From Lunularia cruciata (lineage: Eukaryota > Streptophyta > Marchantiopsida > Lunulariales > Lunulariaceae), in the NCBI GenBank assembly GCA_948567375.1, contig OX419761.1, positions 27,194,243-27,258,242 of the forward strand: DNA of 64,000 nucleotides, in the 5' to 3' direction. The translations under genes were made by a program, and so were the position numbers. The notes beneath the pieces are model-generated. The model did no database searches. It was not told where the DNA came from and saw only the letters and a list, made by a program, of their open reading frames with translations. This document shows, in pieces, positions 1 through 64,000 of this stretch; the stretch's first letter is position 1; each line of letters opens with the position of its first letter.

Positions 1-959
1 GCTCTTTAAGTAGACCATCTGAATTAGTGTGGAATCTGATATTCCAACTCCAATTGTCAGTCATGAATTCAATTTTTCATGACAGGGACATTGCCTGGTT
101 CAGAGCATCTGGTTTCTGACGCAAGCACAGAACAAATCGCGTTGTGATCTACAAGAAGGTCGGAATCAATCGATAGGCCCAGTAAGCAGTGCGATTGCCC
201 CATTTCAGTCTACTTGCATTACATTTGAACCATCACTCCCATCTGGGTAGCGTAGCGGCTGCCTGTAAATCAAGCGGGAGTTTGAGAGAGCGAAGCTGAC
301 GTTGTTCGGAAAGACCGTGAAGAGCATGAAGAAGGCACGTCCACTGTCTTCATATAGGCTCATTCCGCGGAATGAACAGTGGAGATAGAGTGAAGGGCAC
401 AGCGCGAGGCGGTTGACCGAGCAGCGATCACCTCTTGCTCTGTGCAGTCAAGGGATAGCGTGCTTGAATGCAATCGGGCGTTATATCTCTCAAGCAGCTG
501 CTTGCGACCTCTCTCTCCTTCCATGATGGACCCACTGCAACGCTTACCACATTCATGTTGGATTTGAACAGGAAATACGACCTCAATTTCTCGTTCTCAT
601 TCTTCCGCTGAATTGTAAAAAATAGTCAATGCAGCAGACACAACCTCAGGCTGTCGTTGAGTTGAACTGACGTTCAACTCAAAGTTTAATTTGATCCCTT
701 AGAATGTACTGAAAACGGCTCGATATGTACAAGCTTGAAAAAGACAGAAGTTAACTGTCAATTCTAACTAAATTCCTCTCCAGTTATGAATATTAATATC
801 GGTTTGACAGTTATACTCAAAATTCCCTGTGATGAATTGACAATCCCTAAGATCTTGTTTCCTGTAAAGTACGAAATTCGAAAGGCGACTAAGTTCACGG
901 CGTCGTGGACGTCAGCGACATTAGTCGGGAATTAGCTTTACTGATCTTCGATATATAGA

Positions 960-1700
960 GGGATCGCCCAATGAAACTTAATCTCTCGTGGCTACCCGGA
1001 GAACCTATCAATAATGAACGATAAAATTTCCCTTTATGGAAAGAAAGGGGCGTTATGCCCTTTCAACACTTTCGATGCAGTGTGGAACACTATTCGCACT
1101 AGCACTCATCGCTTGAATGGTCTTGCGAAAGTATTTCGACTTGACCCTACAATATCACCGCTAAGAACAATTATAACGTTAACAAATCTACATAATTCGT
1201 TACGAAGTTTGAAGCGATTCAAATTGTCAAACCTCGTGTAGACAGAAAGACGTACAGAACATTATGTATGCCCATTTAAATTTCTATTTGAATCCAACGC
1301 TGCAGTTTATCTCGAATTACAGTATATCATTCATTCATGTCAATGTAAGTATAGAATTGACCTCGTAATCCCTCCAGCCTTTTTGATGTTCATACCTGCT
1401 TGATTCTTAACCTGCAATTCCGGATTTCGACGATACAGAAGCAACCATATAGTCAATTCCGTTTGAAGGAATTGTATGTCATAATGCCGTAGAGACTCTC
1501 ATAAGTTTCCCTTCCGCTAGAAGTGGTTAAATCTTCGTCAATACCATGCTGAGCGGAGCCGCTCCTGCAGCTGTAAAGGAGCGTCTCAGGTCCAGCTTCA
1601 CGAAGGATCAGGCGACAAGACTGCGTTCCACAACGAGCTTGTTAAGAGCTTGACAGTGTATGATCTAAAACGATAGAAGTTTCAAACGTGCTTCGCAATC
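960..1700 (-). pseudogene. First array unit: 5' exon and upstream block, no membrane-protein ORF found
   Basis: The segment near 970-1040 matches the 5' exon ends of the other units. Where they have GTAAGT or GTGAGT at the donor, this one reads ATTAAGT, so the splice site is destroyed. Around 1130-1250 the minus strand still gives a degraded version of the stretch 'FD-LNR' followed by 'IVGS' that other units encode near 12.1-12.2 kb. No copy of the membrane-protein exon is recognisable between 1 and 900, so this unit is probably dead. I saw nothing else assignable in bases 1-900. Confidence 0.45.
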
Positions 1701-2689
1701 ACTGGTAGAAACGGGTGAAGATCAAGATTCATAGCCACAGATAGTTTTCTAAGCATAGATTCTGATCCATTTGTACCAATCTTTGCCATTTCGATGTCCA
1801 TGCACCATCTCTTAAAAAAGTGGAATTTGTGTGAACGATACAGGATATTATTTGAATCCCTGAAACCAATGCATTCAATGCAATGTAATGCAATCATATA
1901 TGAATACCAATGTATTTCGTAGGTATGAAGACGGACTATCATAGAGATATGGAGCGTGAACATGTAGTTGTTATACCCATCCACCATCGAATCGGCATCT
2001 CTGCATTTCTTGTGCTGAATTCACTGGAAAAGATAGAACAGAATTCAAGCAAGGTGGAGCAAACCACAGAGTTCCGGCCAAGTCCCGGCCAAGTCAATTC
2101 CTGTTGCAGTTGGTCGGAATGTTCCATTTTAAATTGACTTCGTCAACTTCCAGGTGTATATCAACTAATGGAAAAGTAGTACCTTGCCTTGAAAAGATAA
2201 ACTTATTTCCTCGATCTATTTCGATGACAAGATATGAAGTTATCTGGAATAGAACATGCAAGCAAGCTCCCAGGCTGAGAACTTCCAGGAATATGATCGA
2301 TAAATCGCGAGCAGTTATAAGGTCTCCAATGACATCTTGTGGATTCCTCAAATAACACTGAATTGCGACAGGACCTTGTGCGTCAACAAACTGAGTATCG
2401 ATGGATACATTTATTACTTTTATCAAGTCATACAATTCCATGAAGCTGGACGTAGAAGATTAGTAAAAGCCTTGGACATCCAAGACTTGAGAAGGAATCA
2501 GAAAGCTCAAGCGACTGGACGAATTCGAACTATCTCTAGCCAAGATAGATAAACGAAGTCCTGGTTTTAGTCGCAACCTGACCTTGTTCTACTGCGAGGG
2601 CTTTCTGTGTAGTCCACTCTTGAAATTTTACCATTTAGGCTGCTATGACAGACAAATACGTCCTCACTGGATCCACATCATGATCACCT

Positions 2690-2910
2690 CAGTTTATGCA
2701 GGCAACAGATTTTGTGGTTGAAGTTCTTATCCTTCGGGAACAGGTCCTGGCTTTCTATTTTGTGGTTCGGGCTGCCCATCTCGCAGTTCGTGTTCTCCTC
2801 AGGATCTGTCCTCATGTCTCGCTACCTTGCCACGTTTTATTCACCATCTATTCGGGCCTTCCGGAGCTTGCATACAATCCAAAGCAATCCCAACACTCAG
2901 CCAAGGTAAA
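2690..2910 (-). pseudogene. Degenerate copy of the small membrane-protein exon
   Basis: Read on the minus strand, 2820-2700 encodes a recognisable version of the family's C-terminal tail: an acidic stretch resembling DDGSGGE, then QPEPQN, then P-G-P--EG, then ELQPQN. Two in-frame stops interrupt it, one replacing the Gly after Ser in the acidic motif and one replacing the residue before ELQ. The membrane-segment portion is no longer open. It sits between unit blocks exactly where the intact copies have their ORF, so I call it a pseudogene of the same family. Confidence 0.7.
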
Positions 2911-4042
2911 TCTGTCAGTTTAAAAGTTAGTGAGCAATTCAAACCGTCAACTATCTTAAGACTCAAATAGACGCGGGAGATTACAAGTAGTTGAATCAAC
3001 GAACAGGGTTAGCAAGGACGGAGAAATTATTGGAACTAAGGTCACACCATGTCAATCATCGTTCGCATCAGCAGTAATCCTTCTAACCTCAAGTGTATAT
3101 TTCTGTTTATATAGTGGCGGATTCACGTATTGGTCATCTATGTACTCGCTTCTCAAGCTGCATTTCCGAAATATACAGAGCATGCATACTTGCGATTCCA
3201 AGGTGATTCTCATAATACCGTCGTAGTATAAAAATAAGATGCACGGTTCTCTCTGGATCCCGAACTGTGGCACGAGTGCATGCAAGCTCACTAGAAACTT
3301 CTATGATCCATTGTTATCGAAGGCAGTCGCAGAAGAGTAAATTACTGCACAAGGTCGTGGTGATCCAGCTCTCCGAAGGATCAGGCGACAAGACTACCAC
3401 AAGCAACTAGAAAACAGCTTCAAACTATATACCCAGAGTTGAAAAACGCTTCTCCGTCAATGGTCAAACGGGTGAAGATCTTGGATCAATGGGCAAACAT
3501 AACGTCTGTCTGGAAGGAGTCTGATCCAATTCTTCCATGGGAACTTCAAAAACAGGCCTTTATCTCCAGGATGAGAGAGCCTGAGAATTTGATCAACAAA
3601 TTCTGTTAGTAGTATCGAATTTGAATCTTATCTCTCTGATTCTCCAATTAGAGACAGAAGTGTGCCAGAAATTCAGTTTGGCAATGAAGAAATGTAATAA
3701 ATCTCTAATGGCATTTGAAACAAGTTTCGCATTTTGTCCTTTTATTGAGCATGTGAATTGCCCGAAACTCAAGCTCATACATGAAGAGCTAAATACTATA
3801 CGCCTCTGCCCTCCAAGATAAACTTGAAAAGAAATTGGAAAGTCGAGCTCATGTAGGAATCTGAATAGCTCAATAACTCCAAGATAAGCCGAGTCTTGGT
3901 CTTAGAGGAAAGCTGGCCCTGATCCAACTGGAGTCATTCTTGAGGTACGATTATAAGAATCCACCAGAGGCTGCGATGAAAGATCATGTATACATCGCGA
4001 GGGATCACCATTGCGCTCAGACCAAGTTAACCAGGCTGCACA

Positions 4043-4339
4043 TTAATTTTGTGGTTGAATTTCTACTCCTTCCGGACCAGGTCCTGGAAGTCCATCTTGT
4101 GCTTCCTGTTCAGGCTCTTCGTCAACACTTCTCACTGCCCTGTTCCAGCGTCTTGATTTCAGACGTATATAACGCCCACAAAACCACAAGAACACGACCG
4201 AGAAAAGAAAGAACATGACACCTAAGCCGGAATAAATATACTTTGCTGAGCCCTTGTCCAACATGAAGAGTACGCATGATCCATCCGTAGCATTGTAACA
4301 TTGGAATGAATTTGGGTCATCTCTGCCCATGGTACTCAT
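4043..4339 (-). CDS. Small single-pass membrane protein, array copy A (98 aa)
   Basis: I do not recognise this family. The 98-residue ORF has a short N-terminal region with two Cys, one hydrophobic segment (about residues 34-57, YIYSGLGVMFFLFSVVFLWF), a basic juxtamembrane stretch (RYIRLKSRRWNR) and an acidic, Pro- and Gly-rich tail ending GVEIQPQN. That suggests N-out/C-in single-pass topology by the positive-inside rule. A plausible 3' splice site (TTCTACAG) lies 6 bases upstream of the ATG, and a 5' splice site (GAG|GTAAGT) lies near 4730, so the start codon probably follows a 5'UTR intron of about 375 bp. Copies at 11266 and 13580 share the tail motif and layout. Function unknown. Confidence 0.55.
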   Translation of the reverse strand: MSTMGRDDPNSFQCYNATDGSCVLFMLDKGSAKYIYSGLGVMFFLFSVVFLWFCGRYIRLKSRRWNRAVRSVDEEPEQEAQDGLPGPGPEGVEIQPQN

Positions 4340-5999
4340 GTTGCTCTGTAGAAGAGCGGTATATTTGTTATGATACCCAAAAAATCATTAGGTGATCATG
4401 TAGAGCTCCAATTGAAGAAATGCTGCACCAACCTGACATGTTTGCGTATTCAGAGCTCTTGAGTTACAGTTTGAAGCTTGGAATGATCACTCAAGTAATT
4501 CTAAACTGAATGGTCAAAACAACCAATATATTCAATTGCAACCTGTAGGCATTGCAATCTACTACATTTAAGCTTTCAGAAATTGCAGACCGATGCAGAC
4601 AAGTGTTAGAGGATCTGAACTTATAGCACATATAGTACCTCTCCAGCATTAATCAACTGTATGAGTCTTGCTTCTGTCTACTTGCTGCTGCTACTATGTT
4701 GAATCTACACAGAGATCGAGAATGAAACTTACCTCTCGTCGGTACTTGGAGAACCAAACAATAGTGAACAAAATATCTCACTTCATGCGAAGTAAAGAAG
4801 AGCGTTCTGCCGTTCAGCTCTGTTCCGAATCTTCGATCCAGTGTCCAACGCTTTTTAGCATAACTTACATTGCTTCATAGTCTGGGAGAGGTCGACGTGG
4901 ACCTACTATGTCACCGTTATGAACGGCGTAATCATTTTCGAATCCACAAAATTCTTAAGAGGTTAGGCGCGATTTCAACTGTCTAGCGTCATATACAAAG
5001 ACACCAAGGAGACAGTACCCAATTCAAATTCTAATTATGCGGAACGCAACTGGTACCAGAGAAGGAAAAACACTGGATCTAATATGCTATTATGACATTC
5101 ATCGATCTTACCATGATATGAGATAGGAAAGACCTCGTAATCCCTGTTGCCTTGTCCTCATAGTCGCGGCTTCACGACATTATGATTAGACACCCGTTAT
5201 TCCGGAATGTACAGCGGAAGTATATATTCTATTCCGGTTCGTTCTATAATGGCATTAACGCCGTACCTGTTGTGCGCGCTGTAAAATTTGTTTCGTAAAA
5301 TAAAACATCCAATATCTGATGAATTGATAATCTCCTCCGAAAATAGCCGTCTCTGTAAGGTCGAGCGCCGTTTGGCTATTCTTTTATTCTCTGTAATGGC
5401 TTGAAAATGGCGACAAATTACGAACATTTTGTGTCTTTTAACGGTAATCCTGAAATCCTGTCTTTTAACGGTAATGATGAGGTCCACCTTCCGAAGGACC
5501 AGATGAGAAGACTCACACAACAACCTTGAAATTCAAATAGCTTGACAGAATATGAACCTGAGACGTCTGAAGGTTCAAACACGCTTCGCAATCACTCGTA
5601 GAACAGTGAAGCCAAATAATTATCGCCGCACAAAACTTCGAACATCGAGTCTGATCCATTTGTACCCAGCAAGATTCAAAACAATGGCTGCATTTCCTGA
5701 AAGAGTGTGTGTGAGAGGACATGGCCATGCTTTGAATCTCTGTTAAAACCGGACTAGGTCGAAAGGCCAATGCATTCCTCGAGAGAGGGGAATTTGCGTG
5801 AAGAGTGAAACATGTAGAGGCCGTCATTTGAATTGCTGTTCAACCCAATTGAGACGAAGAACCAATATAATCTGTGTGTATGATCCATGATGAACCACCA
5901 TATCTGTACAAAGTCTATATTTGCTGCTCCACAAGTGGAGCATGTAACGTAGACCATGTAGTAAATATATCTATTGTCATATCCGTGACATTCATGAGT

Positions 6000-6215
6000 T
6001 TTCGAGGAAAAACTCGGTAGGAGTACTTAAACCGAGCGAATATCCGGACGAAGGGTACTTATCATTGCTCAACAACCTCGGTTGCTCGGTCCGTACGAGA
6101 GGGATTGACCATTGCTCAGTTACCTCGGCATGGCGTACGAGAAGGATTGACAATTGCTCAGCTATCTCGGTGGCTCACGCCATGCCGAGGTAGCCACCGA
6201 TGAAGTAACATGCTT
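6000..6215. repeat. Short direct repeats with nested inverted repeats (hairpin-forming)
   Basis: The words 'gtacgaga(g/a)ggattgac(c/a)attgctcag' and 'ctcgg' recur in direct orientation near 6100-6170. The last part contains two competing inverted repeats: 'acctcggcatggcg' pairs with 'cgccatgccgaggt', and 'tcggtggct' pairs with 'agccaccga'. No ORF covers it. It marks the left edge of the foreign DNA that splits the array. Confidence 0.6.
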
Positions 6216-6379
6216 CATCTATTTTCGAGAAGATTTATTATGGTCATTTCTGATTCAGTTTCCTTCAGTTGATTAACGATTTTGGATTCAAGAGTCTACA
6301 GCGCTTGCTGCGATATACTCTATCCGGTCCTCTTTCGCTTCGCTCTAGTTTTCTAATATCCATTTATATTCCACGGTTA

Positions 6380-6830
6380 CAAGTTCGATCCGTCTAAGAT
6401 AAAACACCATCTCCTCCACTCCCGCATTGCTACACTCCTCGCATCCTCTACTAATTCCTTTACCGATTATACTTCACTCCCGCTTTGCTTTCATAATTCA
6501 TACTTTACTTTCCAATGTTCCTGTCCGACTCCAGACGGTAGATTATGTTCATAGTTTATGCAGTGCTTATAAGTGGTCAATTGCCCAATGCCGAATTCGG
6601 TTGCATTCACGTTGTTCCCGAATACACGTTGCTTACTAGTTCTTTATAAAAATATAGATATTGTTCTAGCTTACTATTTCTTTACAAAATATAGGTATTG
6701 TTCTCAATATGTTGCGATTATACTTCGGGCTTCAAGTTACATTCGCTGCATTCTACCTTAGTGATTTATCACGCTTATCATATTGTGATAAAGAACCTTT
6801 GTTCATGCTCTTTTGGAGTACAAGGTATGT
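6380..6830. repeat. Dispersed repeat also present in an intron at 53.0-53.3 kb
   Basis: The stretch from about 6510 to 6790 aligns by eye with 53035-53270. Shared landmarks in the same order are 'gttcctgtccgactccag', 'cagtgcttataagtggtcaatt', 'gttctcaatatgttgc' and 'ttacattcgctgcattctac', followed by 'gatttatcac'. Neither copy has a sustained ORF. The family is unidentified; a non-autonomous element or LTR fragment is possible. Confidence 0.6.
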
Positions 6831-6984
6831 CATTTATTGTATGCTATGAGGTATCGGACGTCAGTAGCCCAATATAATACTAGACTTTTCTTTTTGTATC
6901 ATAGTTCAAAGATAGCAAACAAGTTCACTCATGCATTGTTATTAACACCCAACACTTAAATAGTATAGAATATACCTGAGGTGA

Positions 6985-7239
6985 TGTACAGTAGCTCAAG
7001 ATTTCATGAAATATTAGATGTTGGTGCAAGGAATCACCTTGTAGAAAAACCAATTCAAACTAGTACAGGATATACTCATATATACACGTAAGCAAACTCT
7101 AGGAGGCAACTTTGCACAACCGCAATTAAGGCTACACCCCATGTCACCCTAAGTAGATATCTAGCAGAGCTTTAGAAACATCTAACAAAACTCTAAAAAT
7201 TAGAGAAATCACTAAACTAGAGATTAACTAAAACTAGCA
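6985..7239 (-). repeat. Putative 3' LTR of the first copia relic
   Basis: On the minus strand a purine-rich stretch (ATTAAGTGGGAG) is followed at once by TGCTAG, the expected polypurine-tract/LTR junction of a Ty1/copia element. The start at 7239 is supported by that junction. The far end is placed approximately, near a '...TGTACA' at about 6985. No matching 5' LTR was found upstream of the remnant pol. Confidence 0.45.
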
Positions 7240-7249
7240 CTCCCACTTA

Positions 7250-10050
7250 ATGAGAGTTTAGGACAATTCACATTTCTACTACACATTTGATGTGTTTATC
7301 TTTAGGTATTGCTTTTGTAAACACATCTGCTATCATCTCATGTATAGTATAGTAAACTAAATTCACAACATTCTCTTTTTCATTCTCCTATACAAATCTT
7401 TTTCTAATCTCAATGTGCTTAGTCCTTGGGTGGTATACAAGATTTGTGTTGCGTGTTATACTTCTAGTATTGTCACCGTACAATGTAGTAGTACTTTCCT
7501 GCTCAAATCCACGCTCCTTAAGAAGTCTTCTGTTCTAGATGACTTCTTGAGCAGCATTTGAGGTAGCCATAAATTCTGCCTCAGTAGTAGACAGTGCAAT
7601 AGATATTTGTTGTTTACTAGACTAGCTGCTTGCTCCACCACCAAGCATGATTACATATCCACTAGTTGATCTGCTGTTATCTATATCATCTCCCCAACTA
7701 GCTTCTGCAAATGCTTCAAGAGTAGGAACAAGTATGTTCCCTTGCTTTCTGTACTCCAACAATGCATCTTGAGAACCCTTTAAGTACCTAAATACTCTCT
7801 TTATACCCTTTCAATGTACTTGTGCATGGTCGCTAGTATATCTAGCTAGTGCTCCCACTACATAGCATATATCTAGTCTTGTACAGACCTTGATAAAAAT
7901 TAGAGAACCAAGAGCACTCTGATACAACATTTTGTCATAGTGATTCATCTCTCCATCTATGATTCTGCTGTGCTTCCACCCTAGATCAAGAGGTGTAGAG
8001 ACAAGATTTGCCTCTATCATCTGATACTTAGCTAGTATGGATCTCGCATATTGTGGCTGACTGCTTTGGATCCATCTTGCTTCTATGTCTCAGCTCACTT
8101 TGATTCCCAAAATGAGTTTTATAGGACCAAGGATAGTCATCTAAAAAACAGAGCACAAAAAGTCTATCACTCCATTGATATATTCACTATTCCCCAACAG
8201 TAATAGATCATCTATATATACAACTCTGTATACATAGTCTCTAGTATACACTCTCATATCAGAATCTGATTGTTTGAAATCTTGCTCTCTCAAGTATGAG
8301 TCTAGTTTCTCATACCAATCTCTAGGAGCTTGCTTAAAACCATATAAAGCCTTCTTAAGCAAGTATAATTTTCTTGTACCTTCAATATATCCATATGGAA
8401 CATCCATGTAGATAGACTCTCTAAAATCTCCACTGAAAAAGGTTGTTTTCACATCTAATTGCTCCACTTCCCAATCTCTCTCTGCTACAAGAGCTAGAAG
8501 TATACAAACAGATCCATACCTGGCAATAGGTGCCAAAAATTTTGAATAATTTATTGATGCTTTTTGATTGAAGCCTTTGAAACAAGTCTTGCCTTGTACT
8601 TCAAGATCTCATTCTCAGCTCCACGTTTGACATTGAAAACCCATTTACAGCTAATTGCTTTCCTACCTAGTGGTAAATCAGCTAGTACCCATGAACCATT
8701 AGTCTAAAGAGACTTCTTCTCTTCTGCTACAACCAACTCCCAAATTCAAATCTGGTCTAAGCATTGCTTATTTTTAAGTGTTTGGATCACAATATTCATG
8801 ATAGATGTAAGATTCATCTAACGTCTCTTCTTATAGAAAGCAAAGTCTCTCGATAGGTTTTCTATCTCTCTGTGATTTTCTTGGCTCTATGCCTAGTAGT
8901 TTTATGTCATCTCTTGGCATCTCTAGAATCTCACTCATAGATTCTTAAGAGTCTTCTTTTGGAGTATCAGAATCAGAAACCACAGTTTGTTTAGGCCTTC
9001 TTTTGTACACCTTCAGACTCTCCTTTGGTGAACCATTAGCTTTAGGTAGAGATTACTCTCCTGATGATTGATCTGAAGAACTGACTGTGCAGCTTGGGAA
9101 CATAGAATTGATCAGGCTGATCAAACTGATCAGCTTGTTTCTGTAACTCATCACTGTTCTCACCCCAAGTCCTCAATTCATCAAAGAGTACATCTCAACT
9201 TCTGATGATCTGTCCAGACTTAGGATTGTACTGAAGATATCCTTTCAGTCCCTCTTCATATCCTACAAAAAGCATTCTCTTAGCATTCTTTGTGAACTTC
9301 CTCCTTTGCTTTTATGGAATATGAACATAGGCATGACATCCAAAAACTTTCAAGGCTTAAATATTAGGTGTCTTACCACTCCATCATTCTTAAGGAGTTC
9401 TTCCTAGCAATGTTGTGGTACCATTGATATTTCTAAGAAAATTTGCAGTGCTAATAGCAGCACCCCAAAACTTTGCATGTTGGAGCACTGCCAATGCTTT
9501 GTCCACATGTGTCTTATTCAACCTTTTTGCAACTTTATTCTATGCAAGGCTATCTTTGGCAGTACAATCAAGAAGAATTCCTTTTTCTGACAGAAAAGAG
9601 AGGAATTCCTCATTCTTGTACTCTCTGCCACCATCTGTTCTCAATTGCTTCACTTTCATCCCAATCTGCAACTCAGCCATGGTTACAAACTTCTGGAAGT
9701 TTTGCAACACTTCATCCTTGGTTTTCATGAGATAGATAAAGCTCTTTCTACTGTAATCATCTAGAAACTAAATATAGTTGTTTGCAGTTTTGACATATGT
9801 AGGGTGAAATAATCACCATCTTGCAATTTCAAGTTCTACATTGTAAACCAAATTAGATTAGAACTCTCTAACTTTTCCATAGAGTAATAACTCTTGAGTT
9901 TTTGCAAAATCTCTCAACTCCAAGCATAATTGACTCTTAGGTCTTTGATATTCTCTTGCATAGCCCATAGGAGAAAACTCCTAGTGGTAGTAGAGTGCTT
10001 TACTCTCTCTTTCTTGTAATAAATAATGTAGATCATCTAAAAAATTTACT
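7250..10050 (-). mobile_element. Ty1/copia relic, 5'-truncated, decayed pol
   Basis: Minus-strand fragments in copia order are: an integrase core piece (9728-9540) containing LRTDGGREYKNEEF; a reverse transcriptase piece (8536-8141) with EVEQLDVKTTFFSGD, LKKALYGFKQAPRDWY and the catalytic VVYIDDLLLLG; and an RT/RNase H connection piece (8020-7811). Frameshifts and stops separate them. The integrase-first, RT-second order identifies Ty1/copia (Pseudoviridae-type) rather than gypsy. Gag, protease and a 5' LTR are not visible; above about 10.05 kb the sequence becomes AT-rich (10.06-10.36 kb). The relic interrupts the membrane-protein array, so it inserted after that array had formed. Confidence 0.85.
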
Positions 10051-10359
10051 ATCTTCATAGCTTGTGAAATTTTTTATGTAAAAAGATCTATAATATCTAT
10101 ATTCAATATCATTAATATAATAATTAAAAAAATTTATTGAAATTGAAATATCGTATATTCATTCGTAAAATATTATTATTATTAAAATAAATTTTATAAA
10201 AATATTTTTATATATACACATGACCAAACATTAATAATTAAACTATATCACTTTATTGTATTTTAATAAAAATAAGAAATTAACCAAACATTATAAAAAA
10301 AATTTTAATGTTAAAATAAATTACACAAAACTACCATTAAAAATACATTATTTATTAAA

Positions 10360-11200
10360 TTATAAATGAAAATGAAATATATATTGTTCACATTCGGTCA
10401 TATAATTAAATTTCGAAATCAACTGTTCCTAGAAAGGAGGCTTATGCTCTCGTATACCTATATCCGTAGACATTATTCAATAGTCTACTATCGAATACAA
10501 TATGCGGTGCAGAATTCACAGGGAAAGGTGACACATATTGAAGCACGAAGGCTCACATGATGGCGCAAACCACAGAATTCCAGCTATAGCGAATGCTATC
10601 AAACTATGGAGATTCAGTTTGTTGATGCACAAAGCTGAAGTATTGACACATTTCGACGTCGTTTCTTCGTTTCATCACTGAAGTCATTGAAGATTCCACA
10701 ATTTATCATTGGAGGTCTTACACGCAATTCGTCAATCATATTCAAGCAAGTTCTCAGCCTGAGAGCTTCCTTGCAATTCCGTCTCTTATTCCAGACATCG
10801 TACGTAATATCGTGATCTGACTAAAATATGGCTATCAATTTTAAGGATACCACTAGTAATCTCCCGATAACTGTACTTGAAAGTAGCAAGGAATGAGTAC
10901 GAGTTGGGGTAGCCAATTTGATATGACACATTCTCAACAAACGCAAAAAGGCATTGCTATGGCTGGAACTCTGTGGTTTGTAGAAATTTGATGGAGATTC
11001 AGTTTGTTGACGCCAGCTGAATGTTTATTCATTACTTGTATCAAGTCATGTACTCCACGAAGCTCGAGAGCTAGAACTTTATTATAAGCCTCAGACATCC
11101 AAGATAAACTTCAAAGAGACTCAAAATCCTAACTCGAGTCCTTTCAGAGTGGTTCTCTTAGTAACATCTCCTGTAGACTGTCGAGGTAGATACAAACACA
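10360..11200 (-). repeat. Array unit C, region downstream of the membrane-protein ORF
   Basis: This segment resumes the array right of the copia relic. It carries the 'gcaaaccacagaattccagc' block at 10565 and, near 10955-10985, the same block in inverted orientation ('gctggaactctgtggttt'); each is followed by 'atggagattcagtttgttga' in direct orientation. Short coding-like words match unit 1 near 2.1-2.45 kb, but no long ORF is conserved. Confidence 0.45.
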
Positions 11201-11265
11201 TTTCCAATGGATCCACATCGCGATAATACGAGATCATCCAGGCTGCACATTTTGTGCTTGGAGTT

Positions 11266-11577
11266 CTACCTCACAGGTTCTGGCTGTCCATTCTGCTGTT
11301 GGGGATGTCCATCTGGTGGTTCTTGTTCCCCTCCGGATCCGTCGTCAACATGTGCCACTGTCCTGCTAAGGCGTTTTATCTCCTCAATCAGTCGGGCCCC
11401 TCGAACTCGACTCATACATCGATACAAAAGCACCCACAACAGACCAATTAATATGACAAAACCGATAGATAAGATCATCAACTCTATGGCATAAGGAGCC
11501 ATGACTTTGTTACATTCTGGGGCCGAAGTAAAGAGTACCCCAATGTCGCTTGGACAATCTGTCCCATTCGAGCCCAT
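11266..11577 (-). CDS. Small single-pass membrane protein, array copy C (103 aa)
   Basis: The unrecognised 103-residue protein has an N-terminal region with Cys8 and Cys22, a hydrophobic segment at about residues 28-51 (YAIELMILSIGFVILIGLLW), then YRCMSRVR and a tail with RLSRTVAHVDDGSGGEQEP. It closely resembles the copy at 13580 in the motif RL-RTV-HVDDGSG. After PEP the frame runs into VR-stop, whereas the +1 frame continues with EVELQAQN, the tail seen in other copies; this copy therefore has a small C-terminal frameshift relative to its paralogues. A 3' splice site (TTGTGCTTGTCCAG) lies about 16 bases upstream of the ATG, and a matching donor (AAT|GTGAGT) near 11950 predicts a 5'UTR intron. 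Function unknown. Confidence 0.55.
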   Translation of the reverse strand: MGSNGTDCPSDIGVLFTSAPECNKVMAPYAIELMILSIGFVILIGLLWVLLYRCMSRVRGARLIEEIKRLSRTVAHVDDGSGGEQEPPDGHPQQQNGQPEPVR

Positions 11578-12036
11578 GGTACTGATGTGGATCTCTGGAC
11601 AAGCACAAAATTGATTCTGATACCCAACTATATATTCGTCAGGTGATCACGAAGAGATCCAAGTGGAGAATGCTGCGCCAGCCTGACATGTTTGCAAATT
11701 CAGAGTTCCAGCGATTAGTCCAGACGGAAAATGATCAATCATCAAGGCATCAATCAACCTATAGGCATTGAAACGTAAGATCTAGAGATGTCAGCTATCT
11801 AGATATTGCGGATTGGTACTGATCCAATTTTTAGAGGATCTGAATTCTTATGGTACTTAACTTGCATCACTAAATTGTGAAGACCTTGCTTTGGGCAATT
11901 TATGTAGCTACTGTAGGTTGACTACAGAGAGGGATTGCACAATGAAACTCACATTTTATCGTACTAGGACAACCGAACAAGTATGAACAAAATGCCCCAC
12001 TTTATATGAAGGGCGTTCGGTCCATTTCGTGCTGTT

Positions 12037-12324
12037 TCACTCCAGTGTCCACGGTTTACATCTCCAAGTCTCATTTCTCCGATGGTCTTCTTGAAGGAGA
12101 GCAGGTTCACAAGAACCAACAATGCTACCGTTAAGAAACGGCATTATTGTCTTCGAATCTACATAATTTAAACAGAAGTTAGCCATAAGGCGATTCAAAC
12201 TGTCAAACGTCTTGGAAATATATACGCACCAGAATGAACTTATTTTAAAATTTGAAAGACAACGGTATCGGTACCAAGAAAGGAGAAACACTGCAGGCAT
12301 TATACTCGAATTAGAGTATGTCAC
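12037..12324 (-). other. Upstream coding-like block of array unit C
   Basis: An open minus-strand stretch contains KTFDSLNRL and, further on, YVDSKTIMPFLNGSIVGS. Degraded counterparts occur in unit B (about 4900-5020, reading VDSKMITPFITV), in the first unit (1130-1250) and, partly, near 14700 (VDTKTLDSF). Conservation of the amino-acid words across units suggests it was once exonic, but the ORF stops before the predicted donor at 11950. I cannot join it in frame to the membrane-protein exon. It may be 5'UTR or a lost exon. Confidence 0.3.
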
Positions 12325-13579
12325 CTATCAAATCACCAGTTTTGATCTCCGTGACCCCTGAACCTTGTAAATATCTATATATGTGAGGATTCACGAATAA
12401 ATATTTGTTCACGAATATTTGACTTATGTGTTTCTTAGGCTGTGATTCCGGAGTATACAGAAGCATGCATAAATGCAATGAAGTCAAGATTTCAGAAATT
12501 TTCTCCTTCTATAATTTTTGCTTCGTGAGAACACCCTGGAGACGATCCAGTCGCTTGCTAGAGATCCAGCTTCTGAAGGATCAGGTGACAAGAAGATCAC
12601 AACCACCTTGAAAAGAGTTTGAAACTATGTGGCAAGATGATAGAAGATTCAAACGCCCTTAGCGATGATTGCTACAAATGTTGAAGATCCAAAGTTCACC
12701 GCCACACACGACGTTTAGACATTGAGGTTGATTCGATACCAGGCTAAATTCAAACATTGGCCCCATATCTTGCAGGATTGAGGTTAAGAACCTCTGCACT
12801 TCGTAGGTATGATCGATGACGAGGCACCCAATTTGAGGAGGAATGAATATAGAATCTAATACTACACTGCAATCTACTATCGAGCTTCACATTCCTTTAT
12901 CTGAATTCCCTATATCTCATACTGGATTCACAGGGAGAGGTTAGACATAATTTAAGCAGCGAGTCGGCGCAAACCCACTGAATTCTGACCATAGCAACTC
13001 CTTTGTCAATTGGTGGGAGTGTTACATATGAAATTGAATATGCCAACTCTCAATCAACTTCCTTGCTATGTGGAACTACAGTCACTCAAAGCTTTGTACC
13101 TTCATTTGTTACAGTTTGATATCGTTATTTCGTATAAAGATCAAGAAGTAAAGCCATCTGGATTAGCCATGTAGGCAAGCTCTCAGGAAGACTGCGTCAG
13201 GACTCCAGTCTTTATGTCTCAACAAACTGAATCTCCTGTTGAAATCAAGCTTCACATTTATTACTTCCATAGGGCCATGTCAACTGCCTGAAACTCAAGC
13301 CCATGCATTGTCATGAACTGCTAGCAGCTTATTACATGCCTTAGAAGTCCAAGATATACACTTGGTAAGGATTTAGATAGTCAAGCCCATGGAGTGATTA
13401 GGACTATCTCTAATCTTCCAAGTGTAACTACTGTAGGTCCTGGTTGGAGTCCCAAGCTAGCCTTCATCTACCTCGAGTCATGTTTTAGGCAATCACTAAT
13501 GAGAATCTCTCACAAATAGAGGCTGCCATGAACGATGGTAACGACGTCCCGAATGGTTCAACATTACGATAATATCAGA

Positions 13580-13996
13580 TCATGAAGGCCGCACAATTTC
13601 TTGTTGGAGTTCTACTCCTTCGGTAATAGGTCCTGGCAGTTCACTTCGCGGTCCAGCTTGTGGTTCGAGTTCTTCTCCGGACCCGTCGTCAACATGTCTC
13701 ACTGTTCTGCGAAGGCGTCTTATATGCGCAACTAGTTGATCCTTCCGACGGTGACATATAATCAGCACGAGAATCATTACGAACACACAAGTCATAGGGA
13801 TAGCAATCGACTCAATGTAGAAGTTAGAGTCATCATCCTGACTGAAAATGGGAATACATCCTTCGGACCCTCCCAAAATATCACTCATTGATGTCTCCTT
13901 GATGCATGGTGCAGCTCCTAGGTTCGTGCTGCCGATAGACATCGCCTTCTCCTTATCGACAGCACCTAGACCATTCAAACGGCATGGTCCTGACAT
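13580..13996 (-). CDS. Small single-pass membrane protein, array copy D (138 aa)
   Basis: The longest copy in the family. It has an N-terminal extension of about 70 residues with several Cys and Ser/Thr, one hydrophobic segment at about residues 65-84 (IAIPMTCVFVMILVLIICHR), a basic stretch (RRKDQLVAHIRRLRR) and the family tail TVRHVDDGSGEELEPQ, then PGPITEGVELQQ. It has no recognised enzymatic motif. A predicted donor (GAAG|GTGAGA) near 14470 corresponds to the donors of the other units. The acceptor upstream of this ATG (TTTTCAAAG) is weaker than in copies A and C, so the start is less certain. Function unknown; a small receptor-like or adaptor role is speculation. Confidence 0.55.
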   Translation of the reverse strand: MSGPCRLNGLGAVDKEKAMSIGSTNLGAAPCIKETSMSDILGGSEGCIPIFSQDDDSNFYIESIAIPMTCVFVMILVLIICHRRKDQLVAHIRRLRRTVRHVDDGSGEELEPQAGPRSELPGPITEGVELQQEIVRPS

Positions 13997-15305
13997 GAAA
14001 CTTTGAAAACGAACTAAATTAGTAATGATTCATCACATGATAATGTGGACATTCAAATGGATGACTGCTGCGCCAGCCTGACATGTTTCCATATTTAGAA
14101 CTCCAGAACTTAGATCATAGTGTGGAATGATCATTCAAGTACTTCGTAGTTTCTACTGAAATCTCCGGAACCATACAGCGTCCACTTCAATCGAATAGAT
14201 GCTTAAGTTGAATACCTAACGGATTTCTGCAGAGCAAGGAGATAAATTTCAGCACACAATCTACTCTCGATATGGCTTAAGCTCAGATGATGTGTTATTC
14301 TTCATCAATCGAATCTTTCTTTGTGTAAGGCTCTGTCAAAGGCTATGTACATGTCCAGAATTTGACTGGAATCTGTGGTAACACTACGGGAGCAGTAATA
14401 CATCTCAACTTTCATCAACTTGCATGAAAGTGTTTGTCTTTACTTGGGAGAGAATGTTTGCGCAGTTACTCTCACCTTCCGTCAGAGTCCGGATGGCCAA
14501 ACCATAATGAACAAAGTGTCTCTCTTTCTGAGAGAGATTTTAAGCCCAACAACACGGGTTCTGTTTCGTACTGGTTCCGATGAGTTTCGATCCAGTTTGA
14601 ACATGTTTTAAACTAGGGTCTGTTGCGTCAAGACCTGAAACTCCAATGTCAACGTGAAAAACGGTACAATAGCTTTTCTACACGATCTACCAGTACCGAA
14701 GTTCGAGAGCGGAGTACGAAGCTGTCAAGCGTCTTGGTGTCAACTATACGGAATAGCATATAAGCATCTGAATTTGGTGTCCAAACACAACAGTTATGGA
14801 GAAAACACTTCGAACTCATCACTGACCATCTCATTTATCGATATCGATCACCCGAGCGGCAGAGATTGACCTCGTAACAGCCTAACCTTACGGTCTCATT
14901 CGTTCGAGTGGAGCATTCTTGACTAATTACTATTAACCAAGCGAATCATGATATCGTGCTTGTTTTCTCTTAATCTGACTGAGGTAAAAGAACAGAGAAA
15001 ATTGGAGAGCTCATTCTTCCATTTGGAAACGCAAACTCTAAGTCTCTTGTGATGAAACCATTATACGTTTTGTTACTTAATCTTGTGACTACGTTATAAT
15101 TGAGCTACATACTAACAACTCTTTTCGCATAATACTTTCTTCTGACAGGTGAGCCTCTGTTATTCATGCAAAAATCAGCCGTATTGGAAGAGCACTGTGA
15201 AACTTTTGGGTCTTATTCCAAATTCATTGAATCCTAAGTATGTTACAAGGGTCCACGGGGTTCCCGAAGGCATTGTCAATACATTTACAAACAAGAGCCG
15301 AGGCA

Positions 15306-18300
15306 CTACGACAAGATGTACCGATGAAATGCTTCTGCAGCGCCGTCCTCATCATTATTAGAAGTTTGAGCATCTGCTACTTCCTTGGTACGTTTGGACC
15401 CATTCGCCATTGCAACTCCCCATCCAGCAAGTTCCAACATTTCTATATCATTCTCGCCATCTCCAATAGCCATAACCTGTGGCAAATGGGTTGCAAGGAC
15501 TCAGAAATAGAACACTGACTTCAGTGAAGCTATAACAACAGCAAGAACCTGAAGTTCGCTATGTCAAAGTCAGAAGTACTTCAGTATAGCAGTTTTGGGA
15601 AATCGATTATCAATAACCAGGATGTCGGTCCTACCTCTTCTGGGTGGACGTCCAAGTGATTCAGTAGCATTTGAACCCCTGCACCTTTTGATTGACCCGG
15701 CGGTAGAATCTCGAGCATATCATCTAAAGCTTGAACCAGTGTCGCTCTACCATTTACTTGTGCAGCCCAATGAGGTCTTAAGTCGTATTTGATAGATTCC
15801 GGTGTACTGTAAAACAAGAGTTTCTGTCGAATTCCACACAAGTCAGTTCTTGTTAGTCTAGAACAATATCTTGCACACTTCACCAGAGATGGACCTTTTC
15901 AACTTTTAGCCAAGTATAAGACATTGATCTTCCTGAAACCTGACAGGGACCGGCGACACCATTTGAGAAGTAAAACCCACTTCGACAATACCAGCGCAAA
16001 ACTTAACAGCTAGACATCACCTGAAGGAGGTTTGAAGGACGTTTTAACTTGCCTGGATTGGGCAACTTTCCATCAAGTCTCTTACAGAGGGGATGACTTC
16101 AGCCTACAATTCAACGGCACAATAGATTACTGTCAATAACAGGTTTACCGTGTAGGAAGTAATACAGCTCACACTCTAAGAATCCTCGACGAAAGCCTAC
16201 CTTTGGTTCCAAATACACCGTATGTAGCACATCTGTCAAGGTGTGTTGGAATAGTGTGACAATGCGGTTTCCACTAAATCCAACTGCGGGAAGGTTGTGC
16301 TCCAACGAGTAGGTAAAGGCCTGCATATGACCCAGTAGAACTTAGTCCACATTTCAAAAGAAGCGAGGATCATAACACAGCACAACTCATTTGCCCACAT
16401 TACCACCTATTTTGGACTTTCCCAGACTCTTCATGCACTCAAAATCGAGTTCCTGAACCATGCGTATGCAAAATGCATGAATGAGGAATATACCTCTTTG
16501 ACAATATCTGGAGTTAAAACGGCGCTGTGAATTACAGATCCGCCTCTTCCATAAACTTGCAAGCCCTGCAAGAATGCAGTACGTGTTATTCGGATTGTTA
16601 AAAACTTGCAGGCCGTCAGTATCAGACTACAGATATCGTTATGAGGTTGGCAGTTGACATATTGATTCAAAACAGCACTTACACCTAGGGGTCTAAATCC
16701 AGTGTCTTTGTAAGATTTTCGTTGAGTTGACCAAACACCAAATTTTACTCAGAGCAACTTCGAGAAATGCCAGACGTATTTGATAAAGACAGTAAAATTA
16801 CTCGGTTTAATCTGATGGTCACTACTCGGTTTCAAACCGAGTAGTGATCGTCAGATTGTCGTCCATACCTGCGTGAAGACTCCGGGTAACGTTTGTGAGA
16901 TAATCCCACTTTCGCCGACCAGACCTACTGGTTCAAGCGCAGCCATAGCTCCACGTTGTGTCTGTGCCAAATGTCCAAGTTAGTTTCCAGAAGCAGCTGA
17001 AACATCGGTCTTCAAGCTGCGCCACAATTTTGTCAATGTACGTTACAAACGCCCATGAAGTAAAAGTAGAACCTATGAAGACGTCAGCAAGAACCACCCT
17101 GACATGTTGAAGGGACAGACAGGCATGATGAAGCCCAAAACGATACATCCAATTCTGTTGATTACACAGTAAAACATAAAGTAAAACTTCGGCCCAAAAG
17201 TGAAAGGATGATAACTAGCACCTTGCCTGTGGCTATGATGACCTTCACCCCCTTAGCCAGAACAGCTAATAGTGCATCCTTCGTAGCTTCACTGACCCTG
17301 CTCCTAGTATTTAGAAGTGTACCTGAGGTTGTTAACAAGACTCATCATAATCAGCAATTCTGAATCTAGACCAAAGAACAGCAACGGATTTCAAGACGAT
17401 CTGCATTCAGTTCGATGACCAGATGAACACGGCTAAGCTACAAGCGAGTAATGAGCTGAGAGGAGGCTCTGGACAGGTGAATCTTGAGTTAGATGTGAGG
17501 TCATATAGGTTCGTTATCAAGTATAGATTCCATATACTTAGGCATACGTGAAGGCTCTTCAGGGGAGTAATATAGTGATAACAAGTAGCACAAGTAGCCA
17601 GAGAGAGATGAAACGGACATTTACCATGTGGTTTTAGGAGCTAGATCAGAAAATTCATTGCCATGTACTAACCAAAATACTTACCATCCATATCACAGAA
17701 TAGGATCTTGAAGCCAGCCTTCGGAGGTCTTCTCATGGTTCCATCAATACTTCGACCTGCACCCAGCATTCGTCAAATTTATATGTTACCTTCAATTAAC
17801 TCAAAAGGGAGGGTTCACTGCATCACTGGCCCTTCTCTCCTCTTATTAGACAAAATATCTAATAAAATTTCTCAAGGAGTCTGCACGCACTACCTTCACT
17901 TCGTGTTCAAACTAAAGGGGAGCACAACGCTTCAAAAAGACATGTTAGAACACGAGCCAGAAAATATCCTTCCCAGACCCAAACTGACTCGACAGATTGT
18001 GGCTCTTGTCGCTCCCCTCATCAAACAGATGTGGTGAAAACGAAATCGACCCTTTGAGGGGCCGCTGAAAGGGCACAACCTACATTCTCGAGATGTTTTA
18101 CAGAATGGTATCGATAGCTAACATGTTTTTCTTCTGGGGCACTGTTCCTAAGGGACACGAAAAGACCAACTTCAGGAACGGTCACCAACAATACAACGTT
18201 GGGTCATGAGGGGTTTAAGAGGAGAAAGAAGAAACTATCATGAACGGAAACAATAACCAGATTGTTTCCAACGAGAGAAAGTATCCACTTGAGAAGTTAA

Positions 18301-19908
18301 AAATCGGAGAACCGAACCTCCGGATTTCGTTGCTCCGTTTGCAGATTCTGATTCCTTTATCATGCTCTCAGTCACGGCACTGATAAGACCCTTCCCCTTC
18401 CAGCCAAGTTTGGCCAGAATCTGAGTCTCTTTGTCCTCCATCTCGTCAGAATCTTCTTGGCCAAGTTCATGATCAAAACCAATGACATGAAGCAGTCCGT
18501 GAACCTGGAATGCCACAACATTCGTTAGGTCCCTCCACCTAGAAGCCCATCAATATTTATTCTTATGACAAGTACGTTCAAACATCCCTCCATCTTCCCG
18601 AACTCGTGTAACATCAAAGGTGTTGGGAGAAAGACTACCAAGAGGATGCGCAACTCATCAAGGAGAGAGTGTCCTCTTTCCTCAGCTTGTCTTGCGGCAG
18701 TATCCAAAGATATTATGACATCTCCTAGTAGCAGCTGCAAAACGACAAGGAAATGTCAGTACCGACGTCCGAAACAAACGTTGTACTGCATGGTCTAAAG
18801 TTTCCACTCCTCACACTGGACTTCCCAGATTGACGACGAAGATTGTTTAAACTTCACGAACTTGAAACTAGAAAAAGAAAGAGGAGTGACTTTACTGCTT
18901 CTCGCCTATCCAAACAGCAACCAACTTTCTCCAGTCATATACCTAAATTGAGAAGAATGTGCCTGTTTGAGAAGGTCTTGAAGAATAAGCAATGACTGCA
19001 TCTACCAGATTTTGTTTTTCCACGTACACATCACTTTAAGTACGATAAGTCATCATGACCAACTAAATGGGAACTGAACGTACTGTAGGTGTCATTCCTG
19101 GAGCCTGATCTTGTGGGAAGGACAAAACATCCGTGGGGCTATCCTTGCCCAGCCACTCTTTGTTGAGTCCTTGAATGTAACCATCGCTGCAGAGGAGCAA
19201 AGAAAGCTCGACTGTCTCAGTCTCCTGCTCCAGTTCCATTTCTTCAATGGCCAGTTTAACTGCCAATGGGCCATCGATCTCCAACTGCTTCAGGAGTTCC
19301 TGTTCCATATGGTATTAAATCATCAGTATTCCCTTCCAATACTCGTGCAAATCCACTAGAGTTCCGCTTCCCTCCATCGGAATTTATCAGTGATTGTCAT
19401 ACATACGATCTAGCTGAATTCGAGATGCTGATAAAGAAAAGTCTATACCTGTAATTTGAAAGGACATGTTCAAAACTTCCAAAATGAAATTGTTCGATAA
19501 AATACGAGGGACAAAGCAATAGTACACCTCGAGATTCAAATCGATGGTAACACCTTCGTCTACGGATACAGGGAAACTGATAGCCAGTTCTTTGCTAGAG
19601 GCAAAAGTACTCTGGCATTGAACACGATGAATTGGCTGTTTCCATCCACGCCTAGTTTTAGAAAGACTTGAAATCCTCTGCCAGGTGTTTTTTATCCCCT
19701 GCGAAACCGTTTGCCCACAATTTCCCTTCGACCCATTCAAATGCTGTGCCACAACATTGTAGTCCGTCACAGCGGGGATCCATGAATTCGCCAATTGACT
19801 TGCGCTCCTAGCTGAGAAACGCCATTGAGAACTAACAAGCTGACGAGTAGAAATAACAGGGAAAGCAGAAACTGCACTGGCAGCCCGGAGAGACCGCAGA
19901 AGAACCAT
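15306..19908 (-). CDS. YBEY: YbeY endoribonuclease fused to HAD-family (Cof-type) hydrolase, organellar; 12 exons
   Basis: Exons joined in frame on the minus strand: 19908-19528, 19299-19084, 18734-18639, 18504-18318 (or to 18258), 17756-17685, 17322-17222, 16961-16869, 16565-16494, 16320-16201, 16103-16053, 15823-15635 and 15476-15306. The product is about 582 residues (602 with the longer exon 4), close to the roughly 584 of the Arabidopsis chloroplast YBEY. The N-terminus ([20 protein letters not shown], Arg/Ser-rich) looks like an organellar transit peptide. The YbeY domain includes [17 protein letters not shown] and the zinc motif [11 protein letters not shown]. The HAD part has motif [19 protein letters not shown], the lysine region PPGQSKG and motif [14 protein letters not shown]. 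YbeY is a metal-dependent rRNA-processing endoribonuclease; the HAD partner's substrate is unknown. The intron after 16053 has a GC donor (CAG|GCAAGT). Exon 4's 3' end is the only ambiguous junction. Confidence 0.93.
16809..16857. repeat. Near-perfect hairpin in a YBEY intron
   Basis: The arm 'cactactcggttt' (16820-16832) is followed after one base by its reverse complement 'aaaccgagtagtg'. The pairing extends outward with mismatches through 'aatctga' and 'tcagatt'. It lies in the intron between the exons ending at 16869 and starting at 16565. It could be a miniature inverted-repeat element remnant. Confidence 0.7.
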
Positions 19909-20089
19909 GACTAGTAGCTACTGCAGCTTCTCCCAGGACCTCGCACCCAAAATCCCTCACTTCAGATTACAACACACCCACAATTCAGAGACAAAAATTT
20001 GATGATTTTCTCAACCGGGACACTGGGATGTCAGGATCGCCGAGGAGCAAAAGTAGGCGAAGTTGAAATCAATCAGCACAGCTTTCCTT

Positions 20090-20850
20090 CAAAATAAGTC
20101 AATATTCTGCATCTGCTGGGCACCTCATGTGCCCCATGGAAGTGAACGTCTCAGCTTCAATGGACATGGAAGACGCAAGAACAGACAGAGGACGATGAAT
20201 GGCGAGACCATGAATATGCTGGACCTCGTGTGCTCCACAACTAGAGCAGAAAAGGATACCGAGCTCATATACTATTGGCAGGCCGAACACATATTCCACA
20301 CTCCACACGCACAGGAACAAAAGAAAAAGAAATGGACCTGCTACCGTGCCCCATACATTCTGAATGGATCCCACACACTAGGAAGGCCCTCCACAGACCA
20401 AAAAGTGCCCACACACAGAGGAGACAAGTTTTCCTGACTAAAACGGGTGGACTTTGCGGAATAGATATTGATATTTTAGTGGAGGTGATAGTTGGTACCG
20501 CAGGTCCCAATTGGTGCTTAACTGCAACCTCTTCGTTCACAAACTTGAGATAGGAAGGGAGACTCACTTCTGGAACCACCGGGAGGTTCACTGCACATTC
20601 ATCGACTATACTCCGATTTTCATCTGCTTGAACAGAATGGGACTGTCAAGCGTTGGCCCACAGCTGATGATGATGATGCTGATGGAATCCATATCCTTTG
20701 ACTCGCCTTTGGTATATGGTCCACAAGTTGGGTGGCGTGATGTAATCCGGGGTTTGAACGAGGGAGGTAAGAGGCTTTTGTGGCTTGAATTGCAGATGCT
20801 GAAAGAGTGATTGTGAGTTTTCTCTTAACATCAATCAACATTCGATCATC
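20090..20850 (-). other. Coding-like stretch upstream of YBEY, unrecognised
   Basis: Two minus-strand ORFs follow one another. 20841-20620 contains a Ser-rich segment (IPKASQRIWIPSASSSSA). 20591-20265 includes ECAVNLPVVPEVSLPSYLKF and ends in a hydrophobic part. They lie in different frames, which would need a short intron or a frameshift to join. I recognise no family. It could be a separate small gene ending just upstream of YBEY, part of its 5' region, or chance. Bases 19909-20090 and 20850-21100 hold nothing I can assign. Confidence 0.25.
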
Positions 20851-21199
20851 CTAAGCCAATTGCGACGCAGATGAATTGTGAACACGGCTACATTAGCGAC
20901 GGGATGAGTGATTGGGTGTATTGTGCTGGAGCTATGTATCAAAGATAACGGTTTAAGTCAGGTGATAAGCTGAAAATTCTTGATATGATATTATTTATCG
21001 TTTCGATTACATGAAAAGAAGATGAGTACTGTTAAGGAGAAGAGAGGAATATAAGATAAAACAAACTAGTTCAATTTTTACATACCATTTATTTGTTTTC
21101 TGATCAAATCTTACATGTTGTTCTAATCAATCAAGAAATCAAAGGAAGTAAAGAAAGAAAAATCAAAGGAAATTAATGTATTGTTGGAAGCGTATAGAT

Positions 21200-22010
21200 A
21201 AGGATACAAGCACTTGCGGAGAGATAGGTATACATAGGCATAAGCATAGGTGTATAGGCTTAAAGTATATGTAATACCTTATGTTTGCAAGACCTGAAAA
21301 AGAAACACTCACAAAAAATAATTGCACCGGATATACGTGAATCTTGTCTTGGAAGCTACCTTTCTTAGAAGCTGCATTCACGACTTGGGAGCTATCTGTC
21401 TTGAAAGTTACACTCACGACTTGGAACCTCTATCCACCGTTGAACATTCTCACCAACAATTTAACTGGCATTATGAGAACCAAAACCCTAGGTGTCTTTA
21501 TGAGAATAAAATCCTAGCCATCACTACAAAGAATCAAAATCTTACAGTCACTTTGAGAACCTGGAAGTACTCCTAGATGGAAAGCAAGACATATACAACA
21601 ACAATATTCACCTTGGTTTGTATTTTATATAGCCAATAAAATTTCAGAAGCTCTTTACACCATTGAACACTCTCACCAATCTTTCATTGAATACTTCCAT
21701 ACATTAATAATTTATGATATTTCTCTAAGCTACAACAACACCAAGAATGCTATAAACTACATGTATAGAAGACTTCGTGATGTTTTTCCTCAAACTCACA
21801 TTTTACTCAAAAAACTCGGACAAAACCCTAGCTATCACTCTGAGGACCAAATCCTTGTCGTCACTTTAACAATCAAACCCTTTCCACCCACTACTCGTGA
21901 GAACGAGTAGTATTCCTAGATACAACAATCTCCATCTTGGTTTGATTGACATAGCTATAGTATTTATTTCTATGTCTATCGTTCATAGACATATTTCACC
22001 ACTTCTTATA
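21200..22010 (-). repeat. Probable 3' LTR of the second copia element (degenerate)
   Basis: At 22010-22020 the minus strand reads TAAGGGGGGT, a polypurine tract. Below it is a non-coding stretch with phrases such as 'cactttgagaacctggaagtactcctagatgg' near 21550. Similar text occurs near 35320-35370 on the other side of the nested insertion ('cactttgagaaccattaagtattcatagat'). I read these as the two diverged LTRs. The outer boundary near 21.2 kb is approximate. Confidence 0.4.
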
Positions 22011-22019
22011 ACCCCCCTT

Positions 22020-23833
22020 ATACAATAGTGTCTTACATCATCAATATGCTTTGTTCGAGAGTGGTACACCGGTTTCTAACTAAAGTGAATATCACTCTCG
22101 CTATTACAATGCAACTTGGATTTCATTTGTGTAAATCCCAAGTCCTTATCCAACATTTGTAACCATGTACACTCTGCGGCTACTTTGGTTCTAACCATAT
22201 ACTTGCCTTCGAGGTAGACAGGTTACGGTTTGGCAAGTTTTTTGACTTTGACGCAGTCTATCAGGTCATCTTCAAAGGACCGTGTAATAGGGATGTGCGG
22301 GGTTGAAGAAGCTCCGAAGAAAATAAGGTTAGAGAGCCGTGTGATGGGCAACGGCTTTCACTATTCTGCTTTCTAATTTCATTCTACCCAATGCAGGTTC
22401 AACTTGAGACTCTGGACCTATAACAGAGTAACAATAGCCATGGTTTTCCAATTATAAGATTTCCAATTTATCAGATCTGTTTTAGCCTTTTGGAATACCG
22501 GATTCCTCCCATAACAACTGTAGGCTAAAGAATAGACTTTCAATTCACAAGTCCACCACTAAGTATAAAGATATAACATATTATGGAACTCCTCCTATCA
22601 ATATCTCTAGCAAAGTCAATATCCACAAATCTAAGGATGAGTCTTTCTTGCTCCTTCTCCACATCAAATACAATATCAATGCCCATTGTCCCTTCTAAAT
22701 AATAACGTATCCATGACATTGCCTCACTATGTTACTCTCCTAGACCAACCATGTGTCTACTTATTACTTTACCAACATGTGAGATATGTGGTCTAATGCA
22801 GACCATTGCATACACAAAGCTCCCAATAGCAGTCTCTATGTTGGTGTTATTTGAAACTCGCCAGTAAACATCATCCATATCCTTTCTTCTTTGTCTGAAG
22901 GACATTATGCCAAGGATAATCTAAAATGAGTTAGTAAGAGAGTACTTACAAGGTTAACTCTCTCCACGCCAAAACGTGCAAAAAAAATTCAAACTACCCC
23001 TTTTGGCACATTCACAGTCTACCCATGCTCATATCTCTATGAACATAAATTCCAAGTACTCTCTTTTAAGAATCCAAGTTCTTACTTATTGCATTTTTTA
23101 ACCTCTTCACCTCAACCATTTCCTCAACAAAATAAGAATTTCATCCACATATAGCAAGTATAAAATGATCAGATCAGAAGTATTTCCTTGGATTTTCTTG
23201 AGGTACAGAAAATACAACTTGCTTTGCTTATACCCATGCTTTACCATAAAAGAATCAAACCTCTTATACCATTATCTAAGACTTGCTTTAATTGCTATAG
23301 AGATTTCTCTAACTTGCAAACAAAGTTATCCTTTTTTTATACTAAAAAACCTTCTTGTTGATACATATAAATCTCCACTTCAAAATTCTACATACAAGGA
23401 AGTGACTATTAGTGATTGTAACTTATAGTGACTCATAATTGATTATGTTAGGTTATAACTACTAGCAATGTACAAATGGAAGATATCTTTACCATAGGTG
23501 AGAAGATCTCACTAGTCAATCTCATTTTGGTTATATCCCTTTGCTGCAAGCCTTGGTCTTGCTTGGTCTCTACTTACTTCGAGAAGCCTTTCTTTAGGTG
23601 TGACCAATTGCAACCAGTTGATAATTTCACCTGTCTTCAAGTCTAGTTCTTTGATAAAGACTTCATGTTCTCCTTTATTGCAATGTGCCATTGTTTACAC
23701 TCTTCATCATGCATTGCGTGTTTATATGAAGAAGGCTTGTCATTCTCTATGAGCAAAGAAAAAGCTATAATGTTCAAATACTCATATTTCTTTAGTGATA
23801 TGCTATCTCTATTTGAATATATAAACTCATGTG
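22020..23833 (-). mobile_element. Second Ty1/copia element, 3' part (RT onward), decayed
   Basis: The minus-strand ORF 23864-23643 has the N-terminal entry of a copia reverse transcriptase, with SYKHAMHDEECKQWHIAIKE and then NMKSLSKN; downstream bases to about 22.1 kb carry further frameshifted copia RT/RNase H-like words. The 5' continuation is on the far side of the gypsy insertion (34428 onward). The last bases before the insertion (23830-23833, tgtg) are repeated immediately after it. Confidence 0.7.
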
Positions 23834-23940
23834 TGTCGTGCGTATATACATCGCTACACAACATACATCGATGTCAACATCATACACTATAGAAACACAA
23901 CTCACACATAAGTCATACATAGACTCTAAAGTGCCACAAT
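23834..23940 (-). repeat. 107-bp direct repeat, outer copy, beside the 3' LTR core
   Basis: Begins 'tgtcgtgcgtatatac' and ends 'gtgccacaat' on the plus strand. Almost identical to 24392-24498; I saw three differences by eye. Its outer edge is the element terminus defined by the target-site duplication. The right-hand 5' LTR has no copy of it. Confidence 0.85.
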
Positions 23941-24387
23941 AATCAGATTGCTTAACACTTTCAACTCAACTCAACTCAGATCAGTACTTGATCTGTCACT
24001 CTATAAACTGCCAACAATTGGGCACTGATTACAGTCAAGCCACACCCACTCAAGCATAGAGAATCCAGGTGACGCTCGCCGGCCTCTGTCCACCATAGCC
24101 ATGAACTCGAAGGCTCAACATCAGAGAAGTGAGCTCTCTGGAGCTAACTTCAAAACTATACCCCCCTGGACTCAAGCTAGCACTAGAACCCTAACGGTCC
24201 CGCTGATGGCACACTCGACGGTGTGAACGGTGCAAAGTGACGGTGGGCCCCACCGTGAAGTCAGTACCCCGAACACCAAATCAGACTGTCGGAAAGTAGT
24301 CCTTGAGAAACTACTAGAATAACTCTAACTACTATCACTGGAACTCCACTGTCCGAGCAGCTAGATGCGGAACTACAAATGGCATGA
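23941..24387 (-). repeat. 3' LTR core of the gypsy element
   Basis: About 447 bp, matching 33978-34425 with about 20 substitutions. The shared ends are 'aatcagattgcttaacac' and 'ctacaaatggcatga'. It is bracketed by two copies of a 107 bp repeat, which is unusual for an LTR. Confidence 0.9.
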
Positions 24388-24391
24388 TAGT

Positions 24392-24498
24392 TGTCGTGCG
24401 TATATACATCGCTACACAACATACATCACTGTCAACATCATACACTATAGAAACACGACTCACACATAAGTCATACATAGACTCTAAAGTGCCACAAT
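24392..24498 (-). repeat. 107-bp direct repeat, inner copy, next to the polypurine tract
   Basis: The inner copy abuts 'cgcccccctagc' at 24499-24510, which on the minus strand is the polypurine tract GCTAGGGGGGCG. Reverse transcription would therefore start plus-strand synthesis at this repeat, making it part of the LTR functionally, although the 5' LTR lacks it. Confidence 0.85.
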
Positions 24499-24659
24499 CG
24501 CCCCCCTAGCTGGCGGTTAGTCCCTCTAACTCCAGATAGCCATCTACTCTAAGTATATGGTATACCCTCTAATGGGCAAAGATCAGGAGGCCGGGTGCTA
24601 TGGAGCCCCATCGTTAGTTGCCTGTCTGCAATCTATACCATATAAAGAATGAACTAGCT

Positions 24660-26175
24660 ATAGGTCAAGTACATCTAGGACATAACCACTGTCCCTGAGG
24701 AACCACCGTGAGAGAAGGAGTCATACATGCCATATGCCATCCTCTCGAACAGCTATCACACACTAACATAGTAGCAGCTCCACCAGAAGAGCCACATAAC
24801 ATACACCTCAAGCCTGCACGTACAAGTACCAAGCTTGGGTCCATAGTACCATCAATGTTTGGAAGGTGGCATGGCGCACAATTGCGCACATGATCCTTCC
24901 AAACAACACCATCACGTCCTTCTAACACAAGGACTCCAGATGGCAAAACCTCGCGCACTCTCAAGATAGTGCGGCCTGTAGAAACATCAAGTGTTGTTGG
25001 TGTTGTCTACTGTAGATATTCATAGTCGCCTGGATGAAATCAACGGATCGAGGGTCTATAACCTCCTCCTCAAATAGTAGCATAGCATAAAGTATCTTTA
25101 TGCTGAGCAATCGCCAAGTTCTCAAAGGCCATCGGCATCACTCTCCGAAAAATCTCTGCCCGCTGAGAACATGCGCTCATCCATACATCGGGGTCATCCA
25201 AGTCCAAAACTACAGTAGCATCTCAACGAATGGCTGAAGGTAAATCTGGATCTTGTCCATAGAGTAGAAAGTATGGAGAGAAGGATGCTAAGGAGGCTGT
25301 CAGCTGAACCGATAGCCCATGGCCAACCAAGGTAACTGGAGATCCCAATCTCCCAAGTGGCATCTCTGCAAACCATACTTTCGCAATCCTCTCTTCACCG
25401 TTTGAACCACTCTCTCTGCTAAGCCATCTGCCTCAGGGTGATCTCGGGATGTAGTACGATGATCAATCAAAGCCTTGTCACACAAGACCTGAAACTCTCC
25501 CAAGAACTCTGTACCCTGATCAGTCAAAACCTCAGCTGGTGCACCAAAATGATTAAGAACTCGATCCAGGAACAAGTAAGCTGTCCCTTCACTAGACTTG
25601 TCAGGAAGTGCCACCAACTCAATCCACTTGGAGAAGTGCTCCACCATCACCAAAACATACCGATGATGTCTCACAGTCAGCGGTAAAGGTCCGGCGAAGT
25701 CCAAACTCCAACGGTAACCCAATCCCATGATAGGTAATGGGTGTAACTGTGGCGTAGGAGCATTGAATGATGCTCTAACTTGGTCACAAACCACACATCT
25801 GGCAACAAACTGCTGCACCTTGATCTACATACCGTGCCACCAATAATGACTCTGAAGTAAGCTATATGTATGCTTTACTCCAAAATGTCTTAGCTCCTCA
25901 TGAGCATGATGGACCAACTGTGGTCTCTGTGATGGAAGTGGTACTACTCGCACTCTACCATCCTCCCATACACGCAAAAGGTGTCTACCCTCCAATCTGA
26001 ACCGTCTGGCTCGCTGAAGAACATGGTCTCTGTCCTTGGCCCCAACTGTGCCACCCACAACACGAGTGCGAAGATAGTCCATCACTTAGACATCATCATG
26101 AATGTCTTGCTGAACTGTACCAATATCTTCACTCTCTGGATCTGTGACCTCAATAACTCCTCTTGTATGCGCTGA
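24660..26175 (-). pseudogene. Gypsy integrase with C-terminal PHD finger (stops and one frameshift)
   Basis: The N-terminal zinc-binding part (26085-25825) has HHAHEELRHFGVKHTY, then in the next segment CVVC. The DDE core follows in 25818-25300: SLDFAGPLP, LTDQGTEFLG and HPEADGLAERVV supply the two Asp and the Glu. A frameshift near 25300 moves the rest to another frame. The ORF 24964-24665 continues with VVWKDHVRNCAPCHLP and ends with a C4HC3 PHD finger: Cys54, 57, 69, 72, His77, Cys80, 95 and 98, with Trp93 before the last pair (about 24805-24671). PHD fingers commonly read histone H3 tails; here it occupies the place where chromoviruses carry a chromodomain. Stops lie at 26086, 25825, 25300, 25223, 25070 and 25007. 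Confidence 0.88.
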
Positions 26176-26286
26176 GAGAGATACCACCAAAGTCTCTGCA
26201 AATATACACAAAAAGGCCGATGCATGCCAACCTGGCACCATCTCCTCATCTGTCTTACCATGCCAATGTGCTCCGGTCTGATCCTA

Positions 26287-27759
26287 CTGGCTGGGACATG
26301 GGTTTCTACTCAACCCATCTGCATCACGGTTCACCACTCTAGGTCTGTGAAAAACCGTGAAATCATACTCCTGTAAAATCAGAGCCCATTGTGCAAGCTT
26401 CCCTAAAAGCTTGTTGGACTCCATCAACCCCTTCAGTGGCTGATGATCAGTGATGAGAGTGAAGGGGTTACCAAATAGGTAACATCAAAAATGTGCTACT
26501 GCCCAAACTGCTGCCAAGCACTCTCCCTCATATGAACTATACTTCGCCTTCGCTGAATTGTTGGAGCGACTAGCATAGGCTACCACAAACTCCTTCACCT
26601 CATCATCATGCTGGGTGAGCACCGCTCCAAGTCCCAACATACTCCAATCAGTGTGAACCTGAAATGGTCGTCCCCTGATCGGTCTCCTCAAAATAGGAGC
26701 AGATATCAACCTCTCCTTGAGCTCTACAAAAGCTCTCTCCTGCTCATCTACCCAACACCACTCCTGTGTAAGCTTGGTCAGCTTCGTCAAGGCCTTGGCA
26801 ATGGCACTAAATCCTCTAACATAGCGGCGATAGAAGTTTGCCAACCCAAGGAATGCTCGCACTCTGCTCACATCTGTAGGCCGAGGAATATGTGCAATAG
26901 CCTCCACCTTGGTCTGCTGGACACCAAGTCCTCCGGGGTAGATAGTGTGACCCAAATACTCAACCTGCTCGTGGAAGAACCTACACTTCCCAGGATGTAG
27001 TTTGAGTCGATGAGATCTCAACCTCTCAAACACCTCCAACAACTGTCTCTCATGCTCCTCCACAATAGTGCTATAAACCAAAATGTCATCAATATAGCAC
27101 CGAGCAAAATCCAATCTAGCTAAGATCCTATCCATGACCCTCTGGAACTCAGCAGGAGCGTTCTTTAACCCAAATGGTAAGAACCTCCACTAATATAACA
27201 CATCCTTGCTGTGAGGATCAATAGCCCAAAATGCTATCTTGGACTTATCCTCCTTCCTGATCGGCAATTGTCCCGCTCGAAGATCCAAAGTACTGAAGAC
27301 CTTTGCATGTCCAATCGCATCAAAAATCTCCTCCGGTGTAGGCATGGCATACCGATCAGCCCTGGTCTATCGGTTGATAGGACGGTAATCTCCACACATC
27401 CGCCTATTTGTATAGTTGCCATGCATATCCTTCTTGGCTGGCATCACTGTCGCTGATGCATACTCTCCATGTGAAATCTCCACCAAACCAGCCTCAAAAA
27501 GGTCACTACTCTGGCTCTGAATCAATGTCCTCTCCATATCACTATATCGATAAGGACGTCGGAAAATTGGTGTGTTGCTAGTCAGCTCAATCCGTATATC
27601 AGGTCCCTTCAAAGCACCCAAATCCTTCATACTGAAGGCAAAACAACTCGTGTGACTCCTCAAGAACCTCCAAACCCTCCGTCTTTCCTCTCCAGTAAGC
27701 TTGGGTCCAAGATCTGGCTCCCAAGTATCCTCTGTAACTGTAGTAGGAGTGGAAGACAT
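26287..27759 (-). pseudogene. Gypsy reverse transcriptase and RNase H
   Basis: RT fingers: 27759-27367 ends CGDYRPINR at a TAG, then reads on as ADRYAMPTPEEIF and FSTLDLRAGQLPI. The palm contains FLPFGLKNAPAEFQRVMD, the catalytic CYIDDILVYS and LGHTIYPGGLGV; the thumb/connection reads FLGLANFYRRYVRGFS. RNase H follows: FQVHTDWSMLGLGAVLTQ, YSSYEGECLAAVWA and, after a TGA, LITDHQPLKGL. All pieces share one frame; stops are TAG at 27367-27369, TAG at 27190-27192 and TGA at 26485-26487. RT plus RNase H would copy the element RNA into DNA within virus-like particles. This copy is inactive. Confidence 0.92.
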
Positions 27760-28100
27760 ACTGACTGGCTGCTACACTTGGCCCTTGGGAGCAATAGTGT
27801 CATGCTCTCGACCACTAGAGGTCCCAACCTCTGTGTGAAAAACTCCCTCCACTCTAGCTGCAAGCTCCATACGTCCTTTGGCTGCATCCCATGTGGACCA
27901 AGGATGTAATCCAAGTAGCCCACGCTCACCTGGATGGACTCCAAGTAGACCACTCTCCCTAGTAGCTACTGGATGTGTCCCAAGAATACCATGTCCACTC
28001 GGTCCATCACCCCCAGCATGTGCTTGAATCGTCTCGATAGGCACAGGGCTCACCAGTGTCCGAGTGGTGATGCCTATCAAGCGCATCCTACGCTGCTCTG

Positions 28101-29172
28101 CCAAGCCAAGGCTCACAATCCAGGTCAAACAGTGCAAGTCCATAGCCTGACCTAACACCTTACGCCTAGATGCCTCTGACACTACTGGAACAGCGGTAAT
28201 CCTGGTGCAAAAACCCATCGCTTGCTCTCTCTCATCAGCATTGGGCTCCACCAACTGCTATAACTATGAGTCCCAAACAAGTCCAAGTCCTCGCTCTCGA
28301 AAAGCATGAGAGCTTGGGAAACTCATGAGTGTGGGAAATGCAGCTCTAGGCTGTCCAACTAGGTTCACCACTGCCATAGGTGACCTATCAGCCACTACCA
28401 CTGTCTGAGACTGACGTCCAGCATCCAAGATATCATCAACAAGAATGTGGTCTAGTCGCTGAATCCCATCATAACTACGTTGTAGAACCTCTCTGGGTAA
28501 GAGGTTCGTCCACCAAAGACAAAGATGATGAGCCCGTGATCCCACTCTGGCTGCATCTAACAATACAGTAGGTCCCATCCATGAATGGACCTGATGTGTA
28601 CTCGCCACCACTCTAGTGCGAGAATCACCCATCAATGGAACGTTCTCCAAAAGGTAAGCTGGAGAAATAGACTGATGAACCTGGAGATGTTGTAGTATCC
28701 GTAACATCTCCCAAAACTCACCAGAACGAGGATCCTGAAGACCCAAACCGCGGCCCGCACGTGTATGTCCCTGACATGGCCATCCAAAAATCACCAAGTG
28801 AATAGGCCCATGTCTCTCTAGGTCATGCGCCCCCAATAAGGAAATGTCTCCTGGTAAGGCCTTCTGGTAACCTTTGACTGCTGACATCGGTAATAACTCC
28901 GGATACCAATATGCCAAGTGTGCCACATGATGTAGAGAGACTCGCCTAGCAGTCTCATCTCTCTCTACATACAAGTACCTCTGTACTTGTATACCCGCCT
29001 GTAACACCGCAGCTAGTCCGGTGCTGATCCCACCAAACAACTCCAATAGGCATATCCCCTCTACTGGATACTGCCAAGCAATGAGTGTGGTATCCAGAGG
29101 TGTCAAAGCTATCGCCTCTGGAGGCTCATCCTCACACTCATCCCTTGATGGTACGAAGGCTCCACTCCAAGC
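28101..29172 (-). pseudogene. DNA (cytosine-5) methyltransferase domain inside the gypsy polyprotein
   Basis: The domain lies in the polyprotein frame between protease and RT. Numbering from the Met at 29106: motif I LLELFGGISTG (20-30), a cofactor-binding acidic turn YLYVERDETARR (44-55), motif IV GWPCQGHT with catalytic Cys111, then RGLGLQDPRSGEFWEMLRIL, motif VI YLLENV (151-156), and a motif VIII-like segment DAARVGSRAHHLCLW (184-198). After two in-frame TAGs (28264-28266 and 28258-28260) motifs IX/X continue: EREQAMGFCTRIT and KVLGQAMDLHCLTWIV. The order I-IV-VI-VIII-X is canonical (DNMT3-like), not permuted as in plant DRM. The family transfers methyl from S-adenosylmethionine to cytosine C5. 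All catalytic signatures are present, but the stops disable this copy. Confidence 0.92.
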
Positions 29173-30861
29173 CTATTGCACCAACTGATCTGCATGCTGC
29201 TGCAATGCTTCCTCTGAACTCCACAATGGAACATCCAAGGTGGATGGAACAATCCCATTTGTACTCCAAAGCCGAGTGATCTCCTTTGGTACTGGAGTAT
29301 CCTCTGCATGGGCATTCCCCTCCAACAAGTTACCAGGCCAAGTAACTGCACCGTTGAAAGCTAAAACTGATGTTGCCATGGTCCCGGACTGTAGTGAGCC
29401 AAGACTGCCACTACTGAAGCGTACTAGTAGGCGACATACCCGTCCCTCACGAGACTGCCAACTAGGTCTATAAGAGGCTGTCTCCTCCCAATAGTCAATG
29501 TTGAAACTCATGGGGTATAACACTGCTCCCCCAACTAGCACATCATATGACTCAGCTATCGTCGCAATAGCCTGAGCTCTCACCACCGAGCTATCAGTCG
29601 GATGACCAGGCTGAACCTGGACAACAAGCTCTCCACGTGTGATGTACTGTGTCGAACCACCACCAAGAGATGTCTGGATCTGAAATGGACACCTCTCCAC
29701 ATCGGTCTGCCGTAACTCCAGACCAACAACTACAGCCTTCCCCAACATAAGAGGTTGCGCACCAGAGTCTAACAAGACTCTCTGTGGTGTATAGACCTTC
29801 CCTGAAGGTCCCACCAAACGAAAGATCCCCCTCTGGTTATCCAATAGGACAACACCAGGTGTAAACCGCGCTCTCTCAAAGGCCGGTCTAGCTGGCAACT
29901 CCTCCAGTCTAGCCGCTGCTGCCTGCCATAAACCACTGGTTGTTGAACGGATCCCATGCTCCTCAACCAAGTCAGCTCCACTACCAACCACCTCTGCTCT
30001 AGTAGTAGGAACTGCACCATCCCTACTCTCACACAACGTGGCAGCCAATCGGAACACTGGGGTTGGGTCAACTCCCAATGTAAACATGTCACTAGCTGAA
30101 AATAAAGGATGCCGCATAATTAGCTGAGCCGCGCCCAACATCATGCTAGACTCAGTCTGTGTAGTAGCAGGTGGCTGACTAGCAAGTAGTCCATCATGTA
30201 CTCCATCACCACCTACCACACCTGCACTGGGATGTCTAGGAACCATGGATGTTGTCCGCAATGCCTCAGATAGCATGAAAGATTGGGGAAGTCTGACCTG
30301 TCTCCCAACCTCTCCTCTCTGTGGGTCCAACTCCACTGATGCTCCTTTAGGCTCTGGAGCACGTACTGCACTCCTAGTCACTGCTGCAGATGCATCCACC
30401 TGTGCTGCTCCGCACATGAAGTCCAAAGCATCTCTATCACCAGCATATGAGGTGGAAGCCCCAGCACCCGAATCTGATCTCCTCTGAGCAATAGCCATAC
30501 TAGCCAATCTCTGCTCCAACTGCTCAATCCGAGTGGCCATAGCTGTGTCAGAAGTAAGGGCAGGTACTGCACCTCTACTAGGTGTAGATCCTCTACCACC
30601 ACCTCTACCACCTCGTCCTCCATGAACTGGAGCTCCTCTACTACCTGCCATAGCAACCCTACCACTCTGTAACTCCGGATGTAGGTCAAAACACCGGTCA
30701 CTAGTGTGACCAAATCTGTGGCAATGCTCACATTGCCTCTGTGCTGGCTGTGATGCACCAGAGGTATCAGGTCCGCTGCCTTGAGTACACTCTCTCCTAT
30801 GGTGAGGTCCACCACAAGTCCAACAAGCAACACCACCACTCTCTAGCTGCTGCTGACCCAA
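29173..30861 (-). CDS. Gypsy nucleocapsid zinc knuckles and aspartic protease (562-aa open stretch)
   Basis: The longest open stretch in the element. The N-terminus has two zinc-knuckle-like CCHC clusters: CWTCGGPHHRREC and CEHCHRFGHTSDRC. A Gly/Arg-rich stretch follows (GGRGGRGGGRG), then a long low-complexity linker. A retropepsin-like active site is at RVLLDSGAQPLMLG (D-S-G), with FDYWEE-like protease C-terminal sequence missing or divergent. Nucleocapsid binds element RNA; the protease would cleave the polyprotein. It ends at a TAG (29173-29175), after which the same frame continues through AWSGAFVPSRDE into the methyltransferase. The upstream in-frame linkage to Gag is broken by TAGs at 30928 and 30961. 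Confidence 0.88.
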   Translation of the reverse strand: MGQQQLESGGVACWTCGGPHHRRECTQGSGPDTSGASQPAQRQCEHCHRFGHTSDRCFDLHPELQSGRVAMAGSRGAPVHGGRGGRGGGRGSTPSRGAVPALTSDTAMATRIEQLEQRLASMAIAQRRSDSGAGASTSYAGDRDALDFMCGAAQVDASAAVTRSAVRAPEPKGASVELDPQRGEVGRQVRLPQSFMLSEALRTTSMVPRHPSAGVVGGDGVHDGLLASQPPATTQTESSMMLGAAQLIMRHPLFSASDMFTLGVDPTPVFRLAATLCESRDGAVPTTRAEVVGSGADLVEEHGIRSTTSGLWQAAAARLEELPARPAFERARFTPGVVLLDNQRGIFRLVGPSGKVYTPQRVLLDSGAQPLMLGKAVVVGLELRQTDVERCPFQIQTSLGGGSTQYITRGELVVQVQPGHPTDSSVVRAQAIATIAESYDVLVGGAVLYPMSFNIDYWEETASYRPSWQSREGRVCRLLVRFSSGSLGSLQSGTMATSVLAFNGAVTWPGNLLEGNAHAEDTPVPKEITRLWSTNGIVPSTLDVPLWSSEEALQQHADQLVQ

Positions 30862-30960
30862 AAATGAGGGTAAGGGTCTAACTCCACTAGGCCCTCCACA
30901 TGCTCCATAGGATCTGGGCAGTCCACCCTATCCTCGAAAACCAATTGGGCGTGGTGCACT

Positions 30961-31590
30961 CTACTGCACTCTAGAAGAAGTCACAACTGTGGATGAGGTC
31001 TCCCTACCAAATCCAGATGTCACCACTCTCTCCTCCACCATATTGAGCTCAATACGCTCAGCCAAACCAAAGACTACTGCCAAAGTGGGCGAAGTAGCCT
31101 GCAACAACATAGCATCACAAACTCTACGTCGTAACTCCTTGTCCAGTATCCCATACCAAAACTGGACTGCCTGGGCCTCAGTAATTCCCTGAGTGAAACT
31201 GATCAGCCGCCTCATGCGAGTGTATGCCTTGCGTAGGCTCTCTCTAGCCTTCCGCTGGAACTCCTGCAAGCTCCTCAGCTTGTCAGTCCGCACTCCTTGG
31301 TAGTTCTGCCTCAAACACAAGAAGAATTCCACCATGGGGTTAAACCCCGGTACCACACCACCTCTTGCCGCGGTACCTCCACTCGTAGTAGCACTATCTC
31401 CAGCTAGTGCACCTCCACTAGCTCCACCAACACTATTCGAGCTAGAACTTGTGGGTACAGCTGATCTACTCCTGGCCACCGAGCCTGAAGTGATGGAGAC
31501 ATACTGTCTCCATAACTCAATCTCCTCCAAATGAGCTCTCCTGAACTCATGGTAGTCATCCATCGGCGGACCCTCCAGATGCTGGAACAA
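30961..31590 (-). pseudogene. Gypsy Gag, capsid-like part
   Basis: 209 residues beginning FQHLEGPPMDDYHEFRRAH and containing a Ser/Gly-rich insert, then MVEFFLCLRQNYQGVRTDKL, LQEFQRKARESLRKAYTRMR and FWYGILDKELRRRVC, typical of retrotransposon Gag (order: capsid helices, later zinc knuckles). It starts right at the inner edge of the solo LTR's TSD and ends in TAG, with zinc knuckles following in frame. Confidence 0.82.
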
Positions 31591-32328
31591 TGTAATACCA
31601 AGGGTTAGCCATATGATCTAGATGTGAAATTTGGTTTGGTAACATCTAGAATGATGTTATACATGATGGTCAAAATAGATTAGATAGAAGTATCACCAAA
31701 AAAGTACTTCTACTAATAGGGCAGAAACCGAAATAGACTTGAGAACCTTAGAACCAATAGCTAGACATATGATTTAAAGGTAAGAATTGGTTTGGTAACA
31801 TCTGGAAGGATGTTACACATGATGGACTAAACAGATCAGAAAGAGGTATCACCAAAAGGGAACTTCTACTAATAGAGTAGGAACCAAAATATGCTTGAAA
31901 TCTTTGAAGGCAATTTCGGAGGCCTAAACGGATGAATTAGGCCTTGAAAATGTGCAGATTGCCCCCCCAACACAAGAAAGGCTGGCCTTTCCTCCCCCCA
32001 GGTTTGTCTCGTCGAGAGCTTTCCAACGGTACCTTACTCATGTGATTTTGAGATTCCTACAAGAAGATTCCCTAAAAGATTCCCTCTGGTCAAAGCTCGT
32101 TTGACCAACCAGATAGGACCTAGACCAGACAGGTCACCCATCCAAGTAAGTAATCCAAGGGTAGAGCTTGCTGACATGTCACCTATCTGTGTCCCTAATC
32201 CTATGGTGGAGCTTCCTTGTGGGAGATCCTCTTTGTCTATATAATAAAAAGAAGGTGCTCCCTTGGGCATCGAATGTTTGAGTGTGCAATCTGTGTTTTC
32301 TCTCTTCTCTTGTCCTCGGAGCATTACA
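31591..32328 (+). repeat. Solo LTR inserted in gag, perfect 5 bp TSD (aacaa)
   Basis: The 738 bp insert begins TGTAATAC and ends GCATTACA, giving TG...CA ends with an 8-base terminal inverted repeat. It is flanked by aacaa at 31586-31590 and 32329-32333. Removing the insert and one TSD copy (743 bp) places the upstream Gag ORF in the same frame as the downstream Gag. A TATA-like 'tctatataataaaa' lies near 32235, and a tandem duplication sits at 31606-31900. The family differs from the surrounding element. It must have inserted after the gypsy element did; orientation is inferred from the TATA-like box. Confidence 0.92.
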
Positions 32329-32339
32329 AACAACCCCTT

Positions 32340-32585
32340 TCATGCCATGAAGGGTGTGAACAAAGTCGGGTTCCGCATCTGCTGCAGATCACACCAACTA
32401 TCAAACTCCTGGATGAAGTCATCCAACTCAATGGTACCCACTGTACCAGAGTAACACCTAGGGCCTTTGGAGGCCCCATAAATCTTGTCCATGTCCCATA
32501 ACAACGGTGCGGACACACCAAGTGCACTCTCAACTAAATCAGCTCCTGTGTCGAACTCCAACTTAGAGTCAATCTCCTCCCTCAC
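32340..32585 (-). pseudogene. Gypsy Gag, N-terminal part, separated by the solo LTR
   Basis: 81 residues with LLWDMDKIYGASKGPRCYSG and IELDDFIQEFDSWCDLQQM, a Gag-type start of the capsid region. A TGA at 32340-32342 sits seven codons before the junction with the rest of Gag. If this reading is correct, the true Gag start is further upstream (32.6-32.8 kb is partly open). Bases 32.8-33.97 kb look like untranslated leader. Confidence 0.7.
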
Positions 32586-33975
32586 TGGGACCTGAGATAT
32601 AGGCTGATACTAAGCACCACTCCGAGTAAACCCATTGCGTACTGCAGGGCTAACTCCTCTGGAATCTCCAAAGAACTCCGTCGTGACCACATAACTGCAA
32701 CAGCAAACCCAAACCACCAACTGCAACCGCAAGTCGCAACCGCAAGTGCCCCACCAAGTGCCAACACCAACTAGACACCACCCACTAATGTAACTCTAAC
32801 CGAGATAACTACACTAGGGGAAAGGCAACTTGTAACCTGCCATCATAACACGCACTCTCACGGTCTGCAAGTCATCACTTCCTGCCTCACCGGAGAGAAA
32901 CAAAGGTAGTCTGACTGGTCATCACTCCAGCCTCACCACCAAGAGCACACCAGAGCACCAACGCTCAAAAGTCAGGGCACCTCATACAAACGTGGTGCAC
33001 AAATAGGAAGCAGAGAATGGAGGGGATCCAATCACAAGAAATCTAAATGAAAACCCTCCATCTCATAACACAACACGGGACTGACTCTGCCACCATTTGG
33101 CATTTAACATAAGAGCAGTTCGTATCTAAGTCCTAAGCTACCAGGATCACCAAGAATGCGGATCAAACTGCCTCTCCTAGCCAAAGCTACATGTGTATAG
33201 ATAATAGTGGCGCAGTCACTAGGACAACAAGTGAGGGTGGACCAGTTGGCTAGGGCACCAGTCTAGGAACAAGAGATCTAGGGGTCAAACCCTGTTGCGC
33301 ACAATCTAGCAAGAAAGGCAGATTTTGCCAACCAATGACCAAGATCTACTCTAAACTAGCTAGCCTCACGCCAGCAAGCTGGCTTGCTGGCCCTTCTAGG
33401 CCTTTGTAGCCTCTCATAGCCCACAGCCCTATGCCTCGAAGCCTCCTCCAAAATCTTCTTGTTGCCACTTCAAAATCTCCTCCAAAATTGGCAAAACTTC
33501 TCCAAATCTGCAAAAGTCCTCCAAACTAGCAAAACTCCTCCAAATCTGGCCCAAAATCTGATGTAAAATCTGACATAAACCCTAAAGATGGTTGTCTGCC
33601 AAATCCCCCGCTAACTTTCCACTCGAGCCAAATTGAAAAAACGGGTTTTTCCAAATCACAATTTCATGAGAAGAGCTTCCTAACTCCACCTTCAATTTGA
33701 CTTTCTGAGCCCAACTCGCAGCAGATTGGTCCTGCCTTCACCTCCTGAGCTCAAAATCACAACACTACTCAAAAATTGCTCCTTCTTTGCTCAAAATTTG
33801 GCCAGCACTTCCGCACACCGTCCGCCTAACTGCCAAATCTGAATCACTTGAACGAGCTTCTGCACACTAGGGAAACACAGAACTTGAATCGAGCTACCAC
33901 GATCCACCGAGCTTGGAGATACCACCAACACTCAACGTTCCTGCACCCAATTTCCCCCTAACTTCACTTCTTTGA

Positions 33976-34427
33976 TGTAATCAGATTGCTTAACACTTTC
34001 AACTCAACTCAACTCAGATCAGTACTTGATCTGTCACTCTATAAACTGCCAACAACTAGGCACTGATTACAGTCAAGCCACACCCACTCAAGCATAGAGA
34101 ATCCAGGTGACGCTCGCCGGCCTCTGTCCACCATAGCCAGGAACTCGAAGGCTCAACATCAGAGAAGTGAGCTCTCTGGAGCTCACTTTGAAACTATACC
34201 CCCCTGGACTCGAGCTAGTACTGGAACCCTAACGGTCCCACTGACAACACACTCGACGGTGCGAACGGTGCAAAGTGACGGTGGGCCCCACCGTGAAGTC
34301 AATACCCCGAACATCAAATCAGATTGTCGGAAAGTAGTCCCTGAGAAACTACTAGAATAACTCTAACTACTATCATTGGAACTCCAATGTCCGAGCAGCT
34401 AGATGCGGAACTACAAATGGCATGACA
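33976..34427 (-). repeat. 5' LTR of the gypsy element
   Basis: 452 bp; on the minus strand it reads TGTCATGCC...CTGATTACA, with TG...CA ends. Matches the 3' LTR core at 23941-24387. The outer edge abuts the tgtg target-site duplication. The sequence just inside (minus strand TCAAAGAAGTGAAG) is not complementary to a tRNA 3' end that I recognise. Confidence 0.9.
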
Positions 34428-35450
34428 TGTGTAATTTTTGGACTTCTCTCCTTTGATCAATCACTTTGAGATTCTTTGAGATTCTAGGTAATGTGGAATA
34501 TTTGTATCTCCAACTTCAAGATTTATCATTAGAACATCAAAATCAATTTTATCATTCTTTATCTTGGTCATAACTAAAGACAAACTTCAACATATTACTC
34601 TCATTAAATATTAAATCTCTACAATAATACAACATTATATTGGACCCCAATTTCTATAACCTATTTTATCCTTCTCATGTCCAACAAATACACATTTTAT
34701 TTATTTTGGATCTAGCTTTGTTTTGTTATCTATTTGATAAGGACATATGCAAGATATCCAAAGATCCTAAGTTAAGAGTAATCTAAGGGCCTACTAGTCT
34801 TCTTCTCTATAAGTGTTCTATAATTAATTGTAAGAGAATGAGAAATATTTTCCAAATAATATATAAAATACTTCAGTCCAAAAGCTTGTCCGTCAAAAAA
34901 TCGATAAAACTTTCCAAAATTGTTTCTTTACATTATTAGATCTTGAATACTCTAGCCTCTTCACTTGCAATCAATTTTGATTATATGAAGATAGAAAAGA
35001 CCTCCAATTTTGGTTTCATCATGTCTAAAAATTTGATACATTTATTGCTCTAAGGTTTATTATCTTTTACCCCAAGAATTCTACAAATTAAATAACTCTT
35101 GATTGAAACATTAACATGTTTTTAAAAAAGACTTCTTAATCTGAAAGGAATATCCAAGTGCATGCTTTAGCTTATTCCACTTGCCAAAAGAAAGAATTAT
35201 ACTCAGATTAATCATATAAAGAAACATCTCAAACCTTAAATTCACATCTTACTTAAATGGCTTAGATAAACCTTAACTATCATTGAGGGACCGAACCCTA
35301 GTGCCACTTTGAACCCTAGTGCCACTTTGAGAACCATTAAGTATTCATAGATAAAGAAAACCAAGACATATTCAACAAGTACAGTATCAAACCAACAAAT
35401 CAATATTGTCTGAAGATGCAGACTTCTCTATCACGGTGGGTAGAGAATAT
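34428..35450 (-). mobile_element. Second Ty1/copia element, 5' part, decayed
   Basis: The minus strand from about 34740 down to 34430 reads KCVFVGHEKDKIGYRNW and, with frame changes, NDKIDFDVLMINLEVGD and IPHYLESQRIS. This is the region that links copia integrase to RT, directly continuous with the RT entry at 23864 across the gypsy insertion. Beyond about 35.27 kb the sequence resembles the LTR-like text near 21.5 kb. Gag and protease are not recognisable. Confidence 0.6.
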
Positions 35451-36530
35451 GAATTTATTTTTGCTTCATCCATTCAGGTAGGAGTTTATACCATTCATAT
35501 GTTTTAAAATTTTTACTCTTGTAGTTGATTCACAAACTCACTTAAGAGAAATGCTTATCTCTGACTTTTCATTTCACCTTTATGTACAACCTTTTGATCC
35601 AAGAATCAAATAGCTCACTTAAGAAAAATAAATGTGTACAAGTCTAAGGGTGCACGTCACTTGGAATAGACAACTCCTACCTTAAGAAATTTAATTTAAT
35701 TTTTCCATAAAAGAGGTTTATCCATGCTTTATAATCTCATCGAACATCCATCCAAAATAATGGATCAATAGAAATATTATTTTTTAAGTTTTATAATTTA
35801 TTTTTATTTTATCATTCATACTTTCAATCTTTTACTCTTATCAATCTTGTTTATTTATGTACTACGAGTACTTAATACTCAAAGAAATCTATAAGTTTGC
35901 AGTAGTAGATCATGTTTATTATTCACTCTCATTCAAATATCGATATATGTTAATTGATCAATTTATTTTCAGATTCTCAAATAGGAAAATTTCTATGCAA
36001 CAAAAGTATGGATTTGTATAAAACAATGTTTATTTGATCTCCATTACCTTGATATCAATATACTATGCAAGCCTCAATAAATAATATCAATCAATAATAA
36101 TATAATATAAGCCTCAATATTAATTATCATTTAAAAATCATTAATGTTTAATATTTAAATTAAGTGGATTTATTAATTTTCATTATTTCTTTTATATGTC
36201 TAATCATCTCTAACTAGACTTAAGTTATCTTTTATGATGTGCATGAACTTGTGTTAGTATGAATCTATAAGAACTAAATGTAAGTTAGCTTTTGTACAAT
36301 AAAGTAAATTTATGAAGACATTTTATAGGTAAAAATTCTACTAATTCATATTTTATGCAATATAAAATATAAAATTTATTATTATTATTTAAGAATGTCC
36401 TTAACTAGCTTGAACTAGCCTAGATAAGGTGTGGAACATCTAATTGTTGACAAGTCAATGAAGTCATTGATATCAAAATGTTTAGGCAAGGCTTTATTTA
36501 TACCCTATATTGTAAAACAAGTTCATAGAT
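35450..36530. other. AT-rich interval, no gene seen
   Basis: Low-GC sequence with no sustained ORF or recognisable element. It separates the copia element from a LINE tail fragment. Confidence 0.5.
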
Positions 36531-36589
36531 ATGTTATTTAGCAAGGCCATTAATTATATGGAGTGATGTACACGACTTTTGACACAGAA

Positions 36590-36860
36590 AATGTGTGTCC
36601 ATTGTTCTACAGGGTGTAGTGGCTAGTGCAATCCATAGGAGAGCAATAACATTAGGTGATGTTTCTTTGGATGCGCCATTTGTGTGTGGACCGTAAGACT
36701 TGCATAGCTCGGATATCTTAGGTGCAGTAGGGCAGATTTCCCACATAGACTCTATTGGGGCTTAGCCCCATTTTACCTATTTTGTTTCTCCCTTGTAAAG
36801 CTTGATGGGATCTTTCCATCATTCATTTTTTCTACGTGGTTGCCTTCTACTTTTTAATTG
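36590..36860 (+). mobile_element. 3' tail fragment of the RLE-type LINE family
   Basis: The phrases 'catrggagagcaataacattaggtgatgtttctttggatgc', 'gacttgcatagctcggatatcttagg' and 'agactctattggggcttagcccca' match the 3' ends of the elements at 45.4-48.7 kb and 59.6-60.8 kb. The fragment ends 'ctacgtggttgccttct', corresponding to 'ctacgcggtcgcc' in the other copies. Only the terminal ~250 bp is present, as expected for 5'-truncated target-primed insertion. Confidence 0.85.
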
Positions 36861-37299
36861 TTACTTAAAATTTGATATTCAATAAAGTCATTGACTTTGA
36901 ATTGCTTTGGCATAAACAAGGCTACTATGGTAACATAGTGTCAACCAAAAAATATATAAATGGTAAGTAACAAGTGATTCCTCCAAGGACATGAGACTTA
37001 AATGGCTACGAATGAAGAGAAATGTCACTAGTTGTAGTTCATTTATTATTTCCCATTTAACCTCTTGGGCAAGAACTACTCCTAGAAGAGTGTATTGTTA
37101 CTCCATGTAGCACACTAAGTAAAAGTGAAACTAAAGATCACATTCACTACAAGCATGTTCCAAGTTACCCTTGAAGATGATGGTTCTCTTCACTCCAAAT
37201 GCACTTCAAGCAATTCACTACAAAGACTTCCACTAGGAAGCTACATACTACCCTTCCCTCAAAATGCACAATTAAAAAACTGTCTTTATGACTGCCAAA

Positions 37300-40200
37300 T
37301 GCACTCTCTTTCTGATTTTGTGGTACTATCAATGCTCTAAATCCATATTGACTCTTCAATGCATAGGTTCATTCTTTTGGGTCCCTCAAGAATCCTAATC
37401 AAGTGCAAATACATCTCTTTGTACTCAAGCACTTGTGAACCTATTGTGAAATTCCTCACCACTACTCAACATATACATTCATCAACACTTTGAATGGAAA
37501 GACATAATTTGCAAAGAACTCAAGGTTCTTTTTATTGAATTTCAAATGGTTGTGAATAAACTCAAATGCCTTTGGGTAGAAGCCTTAAGTACATTTGTAC
37601 TCCATCCCAAAGGAAAATTAAGAACCTAAGTGGATTTCTTCAAAATATTATGTTGCTATCTACATCACATACTTAAGATCCTTATTTTATCTTATCTTAT
37701 TCACATGTAAGTTGATTAAGCTCCTTACGTTTGTTAGGGAAGGGGTCAAGCCTTCCACAAAGTTAATTTGAATTTACATTCTTTGGACCTAGACTCTAAA
37801 GTCCTATACACACCTCAAAGACACTCCTCTAGAATTATTTACAACTACAAATGCCTACAACTAAGACTAGCATCTAAGTCTAGAAGTACTTTGGGTTATT
37901 CTAGGACAAGAGTTCCTCCTTCAATGAGATGGAGTACTACTCCTTCCGCTTTGTGCTTTATGATGAAGAACCACTTATCCTTTAAAATTTCTAAATAAGA
38001 TTTTGGTTTGTTCTTTACATCCTGTTATCTTTAATAAGTAGGTTTTGACATAGTTTTGTAAATTTCCTAGTCGAATGTTCTTTAAGTTTAAGTGATAGCT
38101 AGTCCATTTGCAATTCTTCATATGTTCTTCCCTCCAACTTCTAGACCAGAAACTTGAGCTCATAGATCTTTGCCTTTGTTCTTTTCAAGTGCACTTCTTC
38201 CTTTAGCATACCTACAAAGTAATCCCTAGCTTCCTCCAATTGTTGAAGTACATTGTGCTTCTCCTTCTCCAAGTGTTGAATCTTTGTCTTCAATCCTTGC
38301 AATGCCTCTTGCATTTGGACTTGAGCCAACTCCTTCTCCTCCTTCTCTTTCTTCAACTCCTTGGCTAAGTGCTCCAATTGGGCTGCCATCTCCTTGTTAT
38401 ACTTGGTCATTTGCAAGTCATTTGCAAGTTTACTTGGTCATTTGCAAGTTTTGGTTATGACCAAAACCTTTGAATTCTCTAACTCACCACAAATGCTTGC
38501 CACTTCTTTGTTCCTTGCTTGCAGCTGGTCTTTGTACCAAGTTTCATGTTCTTTGTCTCCATTCACAAGGTTTGCAACTCAAGTTGTAGCCTTCTCCATT
38601 CATCCTCCTAGTATTATGTCTCTTCATCCCATCATTCTCTTGCATGAGGTCATTTACCTTCCAAGCTTCTTCCTTGTAAAGGTTCCTTATCTTGGTTATC
38701 CCTTTCTTGGATCAATCATCCTTTGCCTTCTAAATATAGATCCCCTTGTGCATTTGGCATACTAAAGTGGTGTAGTCCACCAAATCTAGGCACTCCTCTT
38801 GATATTGGGGTAATAAAAGTTCCATGAATTGAAGTGTTGCCTCTATCGAGTGTATGATGAAATGTGCCTCTTCTTTGATTGGCACTCAGGTTGCTTGGAC
38901 CAATGCTTCCCCTGATTGGTCCACCTTTCTAATAAAGGGAATTTGGCTACTCCCTCTATATCAACTTCTACTTCATCTACAACTTCCATTACTTGGTCTT
39001 CTTTTGGCCAAAGGTTTTTGGCTTCATATTGAACTTTGGACCAAAGTTCCTCATCTTGCATGTACTCAAGATGATCTTGTTCTTTTTCTTCAACACCTAC
39101 TTCTTGATTTGGATGGGGAGGTTCTTTGGCAAGAAGTGCAATCTCCTCCTACACCTCTACTCATCCTTCTTGTTTTGCTCCTTCCTTGTGCCTCACTTGT
39201 TGGTGTGGATTTGGAACTAATTGCAAATCTTCATGTTGTTCCTACTCCTTCACTTTGGAAGCAAATCCTTGCAAGGTAAAAAATTCTTGCTCCTCTTCTT
39301 CATCTTTTTCTTCTTCAATGTCTTTTGACTCTCCTTTTAATGAGGACACTTCAATCATCTTAGCACTCAATTTGAAATCTCTTTGATGCTTCAATGCAAG
39401 TGATTACTTCTTGTAGTCCTCCTTGGTAAGTAAAGTCATCCTCATGTAGAAAAGGATGGTGAATGGTACTAAATAGGTCACTCCTCCTTCTAGCTCAAAG
39501 TCTTGATGCAACATTCTTACTTGCAAATAGAACATTTGCACCTAATTTATTGCCTCTACTTAACAAATATAGTTGAAGAAGACAACATGGTTGTTAGTCA
39601 AGTAGGTTGTTTGCTTTATCTTAAATAATTTCATAATTTCCTCCACAATTGCACTCCAAGATGGATCTTTATAAATACTAACTCTCCATCTGTTATTTTG
39701 TGACCTTTTGTCATTGAAGGTTGCCTGAATCTTGTCAATCAGCTCCCAATAAAAAAACTTGATATTTAGTGTCATTTTCTTGATGGTCGTGTATCTATGA
39801 TGAGTACCATCTTCCAATGTTCTTTGTTCCAATTGAATGAGTTTCCTCTCAAATCTCTTGAAGTCTTCTCCTCTTCTCTCTTTGCTTCATAGATGATGGT
39901 AAAGCCACTCAATTCATAATTCCATATCGAGAACCACCAAAATGCTTGCTTTGGATGACTTTGGTCCTACAATGGATGGCACATTTGTTGATTATTGGTG
40001 TCCAAAGTATAGCATTAGGAACCTTCCTAAAAAAATTGGGAGTGAATTCCCCATGTTGCCTATCAAGTAAGGAAGAAGTCGAGTGCAAAGGCTAAGCTGA
40101 CTTTGAGTGCTAGACCACTCCAAAGATTAAGAATACTATGAATATCTATTAAGACTTAGTGAATTTCACTCAATCTACTTTGAAGACCAAATTGCTTTTA

Positions 40201-40650
40201 TTGAAAGTGAAATTGATCAATTGCACTTGGTTTTATAATCAAATTCCTTGGTCTTTCTTTAGTCATTTGGTGGTTGAGGAGTTGGTGTGCACTCATCTTC
40301 AGCACATGCAAAGTATGTGGTGGAGAGCAAGTTGTCATTTCTATCACTTGTCATGCTCTTGGTGAGTCATACTTTTCCACACATGTGAAATATTTCTTGA
40401 GCAGTAGCTCTCACACATACAAGGCCTTGGCCAAATGTGAACAATCTTCTTTGAATGCTAATGGTCATTGGTGGCAATTCTTGGTCTAGGTTGCACCACA
40501 TTCAAATCTATGTATGGTCTTTGGGTGCAAAGGCTTTTGGGTATAAAGGCACTTGGCATGTATTCTTTGCTTCCTACCATCCTTTGGCCTTATCTTACTT
40601 GGCATCCTTCCCTCCAAATGCCTTTGACTTTGTACTCCTTCAGAATTCTT
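37300..40650 (-). pseudogene. Decayed gene for a long acidic coiled-coil protein (possibly element-encoded)
   Basis: Minus-strand coding-like pieces follow one another with many stops and frameshifts. From high to low coordinate: RPKDGRKQRIHAKCLYTQKP and HRFECGA; LPPMTISIQRRLFTFGQ and VRATAQEIFHMCGKV (about 40.6-40.37 kb); DPSWSAIVEEIMKLFKIKQ (about 39.6 kb); FKLSAKMIEVSSLKG and IEEEKDEEEEQEFF (about 39.3 kb); AKNLWPKEDQVMEVVDEVEV and FPLLERWTNQGKHWS (about 38.95 kb); then a strong heptad-repeat coiled coil MAAQLEHLAKELKKEKEEKE (38416-38141). I do not recognise a named family. Size, coiled coil and decay would fit a retroelement Gag-like or repetitive host protein. No RT or integrase is adjacent. 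Confidence 0.5.
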
Positions 40651-40748
40651 CCTATTGCTACATCACTACCAATGACATCCTCACTAAAGAAGTTTCCTTC
40701 CTAATCTATAAATTCTTTAGCCACATCTTTACACATAAGAATGATTTG

Positions 40749-40751
<3 letters not shown>

Positions 40752-40820
<69 letters not shown>
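40752..40820. repeat. (AT)n microsatellite
   Basis: About 34 uninterrupted AT dinucleotides. Any ORF through it (Ile-Tyr repeats) is an artefact. Confidence 0.97.
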
Positions 40821-40821
<1 letters not shown>

Positions 40822-40869
40822 CTAAAATTGTTACTTGTTTGTACACATATAATTTAAGGATTAGCTGAC

Positions 40870-43800
40870 TCTTCTTTACATTCTATAAATCTTCTTAATT
40901 ATGTTGATAAGTGGAATACTCTCCTAAATTGAGCACATAAAGAACCTAGAAATTATCAACCCATGACCTAGTCAACCTAAATTTGAATTACACTTTTCCA
41001 AATACTAAAGCAAGAGTATCTTAGTTGATCTACATACAATAAAGGTTATTGATTATCCCAAGTTAATAAATGTCCAGATCTAAAGATCATATCTTTCATT
41101 TTACTTTTACTTTACTTTTTCTTAACATTTCATTATAGGAGGGTTACAATGAATCTTTGATGTTAAAATAATCGACATTATATAACTTTTAAGTTGTTTT
41201 GGAGAATTTTATTTTATTTTATTTGGAAAAGAAATTTCAAAATTTTATGGAGGATTTTAATTCAAAAAAAATAAATACTAAAGATTGAAATTACTACTAT
41301 ATTGCTGATAATTATTTGAATGATTTAGATGCTTATGAATTATTGAGTGTATATTTACACAATTTCTTGTCTAGAAATAACTTACCTCTCACATAAATAT
41401 CAATGGTGTTCTGCAATAGCAATTAATAGATAAACATATTTTTTAAGAACAGAAAATCAATCTACTATAGATGTCATTTTCAGTTACATAGCAATAATAT
41501 AGAAATTTATAAGAGTAATGAAAAATAAATTTAATAATTCTTCTTTATATATGTTTGCAAAAAACTTGCAAATATCTTTATTTAAGATAGAGTTTAGAAT
41601 AAGATTTAAGCTTACCTTTTCATCCATAAGTAATTTAATATTTGATGACAATGCATCACCTATTTTTGTCAATAATAGTCATATTAGGTTTCTAGTATAT
41701 ACAAATATTATATTATAGAAACCTAAATATAGTAACTTAGTGACTTAGTAAACTTTCTTTGTAAAAAAAGTAATATATCAGAATAATTTAGATAAGTAAC
41801 TTATATGCCTTAAAAATAAAAATTAGTAAGATAAAATATGATGTCCAAATATATGTATAATGAGATATTTAATAAGTCTGATAAAATTACATCTTCAATT
41901 GTACATAAATCATATGGTTAATATATGAACTAGGTTATTTTAAGATGCACAAATCATTAATATAATTATATATACCTAAACCATGGTTGATCATGAGTTA
42001 GATTTTACTTATCCATACATTATCTTACACCTTAAGATATTTTCTCAAATACTAGTAAATTTCTATATCTCTTGTTGGAAAATCAATTTGTAGAGTTTTC
42101 TTATAATTTCTTAACTTCACATGAATAAATATATTTATTTATTGATAAAATATAAAACCCTAAATATTAATTTGAGTGATTTCAATAGAATAGATATATA
42201 ATTACTTTGATATGAAACAATATAAGATGCATGAAAAATCCAATGAGTTTAATAAGGTATAGAGTATACTATTAATTATTTTACTAATTTTATTTAAATA
42301 TATCATGAAATAATATTCTTTATTTCTAGTAATGAATAGAATATATTTATTCATTTGTCTTATTTTAGAGGATTGAGATAAAAAAATTTCTTATTTTTGC
42401 TCCATAATCACACTTTCATTATTTTAGAATTATTAGCTTTCTAGTAATTCTTGAATCTGGAATAATTTTTTGATACCTCTTAAATATATACTTCAATCAT
42501 GTTCTTAGATCTTAGTTCCTATTTTACTATCAAATAATTTAAATTAGTTCACACTCTATTAAAGTTGTTGGAGCATATCTCTATTACATGGCAATGATAT
42601 GTATATAAAATATTTTATGTAATTTATAAATATTTAGTTCATAAAAAATTAAAGCAAAAATTCACTTCTTATATAGTACATTGATTAATCATATATATTG
42701 TTAATTCCATATGAAGCATTTGATTTTTTCTTAAACTAATTTTAGAAGTTTAATTACATTCTAGGGATATTGTGTATTGGACAAAGATGTGTAGTTATTT
42801 TGAAGATAGCTATAAATTTTCATGATATTATACAGCTTTTATTATGCCTGTAAATATATGTTATTTAATCTTTTATCTACAAAGCTTAATGATTAAGATT
42901 TTGAGAATTCTATTTCCATCAAAATTCATCTTCTTTATAATAACTTAGAAACTAAAAGTTTATTTCATATCATTATTCCATACTAAATCATTAACTTATC
43001 ATAAATAAATAGAATTCTACAAGTTCTTTGTGTTGAAGAGTAATTTGGAATGCTGATCAAGCATTTCAGTTTATAAATGTATTGTATAGGATCAAATCAA
43101 CAATTAACAAAAAATACAAACTAAAAGTTTGTAACTTCACTTATAAACTTTTCCCTATACTCCTCCTTTTTATTTGAATGTAGTTTAATCACAATTACTC
43201 TTCTCTTGGTAGGTTTTCTTGTGCTGTTCTATTTGTTCATGGTCGATGGAGTGAAAATAAGTTTCAAAAAATTCCTTTGAAACACTAATAGTGAAATAAA
43301 TGGATTTAAATAATGAGATGTAAAAGTAATATTTTAGTTGAAGTAAAAATAAAATAAGACAATAACACTTTAATTCTATCTACCTATCTTTTGTTTCTCT
43401 CATTTTGTTATATATACCTCTTAAGATTATGATGGATAAATACCATATTATTTACTTATTTATTCATCTATACAAACTAAGCATGTTTTTCCTTTTGTGC
43501 CTATGGATAGAAAGAAGTAAACATAACACTTATATGATTCAATATCAAATTCTTCCATAAATTTAACACCTAATATATAGTCCCTATAATTTTTCCTAAC
43601 TTCCACTCTTGCTGACTTTCACAATGACTTCCAGCCACTTTTTTGTTTTTAAATCCGTTTGCTCTCATTACAGAATATACATGATAAAAAATGATTTCTT
43701 TACTTTACTAAACCTATCCGTTTCATTATTTTGGTGTTTTCCTTGTTCATTTTATAAAAATAGGATTTACGTATACCAATGGAGTTTATATTTTAAAGCA

Positions 43801-44930
43801 ACAATTTTGATTAATATAAATTCATTAGATTCACGCTGCTAGTATTTGTCTTACTTCTTGCTGCGGAGGAAGTAAGCAACGCACTAGATTCCCGTGGTTA
43901 GTACTTGTTATTTTCTGCAAGTATCTATTGTTGCAGAAGAAGCATGAAGAAGAAGTATAATTTATCTATGTTTAACTGTTTCGCCCCTTGTACATTTAAA
44001 TGTAAAAATGACAACTGTAGCTTCATTTTGTTATGCTTTTCTAAACTTTTGCCATAGTAGAGAACCGAAAACAATGAATATTTGTTTCATGATGATATTT
44101 TATACCATTACCTGAAAACAGAATCAATTCTTATATTTGTTGTTCTGATAATAATACATCAGTATACATTTTACGTTTTTTTCATAAATATTATATCCTT
44201 AGCCCATCATAAATACAAGAACATCAGCTTTTAAGCACAAATACATCTGTATAAAAATGTGTTTTTCTAATTTTTAATCTAGTAAGATCACACACCATTG
44301 TGACCTTTAGCTAAATACTTGATAATAGTGTAAACCATTTTGGTTCAAGCTTTGTCAAGGACATGCTTAATCAAAATCACTAAGTACTTTATGGCACCAA
44401 GAAAATCATAGTGTTTATCTGTATAATTTTGTTCTGCACTATTTTCAGAGGTATCTTCTCCCACGAAATAACACGAATATGTAATGGAAGTATTCATGTA
44501 CCGTAGTACTTGCGACATTTCAAATTTCTTATAACTATATTTTTTGAATACAAATCTTTCAATACAAATTTCAGAAAACAGTGGATCTGATCAACACAAC
44601 GGATGTCTAGGTCTAAACTGGAAAATGCTCGAGTTTCCTGAATCAAAATTACCACCCGTAAAGAGCATCTGCAATGGATAATTTACTAATTCAATCCTTA
44701 CCTGAATATTTTTTTATTGCTTTCTGGGAATTACCACTTGAGCAAGGAACAAGACCTACAACAAGTCTTCTTCCTCTATAATGAAATGAAATATATTTTC
44801 CTCCTTGGCTGAAAGTGTCTGGATAGCAAGTTTAGTTGTCCTCAGATGAGATTGTATTGTAACTAGTAGATTCATCAAATGGAATTTAGTCCATTGAAGA
44901 ATTCTTACATTCTTCTTACATCATTCTTCA
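40870..44930. other. Long AT-rich interval without recognisable genes
   Basis: About 4 kb of very AT-rich sequence with frequent stops in all frames. I see no RNA gene, no LTR pair and no coding block above background. Near 43.83-43.96 kb there is an imperfect repeat of 'agattc(c/a)cg(c/t)...tagtacttgtt(a/t)' followed by 'tgcggaggaagtaagc' and 'tgcagaagaagcatg', too short to classify. Confidence 0.5.
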
Positions 44931-45090
44931 AATATATGTGCATAGCTCTAATATCTTAGGGGCAGGTTTTTCATATAGACTCTATTGGGGCTTAGCGCCA
45001 ATTTTTTTTAAAATTTTTTTTCCTCTCCCTTGTACGGCTCCCACCCTTCATATTTTTCTACGCGGTCTTTTCCCCAATAGACGTGACAAC
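44930..45090 (+). mobile_element. 3' tail fragment of the RLE-type LINE family, tail-to-tail with the next copy
   Basis: Contains 'catagctctaatatcttagg', 'agactctattggggcttagc' and 'ctcccttgtacggctcccaccctt...ctacgcggtc', the family's terminal words, on the plus strand. The large minus-strand copy ends at about 45408, so the two 3' ends face each other about 320 bp apart. Confidence 0.85.
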
Positions 45091-45486
45091 TCTAAGAAAA
45101 CGATTTGCTCTAAAGTTTGTGTTTGATCCAAGTGCAAGGGAGTCATCTTAGAGAAATCGTGTCAGAATCTTTTAAAGTCGTCAATTTAAATGAAATTCTT
45201 CTAGATAGAAATAGTCTAGTAAATTATTTCAAATGAGCTAATCTCATCAAAGAGCACTGACAAACTAACTGAGGATGCGGGTGAGAATACGTGTATACAA
45301 AACAAGGAGTCAAATTTAAAGTAATTAGTTTATTTTGACAACCTTCCCGGTCTTAATTGGAACAACTGGACTATCAAAGCCACATTTTGTCTCATAAGTG
45401 GGAAAAAGGCGACCGCTTAGGAAAAATGAAGGATGGGAAGACCCCATCAAGCCGTACAAGGGAGAGACAAAAATGGTAACATGGGG

Positions 45487-45997
45487 CTAAGCCCCAATAG
45501 AGTCTGTATGAGAAATCTGCACTACCGCACCTAAGATATCCGAGCTATGCAAGTCGTACGGTCTACACACAACTGGAGCATCCAAAGAAACATCACCTAA
45601 TGTGATTGCTCTCCTATGGATTGCACCAGCCACTGCCCTCTGTAGAGCAATGGACACACGCTGTCTAAAGTAAGCTACAAAGTATGAGAGTGAGAGTGGT
45701 ACCCCCTGACGCCTAACATGATTAAGCTCTTGTGCACTCCCTGACAAATGTGTCAAATGCTATGTCCATCGCTCCATATAACTCCAAGGCTAGAGGAACA
45801 AAGAAGTGACCTAGCTGCATGCCCCTATACTTGGAGACCTTGCGACCTGCTGCTGCACTTGCCGCCCATCCAGGGGGATGGGTAATCACTCCCTTTGAAA
45901 CTGTATCCCATGTAGGGTCCGTGACCACGACATCCGCTACTGTCACCTGATCATCTCGAACCAAGTATAAGTCTGCCCTGACACGTGTCATTTGCAA
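45487..45997 (-). pseudogene. LINE restriction-like endonuclease domain and C-terminal extension
   Basis: 45997-45722 reads TRVRADLYLVRDDQVTVADV, then VVTDPTWDT and, further on, AAGRKVSKYRGMQLG. The R..ADL....DD...ADVVVTDP followed by K...KY fits the catalytic core of PD-(D/E)XK nucleases used to nick target DNA for target-primed reverse transcription. A one-base insertion near 45735 relative to the plus-strand copy at 60.49 kb shifts the frame. The alternative frame continues HVRRQGVPLSLSYFVAYFRQ to RPYDLHSSDILG, implying that the intact protein extends about 80 residues beyond the nuclease. Confidence 0.75.
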
Positions 45998-46468
45998 CGC
46001 ATACGGATGCTCCCTCCAAGCTAAGTATCCACTCTCTCATGCCATAGCAAACACTATGTCTTTAATGGCATCATGTGTAGCTATCCTCTGTCCTCCAAAA
46101 AGACACCGTGTCATGTGGACCACCGCTGCATCTAGTGTAGAACCACACTCACAAGTGAGTAGTGAAGATGCAGATGGGTGGACCAAACCTAGGCGAAACC
46201 TCATCGCTGTAGAGAAAGTAGCCGATGCGAGTCGGAAAGCCCTAATGCATGGTCGAGCTAGGATCCATGAGCCTGCACCCTTGCCGGAGCAAGAGCGTAG
46301 ACGTGCTCTAGTAGCCTGAGGAATGGACGAGTCAACTAAGAGAGAATGTAGCGTATGCTCACACTATTGCTCCACCAAGGAAGACTATAGACCTCTAGTC
46401 CAATCAGACAATAGTGAAGCAAACGATGGAAAACCCTCTCGTGCTCGTGGGGATAGACTATCTCTCGT

Positions 46469-47730
46469 CTACCACAATAACACCTGGAGAGAAAAGGATC
46501 CTCCCTCCACCTCTGTCACATAAGTCTCCAAAACCGGCCTATGAGCAACCACAAAATGAGAGGCAAGTAGGGGTGCCGAGAGAGCCCAACTACCCAAAAA
46601 TGCTATAGGTGCCATCTCTTCCATAGAAAGCAAGCCAACCCCACCACATGAGATCGGTAGAGCCGTATGTCTACGTGCCAAATCCCCTGTCACACACTCA
46701 AAAGTCCTTGGTCCAATAATATCACCAAAGACTCCCATAATCCTCCTATCAAATGCTCTCAAACGTTATAGGAAGGACAATGAGGGAGGAACTGTACGGA
46801 TGAGGTAGGATGGTTGATAAGCAATACTGGAAGAGAGTATACCAAATGCCACATGCGGATCTCCTAGTAATGGAAGGTCATCCACATAGAGAACATCCTC
46901 TGCAAGGGCAGCGTCCAAGAAGTGTGTGACAAAATCCTCCAATCCTACTGGCACTCCAAGAACACGAAGTCCATCTGTGGATGTGATACACCCCTTTGGA
47001 AGCTCAAGGTGGGGAGGGATACCTAAAGGGGACCATGCCCTACACTTTGACACCTTGACTCTCAAGCCTACTAGATGTAGCTCGGTAGTCAAGTAGTCAA
47101 AGGCTTGCCTAATCTGATCTACACGGCCTATGATGTGTGTATCATCTACCAAGGAGGGAAATACACAACCTGACATGGCCAAAGTAGTAGAGCTCTAAAG
47201 TGAGCCATGGCAAATAAGGGCCCCCCCAAAGGATCTCCCTGTTGTGTACCAACAGTTGACTCCAAGACGGTGACTCCCTCTTGTGAATCACCCTGCTGGT
47301 AGTAAAGGGAAGCAGGAGAACCATAAAAAGACCGCACAAAAGGAATGAGACTCGCCAAGGATCCACCAGCCTCCCTAAGCTCTCTAAAGATGGATGCATG
47401 TGAGATGCTATTAAAAGCGTTCTCAACATCCACCTGTAGGACGACCCACTCCGGATGGATATCTAGGAGTGCTGTAATGCCTAGAGATATAGCCTCACAT
47501 CCTCCAAGTGTAGCTACTCCAAACTGATGTGGACTAAGGTGCTGTCGAAAGTGAGAACGATGATGAAGGACAATGGTACGACTGACCAAACACAAAAAGA
47601 TCTCTCCAATAACAATCGGTCTAATGCCTCCCGTGTCCTTCTCAATCACGAGAAGTCGACTAGCACCTAAGACCCGACTAACAGACATAGGAATGTCTCC
47701 TCTCGCTACTACTGCAACCACCTGAAACAA
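46469..47730 (-). pseudogene. LINE reverse transcriptase (three frames)
   Basis: 47730-47146 contains LGASRLLVIEKDTGGIRPIV, HQFGVATLGGCEAI, the first catalytic Asp in VVLQVDVENAFNSIS, and GTQQGDPLGGPLFA. A frameshift leads to 47182-46766 with the catalytic pair in SLVDDTHIIG, then LRVLGVPVG. Another shift leads to 46762-46469, with RRHTALPISCGGVGLLSMEE (thumb). All hallmark RT blocks are present. Target-primed reverse transcription is the family mechanism. Confidence 0.9.
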
Positions 47731-47893
47731 CTCGGTAAAACCACTAGAAGGATCATCTGCCTGGAAGCAATCTCTAAGGTCTCATAAACCATCCCTGACA
47801 AGCCTCCTGAGGAAAGGCAAGGGTAGTGCACAATGCTTGTGCAAATAGTGACCTATCAAGCCATAAAGGCTGCTCAGGTTGATAATCTAAGAC

Positions 47894-48643
47894 CTATAGT
47901 GGTAGTCCTTCTATTGCTATAGGATGCAATGAGCGTAGGGAAGAGATGGTCTCATCAGTAGGACTCGCTATAGACAAAGGGTGTAGCGCTCGTGCTGCTC
48001 TACTAAACTCTCCCGCCTGACCCAGTGTCCTACATCGTCGTAATCGAGTGGAATCTGTGGTATCCTGTGGTGATGCCTGTCTCTTAAACCGTGTAGCCCT
48101 AACAGACTTCTCCTGAAGTGCTGCACAATCCTCCGCTCGGAATTGATGAAATCTAGCCGCAACCTCTCTATGCCCCGAGCGTCCCCCTCTAGCATAACGA
48201 AGACACCATCGAGGGAGTAGGAGGAATAGGAACCACACTAACTCGTCCAAGGGATCACGTGCCAAACGATCCAGTGGTAGGTGAAAAGCCTGTCTAGCCT
48301 CATCATGGAGTGTGCGGGGTAGCCTATGGAATAGTGGACATGGACAACTAGTCTCAAATAACCCCAAAATGCAACCCGCATGAGAAGCTAACCACTCCCG
48401 CGACTCGATCGGTATCCTTGGAGCGATCAACGAAGGTATAGAAGAAGCATGCGTAATCCCGAATGTCACCGCTGTTGATGTGGTCGTTCGTCTCACGTGA
48501 GCATCCCAAGTGGTTCAATCATAGTCCTTGTGCATCCTTCCCACATGGGTCTTTACCCCTTGCGAGGTAAAGCATCGGTGACACACCGGGCATGGTGTAT
48601 CCTGACCCGCTCTAGGCAACCCCACATGGGAAGGTGTAGCCAT
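47894..48643 (-). pseudogene. LINE N-terminal region with C2H2 zinc finger
   Basis: From the Met at 48643: MATPSHVGLPRAGQDTPCPV, then CHRCFTSQGVKTHVGRMH, a C2H2 finger like those that guide R2-type elements to DNA. A TGA (48515-48517) follows KDYD; the same frame resumes TTWDAHVRR and continues for 200 residues to the RARALHPLSIASPTDET region that normally precedes RT. The first 29 codons of the longer ORF (48730) are probably not coding. Confidence 0.75.
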
Positions 48644-48829
48644 GGCTAGCACAAAAATAATGATAGTAACACATGATACTCCTCTCCATATCTCCCCATA
48701 TCTGCAAAACCACCACCCCTCACATCCCAACTCACATAAACAAACAATCTCTCCAAACCCTAAAATCTATAAACTCTCATATCTTTTAATTTACATCTCC
48801 AAAATTTTCAAATTAAATTCACATGGAAC

Positions 48830-50640
48830 TTAATCATGAAAACCAAGAGATTAGAAATTAAAATTCACAACCCATCACTCTCAATGTATAATGATCATTC
48901 TCAACCCTAAAAAAGCTAAAAATCTTTGTAACTTTCTACTCCATTCTCCATAGTCTTCAATCTAAGTACCAATGGAACCGAAATTGAAAAACGAAAAGAA
49001 TTGACTATTCACTTGAATGCTATATGCTAGAGAGCACTCAGAAATTATCAAAATTATCTCGCGTCTCTCCCTCTCCTCTCCCGTCTCCACACTCTCCCGC
49101 AGCTCCCCGCGCCGAACCATCGTGATTGGTAAACCATTGTCATTAGGAGGTTTCAGCTTCAGATGTACAGAGCCTTCTAGAGAAAATGAGCGGCCTTCCA
49201 CAATTTTCAAAACCAGATTCTTAGACCGAAATAAGAATTATTAAACGCGATGTTGTGGCAATAAGATAATGTAGGATTTTAATGATAATCTAGTATTCTC
49301 CTGAACGGGAAATTTTTGTAAATATTTGTCAAATCTTCAGCGAGGAATTTGTCAACTTTTTAAGCGCTGGCCAACTTAAAATGAAAATCCCTTTTTATCG
49401 ACACCCCGGTCAACTTTAATGAGTACAAATGATCGCGTTGCTTTTCAGTTACAATCAGCTGGACATGTAGTAGTGACCTTACAACAATACTCTACAATTG
49501 GCTCATCAAGAAGTAGTATTTTGGACCATTTATGAACCTTTATTTAACTCGTCAATCTTGAGAGTGTCCGCATGGAATCCATGGAATTCCGCTACAATTG
49601 AGCTCCATTGCTGAAGCCTGTTTTAATTTAGCAAGTGAGTAAATTGGTGCAAAATAAAGTCATACCATTCTTCATCTTAATTAGGGGCATCTAATCGATA
49701 TTAAACATTGAAGGAGAATGGATATTTCCTTATGTTATGGCATCTGCTCATTGTCCATTATTAGTGCGTTTGTTTATTTTCTACGTTCAAGTAGGATCTA
49801 AAAATAGTGTTTTTTACTCCTTGGTTTGAAAAAATATGTGAACAAGATTAAAAACAAAAATATTTTAAAAAATTGTGAGAATATTCAAATAGTTATATAT
49901 AATATTTTATAAATTTTATAAATAAAAATACATTATTTTCAAATATACCACCTCAAAAATAACAAAATATTTTTAATTTTGTAGAGGATATTCATGACTG
50001 ATGAGAAAATTTTGGTTTTATGTGCAAGACTTAAATGAATGTCAATTAATGAAATTTACATTCGAGATGAATATTGTATCTTTTTTATCTCGAGGCAAAA
50101 ATTAGTTTCTTAAATGGTCTAGATGTATACATCCATTTGTGCAGTATAAAAATAATTCAAGTGAAAGAATAACGGTCTTTAAATAAATACGGAATTGATA
50201 TACCCACACCCTCGATATATCGCAGCGATGACGCTGGCCCTCACGAACAATCCGACTGCGAATGGAAAGTGGGGGTGTGGAAACATCAGTTTCCAAACAA
50301 GTAAGAAACAGAATGATGGACAGAGGCCCCTCTAGTACTACTGTAGTTGTTCTGGAGGATACAAGAACTTTACTGGGAGTTGTACGCCGCCCAACTTCCA
50401 AGCTAAATGTAGAGAGGGGTCCAAGTTAGCGGTCTAAATCTTGTGAGGGTTTGAGTTTCTTGGGATCTCGAGCGGAACGGTTTTGAGTAGTGAACACTTG
50501 TTAGTGCTCTGCAGCATCTGTTCGAGGAGGAAGGGGAGATGGATGGTGATGAGCTTCATGAAGCTCGATCACCTCAGAGCGTGTTGATTGCGACCTAATT
50601 TACCAGCGTCATGTAGCGTTATCTGAAATGCAGGATGTCA
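48830..50640. other. Intergenic interval, no gene recognised
   Basis: AT-rich with a pyrimidine-rich patch near 49060-49115. A minus-strand open stretch at 50401-50190 (MEVGRRTTPSKVLVSSRTTT..., then VREGQRHRCDISR) faces away from the nucleotidyltransferase gene and could mark a divergent gene, but no family is recognisable and I do not call it. Confidence 0.4.
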
Positions 50641-50701
50641 GGTGTTTCCGACGTTTTTCTTGTGCTGGAGTTGTGAGGCCTTACAAGCTGATGTGAAAGG
50701 A

Positions 50702-53700
50702 ATGGCAACTTCGCTGGCACTGCACCGGGCATTTTATACCGGATGGCGACATTCTACTGTCGCCTCTATCTGCTCGATTGCCGCGCAGTTCAAGGTAATG
50801 ATATTTCGGTTCCATCCTCTTCAGTATTGGAGCTGTCTAGCTCGATTTTGTGAGTAGTTAACCGGGACAATGCGCTGATCTGAGAACGGAAATTCTGAAC
50901 CCTAACTTTTCATACTTTGCGCATTTTGGGAGCTCATTCTGTAAGGTGGAGGTAATATGTTATTGCTAACAGTATCAAGATTTTATTAGAATTTGTAATT
51001 TACTCTGCGCTCGTTTTCTCCTGGGAAGTTTTAGACTGTAGTTCAGCTGTCAAAGCTGTCATTGTTCAATTTCTTGCACGACATGTAGCCAGCCACCAAA
51101 GAGACTGTGAGACTCTAGATTTTTTGTTTGTTTTTATTCGTTGGATACAAGCCACTCCAAGTTCATGCAACTCATATTGTGTCCAAAATCTTGTCCAATT
51201 CCTAGCAGCTCGATTTCATGCCAAAATAACACCTCGATGAAGAAGTGCCATGAAAGCCAGGCGAATTTGTAACTAATTTAAGACCTGGATTCAGTTCCTG
51301 TGCTACCTCTCGAATTTGATGTTGATTAAGAAGTTGAAAGAATGACCCCTTGTGCCTGAGTACTCTGGACTCTTCATTTCCGCAATGCATGTCATAGTTT
51401 AGTTGTAGTCTTATGTACTGAAATGGGGATGCTTGTAACTCCCCGGTTTCCTTATGCATCGCTGTTATAGATTCTTGTTCAGAGTAAGTGTCTCGTACAT
51501 CAAGTGAATTCAGCACTTGATCACAACAATTTTATCAGGGTTGGTGTGCATGAAGTGATTGAATATTTGTAGTTCTGTTCGTTAACCTACCAGGCTCTCC
51601 CTCTCCTGGACTCCGATGGTAGCTTCGGAGAGTCTGAAGGTCCAGTTGCTGCTATAAAAGAGGCTGTTGAGGAGCCCGATGTCGCCCGCACTTCGCCCTC
51701 AACTGCAGGTACGATCTTTTAGGGTTCACTGTCAACTGCATGAAGGCCTTAGTTTTTTTTCTCTTCGTTTAATCAGTCAGATGACCGATGTACGACAGGG
51801 TAATCTACGATACTCTCTTTGCTGATAGTTTTTATTTTCTTCTTTGTACATGAATGTAGGAAAGCAACCCATGCAAGTTCAGCTGAAAGTACTCAAGGGG
51901 AAGCAGCATGGCCTGCATGATAGACTCATACCCAGATCAACGTGGAAAGTGCTAGATGGTCTTCATCATTCAGGCATGTTCTTTACATATCTCTTCCGTT
52001 CCTTCTTTTATCCATATGTGGATGTGGGGCCTTGTTCTAACGAACGGGTTTCCTACTCATTCACTCAATATCTTTTTCCTTCTGAATGACCTAACACTGT
52101 GGAGCTAAGACTGGAACTTGGTACGGGGACTACTAGCGCTCCTGCAAGATACTCCGGTATTATGAGGGATTCTGATGAAGTCATGGTGTTTTTATTAGTG
52201 TTCGGTGAATAGTCGAGGAAGTCTTCTTGTTTGTGAGCTTGCCAGGATAATTAACATCCTTAGTCACGATATACTTTGCTTGGTTTTGTTCTCTTACGGA
52301 TCTGACAGGGGATAGTTGCCACGGGGGTTCTTCCTTTGATGAAAACTTTGTTTGTTCCTGGTTCTATCTGTCGACCAGCTTAGGCTTCGATCCGCTGAAC
52401 GCTGCAGAGTGCCGACTATGATAGAGTGTTCAACCTAGCTTTCAGCAGTAGGATTTGTCAAATTACTGATCGCTTAAGAAAGATGGCCTGCGGTAGTGTT
52501 CTTGTCATGAAACAAAAGTGCTATAAGAACACTCCTGACAGGGGCGCCAGTGATGGCAGAACATGTCCATTGAGTAAAGAGTCAGTCCCTGCCTGTACAG
52601 AAATGAGGGACTGACCAGACAACGATGCCTCCGTAGGTGAAAGAATGCATTTTATCTGGGTTCATCACAAAGTTTTGCTAGTCGATGCTCTCAAAGGAGC
52701 AAGTTGTAACATTATTTACACTAATTGCAGGATACGAAGCTTATCTCGTCGGTGGAAGTGTTCGGGATTTGCTGCTAGAGCAGATTCCCAAGGATTTCGA
52801 TGTTTTGTCCACAGCCGATCCGAATCAAGTAAGTCATCATATCTGAGGCTTTGTTGTTTCAGCAGACGGATATATGGAAATGTGCTACTGGTTGGCTCAA
52901 CCTTCTCTACTTTTGCCAAGGCAGAGGTGACTATCAGACACTTTGGCAAATATCCATGTTTTTTGCCATGCAGCTAGTTAGTTTTTCCCTCGCTCTTTGC
53001 CTGCTTCATGGTTCATACCTGACTTTCGATCTCCAGTGTTTCCAGTGTTCCTACCCGACTCCAGCCTACGGTTTAATTTTCTTCGTTCATGCACTGCTTA
53101 CTGGTGGTCAATTACACAAGTGTTTTATATTTCTCGAATTCGTTTGAATAGCTGTTATCGATTTCAAGTAGTTTACTAGTCATTTAGATAGTTGTTCTCG
53201 ATTTGTTGCAATTATGCCTTTGCTTCAGGTTACATTCGATACATTCTACTTTATGGATTTATCACTATTCTCGCATTGAGCATAAAGTATATCTTGGTTA
53301 CCGATCGTATGCATTTAGTGAGTTCTGGATCACCCCGTTCCTAGAACGGCTTCTGCTCTCATCCACCTATATCCATGAGTGTTGCCGTGCATATGTACTT
53401 AATGAGTTCTTGATCACCCGTTCCTAGAACGGCTTCTGTTCTCATCTACCAATATCCATGTTTGTCCTCAATCCCACGTCTGTTGAACTGCCATATCTGG
53501 TGCGGGAGGACCATTATGCCGGCCACTCTAGCCTTCGGTTCTGAATGCTTGTTTATCTAAGGTAGAAATTAGAAAAGGTCGATATATTCTGCTTGAAGTA
53601 GTTGCAAGGTGTCTAGGATCTTCTAGTTAAACTTACCTTATCTGCTTTTAGCTGGAAATCGTGCTGGCGGTCACTGCTCTCGCCAATATTCTGAGTGCTT

Positions 53701-56700
53701 CCATGTACCACCAGGTGAAGAAAAGTTTTCCTGGCAGATGCTATATTGTTGGGAGAAGGTTTCCAATATGTCACGTGTACTCCAGTAATGCTATAATTGA
53801 GGTATCTTTCCATGCGTTGCGCCTCCCATGGATGAAGGTCTTGAAGTATTGCTTGCTTGCACTTGTCGTATGGTGTAAAGCAGCATAATGTTATATTAGT
53901 TTGGCATTTATCTTACGTGAGCTTTTCATCTATCTTCAAATACAACTATGCTAATAGGATGCAAATGCTTGCCATAAGGGCCAAGTACCACATGCCAGAC
54001 CAGTCGTCCGTGTGAAACCAAATTCTTGGAAATTAAATATTTCAGCTCACTGTGTGGTTGCATATCGCGATGTGGAATTTTCTTGAACAGTTCATATCGC
54101 GATATATAACCACACTGTGAACTGAAATATTTGGTTATTTTCCTTTTTCGTCCTGGTGTATATTCGTGATACCTTCAAACCTAAGTTAGACGATGTTGCA
54201 AGTTTCAGTTTTTAGTTTCTTTTAAGTTAGTAACGAGATGAGAAGAGCCCGGTGGTACCTAGGAGCCGTCCAAATGTCCAGACGGTGGATCACTTATACA
54301 AGTGAGGAGGTTCTGCCGTTGCTTAAATAATGATGCTGTGTTTAGTTTTTTCTCTACGTTGTACCACAGCTAATTGTTCTCTTGCCCTATCTCTTGACCT
54401 GGATTTGCATGACGACGCTCAGGTGTCAAGTTTCAGCACTCAACTTCGAATTAAGAAGAAAGAAGGGTCCATCAAACCCAAAAGAATCACTTCACAAGAC
54501 ACAGTCGTTAGAGGAACTGAAGGATGGGATGAACGAGATTATGCTCGATGGGAAAACTCTATGAAACGAGATTTTACCATCAATGGGTAAGCCTCTCGTT
54601 CCATTGCTATAGGACCATGCTTATTGGCTGTATGAATATTGTGTCAGGTTTATCCGTTGCGGGAGCATCAATTTACGCTGGCTGTCTGTACTTCTAGAAC
54701 CAGCACTGATGGTATCGGTGTTTCATGATGTCTAAGATGTGTCGGTTGTTATGCAGGCTTATGTATGACCCTTTTAAGCATGTCTTGTATGACTATGTCG
54801 GTGGCTTACGAGACCTGAAAAAATTTAAGGTTTACAAGTCACTCAAGCATTTCTTCATTGATCATCTCACTGAAATTTATGCATACAATAGAACACATAG
54901 GAAGATTGAGCAGTAGCCAAGCAGCACATTCTTATAGGTATTCCTGAGTGCCAGTGACAGGAGACTATAGTATATTCTTTCTCTCCTTTTAACACATTAT
55001 GTTACATTACAGGTGTTGACATACCAGTCTGTCCTGTTAATTTACATTCTCCTCTCTTTGGTTGTATGCGTTTGCTGGTTGTAGTAACTAAAGCAAGTGC
55101 AGGAGGATAGGCTATACTGACTAATATTGGCGGTCTTATAGGTGAGGACAGTAATACCTGCTGACGAATCTTTTGCTGAAGACTCCGGTAAGTCTTGCAA
55201 GCAGAAAACACATACGAGGAACGGTTGCTTTGTTTGCTGTAAGCATACAGTCTTAGCAATATCATCTTTAACAATCTTGCACTGAGCTGTAAGAAGTATT
55301 TGAGAACTGGATTATTTAAGTTGGCACTTTGTGATCACATAGTCCGTTTTATAGGAAGTGCATGGTTGAAATAGGCCTAAATCATCTACTGAACTACAAT
55401 TATCCGTTTGCTCTGCGCAGCTAGAATATTGAGAGCAATTAGAATTGCTGCACGCCTTGGGTTCTCGTTTACAAAGAATACCGCACGTGCAATTAAAGAT
55501 CAACGTTTTTCACTCTTGAAATTAAACAAGGTTTGGCAGAACGACGAACTTGAAGCAATTCTCAATATTCTGAATTTTGGTTACACTATATCATGTGGAG
55601 AAGCTTATTTTTCGTTTCATGTTTTATTAGAGGCATTTCACAAACCTCTACAGAACAGAGAAGCATTCTGTATGAGTCAGCAGTTTATATCTAACAAGTA
55701 TTGAATTGACTTTGCAGGGCAGGTTGATGCTGGAAGCGAACATGTTTTTTGCTTACGGGGCCGCCGAGCCTTCTTTGAGACTACTATGGAGATACGGGGT
55801 TCTTGAATTACTTTTGCCTTTGCAGGTAGGATTTTTCCTGCGTTACTCTTGTAAGAAACTAGTGTAGTGAACATAGTCAATGTTATCGAAGCTGGTTGCC
55901 AATGGTCAAAACTTTGGTATTGACATCCGCAGGGTGATCCTTTCTGTAGGCTGCGCATTTTGTTGAAACGAATTTCAGGAGGCGAGAGGAGGGTTCCAAT
56001 TTCCTCCTTGTGAGTGATTCGTTTACTCGATAGTTTTGAAGTTACTTATTCAAAATCTTTGCATCTGGAGCTTTTCTGAGAATGTTCTTCTTATTATCCA
56101 ATTCGTCTCCCAATCTATTATCACCTGACATTGGCTACCTTCATAGTACGAAGAAATCCATGAACTGTACTGTGGATAGAAGAAGTCTTATCATAAAGGA
56201 GAAGATTCACCTGGTTCAGGTCCATTTCAATGGTGGCTTACCACCGCCTGTGATTTATACTTGTTCTGACTCTTGCTAAAACATATGCATAATCGTTAAT
56301 TCTTCTCATCTACTCGATTGGATCGTTGCAGGACCTGTTCAGAAATCTCGATAAAGTCGTTGCACCTGACCGACCTTGCCACGGGTCTTTATGGTCAGTG
56401 ATTTAACCACCAGCTTTAGAGTTCTGTTACGTACTTTTTGTTGTTCCCATGCCCTTCTACCTTTTTGGCGTTAGTCATCGGACATTCTCCTAAGATGACA
56501 CTGACATCAGGGAATTGGGACATTTTGAAGAGACGGCTAATTGGCAAACTGAAATACCATATCGTAAATTGCTTGACAGTATCACTGTAGATCTCATCAT
56601 TTCACAGATAAGGTCTCCTTTATGGATTGCTGTAGCGTGATCGTTTTGGTTCTTCTACTTTGTGCGCGGTGAATTGTATAAGAATTTGAAGAGCCAGCTC

Positions 56701-57753
56701 ATCAATTTATAAACAGTCACAGCTGCAAGTTCGAGTCTTTGGCAACACCGTCCTGTGATTTTTAACCACAGATTACTGTACAGAGATTTAACGGGGCCAT
56801 TTATTCTTTTATGTACAGGGTAGCTTTGCTTGCCTTCCATTTGGCTACCACGGAGGGCAAATGTAGTCCAGTGGTGATTGGAGCTGCGGCTTTAACAATG
56901 TACCATACATGTAACAGAAGGAAAGCAGCAGAGAAAGCGATACGTATACATGAAAAATTGCACAGGGAGAGCCCAGGTGTAGAAGAAGAGTCCGAGATAG
57001 TTGGATCGACACCAATGAACGACGAAACTGTGTTGGAAGAAGCCACTGTGTTAGTGGATAACGCCAAAGCATGTCTCACTCGAATGATGGACGCCTCTGT
57101 CACGACTCAAGTTATGCAAGAGCTTTCAGGGGCTGAACCTGAGGACCCGGTGGGTACTATGTCTTGATGGATGCGTGTTTCATTTGTCGTTTTAGTTCTA
57201 TGGAAACGGATTGCAAGGGTGTCATTGTAGAAAAAAAATGCTGGTACAGTGTTTCATGTCGGTTGCAGTCCTTTACATTTGGCGATTTTGCTAGCTCAAA
57301 GTTGAGGTGTATTCCCTTCTAGTGCTAGTAAAATACTTGGCACAAATTTTCCCTGTTTTTTTTTTCCAAGCGTTGTGCTACTTTTATAAGTGCACACGCT
57401 TGAATTGTTGTTCAGTTACCGCTCCATAGGTTTGCACTCGTCATATTTGTCTTTCATGTGTTTTTATATTTTGGAGACGATGAGTAGCTTACTTTCTTTG
57501 AGGAATTTTGTTGCAGATTGTGGTGGCTCAGGCCTACTCCCAGAAAGCGTTCGGTCTTTTTAGAGGAGCAACTAGAGATGAACTTGGGGCCTTCAACCCC
57601 AAGCAAAGACAGGAAGCTTCAAAGAGAGAAAGCGGGAAAAGAAGTCCACCCAATCCGGAAGCTATTACCAGAGGAGATGTAGAAGCAATCAGATACTTAT
57701 TTTCTCGAATTGTGCTCAACACCTTGTATCCTCGGGAAGCTGTTAAAACCTAA
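50702..57753 (+). CDS. Class II poly(A) polymerase / CCA-adding-type nucleotidyltransferase, 14 exons, 565 aa
   Basis: Exons joined in frame: 50702-50794, 51594-51708, 51860-51973, 52731-52828, 53715-53801, 54423-54586, 54757-54829, 55142-55187, 55421-55530, 55718-55825, 55950-56009, 56332-56393, 56819-57149 and 57517-57753. The first in-frame ATG gives an Arg-containing amphipathic N-terminus ([20 protein letters not shown]), possibly organellar targeting. Head domain: [20 protein letters not shown] with the metal-binding DxD, then [14 protein letters not shown] and [13 protein letters not shown]. Neck: [18 protein letters not shown] (EDxxR motif). Later: [20 protein letters not shown] and [20 protein letters not shown]. 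Plants have several such 'polynucleotide adenylyltransferase family' proteins besides the true CCA enzyme; polyadenylating activity is likelier than CCA addition but not decidable here. The intron after 51973 has a GC donor (TCAG|GCATGT). Confidence 0.93.
53035..53270. repeat. Dispersed repeat in an intron of the nucleotidyltransferase gene
   Basis: Aligns with 6510-6790 (shared order of landmarks given there). It lies in the long intron between exons 52731-52828 and 53715-53801, which explains that intron's length. Confidence 0.6.
53300..53462. repeat. Tandem duplication of about 80 bp in the same intron
   Basis: The block 'gagttctggatcaccccgttcctagaacggcttctgctctcatcc...atatccatg' is repeated with few changes as 'gagttcttgatcacccgttcctagaacggcttctgttctcatct...atatccatg'. 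Each copy holds the small palindrome 'gttcctagaac'. Confidence 0.85.
54035..54132. repeat. Long imperfect hairpin in an intron of the nucleotidyltransferase gene
   Basis: The left arm 'aaatatttcagctcactgtg' onward to 'catatcgcgat' pairs with the right arm 'atatcgcgatatataaccac', then 'actgtgaactgaaatattt'. The stem is about 40 bp with a loop of about 18-20 bases. It lies between exons 53715-53801 and 54423-54586. It resembles a MITE or a pre-miRNA-like foldback. Confidence 0.85.
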
Positions 57754-59575
57754 GTCATTTCCACTCGTGTCATCTGCCTACTTCTGTGTTGTAACAGTTC
57801 TCATGATATTTTGAGAATATACTTGCATTCATCTTATATTTTCGCCATTCCGGTCTCTCAATAAGCCTGGGCTTGTATTCACAACCTCGGTATCGAATTG
57901 TATAGACCACTGTCGGAGCAGAGTGTAGGGTGACTGCAGCCTTGACCTGCCTTGTTTAGGCTCGACTTGTGTTGATATATACGGAGCTTCTGTACAGTTG
58001 TTGATATGTAACAAAATTGCTACTCGGTGAGTCGCCTCTCGAGTAATGCATAATGATCACGACTATCTTTGCAAACTACGGCTAGAATGGAGATGTTCGT
58101 GACGAGGAACTTGGCATCCTTTATATTAGCATGGTAGCCATGTAGCATGCCAAATCAGGACTCAATCTCTTGTAGTAAGATGCTGTACCTGTTGGACTGG
58201 TCAATTCACATTAGGTAACCCTGCCTTCCACTCGGTGGTCGGTCCCTTTTCGAGAAACAGTACAAAGCACCTGAGCGAATCGTGTCGCGCGTAGATTGTA
58301 AGTTTTGTGACATGCTGGACTTGTCCTTTCTGCATAACTCTCAAAAGGTCGAATTCGGCATATGTGGATGACAGGGCAAGGTTTATTTTAGGTAGCTTAT
58401 CTAAAAATACGGCAGAGGGAACCTTTTGCAGAATGACAGATGCAAGGAATCAGCAACCCCTCACGATGAAAACACTGCGGATTGAACAGACAAGCTTATT
58501 GAGTCGTTGGAAGGTAAAGGAGCAGAAACGCATAAAAATGGAGCCGAGGAGCCTGTGTATCTGCCAGGTCATGCAAAGCAACCACAGGCATAGCTGATGA
58601 TTCTGGCTGGCGGAAGAACTGTGTCTTAGATCCACAGTGGAATTTGAATAGATCCACATAACTTTTTTTCCAGTGTCAGCTAGGTTTCGATCAATGAACT
58701 TTCAAAAGCTGTTTCTTCTAAAATCTATATAGACCCAGAAGGGTCAGGCAAGGAAAGTATGTTGGAATCATCGAGGCTAGCCTCGCGTTGTCCAGAAACG
58801 TGGACTAGTTTAAGAGGTACTAATATCAATAATAAGATCCTAGGAAGCGGACAGGCGGAAAGTTTAAGCTTTTCAATGCCAACTACGTATTAGTTCGACA
58901 CACGTATGTTGCAGTACTCTTTCCTATCTTACGAACACAAGTTATATTACCATGCTTCCTTCTAAATTACACGACTAGAGTCTATGATCAGTATGAATAT
59001 ATGAAATATTGGAAAGGGCTGTAGCAACCATAGATACTAGTGCATTTTACTTAAGTAACGTAAATTGTGGTGCACCGTAACTTGTAACTGATATTGTGCT
59101 TAGAAAGCCATGTCCAACCGCAGCTTTTGATGAGTTCCCTCCCCCGCTGGTAATGTTCGTAGCGACGTGAAGTGCCTGAAACGCGGAAGGAATGGGACAT
59201 CTTCGAGGAATCTTGCCATTCATTGCGTGGCGACATGATGTGCTGACGGAAGCAGTAGAGTGTGCTATATGGTAATTTGTAGACCACACTATACTCCATG
59301 TGGTCTATGTATGTCAGTTAGAGTAGCATAGAATGCTGATATGGAGAAAAAGAGGAAAAGACTTGAAAGGACAGACAGAACATACAGAATTGCTGTTGTT
59401 AGACCGCCTACCATATCATCGCTTTTTCTTGATTGCTGATTCCCTGGTAGATAGAAATGGAACTTTTGTCCAATGAACAAAGACTTGAAAAGAACTCGAG
59501 ATCCTTGATGGATTGATTCGAGACGAAACATCACGATGGCGCCTTACAACAACGCTGAAGTTGGCTTACCATGTA
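57754..59575. other. 3' flank of the nucleotidyltransferase gene and intergenic DNA
   Basis: Presumably begins with that gene's 3' UTR. No polyadenylation site can be fixed. No further gene, RNA or repeat is recognised up to the LINE copy. Confidence 0.45.
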
Positions 59576-59579
59576 TACA

Positions 59580-60790
59580 GTATCTTGCATCTCCAATGTG
59601 AGAGATCTATAGCATTTTTGGGTAATGTGCTCTCTTGGCACCACTACTTTCCTCTCATTTTGTGGTTGTTGATAGGCCGGTTTTGGAGACTTATGTTACA
59701 TGTGGAGGGAGGATCATTTTCTCTCCAGGTGTTATTGCGGCATACGAGAGATAGTCTATCCCCACGAGCATGAGAGGATTTTCCACCTTTTGCTTCACTA
59801 TCGTCAAATTGGACTAGAGGTTTACAGTTTTCCTTGATGGAGCGACAATGTGAGTATACATTACATTCTCTCTTAGTTGACTCATCCATTTCTCAGGCTA
59901 CTAGAGCACGTCTTCGCTCTTGCTCCGGCAAGGGTGCAGGCTCTTGGATCCTAGCTCGACCCTGCATTAGGGCATTCCGACTCGCACCAGGTACTTTCTC
60001 TACAACGATGAGGTTTTGCCTATGTTTGGTACACTCATCTGCATCTTCATTACTCACTTGTGAGTGTGGTTCTAAACTAGATGCAGTAACGGTCCACATG
60101 ACACGGTGTCCTTTTGGAGGATAGAGGATAGCTACCCTTGATGCCATTAGGGACATAGTGTTTGCTATGGCACGAGAGAGTGGATACTTGGCTTGGAGTG
60201 AGTGTTCGTATGTTTTGCAGATGACACGTGTCAGGGCAGACTTATACTTGGTCCGAGATGATCAGGTGACCATAGCAAATGTCGTGGTTACGGACCCTAT
60301 GTTGGATATAGTTTTGGAGGGAGTGATTACCCCTCCTCCTGGATGGGCGGCGAGTGCATCAGCAGGTCGCAAGGTCTCCAAGTATAGGGGCATGCAGCGA
60401 GGTCACCTCTTTATTCCTCTAGCCTTGGAGTTATATGGAGCGATGGACACGGCATTTGACACATTTGTGAGGGAGTGCACGAGAGCTTATCATGTTAGGC
60501 GTTAGGGGGTACCACTCTCACTCTCATACTTTGTAACATATTTTAGACAGCGTGTGTCCATTGTTCTATAGAGGGTACTGGCTGGTGCAAGCCATAGGAA
60601 GGCAATCACATTAGGTGATATTTCTTCGGATGCTCCAGTTGTGTGTAGACCATACGACTTGCATAATTCGGATATCTTAGATTTCTCATATAGACTCTAT
60701 TGGGGCTTAGCCACATGTTACCTTTTTTGTCTCTCCCTTGTGCGGCTTGATGGGGTCTTCCCATCCTTCGGTTTTCCTACGCGGTCGCCT
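59580..60790 (+). mobile_element. 5'-truncated copy of the RLE-type LINE
   Basis: Begins within the RT thumb region ('atagcatttttgggtaatgtgctctcttggc', matching the minus-strand copy near 46.59 kb) and runs to the family's 3' end at 'ctacgcggtcgcct'. It preserves the C-terminal half better than the long copy: ARLRSCSGKGAGSWILARPC, a CCHC knuckle CECGSKLDAVTVHMTRC, then ARESGYLAWSECSYVLQMTR and the endonuclease core RADLYLVRDDQVTIANVVV. A TAG at about 60503-60505 replaces the CAG found at the same place in the long copy. A second short tail match occurs at 60901-60943. Confidence 0.88.
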
Positions 60791-60900
60791 ACTTTATAAT
60801 GTGAAAATGTCCGGGACTTGCACTCAAACTGTATCTACTTTCAAGTTGCAACCTGATGAGAAGGTGAAACGTTTATCTTGTTATTTCCTGTATATTTTGT

Positions 60901-60943
60901 AGTTCCCATCCTTCGTGTTTCCTACGCGGTCGCCCTTTCCTAT
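60901..60943 (+). repeat. Extra terminal tail fragment of the LINE family
   Basis: 'ttcccatccttcgtgtttcctacgcggtcgcc' repeats the last ~40 bases of the element that ended 110 bp earlier. Confidence 0.75.
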
Positions 60944-60949
60944 CTTTGG

Positions 60950-63900
60950 TACTATGAATTGCTATGGTAGCCGTTTCCTTGTCTCACAGTACAGTAAAAG
61001 CAGTGGAGAATGTCAGTACTGTACATGCAGTACAAGCCCTAGTGAGCTAGGACTAGAACTAGAACTCGAAAGAGGAGATTTGGTTGCAATCAGCAGGGAG
61101 TTCATAAACCAGGGGGTTTCAAGTAGAGTTTTCGGGTATCCAGAATCCCATGGAGCATTTTCTGGGTATTCCCGTTTACGGATGGCTGACGGAAGTGATC
61201 CAGAACATTTCATAGCATCCCACACAAAAGTTGAAATTTCCTTACAATTTACTCACGGTGTAGAATTTTGAAAGTCATCCTAAATGACATATGAGTTCTC
61301 TTCGTAGATTTTAGTGCGAGTTGACTCTTTTCCCAATTACGATCCTATGATAAATTGAATTTGAAAACTCCTTATGCGTCACGGAAAGCTGGAACCTTCT
61401 GAGGCATATCGACACGTGGTTGAATTAGTACCCTCAACACAGCTTTAGAGAGTTTTTGTTTCACACACGTGTGCATAACGCACAAGGGTATGGGTTATAC
61501 ACTGTGCAAGTACTGTACACGCTGGTGCCTGCATTGAGAATGAAGAAATCTCTGGATCCAAAGTGTTGTCTGATTCTGGCAAGTGTGAAGCCGGAATCAG
61601 CTTCACTCATGGCCAGGAAATATAGTAATTCAAGTTTCTCACTATACCTTTTTCAGTCAAATGGACATATGATAATATCCAGAAGTCGAGAAGAATTGTA
61701 AAGAAGGTAGCCTAGATTTATGGGTCCACATCCTTCTTTCGCAGAATGTTTGAGACAAAGATTTAGTGGGAAAGACCACTGATTGAAGGAAAATCATATT
61801 CGGAGGTGCATGTCATTTGGCCCTCAACACAACAATTATTTTTTTGAAATGTTGGGGCTATTGGATGATACGGACTCCGAAGAGTTATAGACTGACAAGA
61901 TATGGCGCTGAAAGCATAGTTGGTCCATGCTAGGTATGCAACAACTGCTCAACACCGGCTGCTTGGAATTCAAACCTAAAAGAGGACAAAGCGTGCAGCA
62001 AGTTTCAACCTTCCCTTAAAGAGGAGTTGTTCAACCCATGCTGCCCTACTCTACTGAAAGCGCTGAAAGTGACTAGAATAGTGTTCAGTTCTTATGCAGG
62101 CCCAAGTGAATGCTCCGTGATGATCGAAAGCAACGACAGACCTTTACGCAGGAGCCAGATCATCTGCCATTGACAAGAGATCGTAGCTTCTTGGTTTATT
62201 CAAAGTTCCTTACGGACTTATGGCCTTCGTTGGAGCATCCTGTTCCAATCTTCGAGGTGAAAGATCGAAAGTCTGCTTTGAAAGATCCATCACTTGAAGA
62301 TGGAGCACAAATCAGAGGAAGTTCCACATTGGGACCCGCTATAATCCAAAAACTATCTTTGTAACAAACGCTAATCAGATTCTTTTGTTTTGGAGGAACT
62401 CTTCACAACATGACTTCGACGATAAATACTTTGATTGTGATACCGACAGAGACACAAACATTCAACTCGTGATCAATATAGTCCCACTAAAAAATCCCAA
62501 CGATTGTCGTTTACTTGAATCTGATTACTCTTGACCGAGCGGACTGATCATGGGTTCTGATGGAAAGGAAGTTACGTCTTTAGTGGAGTATCAAGCTTGA
62601 GGCAATACATTAAGATGTAGAAGGGGAGAGAAAATATGAATCTACTATTGAGCAACGCCGTCGCCTTTCCACTATTGAGCTTTCAACTACAAGGGACCGA
62701 ACAGCGCTTTCGATAAGAAGTGAAGTCATGATGTAAACAAAGGGATGCATGCAGTATTCTCAACTTGCGGCCAACTGAACCACTTGCGAATCACTTCAAG
62801 GAAGTAAAGAGTCTACAATGCCCTCTCATCCACATGCCACTTTGCTTTCTCTACTTTATGAGGGTATATCAAAACTGAGATATGTTGACGAGCGGAAGTG
62901 ACAATCCTCGTCCTAGCATGGATCCCTGCATAAAGATTTGCGATATTTGTTTCTTTGCCGGAGAAATTACAAATGGTATGAGCTGTTGAATACACCAGTA
63001 CCTATTTCCACAGAGAAATTGATTATCGATCGACCTTACCCAAGCTCAAGTCTTGGTCCCCTGAATATATGCAGCCGTGTTCTCGTTGCTAGCGTTCATC
63101 CTGTGCGTCGCCTGACTCGGGCATTAGAGACTGAGTGGGTGGATAATAAGGGATTCAGGCTTTGTTCTACCAAAACTTGTGCAGAGGCTCAACTAAATAG
63201 CTATCTCGCCGTTCCACAATAAATGCCTTGATTCTAGTGCCGTGCTATTCTTTAGGGGAGATTTCAGCTATTGATGAGTGGTGTTACGTGTTATGCCAAA
63301 TCAGTAGGGTTTTCAGACATCAATGCGGCTATAGTCAAAATTCCAATGAATGAACAACTTCGGAACTTCTCTTTGGGTTGCAAATGACATTTAAGTTGGA
63401 ACTGGGCGGCATACATTCTAGTCTTCCTGCATAACAAGCAAATGTTATATAAGTCAAAATTGAGAACGATAGGGGAAGATAGAAGTAAACAGTACGGCAA
63501 GAATGTCACTCCAGCAGCCCGATGTTCCCATATTAACTTTCCAGACGTTGAGGTCGAGTCGTCTCCACATTCGCTTTTCGCCTCCATGCGCACGCAGAAC
63601 TCGAACACGAGGTTTAAATTCTGATTCAGTTCAAACTTCGCGTTGACAAAAAGTACAACATATAAACTCGACTGCAAAAAAAGACAAAACTAGTTGACCT
63701 GGGGAACTACTCCCAGCTACCAGATAGACACGTATCCCATGAGAACATCGCAACACGTCTCCCCAATGCTGGAAAAGATACACACCGTATATGTAACATG
63801 GCAGTGCCATAAGTCCTGAATAAAAGAGAACCGGACGGAAGGTCAGATCAGGGTCTCAGACTGGGAGATAAAGTCCAAGGGTTGCGATCGAATCCTGGTT

Positions 63901-64000
63901 GGACTGCAGTCAACAACAGAGGAGAAGAAAGGAAGTGCTTACGGTTTCTGCACCGAAGTAACCGTAGAGATTCATCCTCGTGTTACCATCCGCGTCTTTC
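60950..64000. other. Unassigned interval to the window end
   Basis: Contains open stretches (60915-61271 and 62938-63222 plus; 63677-63291 minus) without recognisable domains. At the right edge the minus strand reads MNLYGYFGAET followed by GTAAGC (about 63975-63935), which could be a first exon of a gene starting outside the window; this is weak. Confidence 0.35.

Follow-up and report, generated by a model that had tools for sequence, protein, structure and literature searches.

The closest described system to the element reported here is KnitGypsy-Dnmt3 of the charophyte Klebsormidium nitens, which combines gypsy domains with the repeat structure of DIRS elements (de Mendoza et al. 2018, PMC5890265). 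In the main text of that paper DIRS-type repeats are defined by the order A-coding region-B-A-B, the charophyte capture of a DNA methyltransferase (DNMT) is placed in the lineage of K. nitens, and the KnitGypsy domain showed no activity in yeast, a result that its authors judged inconclusive. The same text reports that the DNMT3 domains of SymbioDIRS retrotransposons carry out de novo CG methylation in yeast. According to the accessible text of a 2019 paper, methylase-encoding transposons occur in green algae and charophytes and not in land plants, "such as tracheophytes" (PMC6338049), and the presence of DNMT3 in streptophyte and dinoflagellate retrotransposons was restated in 2025 in the available part of PMC12344493. 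Two further kinds of system are relevant. Chromoviruses and Tcn1-like gypsy elements of non-seed plants include moss gypsy elements with a chromatin-reading domain, and no DNMT is named in the accessible portions of the papers describing them (PMC2864245, PMC3350952). UAG readthrough, with the CAR YYA context of TMV, is treated for the tobamovirus replicase and for RIRE2-type rice gypsy elements, which are cited as readthrough candidates; the available text mentions no DNMT upstream of the stop in either (PMC2754532).

Here we describe a Ty3/gypsy-type element of 10.6 kb on the minus strand of a 64-kb stretch of Lunularia cruciata DNA (the window), at about 23834-34427. As far as the main text of PMC5890265 goes, it is like KnitGypsy-Dnmt3 in its gypsy domain composition, its DNMT3-type domain, which lies in the Gag-Pol region, and its A-coding-B-A-B repeats (one copy). 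This likeness is one of description, and the host range differs, the family of the window element being found also in bryophytes whereas KnitGypsy-Dnmt3 was described from Klebsormidium; no Klebsormidium-named protein was among the matches listed in our DNMT, profile and integrase-PHD searches. The dinoflagellate SymbioDIRS-Dnmt3 shares the DNMT3 domain, the A-B-A-B repeats and the existence of two alternative domain orders, but it is described in the same text with a tyrosine recombinase where the window element has a DDE integrase, and it is an element of a different class. Chromoviruses and Tcn1-like elements, in turn, have a chromodomain where the window element has a PHD finger. The main text of PMC5890265 contains none of the terms PHD, zinc finger and moss, with the proviso that its Fig. 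4c may still show a PHD, and "stop codon" occurs once, in a Symbiodinium figure legend. In the titles and abstract openings searched, we found no description of bryophyte DNMT3 retrotransposons, and none of PHD-bearing gypsy integrases or split-repeat gypsy elements in the titles and abstract openings searched for these; KnitGypsy and similar terms occurred in one of the publications searched. Within this literature, the land-plant members, the PHD finger and the leaky stop appear to be unreported.

Results

Structure of the element

The order of domains is gag-CCHC-protease-DNMT3, a stop codon, and RT-RNase H-integrase-PHD (Table 1), identical to that of an intact relative, L002, described below. 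Reverse transcriptase, RNase H and the rve integrase gave clear Pfam matches, the Gag match was weak (E 0.028, 15.1 bits, cut-off 24.1), and the protease had no Pfam match in this copy. The assignment of the protease therefore leans on relatives: the corresponding stretch of L002 matches Asp_protease_2 at E 0.00078 (20.5 bits, cut-off 24.3), and PF13650 occurs together with PF00145 in the precomputed domain labels of protein P0132. The element is thus of the Ty3/gypsy (Metaviridae) type according to its protease-RT-RNase H-integrase order and its rve integrase, with the protease below the Pfam cut-off. The window element has an rve integrase and a target-site duplication, and no tyrosine recombinase of the DIRS type was found in it; nor was a chromodomain found after the integrase, this place being occupied by the PHD finger in both the window element and L002. 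Its DNMT lies downstream of the protease and upstream of RT, as the initial annotation had stated. The same annotation took it for a domain of the polyprotein before RT, which is right as to position, although the DNMT stands on the Gag-protease side of an in-frame UAG and not simply inside Pol; it also missed the PHD finger after the integrase, and the copy is decayed.

Table 1. Features of the Lunularia element, in window coordinates.
Feature	Position	Strand	Evidence or remark
Repeat A, 5' terminal copy	33978..34427	-	Element 5' end TGTCATGCC at 34427; repeat alignment
Gag-like ORF	30961..31617	-	Weak Retrotrans_gag match, E 0.028, below cut-off
CCHC knuckles and retropepsin-like protease (LLDSGAQPLMLGK)	29173..30927	-	Knuckles by eye; L002 homology
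DNMT3-type cytosine-C5 methyltransferase, motifs I-VIII	28264..29172	-	PF00145; DNMT3A is the best solved structure
DNMT motifs IX/X and C-terminal extension	27772..28257	-	Same frame, after premature stop; without a Pfam match of its own
In-frame stop UAG CAG CCA at the DNMT/RT border, probable readthrough site	27766..27774	-	Context compared with L002 and TMV consensus
RT and RNase H, interrupted by stops	about 26485..27771	-	Pfam; 62.6% identical to L002 pol (tblastn)
Integrase core, rve, DDE type	25300..25824	-	Pfam; 90% identical to P0178 over 172 columns
PHD finger, integrase C-terminus	24671..24805	-	PF00628, E 2e-11
Polypurine tract CTAGGGGGGCG, directly before internal B	24499..24509	-	By eye
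Repeat B, internal copy	24392..24498	-	B-NN-A junction at 24383-24398
Repeat A, internal copy adjoining 3' terminal B	23940..24389	-	Repeat alignment
Repeat B, 3' terminal copy	23834..23940	-	Element 3' end ...CGCACGACA at 23834; repeat alignment
Target-site duplication TGTG, left	23830..23833		Flank comparison
Target-site duplication TGTG, right	34428..34431		Flank comparison

Using a tRNA-iMet primer pattern, the only primer tried, we found three window matches with at most two mismatches, none of them inside the element, and none in L002. Rfam gave no match at the gathering threshold. The gag region seems to be broken at 31600-32345 by about 0.7 kb of foreign sequence with a tandem 156-nt duplication (31597-31908), and by eye an N-terminal piece of gag apparently resumes near 32340-32460.

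The methyltransferase domain

The DNMT ORF (302 aa) matches PF00145 at E 4e-07 (30.2 bits, cut-off 22), which answers the profile check that the initial annotation had proposed. Motifs I, IV, VI and VIII lie within it in the canonical order that had been reported, while motifs IX/X fall in the next ORF, past a stop, and motif VIII reads AHHLC. The order is not rearranged, unlike that of DRM enzymes, and DNMT3A is the top solved relative of the ORF alone (E 5.1e-08). An 11-row family profile matched DNMT3A (E 3.7e-20) above chain 4onj (2.2e-12), which we take to be a plant DRM-type enzyme, DRM2 (4.6e-9), a tRNA-C38 (Dnmt2-type) enzyme (2.5e-6) and M.HhaI (2.8e-6); none of the 57 solved-structure rows obtained with this profile was a DNMT1, MET1 or CMT chain by name. 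The domain is thus of the DNMT3 family, having matched DNMT3A above the DRM, Dnmt2-type and bacterial enzymes.

Conservation was assessed in the matched stretches of 294 retrieved proteins together with the window element and L002. The motif IV Cys is conserved in 156 of 159 covering rows, the motif I Gly in 120/127 and the motif VI Glu in 155/172, and the two Args of motif VIII in 143/176 and 149/169, this motif reading AHRPR or AHRLR in 101/169. Such conservation speaks only indirectly to purifying selection on the DNMT. Motif IV (GWPCQG) and motif VI (ENV) are intact in the window copy, in which the full set of catalytic motifs is nevertheless not preserved, with AHHLC at motif VIII and a stop before motif IX; given AHHLC, its domain is not expected to be active. 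Three proteins, P0202 (Volvox reticuliferus), P0209 (Tetrabaena socialis) and P0220, keep a DNMT-derived region from which the motif VI Glu is gone, together with one motif VIII Arg in P0202 and both in P0209 and P0220, and by eye also the PC of motif IV. These losses of the Glu and Arg(s) argue that catalysis is not required in every lineage, and the degenerate region could possibly be a non-catalytic relic with another use.

The stop codon between DNMT and RT

At the DNMT/RT border the frame reads UAG CAG CCA in the window element (27774-27766) and UAG CAA UCA in L002. Both contexts, compared in the DNA of these two elements, fit UAG CAR YYA, which PMC2754532 reports as the consensus that TMV readthrough requires. 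On the sense strand TAGCARYYA accounts for one of 207 TAGs in the window element and one of 101 in L002, each time in frame at this border, and for 5 of 2045 TAGs in the whole window (both strands). An indirect third case is provided by P0131 (DNMT) and P0177 (pol), separate proteins whose longest contigs are both 6232. The stop is not universal: by eye, no stop separates DNMT from RT in P0188 and P0192, nor does one interrupt P0190 between the last DNMT motif and RT. If the UAG is leaky, the DNMT would belong to the Gag side and be made in larger amounts than RT and integrase.

Repeats and ends

Repeat A (23940-24387 and 33978-34425) measures 448 nt and its copies are 95.5% identical, whereas those of repeat B (23834-23940 and 24392-24498) measure 107 nt and are 97.2% identical. 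In the sense of the element the order is A-internal-B-A-B in this one copy, and not the two ordinary LTRs of a Ty3/gypsy element. Hence, of the LTRs and target-site duplication noted in the initial annotation, the duplication (TGTG, 4 bp, flanking both ends) stood and the ordinary LTRs became split repeats. The outer ends TGTCATGCC and GCACGACA form a near-perfect inverted repeat, TGTCRTGC (7/8). Since the boundaries were chosen by the TG/CA rule, a 4-bp duplication alone is weak evidence; the ends (TG...CA, TGTG duplication) look in this copy like the work of a DDE integrase, despite the DIRS-like repeats.

The internal junction consists of the end of B, two extra bases and the start of A, and reads CACGACA-AC-TATCATG in the window element and CACGACA-GC-TGTCACG in L002 (7048-7063), giving the shared form CACGACA-NN-TRTCAYG. 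Because the search pattern was drawn from the same two sequences, it is the conservation of the junction and not its rarity that counts. The integrase may recognise the B/A ends in joined form. By eye, L002 also has ctagggggggc before its B, polypurine-like as in the window element.

State of this copy and its surroundings

A tblastn search with the L002 proteins crossed 16 stop codons and one frame change in the window element; it aligned in three stretches, of which two overlap a little. The reading frame of the element changes once, between integrase and PHD finger. Between the two A copies there are 20 differences in 448 sites, of which 17 are transitions and 3 are CpG-associated. This is a decayed fossil copy.

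The CpG o/e of the element is 0.43 (flanks, 0.68 and 0.57), and other repeats of the window, at 36-42 kb, are still more depleted (0.05-0.15), so that we discarded CpG depletion as a footprint of self-methylation, for which it is not diagnostic.

Several other sequences lie in the window. The stretch 36001-42000 is AT-rich (GC 0.28-0.38, CpG o/e 0.05-0.15) and consists of old, heavily decayed repeats, and 40752-40819 is a 68-nt self-complementary tandem repeat in 6-nt steps. A 1.2-kb inverted duplication, 89% identical, occupies 45407-46608 and 59607-60790, with a third partial copy at 36593-36846. There are also a second RT fragment of a different kind, possibly LINE type, at 47146-47781 on the minus strand (RVT_1, E 5.3e-09), and a Ty1/copia-type one at 8141-8608, likewise on the minus strand (RVT_2, E 1.3e-34), in a stretch with a CpG o/e of 0.06.

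Relatives of the element

Searching with the DNMT ORF returned 134 proteins at E<=1e-3. Among the best 120 of these, 11 carried an organism name, one being a bacterial MAG and the other ten bryophytes: Calypogeia fissa (3), Marchantia polymorpha (3), M. paleacea (1), Riccia sorocarpa (1), Sphagnum troendelagicum (1) and S. tenellum (1), as counted among the matches listed. Contamination is unlikely, since 8 of the 10 bryophyte matches are on contigs longer than 1 Mb. The family profile, with which 8000 candidates were scored, retrieved 288 proteins, the best 120 of which were examined. In P0121 from Calypogeia one ORF runs from the protease-like region through the entire DNMT, and in P0136 from Sphagnum the protease-like region likewise continues into the DNMT.

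One scan of prokaryote genomes yielded 39 pattern-matched stretches, among which L002 (contig CADCWO010000201.1) was the sole relative. It comprises 9285 bp with an end-to-end overlap of 127 identical bases, and encodes gag-CCHC-PR-DNMT in one frame (1162 aa from the contig start to the stop), then UAG, then, still in that frame, RT-RH-IN-PHD (1047 aa); by its coordinates an ORF starting at 8582 continues across the overlap into gag-CCHC-PR-DNMT. Against the first row of the family profile it reaches 46%, and it is distant from the window element. Binned as a cyanobacterium, L002 is almost certainly a mis-binned eukaryotic element. P0036, named as a Candidatus Obscuribacterales DNMT, may be mis-binned in the same way.

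No relative was found in viral contigs. A further search returned a single contig, whose methylase is of bacterial or phage type (L001, 32%), and phage methylases reached about 31-32% against P0121 (best 5 of 172 records).

The carriage of a DNMT is a family trait, judging from the relatives that hold the domain at the equivalent place, and the DNMT is a gene of the element. The initial annotation, which saw here a gypsy element of the charophyte kind of de Mendoza et al. (2018), is borne out in this. It had further reasoned that copies lacking the domain would point to a chance insertion; the relatives, which are not copies from the same genome, do carry it there.

PHD finger and relocation of the methyltransferase

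The PHD finger matches PF00628 at E 2e-11 in the window element and E 4.3e-10 in L002, and the solved chains matching it (best 60 of 98 and of 88) include CHD4, UHRF1, KDM5, ATXR5 and MLL3. Several of these PHD fingers read unmodified H3K4. The L002 integrase tail with its PHD finger retrieved 262 proteins, and a DNMT was found in the same ORF in 41 of the best 120 examined. Named matches among those listed comprise Marchantia (P0179), Haematococcus (P0186), two Volvox species (P0202 and P0263), Tetrabaena (P0209) and Chromochloris (P0217, from the label Chrzof1); of the five algal rows, only P0202 and P0209 have DNMT profile matches, both degenerate. Six proteins (P0210, P0219, P0246, P0251, P0259 and P0269) share an extra stretch after the PHD finger, ...YWGRVHF...RP.YF.V.FEDG... 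or near, by eye perhaps a Tudor- or PWWP-like domain.

In the 51 proteins listed that have both RNase H and integrase, the DNMT lies between the two in 19 and before RT in 3, and none was scored in the remaining 29, a count made by score within that ORF, which includes P0190 and does not extend to any upstream ORF. Two of the assignments, P0279 (before RT) and P0281 (between), amount to only about 52 bits. Where an intact-looking DNMT separates RNase H from integrase, we call the arrangement green-algal solely from the five named algal rows that share its branch.

In an integrase-PHD tree of 60 rows, all 19 RNase H-DNMT-integrase rows fall in one 29-row group (SH-aLRT 98), whose remaining members are 2 rows that lack a DNMT and 8 of other kinds, and the window integrase groups with P0178, a metagenome protein, and Marchantia P0179 (support 98). 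In a DNMT tree of 50 rows, 18 of the 19 relocated rows (P0281 was excluded) are in a 27-row group (support 99), and the window DNMT belongs to a 6-row group that includes Calypogeia and Marchantia (support 99). Two phage methylases, DNMT3A and L001 lie outside the element rows, as a designated outgroup on long branches with an unsure root. The main split is common to both trees, which argues for an old joint inheritance of DNMT and integrase and one relocation of the DNMT. P0270 and P0287, without DNMT by score, nest in a branch where others carry it, so the DNMT may be lost in places. Both trees are quick ones without bootstrap and with an unsure root, their rows comprise no native plant DNMT3 genes, and long rows are present (P0188, DNMT3A and L001 in the DNMT tree; P0279 and P0281 in the integrase tree), for which reasons they do not prove a single capture.

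Discussion

The element belongs to a kind already described; its host range is wider and its anatomy more detailed than in the main text of PMC5890265. As the best explanation of this anatomy, to which we assign a probability of about 60%, we propose that the main translation product of the family would be Gag-PR-DNMT and that leaky reading of the UAG would give a minor product, Gag-PR-DNMT-RT-RH-IN-PHD. Particles would then contain more methyltransferase than RT, and the double-stranded cDNA could be methylated in them before integration, so that a new copy would arrive in the genome already resembling host DNA. The initial annotation had likewise suggested that the enzyme may methylate the element's own DNA copy, perhaps to mark new copies. 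The PHD finger would substitute for the chromodomain of other gypsy elements and may tether the integrase to a state of the histone H3 tail. The integrase would act on the TG/CA ends where B meets A; this points to an intermediate that is circular or carries the junction, like that of DIRS-like elements. Packaging and cDNA methylation are, we infer, the likeliest reading.

A different origin, namely that a host DNMT gene or pseudogene landed by chance in one gypsy copy, might be entertained from the single element copy in 64 kb and from a DNMT tree built without native plant DNMT3 genes. We reject it as extremely improbable, because relatives carry the DNMT between protease and RT (Calypogeia P0121, Sphagnum P0136 and the intact L002), and the DNMT and integrase trees have their main split in common. 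As to the repeats, the full A-B-A-B arrangement was seen in one copy and could be an oddity of it, produced when a two-LTR circle of an ordinary element (LTR = B+A) was opened inside one LTR; the polypurine tract just before B in the window element and L002 (by eye) is what would be expected if B begins the LTR. It is at A-start and B-end, however, that the TGTCRTGC inverted repeat, the TG/CA ends and the 4-bp duplication are located, and the main text of PMC5890265 gives KnitGypsy-Dnmt3 this A-B-A-B order too, so we regard this account as unlikely, though a serious one.

Other alternatives concern the function of the domain. The enzyme might target other DNA, silencing rival elements or invading DNA viruses or altering the host methylome, and such roles have been proposed for transposon methylases generally (PMC6338049, accessible text), an effect on the host having been raised as possible for dinoflagellates (PMC5890265, main text). 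The position of the DNMT on the Gag-protease side of the stop would favour an action within the particle instead, and we consider these other targets improbable. Somewhat less probable still is a domain that is no longer enzymatic and serves the Gag-protease product structurally or by binding nucleic acid, after catalytic loss in some lineages: P0202, P0209 and P0220 do retain the region despite their losses in motifs IV, VI and VIII, but most covering rows keep the catalytic Cys of motif IV and Glu of motif VI.

A broader scenario, which we advance tentatively and with less than even odds, would be that a green-lineage family acquired its DNMT3 once, before the algal/land-plant split, retained it from then on, and later moved it from its place before RT to one between RNase H and integrase in the branch that groups with green algae. 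Through the leaky UAG the enzyme would be made in proportion to the capsid and would methylate the element's own cDNA within the particle, and the DDE integrase, guided by the PHD finger, would integrate it from the B/A junction.

An element type described from one alga is thus also found in land plants, in liverworts and peat moss, besides green algae, and the bryophyte matches run against the wording on land plants in the accessible 2019 text (PMC6338049). The presence of carriers in Marchantia, Riccia, Calypogeia and Sphagnum makes it approachable in genetic models to ask whether an element methylates its own DNA before landing and whether it is helped or silenced by this, with the PHD finger and the putative leaky UAG as two concrete handles. 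If the broader scenario holds, the element would set its own epigenetic mark before it arrives and choose its site by reading a histone mark.
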